Positions 1 to 37,144 of a DNA stretch of 37,144 nucleotides are shown here, piece by piece. Source of the DNA: Selenomonadales bacterium (GTDB lineage: Bacteria > Bacillota > Negativicutes > Sporomusales > UBA7701); NCBI GenBank assembly GCA_029975165.1, contig JARKPR010000055.1, forward strand, positions 1 through 37,144, read 5' to 3'. The stretch's first letter is position 1, and every line of letters begins with the position of its first letter. The notes beneath the pieces were generated by a model. That model was not told where the DNA came from. It did not search any database and saw only the letters and a list, made by a program, of their open reading frames with translations. The position numbers and the translations under genes are program-made.

Positions 1-81
1 AGAGGTTCCACTCTTAGTAAAGCAGTCTTTGCCGCAAGGAGGGATAGGAATCCTCACCCCATACGAGCTTATTATATCTCA

Positions 82-95
82 CGGTCAATTGACCG
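82..95. promoter_or_regulatory. Perfect 14-bp palindrome upstream of the SLC13 permease
   Basis: CGGTCAATTGACCG is a perfect inverted repeat centred about 55 bases before the permease start codon. Its position suits a regulator binding site. No adjacent regulator gene is visible on the left because the window begins here, and no well-spaced -35/-10 pair was found around it. Function is inferred from position and symmetry only. Confidence 0.35.
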
Positions 96-142
96 GCGAT
101 ATACGCCTTATAACCAAAACTAATTATAGTAGGAGGGTCAAT

Positions 143-1573
143 ATGAGCGAGGTCCAAGGCAAGACGGCCGCCGTAGACAGCCCCTGTACGAATAAGATGA
201 CGCCCAAGTTATGGTGTCAGTGGCTTATCGCCATCGGTCTTCCGATCGCGATTGCCATGATACCGCCCACGCCTGTCTATACAAAGCCGGTTATCAATTT
301 TTTCGCCGTAACGACCTGGGCGGTTTTCAGCTGGATCTTCGGCATCATACCCGAGGTGGTGGTGGGCTTTCTGCTGCCGCCGCTGTACATCGTGTTCGGC
401 GTGGCCACGGCCAAGGAGGCCTTTTCGCCCTGGCTGACCAACGTGCCGTGGATTTCCTTCGGCGGCCTGGCCCTGAGCGCGATGATGATGTCGACGGGTT
501 TGGCGAAGAGGATCGCCTATTGGGCGATTCTCGTGGTGGGCGGCACATACAAGAAGACGCTGGCCGGGCTACTGTTCGGCGGCCTGATAATGGCCCCGCT
601 GATTCCGTCGATCATGGGCAAGATCGCCATTTTCGCCCTGCTGGGGGTGGCCGTCTGCCAGGCGCTCAATCTGGAGCCCGGGTCGCGGGCGGCTTCGGGG
701 GTCATGATGGGGGCGTTCCTGGCGGTCGCCGGGCCGAAGCTAAGCTATCTGACCGGCTCGGGCGATACGCCGCTGGCTATGGGCCTGGTGGCCAAGGTCA
801 CCGGCACGATGATAACCTGGGGCGAGTTCGCCCTGCATAATGCGGTCATCGGCATCGTTTACAGCATCCTGGCCCTGCTGGTGCTCTATGCGACGCTCAA
901 GCCGGAAAAGGAATTCGATTCGCTGGACGTCATAAGGGGCCGTTACCGCGAGCTGGGACCGATGTCGGCCGACGAGAAGAAGGCGGCGGTTATTCTCACC
1001 GTCACCCTCGCCCTGCTTGTGACCGATTTTTGGCATAAGGTCGATATCGGCTGGATCCTGATCATCGTTTCCGGTATTCTGTTCATCCCACGGATCGGCG
1101 TGCTTAAACCCGATCAGCTCGGCAAGATGGGCCTGCCGATGCTGTTCTTCATCTCGGGCGCCATGGCGATCGGGCCGATCGCGGCCAAGGCCGGGGTGGT
1201 GAAGGCGGTGGCCGGCGTGCTCGTGCCGCTGCTCAAGGGCAGCACGGTGTACACCTTCATGTCGGTTTACGTGTTCGGCGTGCTGCTGAAGTTCTTCCTC
1301 ACGCCGCTGGCGGCGACGGCGATGTTCGTTTCCACGGTCGCCGAAACGGCCATCCAACTGGGCATCCATCCCTACCCGCTCGTGTATATGTTCAAGTACG
1401 GGATCGATCAGTATATCTTCCCCTACGAATACGCGGTGCTGCTCTATATCTATTCTTTCGGCTATATGACGCTGGGGGCGGTGCTGAAGGTGATGATACC
1501 GCGCATTTTCGTAACGGCGATTTTCCTGGCGCTGATCGCCATTCCCTGGTGGAAGTTGTGCGGTCTGCTGTAA
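143..1573 (+). CDS. SLC13/DASS-type carboxylate permease
   Basis: A 476-residue integral membrane protein that probably imports di- or tricarboxylates by sodium- or proton-coupled symport. I chose the ATG at 143 because AGGAGGG lies 5 bases before it; the frame stays open back to 29, but that extension is not protein-like. About a dozen hydrophobic segments run through the protein in two similar halves, each with a re-entrant-looking Gly/Ser-rich stretch (WISFGGLALSAMM near residue 103; LFFISGAMAIGP near residue 338), as in the divalent anion symporter family. The Ser-Asn-Thr sodium motifs usual in DASS carriers are not obvious, so it may be a divergent member. It stands alone and is followed by a terminator. 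Substrate unknown. Confidence 0.8.
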   Translation: MSEVQGKTAAVDSPCTNKMTPKLWCQWLIAIGLPIAIAMIPPTPVYTKPVINFFAVTTWAVFSWIFGIIPEVVVGFLLPPLYIVFGVATAKEAFSPWLTNVPWISFGGLALSAMMMSTGLAKRIAYWAILVVGGTYKKTLAGLLFGGLIMAPLIPSIMGKIAIFALLGVAVCQALNLEPGSRAASGVMMGAFLAVAGPKLSYLTGSGDTPLAMGLVAKVTGTMITWGEFALHNAVIGIVYSILALLVLYATLKPEKEFDSLDVIRGRYRELGPMSADEKKAAVILTVTLALLVTDFWHKVDIGWILIIVSGILFIPRIGVLKPDQLGKMGLPMLFFISGAMAIGPIAAKAGVVKAVAGVLVPLLKGSTVYTFMSVYVFGVLLKFFLTPLAATAMFVSTVAETAIQLGIHPYPLVYMFKYGIDQYIFPYEYAVLLYIYSFGYMTLGAVLKVMIPRIFVTAIFLALIAIPWWKLCGLL

Positions 1574-1586
1574 GTGGCAAGAAAAG

Positions 1587-1617
1587 AAAACAGCGGCTTT
1601 CGAGCCGCTGTTTTTTT
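1587..1617. terminator. Bidirectional intrinsic terminator
   Basis: A 12-bp perfect stem (AAAACAGCGGCT / AGCCGCTGTTTT) with a TTCG loop runs into a T-tract. It lies between the convergent permease and gntR genes. The A-rich 5' arm gives the minus strand a U-tract too, so it can end both transcripts. Confidence 0.9.
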
Positions 1618-1647
1618 GTGGGGAGAGATGCGCATGGCCGGCCGGGG

Positions 1648-2334
1648 TCAGAGCTGGCCGCCGCTGGCCATCAGCCGTTCGATGAGCTTATCCTTGGAAT
1701 CGTCGAGATGGAGCTTGATCGCCGCTTTCAGGGCCGCGTGGTCCTTTTCTTTCAGGGCCTTGATGATGGCGTAGTGCTGGCCGATGGCGCTGGTGACCAT
1801 TTCCTTGGTGAACAGGGAGTTCTCGGCGGCCAGGTAATGATAGTTCATCATGTTCAGGTAGATTTCCACGTTCTTCTGGTTGTTGCCCATCTTGACGAAG
1901 GCGATGTGGAAGCGGAGGTTGTAATCGGTGCGCAGGAAGGAGCCGAGGGGTATTTTTTCCACCGTGTTGCCGGCCTGCTCGAGGATGTCTTCCAGTTCGC
2001 GGATTTTCACGAGGTATTCTTTTTCGTGGAGCGCGGGCAGTTTTTCCACGACCCAGTATTCGAGCATCAGCCGGGTGTCGATGATGTCGAGGACATCCTC
2101 GATGGCGATGGCGTTGACGAATGTGCCGACCTTGGAGACCGTCTTGACGAGGCCCTCCATTTCGAGGCGGGTGAGCGCGTCGCGGATGGGGGTGCGGCTG
2201 ACGCCGAGCTTGACGGACAGGTCGGGGATGGAGAGTTTTTCGTTGGGCTTGAATTCCCGCCGGACGATAAGGTCTTTCAAGACCAGATAAGTTTTGTCCC
2301 ACAGGTTCGAGTTGTCGAGTTTGGGGAGGTTCAT
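1648..2334 (-). CDS. GntR-family (FCD subfamily) transcriptional regulator
   Basis: A 228-residue repressor or activator, probably controlling the divergent tct operon and itself. The N-terminal winged helix-turn-helix (about residues 10-75) contains the GntR signature KLGVSRTPIRDALTRLEMEG. The C-terminal all-helical FCD domain (about 85-220) normally binds a carboxylate effector through a metal, which would fit control of a carboxylate importer. The start at 2334 is chosen because GGAGGA lies 10 bases upstream. An upstream in-frame ATG at 2385 would place the start codon inside the promoter and operator. A TTGACA-18-TATGAT promoter (2410-2381) precedes it, with an operator-like palindrome at the expected transcription start. 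Effector unknown. Confidence 0.9.
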   Translation of the reverse strand: MNLPKLDNSNLWDKTYLVLKDLIVRREFKPNEKLSIPDLSVKLGVSRTPIRDALTRLEMEGLVKTVSKVGTFVNAIAIEDVLDIIDTRLMLEYWVVEKLPALHEKEYLVKIRELEDILEQAGNTVEKIPLGSFLRTDYNLRFHIAFVKMGNNQKNVEIYLNMMNYHYLAAENSLFTKEMVTSAIGQHYAIIKALKEKDHAALKAAIKLHLDDSKDKLIERLMASGGQL

Positions 2335-2364
2335 AAAGCGGATTCCTCCAGGCATAACCTTAAA

Positions 2365-2378
2365 TGTTGTATATAACA
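2365..2378. promoter_or_regulatory. GntR operator O1 at the gntR transcription start
   Basis: GTTGTATATAAC (2366-2377) matches 11 of 12 bases of the perfect palindrome GTTGTATACAAC found 146 bp away at the tct promoter. Both fit the loose TNGT...ACNA pattern of FadR-type GntR sites. It covers the predicted start of gntR transcription, so autorepression is the simplest reading. Confidence 0.6.
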
Positions 2379-2380
2379 AA

Positions 2381-2410
2381 ATCATAGTGCATAAAAATGC
2401 CGCTTGTCAA
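2381..2410 (-). promoter_or_regulatory. Promoter for gntR
   Basis: On the minus strand a perfect TTGACA (2410-2405) is followed after 18 bases by TATGAT (2386-2381). It lies about 50 bases upstream of the gntR start and runs directly into operator O1. Confidence 0.65.
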
Positions 2411-2457
2411 CGGATTTTGCATTAATCGGCAAATTACAAATATTTTGCGAGTTTTCG

Positions 2458-2487
2458 TTGACAATAGCGGCTGCTTTCATTTAACAT
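2458..2487 (+). promoter_or_regulatory. Promoter for the tctBAC operon
   Basis: A perfect TTGACA (2458-2463) is followed 18 bases later by TAACAT (2482-2487, four of six consensus bases). The predicted start near 2494 leaves a leader of about 235 bases before tctB. Operator O2 lies at about +18 to +30, a position suited to repression. Confidence 0.55.
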
Positions 2488-2503
2488 TTTAGCTAGGCGA
2501 CAA

Positions 2504-2523
2504 TGTTATATGTTGTATACAAC
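2504..2523. promoter_or_regulatory. GntR operator O2 downstream of the tct promoter
   Basis: GTTGTATACAAC (2512-2523) is a perfect 12-bp palindrome preceded by TGTTATAT, a sequence also seen on the other strand at O1. The pair of near-identical sites, one at each of two divergent promoters next to a GntR gene, is strong positional evidence for a shared regulator. Confidence 0.65.
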
Positions 2524-2730
2524 GCTTGATGAGTTTAGTTGCGGCGTCATTGGGCCGGCAGCCAAACGCTTTTGAGGAGAAGACCATGGCCAGGGGCATA
2601 TCCCGCTGAAGGTGCGTGGTTCGAGACTGGGGGTAAACCTCGCGGCGGGAGCTGCCGCCCGTCCTCGGAGCGAGGATGGCGAAGGCACGGTTTGGCGGCT
2701 AATTCAGGATCGGCAGGAGGGGGACGAGGC
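2524..2730 (+). other. Untranslated leader of the tct operon
   Basis: This stretch precedes tctB and has no convincing gene. It can form small hairpins (GCGGC/GCCGC near 2642-2656; CCTCG-GAG-CGAGG near 2664-2676). It also holds a possible seven-codon peptide, ATG at 2586 to TGA at 2609, after GAGGAGA. The upstream continuation of the tctB frame does not resemble protein. I could not match it to a known riboswitch. Confidence 0.35.
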
Positions 2731-3180
2731 ATGCGGCGGGGGGAAAGCATTTTTTCGTTGGCGGTGGCGGTGGTGTGTCTGGGGTATCTGTATTTCGTCC
2801 GGGAGATGGAGGAGTTCGGGTCGGTGACCGAGCCGGGGGCGGCGTTCGTGCCCGCGGTCATCGGCGTGTTGGTGCTGGTGATAGCGGTGAGGATATTTAT
2901 CGCTTCGCTGCGGAGCGGAGAGGGCGCAAAGGTTGAAAGGATTCCCCGCGACGGCTTGCGGCGGTTTCTGGGTTATCTGGCGGTCTGCGCCGTCTTTATC
3001 CCGGTGTTCGAAATACTGGGCGCCTATGCGGCGATTTTCGCCCTGGTGCTGGCGCTGACGAAGATTCTCGGCGCCAGGGGCTGGGCGCAGCCTCTCGGCC
3101 TGGCCGCCGCCAGCGCGGTGATCGCTTACGTGCTCTTTTTCACCATCCTCGACGTGCCGCTGCCGCGCGGCATATTTTAG
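2731..3180 (+). CDS. tctB: Tripartite tricarboxylate transporter, small membrane subunit TctB
   Basis: A 149-residue membrane protein with four hydrophobic segments (about residues 6-23, 38-58, 80-100 and 115-140). It ends in the LDVPLPRG-type tail typical of TctB. With TctA it forms the membrane part of a secondary, binding-protein-dependent carboxylate importer. The ATG at 2731 is preceded by AGGAGGGG, and the open frame further upstream is composition-driven. It is the first gene of tctB-tctA-tctC and is followed 24 bases later by tctA. Family assignment is firm; the transported acid is not known. Confidence 0.88.
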   Translation: MRRGESIFSLAVAVVCLGYLYFVREMEEFGSVTEPGAAFVPAVIGVLVLVIAVRIFIASLRSGEGAKVERIPRDGLRRFLGYLAVCAVFIPVFEILGAYAAIFALVLALTKILGARGWAQPLGLAAASAVIAYVLFFTILDVPLPRGIF

Positions 3181-3204
3181 CACTCCCGGAAGAAGGTGTT
3201 GTCC

Positions 3205-4707
3205 ATGGATGTGGTGGGAAATCTGCTGCAGGGTTTCGCGCTGGCGCTGTCGGTCGACAATCTGACGGCCTGTTTCGTCGGCGTGCTCATCGGCACGGTG
3301 GTGGGCGTGCTGCCGGGCATCGGGCCGGTAGGGGCGATGGCGCTGCTGCTGCCGTTCAGCTTCGGCATGGACGCCGGCACGAGCCTGATTCTGCTGGCGG
3401 GGATATACTACGGCGCGATGTACGGCGGCTCGACGACGTCGATCCTGATAAACGTGCCGGGCGAGGCGGCTTCGGTGGTGACCTGCCTCGACGGCTACCA
3501 GATGGCGAAGAAGGGCCGGGCGGGCGCGGCGCTGGCCGTGGCCGGCATCGGCTCGTGGGTGGCGGGCACGGTCGGGGTGGTGTTCCTGATGCTGTTCGCG
3601 CCGCCGCTGGGCAAGGCCGCGCTGGCGTTCGGGCCGCCCGAGTATTTCGCGATCAGCTTCGTGGGCATGCTGCTGCTCAGCAACCTGTCCGGCGACTCGT
3701 TCGTGAAGTCGTTCCTGGTGTTCATGCTCGGGATGATGATAAGCACGATCGGCATCGACGTGCTGACAGGGTTCAACCGCCTGTCGTTCGGCGTGCTCGA
3801 GCTTACGCGGGGCATCGAGTTCCTGCCCTGCGCCATGGGGCTGTTCGGGATGGCGGAGGTGTTCGCCATCGCGGTGCAGCCGTACAGTGTGGGCGAGATG
3901 ATCAAGGTCAGGTTCCGGGAGCTTTATCCCAGCCGCGAGGAGCTCAAGAAGTCGGTCTGGCCGATCGTCAGGGGCTCGCTCATCGGCTTCCCCATCGGCC
4001 TCATCCCCGGGCCGGCGGCTATCCTGTCGTCGCTGGTGTCGTACCGGCTGGAGAAGGGGCTGTCCCGCAGGCCGGAGGAGTTCGGCAAGGGGGCGATCGA
4101 AGGGGTGGCCGGCCCGGAATCGGCGAACAACGCCGCGTCGGCCGGCGCCATGGTGCCGCTGCTGGCGCTGGGGATACCGTTCGCGCCGGCGACGGCGGTG
4201 CTGCTCGGCGGCCTGATGCTGCACGGGGTGGCGCCGGGGCCGACGTTCATCACCGGCAACGCCCATCTGTTCTGGCTGGTGGTGGCGAGCATGTACATAG
4301 GCAACTTCATGCTGCTGGTCCTCAATCTGCCGCTGGTCGGGTTTTTCGCCTCGCTGACCAAGGTGCCGCCGAAGATCCTCATCCCGGTGGTGACGGCGAT
4401 CATGTTCGTCGGCGCGTACAGCCTCAACAACAGCCTGTTCGATATTTTCATGCTGCTGGTCTTCGGCCTGCTGGGGCTGGCCTTCAAGTATATGAACTAT
4501 TCCGCCACCCCGCTGCTGGTGGGGCTGGTGCTGGGGCCGGTGTTCGAGAAGAGCCTGCGGCAGGGGCTGATCATGGCCGACGGCAATTTCATGTTCTTCC
4601 TCCAGCGGCCGATTTCGGGGACGCTGCTGGCGGTCGCGGCGCTGATCGTCGTCTGGACAGCGTACGGCGCGATAAGGAAACGCGGCCGGATCGTCACCGG
4701 CGAATAG
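3205..4707 (+). CDS. tctA: Tripartite tricarboxylate transporter, large membrane subunit TctA
   Basis: A 500-residue polytopic permease, the usual TctA length. Family hallmarks are the N-terminal VGVLPGIGPVGAMALLLP, the YGGSTTSILINVPGE segment, and the second-half LIPGPAAILSSLVSYRLEK followed by GVAGPESANNAASAG and GIPFAPATAVLLGG. Two homologous halves are visible. It carries the substrate and cation path, while TctC delivers the ligand from outside. ATG at 3205 is chosen over GTG at 3196 because AGAAGG lies 8 bases upstream of the ATG. It sits between tctB and tctC and is regulated with them, presumably by the divergent GntR protein. Confidence 0.93.
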   Translation: MDVVGNLLQGFALALSVDNLTACFVGVLIGTVVGVLPGIGPVGAMALLLPFSFGMDAGTSLILLAGIYYGAMYGGSTTSILINVPGEAASVVTCLDGYQMAKKGRAGAALAVAGIGSWVAGTVGVVFLMLFAPPLGKAALAFGPPEYFAISFVGMLLLSNLSGDSFVKSFLVFMLGMMISTIGIDVLTGFNRLSFGVLELTRGIEFLPCAMGLFGMAEVFAIAVQPYSVGEMIKVRFRELYPSREELKKSVWPIVRGSLIGFPIGLIPGPAAILSSLVSYRLEKGLSRRPEEFGKGAIEGVAGPESANNAASAGAMVPLLALGIPFAPATAVLLGGLMLHGVAPGPTFITGNAHLFWLVVASMYIGNFMLLVLNLPLVGFFASLTKVPPKILIPVVTAIMFVGAYSLNNSLFDIFMLLVFGLLGLAFKYMNYSATPLLVGLVLGPVFEKSLRQGLIMADGNFMFFLQRPISGTLLAVAALIVVWTAYGAIRKRGRIVTGE

Positions 4708-4752
4708 CTGACACGGGTTGGTAGGCAACAAAGAATATAAGGGGGTAAGGTT

Positions 4753-5763
4753 ATGAAGTCGAGGAAGGTTTTCTTATGGGCGGTGGCGCTCGTGGTCATC
4801 GCCTCTTTGGTCGCGGCCGGGTGCGGCGGCGCCAAGGAGACCAAGAAGGAGCAGCCCAAGTATCCCACCAAGCCGATAACGCTGGTCTGCCAGTATGCCG
4901 CCGGCGGCTCCACCGACCTGCTGGCACGGGCCCTGGCCAACAGCCTGACGAAGAAGCTGGGCCAGCCGGTGGTCGTCGAGAACAAGGTGGGCGCCAGCGG
5001 CACGATCGGCACGGATGCCGTGCTGAAGTCCAAGCCGGACGGCTATACGCTGCTGACGTCCTCGACCGGCAACTTCACGTCCACGCCGCTGGTGCAGAAG
5101 GTGCCGTACGACCCGAACAAGGACGTAAGACACATCATCAATATCGCCACCCACCAGATAGTGCTTGTCGTGCATGCCGACTCCCCGTGGAAAACGGCCG
5201 AGGAATTCATCGCCTACGTGAAGGCGAACCCCGGCAAGCTGAAGTACGGCCAGAACTCGCCCGGCGGGACGACCCACATGGCGATGGAGAGCTTCCGCAA
5301 GGCGGCCGCCCTTGACATGAAGATGGTGCCGTTCGGCGGCGGCGCGGCCGAGGTGGTCGCGGCCCTGCTCGGTAAGCATGTCGACGTGGCCGTGATGCAC
5401 CCGCAGGAAGCCGGCGAGCATCTGACGGCCGGCAAGCTCCGCGCGCTGCTCGTGTTCGCCGACAAGCGGATCAAGCCGCTGCCCGACGTGCCGACCGCGA
5501 AGGAAAAGGGCTACAACGTGGTCATGGGCGTGACCAAAGGGGTCTGCGGCCCAGCCGGAATGCCTGACGACGTCGTCAAGATCCTCCACGACAACCTGAA
5601 GGCGATCATGGACGAGGAGGAGTTCAAGGCCGCCGCGAAGAAGACGGGCGACTTCGATTACCTGGAGTACATGTCCGGCGACGACACCGCCAAGTTCCTG
5701 CAGAAGATGTATAAGGAGATGGACCCGCTGATCAAGGAGCTGGGTCTGGACAAAAAGAAATAG
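4753..5763 (+). CDS. tctC: TctC/Bug-family extracytoplasmic solute-binding lipoprotein
   Basis: A 336-residue binding protein of the tripartite tricarboxylate transporter. The signal peptide (about residues 1-23) ends in the lipobox VAAGC with the lipidated Cys at 24, so the mature protein is membrane-anchored. The Bug fold follows, with YPTKPITLVCQYAAGGSTD (the carboxylate-contacting loop), then NKVGASG and KPDGYTLL. The start follows AAGGGGG by 7 bases. It lies 45 bases after tctA. A strong 13-bp stem-loop after its stop may raise its expression relative to downstream genes. Ligands of this family are usually carboxylates, but the acid cannot be read from sequence. Confidence 0.92.
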   Translation: MKSRKVFLWAVALVVIASLVAAGCGGAKETKKEQPKYPTKPITLVCQYAAGGSTDLLARALANSLTKKLGQPVVVENKVGASGTIGTDAVLKSKPDGYTLLTSSTGNFTSTPLVQKVPYDPNKDVRHIINIATHQIVLVVHADSPWKTAEEFIAYVKANPGKLKYGQNSPGGTTHMAMESFRKAAALDMKMVPFGGGAAEVVAALLGKHVDVAVMHPQEAGEHLTAGKLRALLVFADKRIKPLPDVPTAKEKGYNVVMGVTKGVCGPAGMPDDVVKILHDNLKAIMDEEEFKAAAKKTGDFDYLEYMSGDDTAKFLQKMYKEMDPLIKELGLDKKK

Positions 5764-5774
5764 GCCGCTTTGAA

Positions 5775-5820
5775 GCTGCCGCCGCTGCTCCGCCCAACCA
5801 GGCCGGGCAGCGGCGGCAGC
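5775..5820 (+). other. Strong intercistronic stem-loop after tctC
   Basis: GCTGCCGCCGCTG (5775-5787) and CAGCGGCGGCAGC (5808-5820) form a perfect 13-bp stem with a 20-base loop. No T-tract follows, so it is not a standard terminator. Its place between tctC and the metabolic genes suits an RNA-stabilising or processing element. Confidence 0.6.
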
Positions 5821-5910
5821 ACGGACCTATCGGGGCCTGAACCCGTCGGGGATCCTGGCCGACGCCGGGGCCGGACGCCGACATAGGACTACCGCTGAGG
5901 AAGGTTGATA

Positions 5911-6792
5911 ATGATGCTCAAGCCGCAAGGAATCATAACACCGGTCATAACGCCGATGAACGCCGACGAAAGCCTCAATCTGGTCGAGCTGCGGGCCCAC
6001 ATCAACAGGCTGATAGCCTGCGGGGTCGGGGGCCTGTTCTGCCTGGGCACGAACGGCGAGGTTTACGCCCTGAACAGCGACGAGAAGCTGGCGATCATCA
6101 AAACCGTCGTCGACGAGACCAGGGGCCGGGTACCCGTGTACGCGGGCACCGGCTGCATCCGCACCAAGGAGACCATCGACCTGTCCCTCAAGGCCAAGGA
6201 GTTGGGCGTGGACGCCCTGTCGGTCGTATCCCCGTACTATGTGGCCGTCACCCAGGACGATCTGTACGACTACTTCAGCGAGGTGGCGGCGGCGGTCGAC
6301 CTGCCGATCGTCCTCTATAACATCCCCGCCCGCACAGGCAACAATATCGACTGGAAGACGGTCAAGAAGCTGACGAAGTATGAAAATATCGTCGGCATCA
6401 AGGACAGTAGCGGCAATTTCGACAACACGCTGCGCTACATCGAGAGCACGGACACGCGGCTGGCGGTGCTGGCCGGCAGCGATTCGCTCATCCTGTGGAC
6501 GCTGCAGGCCGGCGGCTGCGGGGCGGTGGCCGGGACGTCGAATGTTTTCCCCGCGCTGGTGGTGAGCATCTACGAGCTGTGGCGCGAGGGCCGGATCGAG
6601 GAGGCCAGGGCGGCGCAGTTCAAGCTCAGGCCGTTCCGCGACGTGATGGCGATGGGCAATCCCAATTCGGTCGTCAAGCGGGCCGTGAACCTGATGGGCT
6701 ACCCGGTCGGGCCGGCCCGCAAGCCGGTGAGCGGCATGAACAGCAAGGCGGTCGACGAGGCGCTGGCCGAGGTGCTGGCGCTGTATAAATAA
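5911..6792 (+). CDS. DapA-family (dihydrodipicolinate synthase/N-acetylneuraminate lyase) aldolase or dehydratase
   Basis: A 293-residue TIM-barrel class I aldolase-superfamily enzyme. The Schiff-base lysine is K164 in VGIKDSSG, the catalytic tyrosine is Y136 in LYNIPART, and the substrate loop reads GTNGE (46-50) where lysine-pathway DapA usually has GTTGE. These enzymes make or break a C-C bond next to pyruvate, or dehydrate 2-keto-3-deoxy acids. The operon setting, after a carboxylate importer and before two dehydrogenases, favours a catabolic lyase over lysine synthesis. ATG at 5911 follows GAGGAAGG by 6 bases; the TTG at 5905 is too close to it. The gene for the 2-hydroxyacid dehydrogenase starts 19 bases after the stop. 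Substrate unknown. Confidence 0.88.
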   Translation: MMLKPQGIITPVITPMNADESLNLVELRAHINRLIACGVGGLFCLGTNGEVYALNSDEKLAIIKTVVDETRGRVPVYAGTGCIRTKETIDLSLKAKELGVDALSVVSPYYVAVTQDDLYDYFSEVAAAVDLPIVLYNIPARTGNNIDWKTVKKLTKYENIVGIKDSSGNFDNTLRYIESTDTRLAVLAGSDSLILWTLQAGGCGAVAGTSNVFPALVVSIYELWREGRIEEARAAQFKLRPFRDVMAMGNPNSVVKRAVNLMGYPVGPARKPVSGMNSKAVDEALAEVLALYK

Positions 6793-6811
6793 GGTATCGA
6801 GGGGAAAGAAG

Positions 6812-7786
6812 ATGAACAAGGTCGTTATCACCCACAGGCTGCACGAGGCAGGCATGAAGGTTCTGGACGGCCAGGTCGACGTCGTGATCACCAACACCGG
6901 CGACCCGCGGGAGATGCTGCCGGCGCTCGTCGATGCCGACGGGCTGATAATCCGCATCGGCTCGATCGACAAGGAAACGATGCTGGCGGCGGAGAATCTT
7001 AAGGTTATCGGCCGCCCCGGGGTCGGGGTGGACGATGTGGACGTGAAGGCGGCGACCGAGCTGGGCATCCCGGTGGTCGTGGCGCCGGGGGCGAATACGC
7101 TGTCGGTGGCCGAGCACGCCATGGCGCTGATTTTCGCGGCGGCCAAGGATGTGCTGAACAGCGACCGCAGGACACGGGCCGGCGATTTCGGCGTGCGCAA
7201 CAGCTACAGGGCGTTCGAGCTGGCCGGCAAGACGCTGGGGCTGATCGGCTGCGGCAATATCGGCCGCGAGCTGGCCCGCCTGGCGGCCGCCATCGGCATG
7301 GAGGTCGTCGTGTACGACCCGTACGTCACGGCGGCGAGCGTCGAGCAGCAGGGCTATGTTTACGAGCCGGCGATGGAGCGGGTATTGAGCTGCGCGGACG
7401 TGGTGTCGCTGCATGTGCCGCTGACCGACAAGACCCGCAACCTCATCGGCGAGCGGGAGCTGAAGCTGATGAAGCCGACCGCCGTCCTCATCAACTGCGC
7501 CCGCGGCGGGACGGTGGACGAACAGGCGCTGGTAAAGGCGCTGCAAGCGGGCGCCATCCACAGCGCCGGGCTGGACGTTTTTGCGGCCGAGCCGGTGAAG
7601 GCCGGCAGCCCCTGGGCGGAGCTCGACAATGTGGTCGTGACGCCCCATATGGCCGGGTTGACCAGGGAAGCGGCGGCCGGCGTGGCGACGCTGGCGGCCG
7701 AGGGGGTGCTGGCGGTGCTCGCCGGCCGGAAGTGGCCGCATGTGGCTAATAAGGAAGTCTACGAACATCCCAGGTGGAGGCGATAA
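6812..7786 (+). CDS. D-2-hydroxyacid dehydrogenase (phosphoglycerate dehydrogenase-like)
   Basis: A 324-residue NAD-dependent dehydrogenase that interconverts a 2-hydroxy acid and a 2-oxo acid. The Rossmann motif GLIGCGNIGRELA lies at 143-155, with an acidic residue (D169 in YDPY) favouring NAD over NADP. The catalytic triad is R231 (NCARGG), E260 (FAAEP) and H279 (TPHMAG). It lacks the C-terminal ACT or ASB domains of many SerA proteins, and its neighbours are catabolic, so serine synthesis is unlikely. The start follows GAGGGGAAAG. The next gene begins one base after its stop, which implies tight coupling. Actual substrate not determined. Confidence 0.88.
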   Translation: MNKVVITHRLHEAGMKVLDGQVDVVITNTGDPREMLPALVDADGLIIRIGSIDKETMLAAENLKVIGRPGVGVDDVDVKAATELGIPVVVAPGANTLSVAEHAMALIFAAAKDVLNSDRRTRAGDFGVRNSYRAFELAGKTLGLIGCGNIGRELARLAAAIGMEVVVYDPYVTAASVEQQGYVYEPAMERVLSCADVVSLHVPLTDKTRNLIGERELKLMKPTAVLINCARGGTVDEQALVKALQAGAIHSAGLDVFAAEPVKAGSPWAELDNVVVTPHMAGLTREAAAGVATLAAEGVLAVLAGRKWPHVANKEVYEHPRWRR

Positions 7787-7787
7787 T

Positions 7788-8951
7788 ATGGCGTATCCGG
7801 TGAACTATACCCTGTTAAACGCCGGCAAGATCGTGGCCGGACTGAACAGCAGCGAGGGGCTCGCGGCCGAGGTCGCCGCATTGGGGGCCCGCAAGGTTCT
7901 GATTATCACCGACAAGGGCGTGGCGAACGCGGGGCTGGTCGACAAGCCGCGCCAATTGCTGGCGGCGGCGGGCATCAAGGTGGAGCTCGTCGACGACACC
8001 CCGCCCGAGCCGGCGGTGGAACAGGTCGAGGCAATTTTCGGCGCCGTAAAGGACCGCGGCTGCGAGCTGGTAATCGGCATCGGCGGCGGCAGTTCCATGG
8101 ATGTGGCCAAGTTGGTCGCGATCATGCTGAACAACGCCATCACGCTGCGGCAGATGCTGGCCAAGGAGCCGATCGAAAAGCGCGGCCTGCCGACCATCAT
8201 GGTGCCGACGACGGCGGGGACGGGCGCCGAGGTGACGCCCAACGCCATCGTGCTCGTCCCGGAGGAGGAGCTCAAGGTGGGCATCGTCAGCAGCAAGATG
8301 CTGCCCGACTGCGTCATCCTCGATCCGCTGCTGACCGTGAAGCTGCCGCCGGCGATAACGGCGGCGACCGGCATGGATGCGCTGACCCATGCCATCGAGT
8401 GCTATACGTCGAAGAAGGCCAATCCGTTCAGCGACACGTTCGCCCTGAAGGCGGTCAGCCTGATCGCCGGCGGCATCAGGCGGGCCTACCGCGACGGCGG
8501 GGACGTCGACGCCCGCCACGATATGCTGCTGGGGGCGATGTTCGGCGGCCTCTGCATCGCGACGTCGAGCACGACGGCGGTGCATGCCCTGGCCTATCCG
8601 CTGGGCGGCAAGTACCGCATGCCCCACGGGCTGTCCAACGCCATCCTGCTGCCCCATGTGATGAGCTTCAACCTCGACGCGGCGGCGGACAGGTTCCGGG
8701 ACATCGCCGTTGCCATGGGGCTCGCCGTGGCCGGGCTGACGGCGCGCCAGGCGGCGGAGAAGATGGTGGAAAATCTTTTTTCGCTGCTCGCGGACCTGAA
8801 TATCGCGGCCAGCCTGAAAGACCGGGGCATCACCGCGGCCGAGCTCGACGCGATGGTCGAGGCCGCGGCCAAGGTCACGCGGCTGCTCGACAACAACCCC
8901 AAGCCGATGGCCAAGGCGGACATGCGGGCGATATACGCGAAGCTGCTGTAG
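7788..8951 (+). CDS. Iron-containing (group III) alcohol dehydrogenase
   Basis: A 387-residue NAD(P)-dependent dehydrogenase of the FucO/1,3-propanediol/4-hydroxybutyrate dehydrogenase superfamily. The nucleotide-binding motif GIGGGSSMDVAK lies at 97-108. The metal ligands are D197 and H201 (MDALTHAIE), H266 (VHALAYPLGG) and H280 (MPHG). It most likely reduces an aldehyde released by the aldolase, or oxidises an alcohol. ATG at 7788 follows AGGTGGAGG and sits just after the stop of the hydroxyacid dehydrogenase. It is the last gene of the operon and is followed by an intrinsic terminator. Confidence 0.92.
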   Translation: MAYPVNYTLLNAGKIVAGLNSSEGLAAEVAALGARKVLIITDKGVANAGLVDKPRQLLAAAGIKVELVDDTPPEPAVEQVEAIFGAVKDRGCELVIGIGGGSSMDVAKLVAIMLNNAITLRQMLAKEPIEKRGLPTIMVPTTAGTGAEVTPNAIVLVPEEELKVGIVSSKMLPDCVILDPLLTVKLPPAITAATGMDALTHAIECYTSKKANPFSDTFALKAVSLIAGGIRRAYRDGGDVDARHDMLLGAMFGGLCIATSSTTAVHALAYPLGGKYRMPHGLSNAILLPHVMSFNLDAAADRFRDIAVAMGLAVAGLTARQAAEKMVENLFSLLADLNIAASLKDRGITAAELDAMVEAAAKVTRLLDNNPKPMAKADMRAIYAKLL

Positions 8952-8973
8952 GCATGGCGGCGAAAACGGAGCA

Positions 8974-9005
8974 AAAAAACGGCGGCCGGCGGCCGCTGTT
9001 TTTGT
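8974..9005 (+). terminator. Intrinsic terminator of the tct operon
   Basis: A 10-bp stem, AACGGCGGCC / GGCCGCTGTT, with one G-U pair and a GGC loop (8978-9000), runs into a TTTTTG tract. It begins 26 bases after the alcohol dehydrogenase stop. Its 3' arm resembles three other terminators in the window. Confidence 0.85.
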
Positions 9006-9134
9006 TGGCCGGGCCCGATGGGGCGATAGGCAAAAAAAATACCTATGAGGAAGGATTTTTTAGATAGCTAAATTAATAATCCCATAAATATCTCTTTCTG
9101 TGCGATGGTCCGCCTGCGGCGCGAGTGAAGTGAG

Positions 9135-12100
9135 GTGATTGGTCTGGTTGCCCGTCTGCTTGATGCATGCTCCTCGTGGAGCATACAAAAGAAGATGATC
9201 GCCGCCTTCATGCTGATCACCGCGCTGCCGTTGGTGGTGCTGAGTTTTTCGGTGGGCTGGTACGCGACCCGTCAGAGCGAGGCGATAATCCTCGAGGCGG
9301 CCGCCCAGGAGATAGCGCAGGTCGACAAGACGCTTGAACTGTTTATCGAGGATATGAAGGAGGATGTGCGGGAGCTGGCCGATCAGGCGGTGTTTACGGA
9401 TGTCGACGATTCGGTCACGGCCTATGGCGATAAAAGAGGGGGCGACGACGGACGCGTGCCGATGGCCGTCAAGACCGACGAGAGCTCCGAAGCGTTGATT
9501 TACCGGAAATTCGCCTGGTTCAAAACGTTTCATTCGCGTGTCGATATCATGAGCTATGGCGTGGAAAGCAACGGGGGCTATGTGCAGTTCCCGGCGACGA
9601 CCCGCCTGCCCGGCTTCGACCCCCGCACCCGGCCATGGTATAAGCTGGCCCTGGACAGGCCGGGCGAGGTGGCCGTGACCGACCCGTACCTGTCGGCGAA
9701 CAAAGAGGCGACAGGGATGATAAGCTTCGTGAAGAGTATCGAGGACGGGGCGGGCCGGTTGAAAGGGGTCGTCGCGGTCGATGTCACGCTGCAGAATCTT
9801 TCGAATATCATCAGCGGCTACCGGTTGAGCGGCAAGGGGTTCGTGATGCTGACCGACGCCAACGGCGTCGTCATGGCGCACCCCCATGAACGCGAATGGA
9901 TTATGCAGCCGGTCGGGAAGTATTACCCCGGCCACCTGGAAGACCTGGCGGCGGTGCGGGCGAAGACGGTCGAGACGGGCGGCGAAAGGCCGGTCATCCT
10001 TACCGTGTACACGTCGCCGCGCACCGGCTGGAGGATAATCGGCGTCATCGACAAGGCGGAGATAATGGCCGAGGCCGCCAGGATGCAGCGCGGCATCCTG
10101 CTGTTCGCGCTGGTGATTATGGCGCTGGCCACGGCCTGGGCGCTGCTGATTTCCCAGCGGATCACCGAGCCGATCTGGAAGGTGGTGGCGGCGGCGAAGG
10201 GGATCGCCGGCGGTGATCTTGCGGCGCCGGTAAAGCTCGACCTTCATAGTATAGGGACGGCGACCCGCAAGGATGAGATCGGCGTGCTGGCCGAGAGCGT
10301 GTCGGCCATGGCCCGGGCGATCGAGAAGAATTTCCGCGATGCGGAGGAGTATTACCGGCAGAACCGCGAGCACGATTGGCTGGTCGCCGAGCAGTTGAAG
10401 CGGGTCGATAAGCTGAAGGACGATTTTCTCGCCGTGGTGTCGCATGAGCTGAAGACGCCCCTGCATGGCATCATCGGTCTGGCCGAGTCCAGCCGCGAGC
10501 GGGTGTCCCGCACGCGCAACCGGGCGCTCGACGCCAACCTGGAGCTGATCGCTTCCAGCGGCAAACGCCTGGCGAATCTGGTCAACGACATCCTCGATTT
10601 CACTACGCTGAGGAATGACCAGATGCGCCTGAAGCTCGGCCCCGTCCGGCTGGCCGAGCTGGTAAGGAGGGTCGTGACCCTTGAGAGGGCGCGGCTCGGC
10701 GCCGGCCGGGTGAAGATAACGGTCGATGTGCCCGAGGATCTGCCGCCGCTCTACGCCGACGGCGATCGCGTGGCCCAGATACTTTACAATCTCATCGATA
10801 ATGCCGTCAAGTTCACGGCCGACGGGGCGATAACGGTGGCGGCCGAGGCCCGCGGCGGCCGGATGCGGGTGGCGGTGAGCGATACGGGGATAGGAATACC
10901 GGCCGCCAAGCTGCAGGCCATCTTCGACCCGTTCGCGCAGGTCGAGGCCGGCGGCCGGGGCGGCGCCGGCCTCGGCCTGTCGATCGTCAAGCAGCTCGTC
11001 GAGCTGCAGGGTGGCGAGATCACGGTGGTGTCCGAGCCGGGGCAAGGCTCGGCGTTTACCTTTACCCTGCCGGTGCTGGACGACCGGGCGCAGGCGGCGG
11101 CCCCGCCCGGCCCGGCGGCGGCGGACGCGGCCTGGACGATGCCGGAGATCGCGGCGGGGGGCGAGGAATTGAAACCGGCGGCCCGGCGGCCGATGGTGGC
11201 GGGCAAGAGGATATTGGCGGTCGACGACGACCGGGTGAACCTGTCGGTGATCGGCAATTATCTTGCTGGCACGGATTACGGGTTCACGCTGGTCGCGAGC
11301 GGCGAGGAGGCTTTGGCCGAGCTCGGCCGCAGCCGCTACGACCTGGTGCTGCTGGATATGATGATGCCCGGCCTGTCCGGCCTGGACGTTTGCCGCGAAA
11401 TCCGCGCCAGGTACGGCGGGACGGCGATACCCGTCCTGATGCTGACGGTGCGCAACCAGCCCGAGGATAAGGTGGCCGCTTTCCGCGCCGGCGCCAGCGA
11501 TTTCATCACGAAACCCTTCCATAAGAAAGAGCTGCTGGCGCGCATCGAGGCGCATCTCGGCCTGCTGTCGGCCCATCAGGCCGAGATGCGGGCGCTGCAG
11601 GCGCAGATCCGGCCCCACTTTTTCTATAACGCCATCAATACGATCGCCATCCAGTGCCGCAGCAACCCCGAGATGGCCCGGGAGCTGCTCGTGGCCCTGG
11701 GGACGTATCTGCAGGGGTGCTTCAACTTCCAGGAGGAGTTCGTGTCGCTGGCGAAGGAGATGGCGCTGGTGGACGCGTATCTGGCGATCGAGAAGGCGCG
11801 GCTGGGCGATCGGCTGCGAGTGGTCGTCGATGTCGAACCGTGCCGCGACTGCGAGCTGCCGCTGCTGACGCTGCAGCCGCTGGTGGAAAACGCCGTGCAG
11901 CACGGGATTTTCCCCAAGCGGGGGACGGGGACGGTCACGATAACCTGCCGCCGGGAGGCCGGTTTCCTGGTATTCAGCGTTAGCGACGACGGGGTGGGCA
12001 TGTCGCCGGAACGGCTGGCGGAGATCTTCGCGCCGGACGAAAAGAGCCGCGGCGTCGGTGTCGTAAACGTGGATGGCCGGCTGCGGCGGCTTTACGGGAG

Positions 12101-12188
12101 CGGGCTCGACGTGAGCAGCGAGGAAGACGCGGGTACCAGCGTCAGTTTCCGGCTGCCGGCGCCTGCCGGCAGAATGGAAGCACATTAG
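9135..12188 (+). CDS. Hybrid sensor kinase with two kinase modules (dCache-HAMP-HisKA-HATPase-REC-LytS-type kinase)
   Basis: A 1017-residue membrane sensor. Order: TM1 (about 22-42); extracellular dCache-like domain (45-315) with the signature RPWYKLA...VTDPY at 166-185; TM2 (320-340); HAMP (341-400); HisKA with phospho-acceptor H437 in SHELKTP; HATPase with NLIDNAVKF, DTGIGIP and GAGLGLS (540-646); receiver domain (691-805) with acidic pocket DDD (697-699), phospho-acceptor D741 in LLDMMMPG and K793; then a second, LytS/YehU-type kinase with H828 in RPHFFYN, N919 in LVENAVQHG and the DDGVGM box. The GTG start is weakly supported; an ATG at 9195 would remove 20 residues. It lies 20 bases upstream of the LytTR regulator gene, its probable partner. 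Ligand unknown, probably a small organic acid. Confidence 0.9.
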   Translation: MIGLVARLLDACSSWSIQKKMIAAFMLITALPLVVLSFSVGWYATRQSEAIILEAAAQEIAQVDKTLELFIEDMKEDVRELADQAVFTDVDDSVTAYGDKRGGDDGRVPMAVKTDESSEALIYRKFAWFKTFHSRVDIMSYGVESNGGYVQFPATTRLPGFDPRTRPWYKLALDRPGEVAVTDPYLSANKEATGMISFVKSIEDGAGRLKGVVAVDVTLQNLSNIISGYRLSGKGFVMLTDANGVVMAHPHEREWIMQPVGKYYPGHLEDLAAVRAKTVETGGERPVILTVYTSPRTGWRIIGVIDKAEIMAEAARMQRGILLFALVIMALATAWALLISQRITEPIWKVVAAAKGIAGGDLAAPVKLDLHSIGTATRKDEIGVLAESVSAMARAIEKNFRDAEEYYRQNREHDWLVAEQLKRVDKLKDDFLAVVSHELKTPLHGIIGLAESSRERVSRTRNRALDANLELIASSGKRLANLVNDILDFTTLRNDQMRLKLGPVRLAELVRRVVTLERARLGAGRVKITVDVPEDLPPLYADGDRVAQILYNLIDNAVKFTADGAITVAAEARGGRMRVAVSDTGIGIPAAKLQAIFDPFAQVEAGGRGGAGLGLSIVKQLVELQGGEITVVSEPGQGSAFTFTLPVLDDRAQAAAPPGPAAADAAWTMPEIAAGGEELKPAARRPMVAGKRILAVDDDRVNLSVIGNYLAGTDYGFTLVASGEEALAELGRSRYDLVLLDMMMPGLSGLDVCREIRARYGGTAIPVLMLTVRNQPEDKVAAFRAGASDFITKPFHKKELLARIEAHLGLLSAHQAEMRALQAQIRPHFFYNAINTIAIQCRSNPEMARELLVALGTYLQGCFNFQEEFVSLAKEMALVDAYLAIEKARLGDRLRVVVDVEPCRDCELPLLTLQPLVENAVQHGIFPKRGTGTVTITCRREAGFLVFSVSDDGVGMSPERLAEIFAPDEKSRGVGVVNVDGRLRRLYGSGLDVSSEEDAGTSVSFRLPAPAGRMEAH

Positions 12189-12208
12189 GGGAAGGGTGCG
12201 AGCGGGCA

Positions 12209-13006
12209 GTGTTGAAGGTCGTGCTGCTGGATGACGAACAGGGAAGCCTTGAGGAGCTGGCCGGCCAATTGGCCGGCCGGGCGGAGGTCGTGGCGCGGTT
12301 CGGCGATCCGCTGGCGGCGGTGGAGCAGATCCGCGAGCTCAGGCCGGAAGCCGTTTTCCTCGATATCGAGATGCCGGGCATGAATGGCTTCGCAGTGGCG
12401 CACGAGGTCTTGAACTACGCGCCCGGCACCGGCATCGTCTTTATCACCGCCCACAGCGATTTCGCGATCAAGGCGTTCGAAATCGATGCCGTGGATTATA
12501 TCGTGAAGCCGTTCACCGCCGAACGGCTGGAGAGCGCGCTGCGCCGGTTGGAAAGGCGGCTGGCGGCCGGCGATCCCCAGCGGGTCAAGCGGGCTGTGTA
12601 CAACCAGCTGCTCCAGGCGAGGCAGGAGCGCATCCTTTTGTGGCACGGCGGCAGGGCCGTACTGGTGGCGGCGTCGAAGATCGCCTGCTGTTATGTGGCG
12701 AAATCGCGGCGCGGCGTCGAGGTGGCGGCGGACAACACGATTTTCCAGTGCAGCGACACGTTCGCGGAGTTTCTGGCGAAGGTCGGCAAAAGGCGGCTGG
12801 TGCAGTGCCATCGCAGCTGCGCCGTAAACCCGGCCCGCATTACCGAGCTCAAGCCGGATAAGAATTCGACGATGACGGCGCGGGTCGCCGGCTATGACGG
12901 GGAGATCCCGGTCAGCCGGCGGTACGGACCGGCGTTGAAGCGGCTGATAGGGCTAAGCAAGCGGCCCGGGCCGTTTAATGCGGCCGATCCGGTCAAGCGG
13001 GAATGA
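12209..13006 (+). CDS. LytTR-family response regulator
   Basis: A 265-residue two-component regulator. The receiver domain (1-120) has the acidic pair D8/D9, phospho-acceptor D52 in FLDIEMPGMNG, the T/S switch in FITAHSD and K102 in VKPF. The LytTR DNA-binding domain (about 140-245) includes LVQCHRSCAVNPARI. LytTR proteins bind tandem direct repeats about 21 bp apart, and just such a repeat (TGCATTTCG) begins five bases after this gene. The start is GTG at 12209, though TTG at 12212 is possible; the ribosome site is weak, and translation may be coupled to the kinase gene. Its phosphodonor is probably the LytS-type module of the preceding kinase. Confidence 0.92.
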   Translation: MLKVVLLDDEQGSLEELAGQLAGRAEVVARFGDPLAAVEQIRELRPEAVFLDIEMPGMNGFAVAHEVLNYAPGTGIVFITAHSDFAIKAFEIDAVDYIVKPFTAERLESALRRLERRLAAGDPQRVKRAVYNQLLQARQERILLWHGGRAVLVAASKIACCYVAKSRRGVEVAADNTIFQCSDTFAEFLAKVGKRRLVQCHRSCAVNPARITELKPDKNSTMTARVAGYDGEIPVSRRYGPALKRLIGLSKRPGPFNAADPVKRE

Positions 13007-13010
13007 CGAC

Positions 13011-13041
13011 TGCATTTCGTGCCGGCAAAAGTGCATTTCGC
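13011..13041 (+). promoter_or_regulatory. Tandem direct repeat, predicted LytTR regulator binding site
   Basis: TGCATTTCGT (13011-13020) and TGCATTTCGC (13032-13041) are separated by 11 bases, a 21-bp period that puts both on the same DNA face. From memory, the E. coli LytTR regulator YpdB binds GGCATTTCAT-N11-GGCATTTCAT, which has the same core and spacing. The second repeat ends about 45 bp before the start predicted from a TATTAT -10 element at 13074-13079, as expected for an activator. Confidence 0.7.
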
Positions 13042-13073
13042 GTCATGGCTCTATATTTTTGCCGACGATGTAG

Positions 13074-13079
13074 TATTAT
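13074..13079 (+). promoter_or_regulatory. -10 element for the small gene at 13117
   Basis: TATTAT lies in an AT-rich patch just upstream of the small gene. No good -35 is found 17 bases before it, which suits an activator-dependent promoter driven from the adjacent repeats. Confidence 0.45.
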
Positions 13080-13116
13080 GTAAGTATCAGGCAGTCCGGG
13101 CTTTTCTGCGGAAGGG

Positions 13117-13317
13117 ATGATGAACGGCATGCCGGGCGGAACTTTGCCAGCTGGCAATCCCGAGACGGTGCTTCGCTGGGTGCCCCGCAACAAACGGACT
13201 CTGGAACGGTTGTACGAGGAGTATTGCGCCGATGTTCTCTCCGCCCGGAAGAAAGCGGCGGAAAGATATGACGAGATTACGGAGCAGCTTATCCGCGAGT
13301 ACGACGCGAAGTTGTGA
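13117..13317 (+). CDS. Small hydrophilic protein of unknown function, likely two-component target
   Basis: A 66-residue protein, or 65 or 62 residues if the ATG at 13120 or 13129 is used. GGAAGGG immediately precedes the first ATG, so the later starts are better spaced. From about residue 20 it is highly charged and looks wholly helical, with regularly spaced Glu/Arg/Lys/Tyr (RTLERLYEEY, ARKKAAERYDEI). It has no signal peptide, membrane segment or cysteine pair. I do not recognise the family. It sits directly downstream of the LytTR regulator and its predicted binding site, with its own -10 element and two hairpins after the stop, so it is probably a real gene switched on by that system. Confidence 0.6.
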   Translation: MMNGMPGGTLPAGNPETVLRWVPRNKRTLERLYEEYCADVLSARKKAAERYDEITEQLIREYDAKL

Positions 13318-13509
13318 GCGGGCGCTTCCCGCTGCGGACAGTTTGCCTGTCCTCACCTGCGAACGAAACCGCGGGTTAAAAAGTATGCCAACGAAGACGG
13401 TCGCGCCCATAGATCTAGCGTTTATGACCGCGGTCGTCCCGGGATGCCGGGGACAGGATTTTTACGGCTAGGCCATAACCGGCGGAGCAAGGCCGGGAAA
13501 AAAAGCGAC
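13318..13509 (+). other. Intergenic stretch with tandem hairpins
   Basis: No gene is seen here. Directly after the small gene come two perfect hairpins, GCGGG-CGCTT-CCCGC (13318-13332) and GGACAG-TTTGC-CTGTCC (13336-13352). A third, imperfect hairpin (13436-13454) is followed by TTTTT at 13459-13463 and may be a weak terminator. I could not match the stretch to a known RNA family. Confidence 0.4.
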
Positions 13510-13551
13510 GGGAAAGAAAAGCAGCGGCCGACGCCGCTGTTTTTCTTTCCC
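13510..13551. terminator. Long bidirectional intrinsic terminator
   Basis: GGGAAAGAAAAGCAGCGGC pairs with GCCGCTGTTTTTCTTTCCC across a 4-base loop, a 19-bp stem with one G-U pair. The A-rich and T-rich parts of the arms supply a U-tract in either direction. It insulates the small gene from the moaD-like/AOR unit. Confidence 0.9.
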
Positions 13552-13671
13552 GTAGTCGTCGGATGACGGAGAGGAGGCCCGGATAATATATGCAGGGCTG
13601 GTTGGCGGCGCCTAGGGAGGAATGGCGGTTTGCCCGGAGAAGATTACTATGTCTGATTTGGGGGAGGAACC

Positions 13672-13905
13672 ATGAAGGTAAGCGTTGTGTTGGTGGGCGG
13701 GCTGCGGGAGCTGGCCGGCCTCGACGGCAAAACCGTGCTGCTCGATGATCCCTCGCTGCGGAAGGTGGCCGATCTTTTGCCGCTGCTGCGGCTGCCGCCG
13801 GGAATCGTCGGCCTGGCCATGAGCGGCGGCCGGCAGCTGGACTGGGAGGACGACCTGGCGGAGGGGATGGCGGTAACACTGTACTCTCTCGTCGGCGGCG
13901 GCTGA
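13672..13905 (+). CDS. MoaD/ThiS-family sulfur carrier protein
   Basis: A 77-residue ubiquitin-fold protein ending in ...LVGGG, matching the Gly-Gly terminus that is adenylated and thiocarboxylated in MoaD and ThiS. Such proteins donate sulfur to make the dithiolene of molybdopterin. Its place 35 bases before an aldehyde:ferredoxin oxidoreductase gene suggests it supplies the pterin for that tungsten or molybdenum enzyme. The start follows GGGGGAGGA by 5 bases. The extra terminal glycine would have to be tolerated or trimmed. No MoaE or other cofactor genes are in the window. Confidence 0.82.
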   Translation: MKVSVVLVGGLRELAGLDGKTVLLDDPSLRKVADLLPLLRLPPGIVGLAMSGGRQLDWEDDLAEGMAVTLYSLVGGG

Positions 13906-13940
13906 ACCGCTCGCGGATTATTTATCCTTGAGGAGCTGAT

Positions 13941-15830
13941 ATGATGGCGGGAGGATTCTGTGGACGCATTCTCGACGTCGATCTGACGACGGCGCAGGTT
14001 ACGGTTGAGGAGAAGGACGAGCGGTTTTTCCGCGCCTACGGCGGCGGTCCGGGCGTAGGGCTGCATTATCTTCTGCAGGACGTGCCGGCGGGGACCGACC
14101 CGCTGGGGCCGGGGAATGTGATGGTGTTCGCGGCCGGGCTGCTGACCGGCACGCTGGCGCCGAGCGTGCCCCGCAATACGGTGTGCGCGCTGTCGCCGCT
14201 GACCGGCGCTCTCGGCAAAGCGGAGGCCGGCGGCTGGTGGGGGGCGGAGCTGAAAATGGCCGGGTTCGACGCCGTGGTCGTCAGGGGCCGGGCGGCTAGG
14301 CCCGTTTATCTGTGGATTAAAGACGGCGCGGCGGAGATCCGCGACGCCGGCAGGGTGTGGGGCAAGGACACGGGCGAGACGGACGCCGCTCTGAAAGGCG
14401 AGCTGGGCGACGCCCGCGTCCGCATCACTATGATCGGGCCGGGCGGGGAGCGGATGGTGCGGTTCGCCAGCATCGTCAACGAGCTGGTGCATTTCAACGG
14501 CCGCAACGGTCTCGGCGCTGTCATGGGGTCGAAAAACCTGAAGGCGATCGCCGTGCGGGGGACGACGCGGGTCGCGGCCGCCGACCCCGCGGGGGTGCAG
14601 GGGCTGGCGCGCTGGGTGGCCGAGGCCGCGAAGGAGAACGCGCTGGCGAAGCTGCTGCATATCCAGGGGACGCCGGCCACGGTGGCGTCCAGCGACGCGG
14701 CCGGCGGGCTGCCGACCCGCAACTGGAGCGCCGGCAGCTTCGAAGAGGCCAAGGAGATCGGCGGCGATAAGCTTACCGACGAGTACCTGAGCGGCACCGG
14801 CACGTGCTTTGCCTGCCCGATCCGTTGCAAGCGCGCCCTCAAGGGCGGCGGCCCCCTGGGCGTCGAGGCGAAGTTCGGCGGCCCGGAGTACGAGACGATC
14901 GCCGCCCTGGGTTCGAACTGCGGTGTCGGCGATCTGGACGTGGTCTGCAAGGCCAATGAGCTGTGCAACCGCCTCGGCATGGATACCATTTCCACCGGCG
15001 CGGCGATTTCTTTCGCCATGCAGTGCACCGCGGCGGGCATCATCGGCGCCGCCGACACCGACGGCAGGGAGCTGCGGTTCGGCGACGGCCGGGCCGTGCT
15101 GGAATGGATCGGCAAGATCGCCCGCCGGGAGGGGTTCGGCGATTTGCTGGCCGAAGGCGCGCGCACGGCGGCCAAGCGCCTGGGAAAAGGCGCGGAAGAG
15201 TATGTCGTCCATGTGAAGGGCCAGGAGGCGCCCATGCACGATCCGCGCGTCAAGGCCGGCGTCGGCCTGCAGTACGCGCTGTCGCCCATCGGCGCCGACC
15301 ACTGGTTCGCCCAGCACGACCCGCTCTTCGCCCCCGGCAATCCGGTGGGCGCGGCCACCGGGCAGCCGCTGGGCATCCTCGAGGGAGTGGCTCCCGGCGA
15401 TCTCACCGGCGATAAGGTGCGGATGGTTTATTATACCAGCATGCTCAATTCGCTGTACGATGCCCTCGGGGTGTGCTTCTTCGGGTTCGCGCCCCGCAGT
15501 GTGACGCCGCTGAATAAGATGATCGCCCTGGTGCAGGCGGCGACAGGCTGGGACACCAACCTGTGGGAGATGCTGAAGATCGGCGAACGGATCAATGCCA
15601 TGGCCAGGGAGTTCAATTGCCGGCAGGGGTTCGGGACGGACGACGACGTGCTGCCCGCCAAGTTCTTCGCGCCGCTGCCGAGCGGCCCGAACAAGGGCAA
15701 GGCGACCATTGACCGGGAGGCGTTCCGGCAGGCGGTGGAAATGTATTACGAGATGGCCGGCTGGCCGGGCGGCCGGCCTTCGCGAGGCAAGCTGTACGAG
15801 CTGGGCCTGGGCTGGCTGGCGCAACAATAG
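13941..15830 (+). CDS. aor: Aldehyde:ferredoxin oxidoreductase (tungsten-pterin family)
   Basis: A 629-residue cytoplasmic enzyme that oxidises an aldehyde to its acid, or the reverse with low-potential ferredoxin. The [4Fe-4S] ligands match the family: C289, C292 and C296 in CFACPIRC, and the distal C512 in DALGVCFFG; the spacing equals that remembered for Pyrococcus furiosus AOR (288, 291, 295, 494). The N-terminal GGGPGVGLHYLL and GRNGLGAVMGSKNLKAI segments are the bis-pterin binding signatures. The start follows GAGGAGC. It is paired with the upstream MoaD-like gene and ends at a bidirectional terminator facing the molybdenum hydroxylase operon. Aldehyde specificity unknown. Confidence 0.93.
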   Translation: MMAGGFCGRILDVDLTTAQVTVEEKDERFFRAYGGGPGVGLHYLLQDVPAGTDPLGPGNVMVFAAGLLTGTLAPSVPRNTVCALSPLTGALGKAEAGGWWGAELKMAGFDAVVVRGRAARPVYLWIKDGAAEIRDAGRVWGKDTGETDAALKGELGDARVRITMIGPGGERMVRFASIVNELVHFNGRNGLGAVMGSKNLKAIAVRGTTRVAAADPAGVQGLARWVAEAAKENALAKLLHIQGTPATVASSDAAGGLPTRNWSAGSFEEAKEIGGDKLTDEYLSGTGTCFACPIRCKRALKGGGPLGVEAKFGGPEYETIAALGSNCGVGDLDVVCKANELCNRLGMDTISTGAAISFAMQCTAAGIIGAADTDGRELRFGDGRAVLEWIGKIARREGFGDLLAEGARTAAKRLGKGAEEYVVHVKGQEAPMHDPRVKAGVGLQYALSPIGADHWFAQHDPLFAPGNPVGAATGQPLGILEGVAPGDLTGDKVRMVYYTSMLNSLYDALGVCFFGFAPRSVTPLNKMIALVQAATGWDTNLWEMLKIGERINAMAREFNCRQGFGTDDDVLPAKFFAPLPSGPNKGKATIDREAFRQAVEMYYEMAGWPGGRPSRGKLYELGLGWLAQQ

Positions 15831-15848
15831 GGCATTGCGGCTAGAAAT

Positions 15849-15880
15849 AAAGAAGCAGCGGCGGAGGCCGCTGTTTCTTT
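15849..15880. terminator. Bidirectional intrinsic terminator
   Basis: AAAGAAGCAGCGGC pairs with GCCGCTGTTTCTTT across a GGAG loop, 14 bp with one G-U pair. It lies between the convergent AOR gene and the molybdenum hydroxylase operon and has U-tracts in both directions. Confidence 0.9.
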
Positions 15881-15888
15881 TGGTTTGT

Positions 15889-16353
15889 CTAGTTCTTTTT
15901 GGCTGCCGCCTTGACCGCCTTGATGATCTTGGTATAGCCGGTGCAGCGGCAGAGGTTGCCGGCGAGGGCTTCTTTGATCTGTTCGGTGGTCGGGTTGGGG
16001 CATTTGTCGAGGAGGGCCTTGGCGGTGAGGACCATGCCGGGGGTGCAGTAGCCGCACTGGACGGCGCCGGCGTCGACGAAGGCCTGCTGGATGGGATGGG
16101 GGTTTTCGACGGTGCCGAGGCCTTCGATGGTGAGGACCTTTTTGCCGTCGACGGAAGCGGTCAGCAGGATGCAGGAGCGGACCGCCTCGCCGTCGACGAG
16201 CACGGTGCAAGCGCCGCAGTCGCCGGTGCCGCAGGCTTTTTTCGTGCCGGTCAGCCCGAGGCGTTCGCGCAGGGTGTCGACGAGGATCTCCTGGGCTTCG
16301 ACCTGGAGCTCTACGGGTTTATCGTTGAGGATGAATTTGATGTCGACGGCCAT
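15889..16353 (-). CDS. Molybdenum hydroxylase, [2Fe-2S] small subunit (CoxS/XdhC-subunit type)
   Basis: A 154-residue iron-sulfur subunit of a three-subunit xanthine dehydrogenase-family hydroxylase. The N-terminal plant-type ferredoxin domain has KKACGTGDCGACTVLVDG and a following Cys near residue 61. The C-terminal helical domain has CGYCTPGM and CRCTGY, which bind the second cluster next to the molybdopterin. It relays electrons from the molybdenum site to FAD. Length is normal. The start follows GGAGGGAAG, and the gene begins one base after the FAD subunit stop. It is the last gene of the long minus-strand run, just before the terminator. Confidence 0.95.
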   Translation of the reverse strand: MAVDIKFILNDKPVELQVEAQEILVDTLRERLGLTGTKKACGTGDCGACTVLVDGEAVRSCILLTASVDGKKVLTIEGLGTVENPHPIQQAFVDAGAVQCGYCTPGMVLTAKALLDKCPNPTTEQIKEALAGNLCRCTGYTKIIKAVKAAAKKN

Positions 16354-16354
16354 G

Positions 16355-17215
16355 TCACTTCCCTCCTCCGGCTAGTTCTTCGTAGGCCGCTTTGAGAACC
16401 CGGCCGATGAGCACGCCGACGACCGCTTCCTTGTACTGCTTGTTGCGCGGGTTGCGCAGGCGCAGCTCGGGTGGGACGGCTTTCTTCACCTCTGCCAGGC
16501 AGGCGTCGATGCTTTTGCCGACGAGCGCTTTTTCCAGGCTGGGGACCCTGACGGCCGTGGGGCCGACCGCGCCGAGGGCGATGGCGATGTCCTTGCAGAC
16601 GCCGCCTTCGGCGGTCAGGCGGACGGACGCCGAGACCTGGGCGATATCCTGGGCCTTGCGTTTGGCCAGCTTGGCGAAGGCGCTGGCCGTACCGGCGTCG
16701 GTGACGGGGATGCGGATTTCTTTGATGAGCTCGCCGGGTTCGAGTTGGGTTTTGCAGTAGGCCACGAACATATCTTTGGTTTCGACGACCCGCTCGCCGC
16801 CGAGCTTGGCGAGGACGATGCGGGCCCCGAGGGCCATGAGGGCGACGTTGCAGTCGGCGGCCGGCACGGCGGTGCCGATGTTGCCGGCCGGGGTGCCGAC
16901 GACGCGGATGGGGGCCGAGCCGATCTCCCGCACGGATTGGATGAGGCCGGCGAACTTCCCGCACAGGGGGGAGGCAAGAACGTCTTTATAGGTCGCCGTG
17001 CCGCCAATGGAGACGAAGCCGGCTTCTTCCTTGATGGTTTTCAGCTCGGGGATGCCCTGGATGTAGACGATGGCTTCGGGATCGACCGCGCGGTGCGCGA
17101 GTTTCTCGACGATGTCGGTGCCGCCGTTGACGATGACGGCTTTGTCCCGGTACTTGTCCAGCAGCGCCAGCGCTTCGGCAAGCGTCTTGGGACCGAAATA
17201 CAGAGTTTCCTTCAT
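16355..17215 (-). CDS. Molybdenum hydroxylase, FAD-binding medium subunit
   Basis: A 286-residue CoxM-type subunit that passes electrons from the iron-sulfur clusters to NAD or another acceptor. FAD-binding signatures are VNGGTDI (about 31-37), IGGTATY (about 70) and the TPAGNIGTAVPAADC stretch (about 107-121), followed by the C-terminal CO-dehydrogenase flavoprotein domain. ATG at 17215 is chosen because GAGGAGG lies 8 bases upstream; an in-frame GTG at 17224 overlaps that ribosome site. It has no 4Fe-4S insertion of the kind seen in 4-hydroxybenzoyl-CoA reductase, which argues against that function. It lies between the large and small subunit genes. Confidence 0.93.
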   Translation of the reverse strand: MKETLYFGPKTLAEALALLDKYRDKAVIVNGGTDIVEKLAHRAVDPEAIVYIQGIPELKTIKEEAGFVSIGGTATYKDVLASPLCGKFAGLIQSVREIGSAPIRVVGTPAGNIGTAVPAADCNVALMALGARIVLAKLGGERVVETKDMFVAYCKTQLEPGELIKEIRIPVTDAGTASAFAKLAKRKAQDIAQVSASVRLTAEGGVCKDIAIALGAVGPTAVRVPSLEKALVGKSIDACLAEVKKAVPPELRLRNPRNKQYKEAVVGVLIGRVLKAAYEELAGGGK

Positions 17216-17233
17216 TCTGCCCACCTCCTCTGG

Positions 17234-19552
17234 TTAAGCTTTGCCGTTTTTCTGGATTTCCGCCAGCACGGTCCGCGCCGTAAGGGGGATGGCGTTCATC
17301 TTGATGCCGAGGGCGTCCCAGACGGCGTTGCGGATGGCCGGCGCGGCGGGGATGATCGGCGGTTCGCCGATGCCCTTGGAGCCGAACGGGCCAAGCTCGT
17401 TGGGATGCTCGACGATGATCGATTCGAGGTCCGGCAGGTCTTTGATGGTGGGGATCATGTAGTTGTGGAAGGCGGCGTTTTGCATGACGCCGTTTTCCAT
17501 GACCTGTTCTTCCATGACGCCCCAGCCGATGCCCTGCGCGGCGCCGCCTTCCATCTGCCCTTCGACGGCAGCCGGGTTGATGGCTTTGCCGACGTCGCAG
17601 GCGAATACCGAGCGGTCGACGGTGATGACGCCGGTCTCGGTGTCGACGGAGATTTCGATGGCATGGGCGCCGAAGGCATAGGCGTGCATCGGTTCGCCCT
17701 GGCCGTCCTCGGCCCGGAAACTGGGCTGGGGCGGGTACCAGACGCCGGTGGCCGCCAGGGGCACCTGGCTGGCGTAGGCTTTGGCGATGAGGGCGGCGAG
17801 GCTTTCGGCCGTCTCGGGCTTGCCGACGACGAATATTTTGCCGCCTTCGATGGCGAGGTCGCGGGGGTCGGCTTTGAACGGTTTGGCGGCGAAGGCGAGC
17901 AGCCGGTCTTTGAGCTGCCGGCAGGCGTCGAGGACGGCGTTGCCGACCATGACCGTGGAGCGCGAGCCGACCGTGGGGCCGGAGTCGGGAGCGCGGCCGG
18001 TGTCGGAGAAGCTTACGAGGACGTCCTCGTAGTTGAGGCCGAGCGCTTCGGCCGCCATTTGGGCCATTACGGTCATGACGCCTTGGCCCATCTCGGTCGA
18101 GGCGATGTTGACGTTGAGCGTGGCGTCGTTGTTGAGCACGGCGAAGCAGGAGGCGCCCTCGAACAGCAGGGGGATGCCGGTGCCGTACATGAAGACGGCG
18201 AATCCGCGGCCGCGCTTGACGGGGCCGGCGCTCTGGGCGAGCGGCTTATCCCAGCCGATGCTGTCGCGGACTTTGTCCATGCACTCTTCGAGGCCGAGGC
18301 CGCGGCTTTCTTTCATGACCTGGCCGTAGATGGTGTGGTCGCCGTCGCGGAGGATGTTTTTGCGGCGGAGTTCGATCGGGTCCATGTTGAGTCTGCGGGC
18401 CAGTTCGTCGATCTGGCATTCGACGGCGAAGATGGCCTGGGGAACGCCGAAGCCGCGGAAGGCACAGGAATAGGGGGTATTGGTGAACACGGAATAGGAG
18501 CGGGCCTTGGCGCTGGCGACGGCATATACGCCGGCGGCGTAGGCCGCGGTCCGCATAGTGACGGCGTGGGCCGGCTCGCGCAGGCCGCCCATCGAGGTGT
18601 AGGCGCCTTTGTTGAGGACGGTCTCGACGTCGACGGCGGTGATTTTGCCCTCCTTGGTCGCGGCCATGCGGTGTTTGATATAGGTGGCATGGCGTTTGCC
18701 GGTGGTGCGGAAGACTTCTTCGCGGGTCAGTTCGAAGCAGACCGTCTTTTTGGTTTTGAGGGCCAGCACGCCGGCCACGGCCGCCACGTCGAGCGAGGAG
18801 TCCTCCTTGCCGCCGAAGCCGCCGCCGACGATCGGCGAGGATACCCTCACCTTGTGGTGCGGCAGGTTGAAGACGGGGGCGAGGCAGCGCTTGGTGGCGT
18901 AGACGGCCTGCTGGGCGCAGATGAGGTGCAGGCCGCCGGTGAGGTCGTCGGGCTCGGCGATGCAGATGTCAGGCTCGAGGTAGCAGTGCTCGACCATCGG
19001 GGTTTCGTAGTAGTTTTCGATGACGATGTCGGCTTCACGGAAGGCTTTTTCGACGTCGCCGCGGTCGAGCTTGACGACGGTCAGAAGATTGCCTTTGTCG
19101 GCGGCGGGGTGGTTGGGGTGGATAAGGACGGCATCGTCCTTCATCGCTTCGCGGGGGTCGTCGTAGGCCGTGAGAACCTCATACTCGACTTTGATGAGTT
19201 CCAGGGCCTTGGTGGCGATCTCCTCGGTGACGGCGGCTACGAGGGCGACTGGGTCGCCCTCGTAGCGCGTTTTACCGTCGGCGATCACTGGCTTGTCGGG
19301 AACCATGATGCCGTATCCGTTGCGGCCAGGCAGGTCTTTGGCGGTCATGACGGCCGCTACGCCCGCGAGTTGTTCGGCCGCCGACGTGTCGATACTCTTG
19401 ATCAGGGCGTGGGGATATTTGGCCCAGAGTGCCTTGGCGACAAGCATGTCGCCGCGCTTGAAGTCGGACGTGTACCTGGCCCGACCGGTAGCTTTGGCGA
19501 GGGCCTCGGCCCGAGCGACGCTCCGGCCGACGATTCTGAGTCCCTTTTTCAT
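17234..19552 (-). CDS. Molybdenum hydroxylase, molybdopterin-binding large subunit
   Basis: A 772-residue catalytic subunit of the xanthine dehydrogenase/aldehyde oxidase family, hydroxylating an N-heterocycle or oxidising an aldehyde with water. Signatures are VEHCYLEPD (about 197), the cofactor loop GGGFGGKED, CAFRGFGVPQ, STEMGQG, and the catalytic glutamate E730 in SKGIGEPP. The start follows GGGAGGGCAGGAA. The operon also carries yqeB and xdhC-type genes that in other bacteria accompany selenium-dependent hydroxylases such as purine hydroxylase, so a labile selenium ligand is a reasonable inference. The neighbouring acylating aldehyde dehydrogenase and MFS carrier point to a catabolic, imported substrate. 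That substrate is not identifiable. Confidence 0.93.
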   Translation of the reverse strand: MKKGLRIVGRSVARAEALAKATGRARYTSDFKRGDMLVAKALWAKYPHALIKSIDTSAAEQLAGVAAVMTAKDLPGRNGYGIMVPDKPVIADGKTRYEGDPVALVAAVTEEIATKALELIKVEYEVLTAYDDPREAMKDDAVLIHPNHPAADKGNLLTVVKLDRGDVEKAFREADIVIENYYETPMVEHCYLEPDICIAEPDDLTGGLHLICAQQAVYATKRCLAPVFNLPHHKVRVSSPIVGGGFGGKEDSSLDVAAVAGVLALKTKKTVCFELTREEVFRTTGKRHATYIKHRMAATKEGKITAVDVETVLNKGAYTSMGGLREPAHAVTMRTAAYAAGVYAVASAKARSYSVFTNTPYSCAFRGFGVPQAIFAVECQIDELARRLNMDPIELRRKNILRDGDHTIYGQVMKESRGLGLEECMDKVRDSIGWDKPLAQSAGPVKRGRGFAVFMYGTGIPLLFEGASCFAVLNNDATLNVNIASTEMGQGVMTVMAQMAAEALGLNYEDVLVSFSDTGRAPDSGPTVGSRSTVMVGNAVLDACRQLKDRLLAFAAKPFKADPRDLAIEGGKIFVVGKPETAESLAALIAKAYASQVPLAATGVWYPPQPSFRAEDGQGEPMHAYAFGAHAIEISVDTETGVITVDRSVFACDVGKAINPAAVEGQMEGGAAQGIGWGVMEEQVMENGVMQNAAFHNYMIPTIKDLPDLESIIVEHPNELGPFGSKGIGEPPIIPAAPAIRNAVWDALGIKMNAIPLTARTVLAEIQKNGKA

Positions 19553-19590
19553 TTCCTGCCCTCCCTTGTGTGAGATGTATTGATGTTCCT

Positions 19591-20985
19591 TCAGTCCTTC
19601 ATGACGGCGCCGAACAGTTCTTCGTCGGTGGGCATGTTCGCTTCGATCGGCGCGGATACCCAGGTGACGTTGATGAGTTTACGCCAGGTGATGTTGTCGG
19701 AGGAGATGTTGCCGCCCCACGTGCCGCAGCCGAGGGTGAGGGTCATGGGCATGCCGTTCGTCCATGCGCCGCTGTTGGCGAGGCACTGCGGCTGGCGGAC
19801 CATGACGCGGCTAGTCTTGGTGTTCAGCGACAGGGCCATGATATGGTCTTCGTTGAAGGAATGGATGCCGCAGGAGTGGCCGCGGCCATGATAGGTGGTG
19901 ATGGCGTTGACTTTATCGATGGCTTCCTGGAAGTCCTTGCTGTACTTGAAGAGGGTGACGACGACCGACAGTTTCTCGCCGGAGAAGGGGTAGTCGGGGC
20001 CGACGCCGGTCTCTTCGACGATGAAGAAGGTTTTGCCGGCGGGGAGGCTGATGCCGGCGATTTTGGCGATGGTTTCGGCCGACTGGGCGACAATGGCGTT
20101 GTTGAGGTGGCCGTCGACCCACATGCCTTTCTGGAGCAGCGGTTTTTCGGCGGCGGAGACGAGGTAGCCGCCTTCGGCCTGGAGGTTTTTGACGAATTCG
20201 TCGTAGACGGACTCATGGATGACCATGGAGTTTTCGGTGGAGCAGCTGGTGGCGAGGTCGAAGGTTTTGCTGCGCATGACCTTGTTGGCGGCGTCCTTGA
20301 GGTCGGCGGTTTCGTCGACGACGACGCAGGCGTTGCCTTGGCCGACGCCGTAGGCGGGGGTGCCGGAGGAGTAGGCGGCTTTTACGAGCGCGCCGCCGCC
20401 GGTGGCGAGGACGAGGTCGCACTGTTTCATGAGTTCGTTGCTGACTTCGAGGGAGGGCTGCTCGATGGCGATGAGCAGGTCTTCGGGGACGCCGTATTTT
20501 TTGAGGACGCCGCGCATGATGTTGACGATGTAGGCGTTGGTCTTATTGGTGCGGGGGTGGGGGGCGAAAATTACGGCGTTGCGGGTTTTGATGCCCATGA
20601 TGGCTTTGATGACCGGGGTGGCTTCGGGGTTGGTGCAGGGGAGGATAGCGCCGACGACGCCAACCGGTTTGGCGATTTTTATAATGCCTTTTTTATCGTC
20701 GCGCTCAATGACGCCGACGGATTTTTCGCCCAGCATGTCACGCAAGGTGCCTTTGCATTTGACCATGAGTTTGGCGTATTTGGATTCGTAGTTGCCCATC
20801 CGGGATTCTTCGACGGCGAGACGGGAGATTTCCTGGGCCGGGCCGTCCTTGACGATGCTCCAGACGACGGCGGTGATGAGTTTGTCGACTTGTTCCTGGG
20901 TAAAGGATTCGGCTACGGCCTGGGCCGCCCTGGCTCTTTTGACGAGACCGGCGACATACTCTTTGGCATTGATTTCTGTGGACAT
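19591..20985 (-). CDS. CoA-acylating aldehyde dehydrogenase (EutE/AdhE/SauS-like)
   Basis: A 464-residue NAD-dependent enzyme that converts an aldehyde plus CoA to an acyl-CoA, or the reverse. It has the acylating-family signatures GVVGAILPCTNP (109-120), KTRNAVIFAPHPR (133-145), GVGQGNAC (213-220) and the catalytic cysteine C248 in TSCSTENS. The single-domain length and the Cys-Ser site resemble acetaldehyde and sulfoacetaldehyde dehydrogenases (acylating). The nearby MFS carrier recalls the sauS-sauU pairing of sulfoacetate catabolism, but no CoA ligase or sulfonate-cleaving gene is present, so the substrate is open. The start follows AAGGAGAGA. It is the gene before the hydroxylase large subunit, with a 38-base gap. 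Confidence 0.87.
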   Translation of the reverse strand: MSTEINAKEYVAGLVKRARAAQAVAESFTQEQVDKLITAVVWSIVKDGPAQEISRLAVEESRMGNYESKYAKLMVKCKGTLRDMLGEKSVGVIERDDKKGIIKIAKPVGVVGAILPCTNPEATPVIKAIMGIKTRNAVIFAPHPRTNKTNAYIVNIMRGVLKKYGVPEDLLIAIEQPSLEVSNELMKQCDLVLATGGGALVKAAYSSGTPAYGVGQGNACVVVDETADLKDAANKVMRSKTFDLATSCSTENSMVIHESVYDEFVKNLQAEGGYLVSAAEKPLLQKGMWVDGHLNNAIVAQSAETIAKIAGISLPAGKTFFIVEETGVGPDYPFSGEKLSVVVTLFKYSKDFQEAIDKVNAITTYHGRGHSCGIHSFNEDHIMALSLNTKTSRVMVRQPQCLANSGAWTNGMPMTLTLGCGTWGGNISSDNITWRKLINVTWVSAPIEANMPTDEELFGAVMKD

Positions 20986-21055
20986 TTCTTTCTCTCCTTC
21001 GAAACAATATTTACGGCTTGCCAGCCGCGGGGCGGATTTTACTGTCCGGCGCCCG

Positions 21056-21084
21056 GGCGGCGGAACGATCGCCGTTCCGCCGCC
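21056..21084 (-). other. Intercistronic hairpin between MFS and aldehyde dehydrogenase genes
   Basis: GGCGGCGGAACG pairs perfectly with CGTTCCGCCGCC, 12 bp with a 5-base loop. There is no U-tract on the transcribed strand, so readthrough into the downstream genes is expected. It may tune the relative levels of carrier and enzymes. Confidence 0.5.
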
Positions 21085-21106
21085 GGGTCCGGATGGCTGC
21101 CTGGTG

Positions 21107-22327
21107 TTATTGCTGCGCTTTGGCTTTGAGCGTTTCCGGCATGAAGTAGGCGGTTAGTACGCCGATGAAGAAGATGCCGGCGCACATGCTGATGCCGAAG
21201 CCGAGGCCGTAAGCCTTTGCCAGGGCGCCGACGGTGTAGGGCATGATGACCGCGCCGACGCCGCGGCCGACGTTGAAGGCGAAGCCGCCGCCAAGGGCGC
21301 GGATCTTTTCGGGGAAGAGCTCGGCGAAGTACGAGCCGAACAGGCCGAAGATGCCGCCGAAGCTCAGGCCCATGACCGGGCCCAGCCAGAAGAGGAAGAC
21401 GGCGTCGGGCACGAAGACGTACAGCGGCACGATAAGGGTATCGGCCAGGAAGGCGATAAGGAGGGCTTTCCGGCGGCCGAGCTTGTCGGCGAGGTAGGCG
21501 TAGAAGTAGTAGCCGATAAAGGCGCCGGTGAAGATGACGATGCTGAAGTAGCTCATGTAGTTGAGGCTGAGGCCGCGGACCTGGACGAGGTAGGTGGGCA
21601 CCCAGGAGGCCACGCCCCAGAACCCGCCCATCTGGCAGGCGGCGGCGATGGTGGCGAGGATGGTGATCTTGGTGACGCCGGGCTTAAATAGCTCGCCGAG
21701 GCCGACCGACTCTTTTTTCACGCCTTTTTCCGGTTTGGGGTCGGAGGGGACGAGGAGCTGGAAGAGGATGGCGGCGATGACGGCCGAGCCGGTCAGCAGG
21801 AAGATCCAGCGCCAGCCGACCGTGCCGAGCATCAGGCGGCCCATGACGGCGGCGAAGATGCCGCCGAGGGCGAAGGTGCTGAGCATGAAGCCCATGGCCC
21901 GGGCGCGGTATTCCGGCTTCCAGTGTTCGGCGACGAGGGCGACGATCGGACCCCAGATGCCGCCGAGACCGATGCCTTGCAGGAAGCGCAGCACCATGAG
22001 CTGCGACCAGGAGTCGACCCAGTATACCAAGCCGGTGAATATGCCGAATTCGGCCAAGCCCCAGACGGCGGCTTTCTTGCGGCCGTAGTTTTCGGCGATC
22101 CAGCCGAAGAGGATGCCGCCGACCAGCGTGCCGATCATGGTCGCCGAGGCGAGCAGGCCGGCGTCGACGAGGGAAATCTTCAGGTCTTTGATAATAACGG
22201 GCATGCAGATGGCGAGGATCTGCAGATCGAGACTATCGTACAAATATGCCAGCCAAGTCATGATCAGTACCGGCCAACGGTACTGACTACCGCCAACTTC
22301 ACGTGCGATGGTGCTGCTTTGACTCAT
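21107..22327 (-). CDS. MFS transporter, AAHS-like (aromatic/organic acid:H+ symporter)
   Basis: A 406-residue carrier with 12 predicted helices. Helix 1 has the acidic pair YDSLDLQI, similar to the DG.D motif of aromatic-acid symporters. Loop 2-3 has the MFS motif GWIAENYGRKKA, repeated as YLADKLGRRKA in loop 8-9, and helix 4 has LRFLQGIGLGGIWGP. It probably brings the hydroxylase-pathway substrate into the cell with protons. The start at 22327 follows AAGGAGGA by 8 bases; the long open frame upstream is an artefact crossing the XdhC-like gene. A gap of 127 bases separates it from that gene, so a secondary promoter is possible, although I see no good one. Confidence 0.87.
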   Translation of the reverse strand: MSQSSTIAREVGGSQYRWPVLIMTWLAYLYDSLDLQILAICMPVIIKDLKISLVDAGLLASATMIGTLVGGILFGWIAENYGRKKAAVWGLAEFGIFTGLVYWVDSWSQLMVLRFLQGIGLGGIWGPIVALVAEHWKPEYRARAMGFMLSTFALGGIFAAVMGRLMLGTVGWRWIFLLTGSAVIAAILFQLLVPSDPKPEKGVKKESVGLGELFKPGVTKITILATIAAACQMGGFWGVASWVPTYLVQVRGLSLNYMSYFSIVIFTGAFIGYYFYAYLADKLGRRKALLIAFLADTLIVPLYVFVPDAVFLFWLGPVMGLSFGGIFGLFGSYFAELFPEKIRALGGGFAFNVGRGVGAVIMPYTVGALAKAYGLGFGISMCAGIFFIGVLTAYFMPETLKAKAQQ

Positions 22328-22454
22328 CAATGAAGTCCTCCTTTGTGTGTGCGATGAATTTTGGACGAGAGCGCGGATTTTATGCCGGTTATTACCCCCC
22401 TTCCTTGCCATCGGGAAACCCAACCTCCTGGTGTCCTCCGGCCGCCGCCCGGGT

Positions 22455-22766
22455 TCAAAGAACCCTGATGAAGACCTCCACGATGCCGCCGCAGACCATG
22501 CCTTCGTCTGCAGCCGTATCACCGAGCAGCGTGAAGGTGCCGGTGGTCGATTCCCCGTCGGCGATCGCCTGCAAGGCGGCGCGGCGGATATCGGCCTCGA
22601 TGCAGCCGCCGCCCACTGTTCCGTGGATTTCCCCCTGCGGCAGGACGAGCATTTTCGTGCCGGCCTTACGGGGGGTGGAGCCGCGGGTGGCGATGATGGT
22701 GACAAGGGCGGCCGTTTCGCCCTTGGCCAGGATTTGGTTTATCATTCTGAGCAGTTGGTCATCCAT
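22455..22766 (-). CDS. XdhC/CoxI-domain protein, N-terminal domain only
   Basis: A 103-residue protein consisting solely of the XdhC_CoxI domain. Its signatures are ATRGSTPRKAGTKMLV (about 26-41) and GTVGGGCIEADI (about 49-60). Full XdhC proteins bind molybdenum cofactor, protect it during sulfuration and insert it into the hydroxylase. The C-terminal Rossmann half is absent here but is present in the preceding gene, whose own N-terminal domain looks degenerate. The two genes overlap by 8 bases, so they are translationally coupled and may act as a pair. The start follows AAGGTG. Confidence 0.85.
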   Translation of the reverse strand: MDDQLLRMINQILAKGETAALVTIIATRGSTPRKAGTKMLVLPQGEIHGTVGGGCIEADIRRAALQAIADGESTTGTFTLLGDTAADEGMVCGGIVEVFIRVL

Positions 22767-23547
22767 GGCGGAACACCTTTTCGCTGAGCGGCCGGTACTG
22801 CGCGCCGCCGTGGTAGGCGGCGACGAGCTCCGCCGCGATGCTGACGGCGATCTCCGCCGGCGTTTGCGCGCTGATGTCCAGGCCGACGGGGGTTCTGACG
22901 GCGCGGAGGCGTTGCGGGTCTTCCCCTTCGGCCAGCAGGGTGTCCATGATGGCCGTCACCCTGCGGCGGCTGCCGATCATGCCGAGGTATCGGGGCGTGA
23001 ACGGCAGGGCCATTTTCAGGCACTCTATGTCGTAGCGGTGGCCGCGGGTCAGGATGAGGACGGCGCTCGCGCCGCCGAGGTCTAGCTGTTCGCCCGCCTT
23101 GGCGAAGGCGGTGCAGAGGACGGTGGTCGCCTGGGGGAAACGCGCCCGGTTGGCGAAGTCGGGCCGGTCGTCGACGACGGTAACCCTGAAGTCCATCAGC
23201 GCCAGGATGGCCACGAGCGGCTGGCTGATGTGCCCGCCGCCGAAGACCACCGCTTGGCGCTTCGGGGCGGCGATGTCGAAGAAGCAGCGATATGTGTCCC
23301 CGCCATGGTCGAAGGCGAACAGCGCGGGCTTGACGGCCGGCCGGGGCACATGGGCGAGCGCCGCCCGGGTGAGTTCGCCGTCGACGATGACGCCGTCGGC
23401 CGAGCCGTCGGGGAAGACGAGCAGCATCTGGCCCAGGTGGCCGGCGACTTTGGGCGGGCCGGACACGAGGCTGAGGGTGTTCACCGTCCGCCCTTGTTCG
23501 GCCAGCTGCAGCAGCTTATGATACGATTCCGCCGTTTGTTGTCGCAT
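22759..23547 (-). CDS. XdhC-family molybdenum hydroxylase maturation protein
   Basis: A 262-residue protein. Its C-terminal Rossmann-like domain carries AVVFGGGHISQPLVAIL (about 118-134), VTVVDDRPDFANRARFP, LTRGHRYDIECLKMAL and RYLGMIGSRRR, all XdhC hallmarks. The N-terminal part (1-85) resembles a worn XdhC_CoxI domain in which the GS.PR and GGC motifs are missing. It is expected to bind and deliver the molybdenum cofactor to the downstream hydroxylase. The start follows GAGGTG and lies 4 bases after the yqeB-like stop, which indicates co-translation. Confidence 0.88.
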   Translation of the reverse strand: MRQQTAESYHKLLQLAEQGRTVNTLSLVSGPPKVAGHLGQMLLVFPDGSADGVIVDGELTRAALAHVPRPAVKPALFAFDHGGDTYRCFFDIAAPKRQAVVFGGGHISQPLVAILALMDFRVTVVDDRPDFANRARFPQATTVLCTAFAKAGEQLDLGGASAVLILTRGHRYDIECLKMALPFTPRYLGMIGSRRRVTAIMDTLLAEGEDPQRLRAVRTPVGLDISAQTPAEIAVSIAAELVAAYHGGAQYRPLSEKVFRHG

Positions 23548-23551
23548 AAGT

Positions 23552-24340
23552 TCACCTCAAAGATAATAGGGCCTCCAGGACGCCCCCCGCCACGGCGCGG
23601 GCTTTATCGGAGATGGTGAAGCAGTGTTCCCGCTTGCAGCGCGGATCGATGTCGCCGATCTTCATCCCCTGGTAAACCTCGAAGCCGTCGCGGATCATGC
23701 CGCGCAGTACGCCGTCCAGGGCGGCTACGACCGGCTGGCCGCCGACGGTGGCGACGACATCGCCTTTTTTGACCAGGTCCGCGATGCGGGCCCGGGCGGC
23801 GATGACGCCGGCGCAGGGCGCCCTGAGGAGGCGTTCGCTGCTGTAGCCGGCTATTTCGCCCGGGATGCCGGTATCGGGTATCGCGCCGCCGCTGGTGATG
23901 ACCCGGCCGAGGTCGTGGCCGCGCATGGTTTCGACGACGGCGTGGACGTCCACGCCGGCCGTGAAGCCCGGGCCGACGCCGACGGTGACCCTGGCGTCGT
24001 TTATTTTCGTGCCCAGGTTCCGCTTGGCGATGATGGCGTCGACGACGGCCCACGGCCGCAGGCTGCGCAGCAGTTCGGGGTAGCCGCCGGTCAGGACGGG
24101 CAGCGCTCCGCCCGCCAGGGTGCTGCGGGCGTCGTCGCTGGGGACAAGACGGGCCGTGATTCCTTCAACGGTGGCCTCGCCATCGTCGACGGCGGCGGCG
24201 AACGCGACCGTCCGCCGGATGACGGTAGGCCGCGGTATTTCGCTGATCGCGACCGGGATGCGGGCTCTCGCAAGCCTGTGGGCTATTCCGGAGGCCAGGT
24301 CACCGCCTCCTCTGATAAGGACAAGGGCATCGGCGTTCAT
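23552..24340 (-). CDS. yqeB: YqeB/EF2563-type protein of selenium-dependent molybdenum hydroxylase systems
   Basis: A 262-residue soluble protein opening with LVLIRGGGDLASGIAHRL, a Rossmann-like start typical of the EF2563/YqeB family. Later conserved stretches are DAIIAKRNLGT, VGPGFTAGVDVHAVVETMRGHDLGRVI and the C-terminal PAL-like biotinyl/lipoyl-type barrel region (CAGVIAARARIADLVKKGDVVATVGG). The family is found with molybdenum hydroxylases in selenium-using bacteria and is thought to help mature the labile selenium cofactor; the exact chemistry is unknown. The start follows GGAGGTGG. It lies between the chemoreceptor and the XdhC genes. Confidence 0.85.
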   Translation of the reverse strand: MNADALVLIRGGGDLASGIAHRLARARIPVAISEIPRPTVIRRTVAFAAAVDDGEATVEGITARLVPSDDARSTLAGGALPVLTGGYPELLRSLRPWAVVDAIIAKRNLGTKINDARVTVGVGPGFTAGVDVHAVVETMRGHDLGRVITSGGAIPDTGIPGEIAGYSSERLLRAPCAGVIAARARIADLVKKGDVVATVGGQPVVAALDGVLRGMIRDGFEVYQGMKIGDIDPRCKREHCFTISDKARAVAGGVLEALLSLR

Positions 24341-24396
24341 TGCGCCACCTCCGCAGATGGTGTCCGGGCGTTGTCCCGGCCTTGGCCGGGGCGCCT

Positions 24397-25245
24397 TCAG
24401 ACGCTGGTTTTGTACATGTGTTCAGCCGCGTCGGCAAGGTCGCCGGCCATCCCGGCGAGGTTCTGGCTGGCCTGGTTCATCTGGGATACCGACGCAGCCT
24501 GATCGACGAGGCTCCGGTCGATGACGGCGAATCTTTCGGCCAGGCTGGCGATCGCGGCGCTTATTTCGTCGAGGGATTCCTTGATGTCTTTGACCGAGTC
24601 GGCGCTGGCGACGGCCAGTTTTCTGACCTCGTCGGCCACGACGCCGAAGCCCCGCCCGGCATCGCCCACGCGGGCCGCCTCGATGGCGGCGTTCAGGCCG
24701 AGCAGGTTGGTCTGGTTGGCGATGTTTCTGATGAACGAAATTATGTCGTCGGTTTTCTTCGTCGCCGCCGACAGGCGGGCGCTAAGCTCCCCGAGGTCCT
24801 TGCTGGTAATGGAGAGGCTCGATGCCTGGGCGGTGAGTTCTTCCATGCCGGCGCTCAGTTCTTCGGCGGACGCGGCCAGGTCGCCGGCAACGGCCTTGAC
24901 TTTTTCCTGGGAGTCGATGGTCTGGGTGGTGACGATGCAGCCCAGCACGGTATCGCCTTCTTTTATCGGCCAGGCGCAGGCGATATAGGGCATGCCGAAT
25001 TTGGAGGTTTCGCGGGTGAATATCTGGACGACCCTCTCTCCCGTGTCAAGGCAGCGCTGAACGGCGGGGCTCTTGATGCCGTCGCCGACTTTGATGCCGA
25101 GATCGAGGGTGCCGGCGGGATGGTAGGCCACGTAACGGTCGCCTTGTATCACTGAAACCCCTATGTCTTCGGCGGTGATGTTGTTGATGAAGGGGGCCAG
25201 GTCCGCGAAGCCGGCCAGCATTTTTTCGCCCGAAAGATTACGCAT
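24397..25245 (-). CDS. Soluble methyl-accepting chemotaxis-type protein
   Basis: A 282-residue cytoplasmic receptor without transmembrane segments. Residues 1-110 form a compact sensory domain ([14 protein letters not shown]-like strand, then a [23 protein letters not shown] segment) that I cannot name with confidence. From about 112 a coiled coil leads to the conserved signalling tip [37 protein letters not shown]. The signalling region is short, similar to soluble receptors such as Bacillus YfmS. It starts 10 bases after the GntR stop, after AGGAGG, and so is probably co-transcribed with the hydroxylase maturation genes. That linkage suggests it senses the substrate or a redox/metabolic state of this pathway. 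Confidence 0.85.
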
Positions 25246-25255
25246 TTCATACCTC

Positions 25256-26005
25256 CTAAAAGTTATTTATAATTCGGACAGTCGTCGTAAAGCCGCCTTT
25301 TCCGTGGAGGTAGCGGAGGTCTTGTTCGATATGCGTCCAGTGGTGCCGCATACAGAGGGCGGCCTTGCGGGAGTCGCCCTGCTTGATGGCTTCGATTATA
25401 TGACGGTGATCGTTGAGATATTTGTCAGCGCGCCCCGGCACTTCGAGGCTTTTTTCTTTGACCGCCAGCCAGATCAGTCTTTCCGTGCGGCTGATGAGGT
25501 CGTTGGCGGTCGCCGACAGGACTGCGTTGTGGGCGCTTTCGATGAAAACGATATGAAGGTCCCGGTTGTCGGCCATCGAATAGCTGTGGTTCTCCAGGAT
25601 GGCTTGGAGCTGGGCGAGCATCCTTTCCATCATGGCGATGTCCTCGGGGCGGGCCCGCTTGGCCGCCATGGCGACGGCCGATGATTCGAGGACTTTCCGG
25701 ACCTCGATGGCTTCGAACGGATTGAGCGCTTCCCGTTCCTCGGCGGAAAGCTTGGCCAGGTTGGCCAGGGCGCCTTCCTTGACGTACGTGCCCAAGCCGT
25801 GCTTGACCTCCAGGACGCCTACGGCCTCGAGCACGCTCAAGGCTTCCCGCAGACACTGCCTACCGGTGCCGAGCTCCTTCGCCAGCGCCCGTTCCGCCGG
25901 GAGCTTTTCTCCCGTCTGGAGGTTGCCGCTCCGCACGAGGTCGACGATTTGCTCGACGATTTCCAGGTAGGTTTTCGTCTGCCTGATGAGGGAAAATGGC
26001 TTCAT
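25256..26005 (-). CDS. GntR-family (FadR/FCD subfamily) transcriptional regulator
   Basis: A 249-residue regulator. The winged helix-turn-helix (about 12-75) carries [41 protein letters not shown], and the C-terminal FCD ligand domain (about 95-230) has the usual Asp and His metal ligands ([19 protein letters not shown]). It heads the long minus-strand run and probably regulates it in response to a carboxylate. The start follows GGAGGA and a T-run. Its stop codon overlaps the ribosome site of the chemoreceptor gene. No clear palindrome matching it was found in the divergent region. Confidence 0.9.
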
Positions 26006-26459
26006 AAAAAAATCCTCCGCCCGATTTCCTAGTAGTGAGAATTTTCTATTCGGCAGCCCCTTCCCTTTGTTTTACCTTCAGGCGTAGGGCGGCGTAACTC
26101 GCGTGCTGCGTCAATACATAACAGGCCGGGCAAACCAAGTCAGCGGGTGTCCCGGTGTCCGTACCACCGTATATATTCGCCAATCGATAGGGAAATACCT
26201 TCCTTGATGTAATTTTTCGACAAATAACATGATTCGGCGACATGGACGGCAGGTTTTTTGCAGGCGGACAAGGACAGGCGGAATTAGCTGATATGGCGGC
26301 CGGGCGAAATTTCCGCTTGTTATCGGGATTTTTCCGCCGCCGGGACCGGGGAGGAGATTCCTGCGGAATGCCGAATCCTGACTATTGCCCGGCGCACGGG
26401 ACGAAGTTTGTCGGCGCAGTGCCGGACAGGAGTGAACGATATTGGGTGAGGGATATTTG
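26006..26459. other. Divergent intergenic region between gntR and pdxA-like genes
   Basis: About 450 bases of lower GC than the flanking genes, without a convincing gene. It must hold promoters for both directions. On the plus strand TTGATG (26204-26209) and TAACAT (26225-26230) are spaced only 15 bases apart, which is weak. A small hairpin, ATTCC-TGC-GGAAT, lies at 26357-26369. An open frame at 26242-26460 overlaps the pdxA start by one base but lacks a ribosome site and protein-like composition. I see no clear operator. Confidence 0.4.
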
Positions 26460-27461
26460 ATGATGAAACCGGTTCTGGGTATCCTGCTGGGCGATGCCGC
26501 GGGCATCGGGCCGGAGCTCGTCGCCAAGCTGCTGGCGGCAGGGAAGTTCGAGGAGCATTGCCGCCCGGTGGTGATCGGCGACGCCCGGGTGCTGGCCAGG
26601 GGGATGGCGGTCGCCGGCGTGTCGCGGCCGGTGGCGGCGATCGACGCCGTGTCCCGGGCGGCCTGGGGTGCGGCGGTTCCGTTCCTGGACCTGAAGAACG
26701 TCGACCCGGATAAGGTGGCGGTCGGCCGGGTGGACGAAGCGTCGGGCAAGGCGACAGGCGACACGCTCGTAACCGCTTTGCGCCTGACCGAGCAGGGCGC
26801 CCTGGACGGGTTCGTGTACGCGCCGCTCAACAAGGCGGCGCTGCAGCGCGGCGGCTACGGGTTCGAGGACGAGCTGCGGCTGTTTGCCCATTACCTGGGC
26901 TGGGACGGGCCGTGCGGGGAGATGAATTATCTGCGCGGGCTGTGGACGGCGCGGGTGACGAGCCATATCCCGCTGGAGGCGGTGTGCGCCAGCCTGAGCG
27001 TGGCCGGCATTGTCGGCGTGGTGAAGCTGGCGGACCGGACGCTGCGCCGGGCCGGGGTGGACCGCCCGCGCGTGGCTGTGGCGGCCGTGAACCCGCATGC
27101 CGGCGAAAGCGGGTTGTGCGGCCGCCAGGAGATCGAGGTCATCGCGCCGGCCGTGCAGGCGGCGCGGGCCGAAGGTATCGACGCGCTGGGGCCGTATCCG
27201 TCCGATGTGGTATTCATCAACGCGTTCAAGGGTCAGTACGACGCGGTCATCACGATGTTCCACGACCAGGGGCAGATCGCGATGAAGCTGATGGGCTTCC
27301 AGGCCGGGGTGACGGTGGCCGCCGGCCTGCCGTACGCCATCACGACGCCGGTTCACGGCACGGCGTTCGACATCGCCGGCCGGGGCGTGGCCGACACGGG
27401 GGCGCTCGCCGCGGCGGTGGCCCTCGCCGCCAGGATGGCCGCCGTGGACAAGTCGCGGTGA
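26460..27461 (+). CDS. PdxA-family dehydrogenase (4-hydroxythreonine-4-phosphate dehydrogenase-like)
   Basis: A 333-residue NAD(P)-dependent, divalent-metal oxidoreductase. It has GILLGDAAGIGPELVAK at the N-terminus and the three metal-binding histidines of the family: H169 (TSHIPL), H213 (NPHAGE) and H268 (MFHDQGQIAMK). PdxA makes a vitamin B6 precursor, but PdxA2-type paralogues oxidise D-erythronate- or D-threonate-4-phosphate, and TphB acts on terephthalate dihydrodiol. No DUF1537 kinase or other B6 gene is nearby, and an IclR regulator follows, so a catabolic role is likelier. The ATG at 26460 follows GTGAGGGA by 6 bases. Substrate unknown. Confidence 0.88.
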   Translation: MMKPVLGILLGDAAGIGPELVAKLLAAGKFEEHCRPVVIGDARVLARGMAVAGVSRPVAAIDAVSRAAWGAAVPFLDLKNVDPDKVAVGRVDEASGKATGDTLVTALRLTEQGALDGFVYAPLNKAALQRGGYGFEDELRLFAHYLGWDGPCGEMNYLRGLWTARVTSHIPLEAVCASLSVAGIVGVVKLADRTLRRAGVDRPRVAVAAVNPHAGESGLCGRQEIEVIAPAVQAARAEGIDALGPYPSDVVFINAFKGQYDAVITMFHDQGQIAMKLMGFQAGVTVAAGLPYAITTPVHGTAFDIAGRGVADTGALAAAVALAARMAAVDKSR

Positions 27462-27555
27462 TTTTGCCCCGCCAGGCAGGGATGGGGCGACGGCCGCCGA
27501 ATATAGACATGCCACAGGATTTGCCCGGCAGGGCAAGCGGCAAGGGGGTGACAGT

Positions 27556-28332
27556 ATGGCAGGCGGGCAGACGCCGGCGGTCAAATCCGCTTCCCGGACC
27601 CTCGACATCATCGAGTTTATCGTCAAAAGCGCCAAGCCGCCCAATTTCACCGTCATCCGCAATCATATGGATATCCCGAAAAGCTCGCTGTCGCTGCTGC
27701 TGCACGAGCTGGTCAACTGCGATTATCTCGATTTCGACCCCGAGGCCAGGGTCTATTACCCCGGACTGAAGCTCATCCAGATCAGCGCGAGTTGCATCAA
27801 CAACACCAACATCTCGCGGGAGATCTCGCTGGGGATCAAGCGGCTGAGCGACGACTTCGGCGAGACGACCCACGCGGGCATCCTCGACGGACGGCACATC
27901 GTTTACATCGCCAAGCACCACGGCTCCCGCGACGTGAGCGTCGTCGCCACGATCGGCTACCGTATCCCGGCCCACGCCACCGCCATCGGCAAGGTGCTGC
28001 TGGCGACGCTGCCGGCGGCGGAGCTGAACGCCAGAGTCGGCTCGGTCCAATTGGAGCGCTACACCGACAACACGATCACCGACTTCGCGGCCCTGACCGC
28101 CGAGCTTGTCAGGGTGGCGGCGCAAGGGTACGCGGTCGACGACCAGGAGATCATCCCCGGCGGCATCTGCGTGGCCGCCCCCATCGTCGACAAGACGAAC
28201 AAGACGGTGGCGGCGCTGAGCGTGACGATGGCGGCGGGCCGGGCCTACGATGGCAATACGCTGCCGGCGGTGATCGACAAGGTGCGGACCGCGGCCGGTC
28301 TCGTTTCGATGCGGCTGGGAAAAGTGCAATAA
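27556..28332 (+). CDS. IclR-family transcriptional regulator
   Basis: A 258-residue regulator. The N-terminal winged helix (about 10-70) includes ASRTLDIIEFIVKS and a recognition helix in MDIPKSSLSLLLHELVNC. The C-terminal IclR effector domain (about 85-255) has IGYRIPAHATAIGKVLLA and VDDQEIIPGGICVAAPIVD, the standard ligand-pocket segments. It probably controls the iorA operon, whose upstream region carries two tandem palindromes, and perhaps the pdxA-like gene just before it. The start follows AAGGGGGTGA. A TTGCCC-GGCA-GGGCAA hairpin lies in the 94-base gap after pdxA. Effector unknown; IclR proteins often sense aromatic or short-chain acids. Confidence 0.92.
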   Translation: MAGGQTPAVKSASRTLDIIEFIVKSAKPPNFTVIRNHMDIPKSSLSLLLHELVNCDYLDFDPEARVYYPGLKLIQISASCINNTNISREISLGIKRLSDDFGETTHAGILDGRHIVYIAKHHGSRDVSVVATIGYRIPAHATAIGKVLLATLPAAELNARVGSVQLERYTDNTITDFAALTAELVRVAAQGYAVDDQEIIPGGICVAAPIVDKTNKTVAALSVTMAAGRAYDGNTLPAVIDKVRTAAGLVSMRLGKVQ

Positions 28333-28555
28333 GAGAATTTTATCGGCAGCCAGGCAGGAAAATCGTAACAAGGAAAAGAATAAGGCCATTAGATAGGTTG
28401 TTATGTTCATATATATGAACTTGGTTCATTATGATGAACAAATCCGCCCGGCCCGGGCGCCGGCCGCCGATTGGCAGGGCGGGCCGGGAGTATGGGCCGG
28501 CCGCTTGTGTGTTAGGAACGGGGCATTGTTCGAGTTTTAATGAGGAGGAAAATCG
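28333..28555 (+). other. Control region and leader of the iorAB operon
   Basis: This gene-free stretch holds an AT-rich half with two tandem palindromes and a GC-rich half able to form a leader hairpin (CCCGGCCCG 28447-28455 with CGGGCCGGG 28480-28488). I found no convincing -35/-10 pair; -10-like sequences (TATATA, TATGAT) fall inside the palindromes. GGAGG for iorA is at its right end. Confidence 0.45.
28405..28439. promoter_or_regulatory. Two tandem palindromic operators, predicted IclR sites
   Basis: GTTCATATATATGAAC (28405-28420) is a perfect 16-bp palindrome. GTTCATTATGATGAAC (28424-28439) has the same arms, GTTCAT-N4-ATGAAC, with a different core. Their centres are 19 bp apart, about two helical turns. 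They lie between the IclR gene and iorA, so the adjacent IclR protein is the natural candidate. Confidence 0.65.
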
Positions 28556-30370
28556 ATGCAAAAAGAGTTCATGCTGGGCAACGAAGCGATCGCCCGGGCG
28601 GCCGCCGAGGCCGGGGTCAAGGTGGTCGCCGGCTATCCGGGGACGCCGGCCACCGAGATCGTCGATCTGTGCGGCGGTTATCCCGGGGTTTACGCCGAAT
28701 GGTCGACGAACGAGAAGCACGCCTTCGAGGTGGCGACGGCCGCCTCGCTCACCAACCAGCGGGCCATGGCGGTCATGAAGCACAACGGGACGAACGCGGC
28801 GACGGATTTCCTGATGCACGTCAATTTCACCGGGGTGCGGGCCGGCCTTGTTCTTATTTCCGCCGACGACCCCGGCGGCCTGTCGTCCCAGTGCGAGGAA
28901 GACACCCGCATTCTGATCCATAATTACGCCCACCTGCCGATGTTCGACCCGTCGAGCGTCCAGGAGGCCTACGCCATGACCAAGGCGGCGTTCGCGCTGT
29001 CGGAGCAGACGGAGCTGGTCTTCGCCCTCCGCCCGGTGATGCGTATCAACCATGCCGGCGGCATGGTGGAATACGGCGAGATCAAGCAGGACAGCCGCCC
29101 GGCCGAGTTCGTGATCGACCGCAAGCGGTTCGTGATGTCGGCGGTGGTGGAGAAGGAGTCGGGCGGCGAACTGCGGCCGAAGATGCGCCATCGCTGGCTG
29201 AACGCCAAGCAGGACGAGCTCAAGGCGTTGATGGAGGCTTCGCCGTTCAACTGGACGGAAGCGGCGCCGGGGGAAACCGGTTTCGTCGGCTGCGGCATCG
29301 GCTACGCCTTCCTCAAGGAGGCCGAGCGCATCCATGGCGCCAAGCTGCCCATCCTCAAGCTGTCGACGCTGCCGCTGCCCGAGGGCAAGGTGCTCGATTT
29401 CGTCCGCGGCCTGAAAAGGGTCGTGGTGTTCGAGGAGGTCGAGCCGGTCGTCGAGAACCTGCTGAAGCAGTTGTGCTTCGAGCACAAGATCGTCCTCGAG
29501 GTGCTGGGCCGCAGCGAGTTTTTGCCCAAGGAGGGCGAGCTGTCGGCCAACCTGGTGCTGACGGCGGTGAAGGCGGCCCTGGAGGGCAAGCCGTACCCGG
29601 CGCCGGCGCCGGCGCAGTACGTTTCGGCGCGGACGCGCACCCAGTGCTCCGGCTGCAGCCACCGCGGGCTGCTGATCGCCCTCAAGGAGGTCGTGCGCAA
29701 GAACGGCGGCGTCGTCACCGGCGATATCGGCTGCCACGACGCCGGCACCTTCGAGCCGATGAACCTGCAGGCGACCATTTACTGTATGGGGTCGTCCATC
29801 CCGATGGCCTACGGCGTCAAGAAGGCCGGCTTCGCCAAGCCGGTGTACGCGCTGATCGGCGATTCGACCTTTTTCCATAACGGCCTGACCGGCCTGGCCA
29901 GCGCCATTTATAACGGCGGCGACATCACGGTGATCGTCGCTTACAATTCGACGACGGCCATGACCGGCTTCCAGCCCCACCCCGGCAGCCCGACCAACCT
30001 GCGCCAGCCGATCGCGCCGATCGAGCCGGGGGCGGTGGCGGCGGCGATGGGGGCGAAGGTGTTCCGCTGCAACCCTTACAATGTGGAGGAAACGGCCCGG
30101 GTGATCGAGGAAGCGACGGCGGCCGAAGGGGTCAAGGTGGTGGTCGCCGAGGCGCTGTGCTATCTGAAGTTCGGCCGCGAGGGCAAGCTGTCGTTTACGC
30201 CGCGCAAGGTGGCGGTGGATGAGGCGGTGTGCAACGGCTGCGGCCTGTGCGTGCGGACGTTCGGCTGCCCGGCCATTACGCTTAAGGACGGCAAGGCGAC
30301 GATCGAGCCGAGCGGCTGCAACGGCTGCGCGGTGTGCGTATCGGTATGCAAAAGGGGGGCTATAAAATGA
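28556..30370 (+). CDS. iorA: Indolepyruvate:ferredoxin oxidoreductase-type alpha subunit
   Basis: A 604-residue thiamine diphosphate enzyme subunit that, with IorB, oxidatively decarboxylates a 2-oxoacid to an acyl-CoA, CO2 and two reduced ferredoxins. It has AGYPGTPATEI (22-32) in the pyrimidine-binding domain, QCSGCSHRG and GDIGCHDAG in the cofactor region, GDSTFFHNG...NSTTAMTG in the diphosphate-binding domain, and two C-terminal ferredoxin clusters, C559/C562/C565/C571 and C588/C591/C594/C598. Known members prefer aryl pyruvates, but the following CoA-ester genes leave the substrate open. The start follows GGAGG. It overlaps iorB by 4 bases (ATGA). Confidence 0.93.
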   Translation: MQKEFMLGNEAIARAAAEAGVKVVAGYPGTPATEIVDLCGGYPGVYAEWSTNEKHAFEVATAASLTNQRAMAVMKHNGTNAATDFLMHVNFTGVRAGLVLISADDPGGLSSQCEEDTRILIHNYAHLPMFDPSSVQEAYAMTKAAFALSEQTELVFALRPVMRINHAGGMVEYGEIKQDSRPAEFVIDRKRFVMSAVVEKESGGELRPKMRHRWLNAKQDELKALMEASPFNWTEAAPGETGFVGCGIGYAFLKEAERIHGAKLPILKLSTLPLPEGKVLDFVRGLKRVVVFEEVEPVVENLLKQLCFEHKIVLEVLGRSEFLPKEGELSANLVLTAVKAALEGKPYPAPAPAQYVSARTRTQCSGCSHRGLLIALKEVVRKNGGVVTGDIGCHDAGTFEPMNLQATIYCMGSSIPMAYGVKKAGFAKPVYALIGDSTFFHNGLTGLASAIYNGGDITVIVAYNSTTAMTGFQPHPGSPTNLRQPIAPIEPGAVAAAMGAKVFRCNPYNVEETARVIEEATAAEGVKVVVAEALCYLKFGREGKLSFTPRKVAVDEAVCNGCGLCVRTFGCPAITLKDGKATIEPSGCNGCAVCVSVCKRGAIK

Positions 30371-30963
30371 AGTTCGATTTAGTGATCGCCGGCGTCGGCG
30401 GCCAGGGGAACATTCTCGCCTCCCAGGTTATCGCCAAGTGCGCGATGGAGGCCGGCTACAACGTCGTGAATACGGAAACCAAGGGCGCGGCCCAGCGGGG
30501 CGGCTCGGTGCTGTCCCACGTGCGCATCGCCGACGGCGAGATCTATTCGCCGCTCGTGCCGGTGGGGCAGGCCGACGTGCTGCTCGGCTTCGAGCCGCTG
30601 GAGGCGCTGCGCTATATAAATCTGCTGAGCAAGGACGGCAAGTTCATCATCAATACCGCCCCGGTGCCGACCATCCTCGCGAATATGAAGGTCGACGAGT
30701 ACCCGAGCACCGAGCAGATCGTGGCGACCATCAAGGAGAAGGGGCTTGACGGGTATTTCCTCGACGCCACCAAGGCGGCCAAGGAGCTCGGCAACATCCT
30801 GCTGACCAACGTGGTGATGCTGGGGGCGTTCACGGCGGTGAGCGACGTGCTGGCGCCGGAAGTCATCCTGGCGAAGCTGCTGACGATGGTTAACGAGAAA
30901 TTCCATGAGGACGACAGCCGCGCGTTCGAGCTGGGCCGCGGCATGATAAGCAAGGAGGGCTGA
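30367..30963 (+). CDS. iorB: Indolepyruvate:ferredoxin oxidoreductase-type beta subunit
   Basis: A 198-residue gamma/beta-type subunit of 2-oxoacid:ferredoxin oxidoreductase. It opens with LVIAGVGGQGNILASQVI and carries TETKGAAQRGGSVLSHVRI, the typical CoA/domain-III signature of IorB. ATG at 30367 is chosen because it forms the ATGA overlap with the iorA stop and is preceded by AAGGGGGGC; the in-frame start at 30334 lies inside the iorA cluster motif. The ribosome site of the next gene lies within its last codons, so the whole block is translationally linked. Confidence 0.93.
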   Translation: MKFDLVIAGVGGQGNILASQVIAKCAMEAGYNVVNTETKGAAQRGGSVLSHVRIADGEIYSPLVPVGQADVLLGFEPLEALRYINLLSKDGKFIINTAPVPTILANMKVDEYPSTEQIVATIKEKGLDGYFLDATKAAKELGNILLTNVVMLGAFTAVSDVLAPEVILAKLLTMVNEKFHEDDSRAFELGRGMISKEG

Positions 30964-30965
30964 GC

Positions 30966-32441
30966 ATGGCGCTCATGACAGGAGCCCAGTATGAGGAAAG
31001 CCTGCGGAAGATGCGGTTCAACCTGTATCTGCAAGGCGAAAAGGTCGAGTGCCCGGTCGATCACCCGATCATCCGCCCGTCGCTGAACGCGGTGAAGATG
31101 ACGTACGATCTGGCGCACGACCCGGCCCACGAGGAGCTGATGACCGCCACCTCGCATCTTTCCGGCGAGAAGGTCAACAGGTTCACCCATCTGCACCAAA
31201 ACGCCGACGACCTGGTAAAGAAGGTGAAGATGCAGCGGCTGCTCGGCCAGAAGACGGGGTCGTGCTTCCAGCGCTGCGTCGGCATGGACGCGATGAACGC
31301 CGTGGACACGGTCACCTTCGAGATGGACCGGGATCTGGGGACGCAGTACCACGCCCGCTTCGAACAGTTCCTGCGCCTGGTCCAGGACGAGGACCTGACG
31401 ATCGACGGCGCCATGACCGACCCGAAGGGCGACCGCAGCCTGCCGCCCCATAAGCAGGCCGACCCCGACATGTACCTGCGGGTGGTGGAAAAACGGCCCG
31501 ACGGCATCGTCGTGCGCGGGGCGAAGTGCCACCAGACGGGGGCCTTGAACTCCCACTGGATCCTCGTCATGCCGACGATCAGCATGGGCGAGGAGGACGC
31601 CGACTACGCCGTCTGTTTCGTCGCGCCCGCCGACAGCGCCGGCATAACCTACATTTACGGCCGTCAGTCCTGCGACACCCGCAAGCTCGAGGGCGGCGCA
31701 CTGGACGTCGGCAACGCGACGTTCGGCGGCCACGAGTCGCTGGTGATCTTCGAGGATGTCTTCGTGCCGTGGGAAAATGTATTCATGTGCGGCGAATACC
31801 GCTACAGCGGCATGCTGGTGGAGCGCTTCGCCGGCTACCACCGCCAAAGCTACGGCGGCTGCAAGGTGGGCGTGGGCGACGTGCTCATCGGCGCCACCGC
31901 CCTGGCGGCCGAGTACAACGGCGCCGCCAAGGCGTCGCACGTCAAAGACAAGCTCATTGAGATGGTCCACCTCAACGAGACGCTGTACGCCTGCGGCATC
32001 GCCTGTTCGGCCGCCGGCGCGCGGACGGCCTCCGGCACGTACCTGATCGATATGCTGCTGGCCAATGTCTGCAAGCAGAACGTCACCCGCTTCCCGTACG
32101 AGATCGCCCGCCTTGCCGAGGACATCGCCGGCGGCCTGTTCGTGACCATGCCGTCGGAGAAGGACCTCCGCCATCCCGAGATCGGGCCGAAGATCGAGAA
32201 ATACCTGGGCGGCACGTCCGGGGTCCCGACCGAGGACCGTCTCCGCGTGCTGCGGCTGATCGAGAACCTCACCCTCGGCACGGCGGCCGTCGGCTACCGC
32301 ACCGAGTCGATGCACGGCGCCGGCTCGCCCCAGGCGCAGCGGATCATGATCGCCCGCCAGGGGAACATCGAAGCCAAGAAAGGGCTGGCGAAGAAGATCG
32401 CCGGCGTAGCCGGCGAGGATACGAAACAGGGGAAAAACTGA
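30966..32441 (+). CDS. 4-hydroxybutyryl-CoA dehydratase-like flavin/[4Fe-4S] radical enzyme (AbfD family)
   Basis: A 491-residue protein closely resembling AbfD of Clostridium aminobutyricum along its whole length. The [4Fe-4S] ligands are present as C100 and C104 (SCFQRCVGMD) and H292 and C299 (GYHRQSYGGCKVG), nearly the same numbering as AbfD (99, 103, 292, 299). The essential TESMHGAGSPQAQR segment is kept. AbfD removes water from 4-hydroxybutyryl-CoA through a ketyl radical to give crotonyl-CoA. The same fold includes 4-hydroxyphenylacetate hydroxylases, but those lack these cluster ligands. One pocket stretch reads SHWILVMPT where I recall SHEHIIMPT in AbfD, so the substrate may differ. 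It lies 2 bases after iorB. Confidence 0.9.
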   Translation: MALMTGAQYEESLRKMRFNLYLQGEKVECPVDHPIIRPSLNAVKMTYDLAHDPAHEELMTATSHLSGEKVNRFTHLHQNADDLVKKVKMQRLLGQKTGSCFQRCVGMDAMNAVDTVTFEMDRDLGTQYHARFEQFLRLVQDEDLTIDGAMTDPKGDRSLPPHKQADPDMYLRVVEKRPDGIVVRGAKCHQTGALNSHWILVMPTISMGEEDADYAVCFVAPADSAGITYIYGRQSCDTRKLEGGALDVGNATFGGHESLVIFEDVFVPWENVFMCGEYRYSGMLVERFAGYHRQSYGGCKVGVGDVLIGATALAAEYNGAAKASHVKDKLIEMVHLNETLYACGIACSAAGARTASGTYLIDMLLANVCKQNVTRFPYEIARLAEDIAGGLFVTMPSEKDLRHPEIGPKIEKYLGGTSGVPTEDRLRVLRLIENLTLGTAAVGYRTESMHGAGSPQAQRIMIARQGNIEAKKGLAKKIAGVAGEDTKQGKN

Positions 32442-32467
32442 GCACATAGAGAGTGGAGGAGATAAGC

Positions 32468-33607
32468 ATGCGATTCGATTTGACCGAAGACCAGGCGATG
32501 ATGCAGAAGATGGTTCGGGAGTTCGCCGAGAAGCAGATCGGGCCGGGGGCGGCCGAGCGGGACGAGAAGGAAGAGTTCCCCCGCCACCTGTATGACGCGA
32601 TGGGCGAGCTCGGCCTGACCGGCATCTATTTCCCGGAAAGCTACGGCGGCGCCGATGGCGACTACCTGAGCTACATCCTGGCGGTGGAGGAGATCTCCCG
32701 CTTCGACGACGCCCTGGGCGTGACGCTGGCGACCTCGGTGTCCCTCTGCCAGGGCCCCATCTATGCTTACGGGACCGAGGAGCAAAAGCAGAAATACCTC
32801 GTGCCCCTGTGCCAGGGCAAGAAGCTCGGGGCCTTCGGCCTCACCGAGCCGAACGCCGGCACCGACGCCGCCTCCCAGCAGACGGTCGCCGTCCTGCAGG
32901 GCGACCACTACGTCATCAACGGCAGCAAAATTTTCATCACCAATGGCGGCGAGGCGGAAACATACGTAATCTTCGCCATGACCGACAAGGCGAAGGGCGT
33001 GAAGGGCATTTCGGCCTTCATCCTCGAAAAAGGCATGCCGGGCTTCACCTTCGGCAAGAAGGAGCACAAGCTGGGCATCCGCGGCTCACAGACCATGGAG
33101 CTTATCTTCCAGGACGTGAAGGTGCCGGTCGCCAACCTGCTCGGCAAGGAAGGCGAGGGCTTCAAGATCGCCATGGCCACGCTCGACGGCGGCCGTATCG
33201 GCATCGCGGCCCAGGCCCTCGGCATCGCCCAGGCGGCCCTCGACCACGCCATCAAGTATTCCAAGGAGCGCGTCCAGTTCGGCAAGCCGATATCGTCCAA
33301 CCAGGCGATCGCCTTCATGCTCGCCGACATGGTCACCAAGATCGACGCCGCCCGCCTGCTCACTTACCGCGCCTGCTACTGCAAGGACAAAGGCGTGCCG
33401 TTCTCCAAGGAGGCCGCCATGGCCAAGATGTACGCCTCGGACGTCGCCATGGCCGTCACCACCGACGCGGTGCAGATTTTCGGCGGCTACGGCTTCAGCC
33501 GCGAGTACCCGGTAGAGCGGCTGATGCGCGACGCCAAGATCACCCAGATTTACGAAGGTACCAACCAGGTCCAGCGGATGGTCATCTCGGGAGCCATCCT
33601 CCGCTAA
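32468..33607 (+). CDS. Acyl-CoA dehydrogenase
   Basis: A 379-residue FAD enzyme of butyryl-CoA dehydrogenase type and length. The flavin contact GAFGLTEPNAGTDA lies at 121-134, FITNGGEA at 156-163, the FGKPISSNQAI substrate loop at 271-281, and the catalytic base is probably E363 in IYEGTNQVQR. It would interconvert a saturated acyl-CoA and its 2-enoyl-CoA. No EtfAB genes are in the window, so electron transfer must use proteins encoded elsewhere. ATG at 32468 follows GGAGGAG by 6 bases; the GTG at 32453 overlaps the ribosome site. It follows the AbfD-like gene by 26 bases. Confidence 0.95.
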   Translation: MRFDLTEDQAMMQKMVREFAEKQIGPGAAERDEKEEFPRHLYDAMGELGLTGIYFPESYGGADGDYLSYILAVEEISRFDDALGVTLATSVSLCQGPIYAYGTEEQKQKYLVPLCQGKKLGAFGLTEPNAGTDAASQQTVAVLQGDHYVINGSKIFITNGGEAETYVIFAMTDKAKGVKGISAFILEKGMPGFTFGKKEHKLGIRGSQTMELIFQDVKVPVANLLGKEGEGFKIAMATLDGGRIGIAAQALGIAQAALDHAIKYSKERVQFGKPISSNQAIAFMLADMVTKIDAARLLTYRACYCKDKGVPFSKEAAMAKMYASDVAMAVTTDAVQIFGGYGFSREYPVERLMRDAKITQIYEGTNQVQRMVISGAILR

Positions 33608-33637
33608 AAACGGAGGCAGGATAAGGAGCGATACAGC

Positions 33638-34054
33638 ATGGTGCAGGATATACCGTTCGCCGCCGTCAAGGTCGGCGACAAGGCGAGCATGAGCAAGACG
33701 GTGAGCGAGCACGACGTGTATACCTTTGCCGGCGTGACCGGAGACTTCAACCCGGTGCACATCAATAACGAGTTCGCCAAACAGACGATGTTCAAGGAGC
33801 GGATCGCCCACGGCATGCTGTCGGCAGGGTTCATTTCCGCCGTGCTTGGCACGACCCTGCCCGGAGCCAATACCATCTACCTGGGGCAGGAGCTTTCCTT
33901 CCGGGCGCCGGTGAAGATCGGCGACACCGTGACCGCCACAGTGGAGTGCGTCGAAAAGATCGAGGCCAAGAACCGGCTGATTTTCCGGACGACGGTCACC
34001 AACCAGGACGGCGTGCTGGTCGTCGACGGCAAGGCGACCGTACTCAAAAAGTAA
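33638..34054 (+). CDS. MaoC-like (R)-specific enoyl-CoA hydratase
   Basis: A 138-residue hot-dog-fold hydratase. The hydratase-2 signature FAGVTGDFNPVHINNEFA (30-47) carries the catalytic pair D36 and H41, and FRAPVKIGDTVTATVECVEK follows as in PhaJ-type enzymes. It should add water to a 2-enoyl-CoA, such as the crotonyl-CoA expected from the two preceding enzymes, to give an (R)-3-hydroxyacyl-CoA. This differs from the (S)-specific crotonase usual in butyrate fermentation. The start follows AAGGAGC. It is the last gene of the iorA operon, and a hairpin follows. Confidence 0.92.
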   Translation: MVQDIPFAAVKVGDKASMSKTVSEHDVYTFAGVTGDFNPVHINNEFAKQTMFKERIAHGMLSAGFISAVLGTTLPGANTIYLGQELSFRAPVKIGDTVTATVECVEKIEAKNRLIFRTTVTNQDGVLVVDGKATVLKK

Positions 34055-34067
34055 GCGGGCCGCCGGG

Positions 34068-34089
34068 CGCTGCCGGGTTTCCGGCGGCG
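34068..34089 (+). terminator. Hairpin after maoC, possible terminator
   Basis: CGCTGCCGG and CCGGCGGCG form a 9-bp stem with one G-U pair and a GTTT loop, 13 bases after the maoC stop. No T-tract follows, so termination may be partial or factor-dependent. Confidence 0.4.
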
Positions 34090-34129
34090 TCCGGCACCGG
34101 CGCATTGTCTGATTATTGCGTGATCTGTA

Positions 34130-34158
34130 TTGACATGCTTGACGGGGAGTGATAATGT
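34130..34158 (+). promoter_or_regulatory. Promoter for the lacI-type gene
   Basis: A perfect TTGACA (34130-34135) is followed by GATAAT at 34151-34156 (15-base spacer) or TAATGT at 34153-34158 (17-base spacer). It lies 30 bases before the GTG start and is followed at once by a degenerate copy of the LacI operator. Confidence 0.5.
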
Positions 34159-34162
34159 AAAA

Positions 34163-34174
34163 GAAAACGATTAC
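34163..34174. promoter_or_regulatory. Degenerate LacI-type operator in the lacI promoter
   Basis: GAAAACGATTAC matches 10 of 12 bases of GTAAACGTTTAC, the core of the perfect palindrome after the gene, including the central CG. It sits between the -10 region and the start codon, a position suited to autorepression. Confidence 0.45.
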
Positions 34175-34188
34175 ATAAGGGGTAAAGC

Positions 34189-35202
34189 GTGGAAAAGGTA
34201 ACGATCAAGGATGTCGCCAAACACGCCGGGGTATCGGTCGCCACCGTATCGCGGGTCGTAAATAACAATTATTACGTCAGCCCCGAGGTCGCCCGGACGG
34301 TCGTGCAAGCGATCAGCGAGCTTAAGTACGTGCCCAACCTCGTTGCCAGGAGCCTGAAGAAGGACGCCACGTTTTCGCTGGGGGTCCTGGTTTCCGATAT
34401 CACCAACAACTATTTCATCGAAATGGCCAAAGCGGTCGAGGATATCGTGAGCAAACAAGGCTACAGCCTGATCGTCTGCAGCACGGAGAACAGCAGGAAG
34501 CGGGAGCTCGCCTACCTCGAGCTGCTGATAAGCCGGAAGATCGACGGCCTGATCCTCAACACCACCGGCGAAAACGACGAATACGTCGTCGGGCTGAGCA
34601 GGAAGATTCCGGTGGTGGCCATCAACCGCAAGATCAAGGACACCGGTTTCCGCGGCGATCTCGTAGACAGCAACAGTATCCAGGGGGCTTACGAGCTGAC
34701 CACCCACCTGCTGGACCTCGGCCACCGGAAAATCTTTGTCCTCAATGGTTCGCTCAGCGTCAGCACGGGCCGCGAGCGGTTCGCGGGCTTCCAGAAGGCG
34801 ATGCGCGAGGTCGGCATCAAGGTAACCGACAACTATCCGTACCGCTACGACGGCAACTTCACCCTCGAAGCCGGCTACCAGGGGGCGGCCGCCTGGGCGC
34901 GCCTCGCCGACCGGCCGACGGCGATGATCGTTATGAACAACATGATGACAGTCGGCGCCCTGAAATACATTCAGACTCACGGCATACGCGTGCCGGAGGA
35001 AATGTCGATCGTCTCGTACGAACGGATAGAGAATATCGAGCTGTTTTCGGTCCAGCCGACGATCGCCGCTTCCGACCCCTCGCTGATGGGCGGCAAGGTG
35101 GCGGAGCTCATGCTGGAGAGAATCCAAAGCAGCGGCCTCAACAACCGCGAGATCGTCTTCCAGCCGAAATTGCTTATCGGCAACGGAGAGGGCAGGATTT
35201 AA
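34189..35202 (+). CDS. LacI-family transcriptional regulator
   Basis: A 337-residue repressor. Residues 3-22 form the LacI helix-turn-helix (VTIKDVAKHAGVSVATVSRV), YVPNLVARSLKK (about 47-58) is the hinge helix that inserts at the operator's central CG, and the rest is the periplasmic-binding-protein-like effector domain (SLGVLVSDITNNYF, DGLILN, LGHRKIFVLNG, TAMIVMNNMM). GTG is used as the start, after AAGGGG by 6 bases. A perfect 18-bp palindrome lies 6 bases after its stop, upstream of the SDR gene. It probably represses the SDR-tctC unit until a sugar acid or similar ligand is present. Ligand unknown. Confidence 0.94.
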   Translation: MEKVTIKDVAKHAGVSVATVSRVVNNNYYVSPEVARTVVQAISELKYVPNLVARSLKKDATFSLGVLVSDITNNYFIEMAKAVEDIVSKQGYSLIVCSTENSRKRELAYLELLISRKIDGLILNTTGENDEYVVGLSRKIPVVAINRKIKDTGFRGDLVDSNSIQGAYELTTHLLDLGHRKIFVLNGSLSVSTGRERFAGFQKAMREVGIKVTDNYPYRYDGNFTLEAGYQGAAAWARLADRPTAMIVMNNMMTVGALKYIQTHGIRVPEEMSIVSYERIENIELFSVQPTIAASDPSLMGGKVAELMLERIQSSGLNNREIVFQPKLLIGNGEGRI

Positions 35203-35208
35203 TTTGCT

Positions 35209-35226
35209 CAAGTAAACGTTTACTTG
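35209..35226. promoter_or_regulatory. Perfect 18-bp LacI-type operator
   Basis: CAAGTAAACGTTTACTTG is a perfect inverted repeat with the AACGTT centre typical of LacI/PurR-family sites. It lies between the LacI-family gene and the SDR gene. An SDR promoter was not clearly resolved; TTTAAT just upstream (35198-35203) could be its -10 element. Confidence 0.8.
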
Positions 35227-35274
35227 GGATTGCCGACACCTTTACCCCCTTATGTAAGGAGAGAGCGGACTTCT

Positions 35275-35293
35275 GCCCCGCCATGCGCGGGGC
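35275..35293 (+). other. Leader hairpin before the SDR gene
   Basis: GCCCCGC and GCGGGGC pair around a CATGC loop, 30 bases before the SDR start. No U-tract follows. It may be only a structured leader element. Confidence 0.35.
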
Positions 35294-35323
35294 GGAAAAT
35301 ATACAGGAAAGAATGGTGGTACT

Positions 35324-36088
35324 ATGTACGAAGTCAAAGGGAAAACAGCGATCGTCACCGGCGGCGGCACGGGCATCGGCAAGGCCGTGACGCTGATGCT
35401 GGCCGAACGGGGGGCCAACGTTGTCGTCAATTATTCGCGTTCGGAGAGCGACGCGCTCGCCACGCTCGCCGAAGTGAAGAAGCTCGGCGCCGACGGCATG
35501 GTCTGCCAGGCAAACGTCGCCAAGGATGCCGATGCGCGCCGCATGTTCCAGGAGACGATGGCCAAGTTCGGCCGCGTCGATATCGTCGTCAACAACGCCG
35601 GCACGACCGACCACGTGGCCATGGAAGACCTGGAAGGCTTGAAGGAAGAGTATTGGGACAATGTCTGGGATACGAATGTAAAAGGGCATTTTTTCGTCAT
35701 CCGGGCCTGCGCCGAAGAGCTGAAGAAAAATAAGGGCTGCGTAGTAAACGTTTGCTCGATCTCCGGCATCACCGGCCGCGGCAGTTCGATGGCGTATTGC
35801 GCCTCAAAGGCGGCGGCGATCAGCGTGACGAAATCGTTTGCCCATGTCCTCGCCCCCGACGTGCGGGTGAACGCGGTGCTGCCCGGCGTGGTCATGACCC
35901 GCTGGGTGGGCGACAAACCGGAGTTCGCCAGGAAGCTGTCGGCAGGGACGCCGCTCGGCCGGCCGGCCGAAGCCGGGGATATCGGCGACGCGGTCCTGGG
36001 CCTCATCACCGGGGGCACCTTCGTTACCGGCCAAGCGTTGATCGTGGACGGCGGCTACACGATCATCAACGGCAACAACATTCGCTAG
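35324..36088 (+). CDS. Short-chain dehydrogenase/reductase (FabG-like)
   Basis: A 254-residue classical SDR. It has TGGGTGIG (12-19) for the nucleotide, NNAG (90-93), and the catalytic N118, S145, Y158 and K162 (SISG...YCASK). The C-terminal VTGQALIVDGGYT is typical. Such enzymes oxidise or reduce a hydroxyl or keto group. A 3-hydroxyacyl-CoA, a sugar acid or a polyol are all possible, and the LacI regulator and TctC neighbour favour a hydroxy acid. The ribosome site is weak (GGTGG). The gene carries an internal near-copy of the LacI operator. tctC follows 39 bases later. Confidence 0.93.
   Translation: MYEVKGKTAIVTGGGTGIGKAVTLMLAERGANVVVNYSRSESDALATLAEVKKLGADGMVCQANVAKDADARRMFQETMAKFGRVDIVVNNAGTTDHVAMEDLEGLKEEYWDNVWDTNVKGHFFVIRACAEELKKNKGCVVNVCSISGITGRGSSMAYCASKAAAISVTKSFAHVLAPDVRVNAVLPGVVMTRWVGDKPEFARKLSAGTPLGRPAEAGDIGDAVLGLITGGTFVTGQALIVDGGYTIINGNNIR
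35744..35755. promoter_or_regulatory. Intragenic LacI-type operator copy
   Basis: GTAAACGTTTGC inside the SDR gene matches 11 of 12 bases of the operator core GTAAACGTTTAC. It lies about 532 bp from the main operator. The codons used (GTA GTA AAC GTT) are less GC-rich than this gene's norm for valine. It may be an auxiliary looping site, as lac O2 is, or chance within the conserved VVNV stretch. Confidence 0.35.
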
Positions 36089-36127
36089 GGGTTCCATGTT
36101 TCAAAAAATAAAAGGGGGATTGTAAGA

Positions 36128-37138
36128 ATGTTTAGCAGGAAGAACCGTTGGATTCTCGGGCTGATCGCGGTGGCGCTGAGCGTTATGCTCGTGGCCGGCT
36201 GCGGCGGCGGCAAGAGCGCCGATACGGCCAAGAAAGCGATCGATTATCCCAAGAAGCCGATCGAAATCATCGTCCCGTATGCAGCCGGCGGCGGCCAGGA
36301 CGTCATGTCCAGGATTACCGCCAAGTATCTCGAAAAGTATTTGCCCAACAACACGAAGGTCGTCGTGACCAACGTGCCCGCCGGTGGCGGCGTGCAGGGC
36401 GCGACCACGATCGCCAACATGAAGCCGGACGGCTACCAGGTGGGCGCGCTGGTGCCGTTCCAGTTCACCGACCAGTTCATCATGAAAGGCATCACCTATA
36501 ACGAGAAGAGCTTCGTGCCGGTGGCTATGCTGTCCGACGACGCCAACTTCATCGTCGTCCGTAAGGACCTCGGCGTGAAGAACATGAAGGAATTCATCGA
36601 GCTGGCCAAGAGCAAGCCCGAACAGATCACGATGGGCATGGGCGGCAACTGGAACGTCCACGACTTCCTCCGCCTGAAGGTCGAAAAGGCGACCGGCGCC
36701 AAGTTCAAGCGTATGCCGTTCAACGGCGGCGCCCCGGCCCTGGCCGCAGTGTCCGGCAGCAACTGTGACAGCTCCAGCCAGTCGATCTCCGAAGCCCTGG
36801 CCGCTATCGAAGCCGGCCATGTCATCCCCATCGCCGTGACGAGCGCCGAGCGTTCGCCGCTGGCTCCCAAAGTCCCGACCCTGAAGGAACAGGGCATTGA
36901 TGTCGTCCACGCCCAGTGGCGCGCCATCGTCGTAGCGCCCGGCACGCCGGAAGAGATCATCAAAATCCTCAGCGACGCGCTGAAGAAAGTATACGACGAC
37001 AAGGGCTGGCAAGAAGAAGCCAAGAAGGCCGGCCTGGAGCCGAAGTTCATGGACTACAAGCAATTCGGCGAATTCTACAAGAAGGACTTCGAAGTGTACA
37101 AGAACCTCATCAACGACCTGGGAATCAAGCCGCAGTAA
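36128..37138 (+). CDS. TctC/Bug-family solute-binding lipoprotein (second copy)
   Basis: A 336-residue binding protein with a signal peptide ending in the lipobox LVAGC (Cys at 25). It is followed by YPKKPIEIIVPYAAGGGQD, VPAGGGVQGA and KPDGYQVGALVP, the Bug-fold landmarks. It is clearly diverged from the tctC at 4753, so it likely binds a different carboxylate. The start follows AAAGGGGG. It is downstream of the LacI-controlled SDR gene. Its tctB and tctA partners are not in the window and would be expected just beyond the right edge; otherwise it may share the membrane subunits encoded at 2731-4707. Confidence 0.92.
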   Translation: MFSRKNRWILGLIAVALSVMLVAGCGGGKSADTAKKAIDYPKKPIEIIVPYAAGGGQDVMSRITAKYLEKYLPNNTKVVVTNVPAGGGVQGATTIANMKPDGYQVGALVPFQFTDQFIMKGITYNEKSFVPVAMLSDDANFIVVRKDLGVKNMKEFIELAKSKPEQITMGMGGNWNVHDFLRLKVEKATGAKFKRMPFNGGAPALAAVSGSNCDSSSQSISEALAAIEAGHVIPIAVTSAERSPLAPKVPTLKEQGIDVVHAQWRAIVVAPGTPEEIIKILSDALKKVYDDKGWQEEAKKAGLEPKFMDYKQFGEFYKKDFEVYKNLINDLGIKPQ

Positions 37139-37144
37139 CCGTAA

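Follow-up and report, generated by a model that had tools for sequence, protein, structure and literature searches.

Gene content and organisation of the operon

The window, which here means the whole stretch of 37,144 nucleotides analysed (contig JARKPR010000055.1 of a Selenomonadales bacterium), contains five consecutive genes on the + strand. ORF and domain analysis identifies them as iorA, iorB and the genes for an AbfD-type dehydratase, an acyl-CoA dehydrogenase (ACD) and a MaoC-type protein. These genes and the features around them are listed below.

26442-27461, + strand: PdxA-like dehydrogenase, possibly linked to the operon
27556-28332, + strand: IclR-family regulator (Pfam), kept beside the operon
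28405-28420, no strand assigned: first palindrome, GTTCATATATATGAAC, candidate IclR operator
28424-28439, no strand assigned: second palindrome, GTTCATTATGATGAAC, starting 19 bp after the start of the first
28556-30370, + strand: iorA variant, 2-oxoacid:ferredoxin oxidoreductase of the IOR family, separate clade, with TPP and two [4Fe-4S] domains (Pfam, TIGR03336, tree, group-specific residues)
30367-30963, + strand: iorB, gamma-type (POR) subunit (PF01558, 1.9e-36)
30966-32441, + strand: AbfD-type [4Fe-4S]/FAD 4-hydroxyacyl-CoA dehydratase
32468-33607, + strand: acyl-CoA dehydrogenase / enoyl-CoA reductase, ACD (Pfam, NF042972, PDB chains)
33638-34054, + strand: MaoC-type (R)-3-hydroxyacyl-CoA dehydratase / enoyl-CoA hydratase (PF01575, 5cpg)
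35324-36088: SDR, behind its own LacI gene

The coordinates confirm the tight spacing described in the original prediction. The iorA/iorB junction is an ATGA overlap (30367-30370), the sole one of its kind in the operon, and the remaining intergenic gaps are 2 bases between iorB and the dehydratase gene, 26 between the dehydratase and ACD genes and 30 between the ACD and MaoC genes. The listed ORF of the ACD gene begins with a GTG at 32453, and the ATG at 32468 has a good ribosome-binding site. A Shine-Dalgarno-like sequence is found at all five gene starts, and the G+C content at the third codon position is 0.86-0.91 in the operon genes. An Rfam scan of the window gave no match at gathering scores.

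The IclR regulator shows 82-85% identity in the other four members of the genus and 61-73% in four loci of other genera, one of which is partial, at the edge of its locus. The palindromes are perhaps IclR operators. Pairs with starts 19 bp apart are present at 11 of the 12 loci of the order that carry the IorA variant described below; within the genus they precede iorA, whereas elsewhere they lie upstream of UxaA- or isomerase-led operons. In the 2.84 Mb searched, 17 of 18 distinct pairs fall at such variant loci, a count for which the pattern was derived from the window, the 19-bp spacing was noticed before counting and the shuffles were mononucleotide. Five distant loci have single imperfect palindrome sites only.

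With regard to the flanking genes, the distant genome G442 has a 58% relative of the PdxA-like dehydrogenase on the downstream side of its AbfD cluster; no PdxA-like gene turned up around the operon in any of the other four members of the genus, in one of which (G002) the locus ends short upstream. The SDR had been assigned to an oxidative branch of the pathway. It probably lies outside the block, since it follows a LacI gene of its own and two of the five genus members keep it.

A separate IorA clade and its partner enzymes

The window IorAB shares with indolepyruvate:ferredoxin oxidoreductase (IorAB, TIGR03336/TIGR03334) its division into two subunits, the TPP domain and a pair of C-terminal [4Fe-4S] domains. 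It has the features of the broad IOR/POR superfamily, namely a TPP domain, two ferredoxin-type Cys motifs and a partner POR-gamma subunit, and 108 residues are conserved across the variant and ordinary IorA groups, including Cys 559, 562, 565, 571, 588, 591, 594 and 598 of the window protein. In profile searches, however, IorA scores 564.9 bits against TIGR03336, below the equivalog cut-off of 650.9, and four of its relatives also fall short (575-642 bits), whereas all four ordinary IorA tested pass (681-756 bits). IorB is below the curated cut-off for all 25 models listed out of 27. In the tree, 16 variant IorA sequences, collected by a genome search at E <= 1e-150 in which three candidates per genome were scored among the matches listed, are split from 14 ordinary ones by a branch with 100/100 support. 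The window IorA is 33-41% identical to full-length ordinary IorA of the same order, and residues adjoining the conserved TPP-enzyme motif are altered, the region reading GDIGCHDAG in the variant and GDIGCYTLG in ordinary IorA. The IOR identity first proposed thus stands at the level of the IOR/POR family; a strict indolepyruvate ferredoxin oxidoreductase is not supported, given the TIGR03336 score and the position outside ordinary IorA. The separate clade and the score likewise led us to set aside an ordinary IOR. The variant further differs from the indolepyruvate enzyme in its neighbours, which are sugar-acid and CoA-ester genes.

By family and motifs, the dehydratase is a true AbfD-type protein. 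It is 67% identical to the 4-hydroxybutyryl-CoA dehydratase of Clostridium aminobutyricum (solved structure 1u8v), known from GABA/4-hydroxybutyrate operons, and retains CxxxC, H-x3-Y-x2-CK, HQTG and TESMHG, which we take to be the Fe-S cluster ligands (CxxxC, H-x6-C) and the active-site Tyr, Lys, Glu and Thr residues. The motifs are intact in the window copy and in nine further IorA-linked copies (10/10), and are the same as in the 4-hydroxybutyryl-CoA enzyme. In contrast to the GABA/4-hydroxybutyrate operons, a 2-oxoacid:ferredoxin oxidoreductase stands here in place of the CoA-transferase gene typical of many ordinary AbfDs, which by label neighbours 33 of the 111 rows of the AbfD tree. AbfD with at least 65% identity is present in 16/16 genomes with the IorA variant and in 8/22 without it, a presence count over 38 genomes that ignores kinship and includes three genomes below 75% complete and one whose AbfD (G138, 64%) is just below the identity threshold.

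The AbfD tree comprises matches of at least 55% identity, 13 of which (56-63%) form an outer clade. The label 'IOR' denotes a variant IorA within 6 kb, and the label count gives three changes for eight such rows; two further rows carry the label 'other', namely L196 of G442, where the contig breaks, and L150 of G024, whose variant IorA is about 6 kb distant. After relabelling these two, the variant-linked AbfDs are read off the tree in three places: the four distant genomes described below form one group, the genus forms a second, and G024 sits with ordinary AbfDs. As the linked IorA form one clade, the link appears to have arisen, or been renewed with a different AbfD, on more than one occasion.

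For the ACD, the best NCBIfam model is the acryloyl-CoA reductase AcrC (NF042972), at 523 bits and thus below its cut-off of 640; the best PDB chains are 4l1f and 1buc, and the protein is close to butyryl-CoA dehydrogenases as well as to AcrC. The MaoC protein matches the (R)-specific enoyl-CoA hydratase 5cpg (1.3e-38) and contains DFNPVH, which fits D-x4-H, presumably the motif of MaoC/PhaJ-type enoyl-CoA hydratases, and places it with the (R)-specific enzymes of this type.

Conservation of the gene neighbourhood

The block is kept in all five genus genomes examined, and iorAB-abfD-acd recurs in G060, G414, G425 and G442, four distant genomes that represent three families, so the predicted joining of an IOR-family oxidoreductase to an AbfD-type dehydratase holds well beyond the genus, and the scattering of these genes that would have refuted it did not occur. 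The block in G442 spans a contig break, its unjoined ends (L175 and L203) being assumed to be neighbours. ETF accompanies IorAB, AbfD and ACD in all four genomes, and FixC in three. In the single-contig genome G024, one strand carries over about 20 kb the series UxaA_N, UxaA_C, IclR, nickel-pincer isomerase, HpaI-type aldolase, IlvD, IorA, IorB, ACD, EtfB, EtfA, MaoC, AbfD, thiolase, Hbd and crotonase; two small unassigned frames are interspersed. Neither of two nickel-pincer papers (PMC7583248, PMC11770544) mentions 'group 22' in its main text.

Within about 10 kb of the variant IorA, ACD is found at 14/16 loci, AbfD at 10/16, UxaA or IlvD at 8/16 and an HpaI-type aldolase at 7/16, an eighth locus having a 4-hydroxy-2-oxovalerate aldolase; weak 31% BphI aldolase matches in L144 and L145 were left out. 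Near ordinary IorA, each of the four (ACD, AbfD, UxaA/IlvD, HpaI-type aldolase) is found at 0/14 loci, four of which are shortened by contig ends or by the extent retrieved (L218, L223, L227, L231), giving Fisher p values of 8e-7 for ACD and 3e-4 for AbfD. In two of these control loci (L228, L229) there are matches to Hbd (two), thiolase (one) and SDR (one), which lie outside the linkage counts. Chance adjacency is ruled out by the linkage counts and the palindromes, and a genus-only oddity by the distant cases that the IorA-based search found. In an AbfD-based scan of the 80 best matches (at least 72% identity, many loci short), AbfD and the variant IorA come within 9 kb of each other in only 2 of the 80 named loci, both of this genus.

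The association also varies. AbfD lies apart from iorAB in six genomes (G025, G026, G012, G011, G023, G007), in CoA-transferase/butyrate-type or PFOR-type clusters, so its role there could be separate. MaoC is absent near iorAB at 7/16 loci, and two of the nine near copies are only about 30% identical to the window MaoC. In G011 (L151) iorAB has no ACD nearby, and in G007 (L153) neither ACD nor sugar-acid dehydratases. The window cluster itself has no sugar-acid dehydratase gene; its own genome has five IlvD copies, all on other contigs. Other clusters (L209, L212, L063, L204) combine a PFOR-type enzyme, GlcD and AbfD. These were rejected as proof of the same pathway, since isomerase-GlcD-PFOR-thiolase-Hbd-ACD could equally convert lactate to butyrate.

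A candidate pathway for sugar acids and its alternatives

The dehydratases UxaA and IlvD have 2-keto-3-deoxy acids as products, and 4-hydroxy-2-oxo acids are the substrates of HpaI/BphI aldolases. The presence of these dehydratases and aldolases in the relatives, together with palindromes common to both sets of operons, makes a 2-keto-3-deoxy acid the better substrate for the IorAB variant, and for AbfD to act, it would have to be a 4,5-dihydroxylated 2-keto-3-deoxy sugar acid. On balance, we favour a pathway for the anaerobic catabolism of sugar acids, for which we infer a C5 chain length and in which the operon would supply the half that runs through CoA thioesters. UxaA/IlvD-family dehydratases, beside the operon in relatives and elsewhere in the genome here (IlvD), would convert an aldonate, most likely a pentonate, to 4,5-dihydroxy-2-oxopentanoate. 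IorAB would then form 3,4-dihydroxybutyryl-CoA from this keto acid and CoA by oxidative decarboxylation, reducing ferredoxin. Such a product is a 3-hydroxyacyl-CoA, so MaoC and ACD would more simply precede AbfD: MaoC would eliminate water at the 3-hydroxyl, leaving 4-hydroxycrotonyl-CoA, which ACD with ETF would reduce to 4-hydroxybutyryl-CoA, and AbfD would yield crotonyl-CoA. A hydratase, 3-hydroxybutyryl-CoA dehydrogenase and thiolase would complete the conversion to two acetyl-CoA, and IclR may respond to the sugar acid via the paired palindromes. The FixC found beside ETF in three genomes also suits an oxidative direction for ACD.

In the original prediction, IorAB acts on 5-hydroxy-2-oxovalerate to give 4-hydroxybutyryl-CoA, AbfD forms crotonyl-CoA, and the pathway then branches, with MaoC and a dehydrogenase oxidising and ACD/ETF reducing. 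This would be the shortest way to the 4-hydroxyacyl-CoA that AbfD needs, and the clusters of PFOR-type enzyme, GlcD and AbfD could use a 2-hydroxy acid likewise. Nevertheless, the UxaA/IlvD and HpaI/BphI families point to a 4-hydroxylated substrate, and we know of no common source of 5-hydroxy-2-oxovalerate; both the substrate and the placing of AbfD first are probably wrong, and the scheme as a whole is unlikely. Less probable again is a C4 route in which threonate or erythronate gives 4-hydroxy-2-oxobutyrate, converted by IorAB to 3-hydroxypropionyl-CoA, by MaoC to acryloyl-CoA and by ACD to propionyl-CoA, with AbfD acting on another substrate. The sub-cut-off AcrC match of ACD, the nearby PdxA-like gene (a family that includes D-threonate 4-phosphate dehydrogenases) and the six of 16 genomes with iorAB lacking a close abfD are consistent with it, but ACD is also matched by butyryl-CoA dehydrogenases, and AbfD would have no role despite its linkage at 10/16 loci and presence in 16/16 genomes.

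By its ketyl mechanism, AbfD could also turn 3,4-dihydroxybutyryl-CoA, formed from the same C5 substrate by the same IOR step, directly into acetoacetyl-CoA (as the enol), leaving ACD and MaoC for butyrate formation or overflow. The lack of MaoC near iorAB in G060 and G425 would agree with this; we consider it a lesser prospect still than the C4 route, since the strong linkage of ACD (14/16) would have no place in the main path and the motifs of all ten linked AbfDs are those of the 4-hydroxybutyryl-CoA enzyme. The same gene set would suffice for a 6-deoxyhexonate such as fuconate or rhamnonate, proceeding from 4,5-dihydroxy-2-oxohexanoate through 3,4-dihydroxypentanoyl-CoA, 4-hydroxyvaleryl-CoA and pentenoyl-CoA to propionyl-CoA and acetyl-CoA, and the HpaI-type aldolase also matches the model for 2-keto-3-deoxy-L-rhamnonate aldolase, with 144 bits against a cut-off of 441. 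AbfD would then have to accept a secondary alcohol, and this route seems highly improbable. Least credible of all is an ordinary aryl-pyruvate IOR merely standing beside a butyrate or 4-hydroxybutyrate operon, with which the IOR-family domains would agree: the separate clade, the scores below a cut-off passed by all four ordinary IorA tested, the repeated linkage not seen around the 14 ordinary IorA and the palindromes common to sugar-acid operons all argue against it.

In the Dahms pathway, pentonates pass through a dehydratase and then an aldolase to pyruvate and glycolaldehyde, and the Weimberg pathway leads from pentonate to 2-oxoglutarate. The favoured C5 scheme shares dehydratase and class II aldolase families and the 2-keto-3-deoxy acid with the former, but would add to cleavage a decarboxylation of the intact keto acid that yields a CoA ester; as in the latter, the same keto acid would be oxidised uncleaved, with the difference that CoA esters and ferredoxin would take the place of a semialdehyde. 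In the open-access literature, searched with terms other than 3,4-dihydroxybutyryl-CoA and 3,4-dihydroxybutyrate, no such route or operon was found, in agreement with the earlier view that an operon feeding AbfD from IOR is undescribed; the accessible parts of PMC7819960 and PMC9138338 concern no such route.

We regard the case as evenly poised for a new anaerobic route in scattered Bacillota lineages, distinct from the Dahms, Weimberg and Entner-Doudoroff pathways, in which an uncleaved 2-keto-3-deoxy pentonate would yield two acetyl-CoA, one CO2 and reduced ferredoxin via the IOR-type clade, MaoC/ACD-ETF and the radical enzyme AbfD. If true, it would assign a substrate class to an IOR-like clade whose similarity to indolepyruvate oxidoreductase would otherwise guide its automatic annotation, and provide candidate enzymes for the production, from biomass acids, of C4 acyl-CoAs of the dihydroxy and 4-hydroxy types. 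It would add a third fate for 2-keto-3-deoxy pentonates, besides aldol cleavage and oxidation to 2-oxoglutarate, and a new entry to 4-hydroxybutyryl-CoA chemistry, by which anaerobes could convert sugar acids to acetyl-CoA and reduced ferredoxin without free glycolaldehyde.

Operon composition and the variant IorA clade

The window (37,144 bases) is contig C23 in its entirety, one of the 100 contigs that make up a draft genome of 4.19 Mb. Gene and domain analysis bore out the five-gene arrangement of the original prediction:

28556-34054, + strand: iorA, iorB, AbfD-like dehydratase, acyl-CoA dehydrogenase (ACD) and MaoC genes

Because the dehydratase is 67% identical to 1u8v and 61% to 6vjr, the latter being one residue short in the H-to-C spacing relative to it, it is grouped by sequence with the true 4-hydroxybutyryl-CoA dehydratases. 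The same genome encodes a remoter AbfD-type protein (41%) at L154 (G000:C34:42000-60000), beside ACD, ETF and a PdxA relative (40%); in four sister genomes this protein likewise has an ACD beside it.

With regard to IorA, the window protein scored 565 bits against the NCBIfam IOR alpha model, below the cut-off of 651, as did four variant relatives (575-642 bits), whereas the four ordinary IorA proteins tested, one of them from the window's genome, were all above it (681-756 bits). A single branch with support of 100/100 separates the 16 variants from the ordinary proteins in a tree of 30 IorA sequences, among them a very long ordinary row (L136) and a variant row truncated by a contig end (L175). 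With L136 excluded, 17 alignment columns distinguish variant from ordinary IorA, several of them adjoining the conserved TPP-enzyme motif (GDIGCHDAG versus GDIGCYTLG, TAMTGFQ versus TAMTGHQ, GCS versus GCP). These group-specific residues fit an altered substrate, which they do not name. Since the IorA of G425, a distant genome, branches with those of the order (100/100), its gene may have been transferred between lineages.

Distribution and gene neighbourhoods

Variant IorA was found in 16 genomes, each counted once: 12 of 28 in the order, 3 of 398 sampled across the phylum (E <= 1e-150; the window's own among the three), 3 of 46 in the class of G414 and 1 of 3 in the class of G060. The order IclR-iorA-iorB-abfD-acd-maoC is preserved in all five genus members examined. 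In other genera of the order, iorAB is accompanied in 6 of 7 genomes by several genes out of the following set: a two-part UxaA-type dehydratase, HpaI-type aldolase, nickel-pincer isomerase (576 bits with the NCBIfam group 22 model, cut-off 400), IlvD-type dehydratase, GlcD and transporters; in G007, iorAB is flanked only by TRAP transporter genes. The single-contig genome G024 carries the complete set from UxaA to crotonase on one strand. Furthermore, four distant genomes, which belong to three families, carry an iorAB-abfD-acd-etfBA block.

Genes at the iorAB-abfD-acd-etfBA block of the distant genomes
G060: 4-hydroxy-2-oxovalerate aldolase upstream of the block
G425: block and FixC
G414: block, UxaA, HpaI and FixC
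G442, first contig end: MaoC, IclR, UxaA, HpaI, IorA
G442, second contig end: IorB, AbfD, ACD, ETF, FixC, Hbd, thiolase, PdxA relative

With a query panel built from the variant neighbourhoods, ACD was detected within about 10 kb of variant IorA at 14 of 16 loci, AbfD at 10, MaoC at 9 (two at only about 30% identity), UxaA or IlvD at 8, HpaI-type aldolase at 7 and ETF at 5, while none of these lay near ordinary IorA at 14 loci of the same order, four of them cut short. AbfD of at least 65% identity was present in 16/16 genomes with variant IorA and 8/22 without (p 3e-5, uncorrected for kinship). When 111 AbfD-type proteins were placed in a tree, the copies with an iorAB link fell at three places: the four distant genomes and the five genus members each cluster (both starred at 100), and the G024 protein lies among AbfDs of ordinary clusters. 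Since IorA, by contrast, forms one clade, AbfD was joined to iorAB, or swapped for another adjoining AbfD, on more than one occasion, an argument for selection on the pairing.

A second cluster type places AbfD next to a pyruvate:ferredoxin-oxidoreductase-type enzyme (L209 in G007, L212 in G001, L204 in G025, L063 in Sporomusa acidovorans, and L054), with GlcD in four of the five and ACD plus ETF in L209, L204 and L063. Imperfect copies of the operon's palindrome lie between IclR and the PFOR-type gene in L209 and L054. Such clusters could serve a lactate-to-butyrate route or a parallel route into 4-hydroxybutyryl-CoA.

Other features of the window

34189-37138: LacI, SDR and TctC genes, behind the operon
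15889-19552, - strand, with 13941-15830, + strand: molybdenum hydroxylase region; three subunits (2Fe-2S, FAD, MoCo)
9135-13006, + strand: 1017-aa hybrid sensor (two histidine kinase modules and a receiver), then a LytTR response regulator
1-133 (to about 141): left non-coding end of an IS110-family element (DEDD_Tnp_IS110)
G000:C76:1-1477 (L249): full copy of this element, roughly 1477 bp

Of the five genus members, the window and G004 alone keep the LacI-SDR-TctC genes, with TctA further beyond in G004; these genes are probably a separate operon. Near the molybdenum hydroxylase lie genes for an aldehyde ferredoxin oxidoreductase, an aldehyde dehydrogenase-like protein, XdhC and an MFS transporter.

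All 14 distinct left-end junctions of the IS110 element directly abut a Shine-Dalgarno-like AGG or GAGG. In 12 of the 14, an open frame of at least 170 codons begins about 6-12 bases beyond it; the 15 right-end flanks compared have nothing obvious in common. The element's target looks like a ribosome-binding site, the AGG being attributable to either element or target. Only a single weak, partial match (67%, in G001) was found in G001-G005, and a search of the open-access literature gave no paper on IS110 insertion at Shine-Dalgarno sites.

A proposed sugar-acid pathway and its putative regulation

UxaA and IlvD enzymes convert 2,3-dihydroxy acids to 2-keto-3-deoxy acids, and HpaI and BphI aldolases act on 4-hydroxy-2-oxo acids, so that the metabolite in common would be a 4-hydroxy-2-oxo acid. 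IorAB would convert it to a 3-hydroxyacyl-CoA, and AbfD requires a 4-hydroxyl on its substrate; a candidate with both hydroxyls is 4,5-dihydroxy-2-oxopentanoate, the 2-keto-3-deoxy pentonate. The 3-hydroxyl would be removed by MaoC dehydration followed by ACD reduction, and the 4-hydroxyl by AbfD, with beta-oxidation finally giving two acetyl-CoA. For a pentonate the proposed steps add up to two acetyl-CoA and one CO2 with a net electron pair, and this sum balances. The scheme accommodates each enzyme identified in the G024 array, with the aldolase forming a branch. A C4 route instead of the C5 pentonate, a 6-deoxy-C6 route and direct action of AbfD are less probable alternatives to the pentonate scheme. 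Searches of an open-access library, which covers few subscription journals, showed no such pathway; the proposed pathway and the role of the variant IorA clade are new, the enzyme families themselves being known.

In the window's own genome, an operon of two-part UxaA, IlvD and nickel-pincer isomerase (L217, G000:C95:56000-68122) lies close to one end of a different contig, and that contig terminates in an IS110 copy; this operon is a candidate supplier of the 2-keto-3-deoxy acid.

The iclR-iorA interval contains two exact 16-bp palindromes, GTTCATATATATGAAC and GTTCATTATGATGAAC, with starts 19 bp apart; the pattern has 4 matches at up to two mismatches versus 0.74 expected. Of the order's 12 variant loci, 11 have a pair at this spacing; in the genus it precedes iorA, and in other genera it mostly precedes an operon led by UxaA or the isomerase. 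The 2.84 Mb searched (duplicates included) held 30 pairs, 18 of them distinct, of which 17 are at these variant loci and the last lies close to the second IclR gene in G024; mononucleotide shuffles gave none. At the distant loci the palindromes are single and imperfect. We infer that IclR binds the paired palindromes, which are candidate operators. A common regulon would connect the window operon, which itself encodes no sugar-acid dehydratase, with the breakdown of sugar acids.
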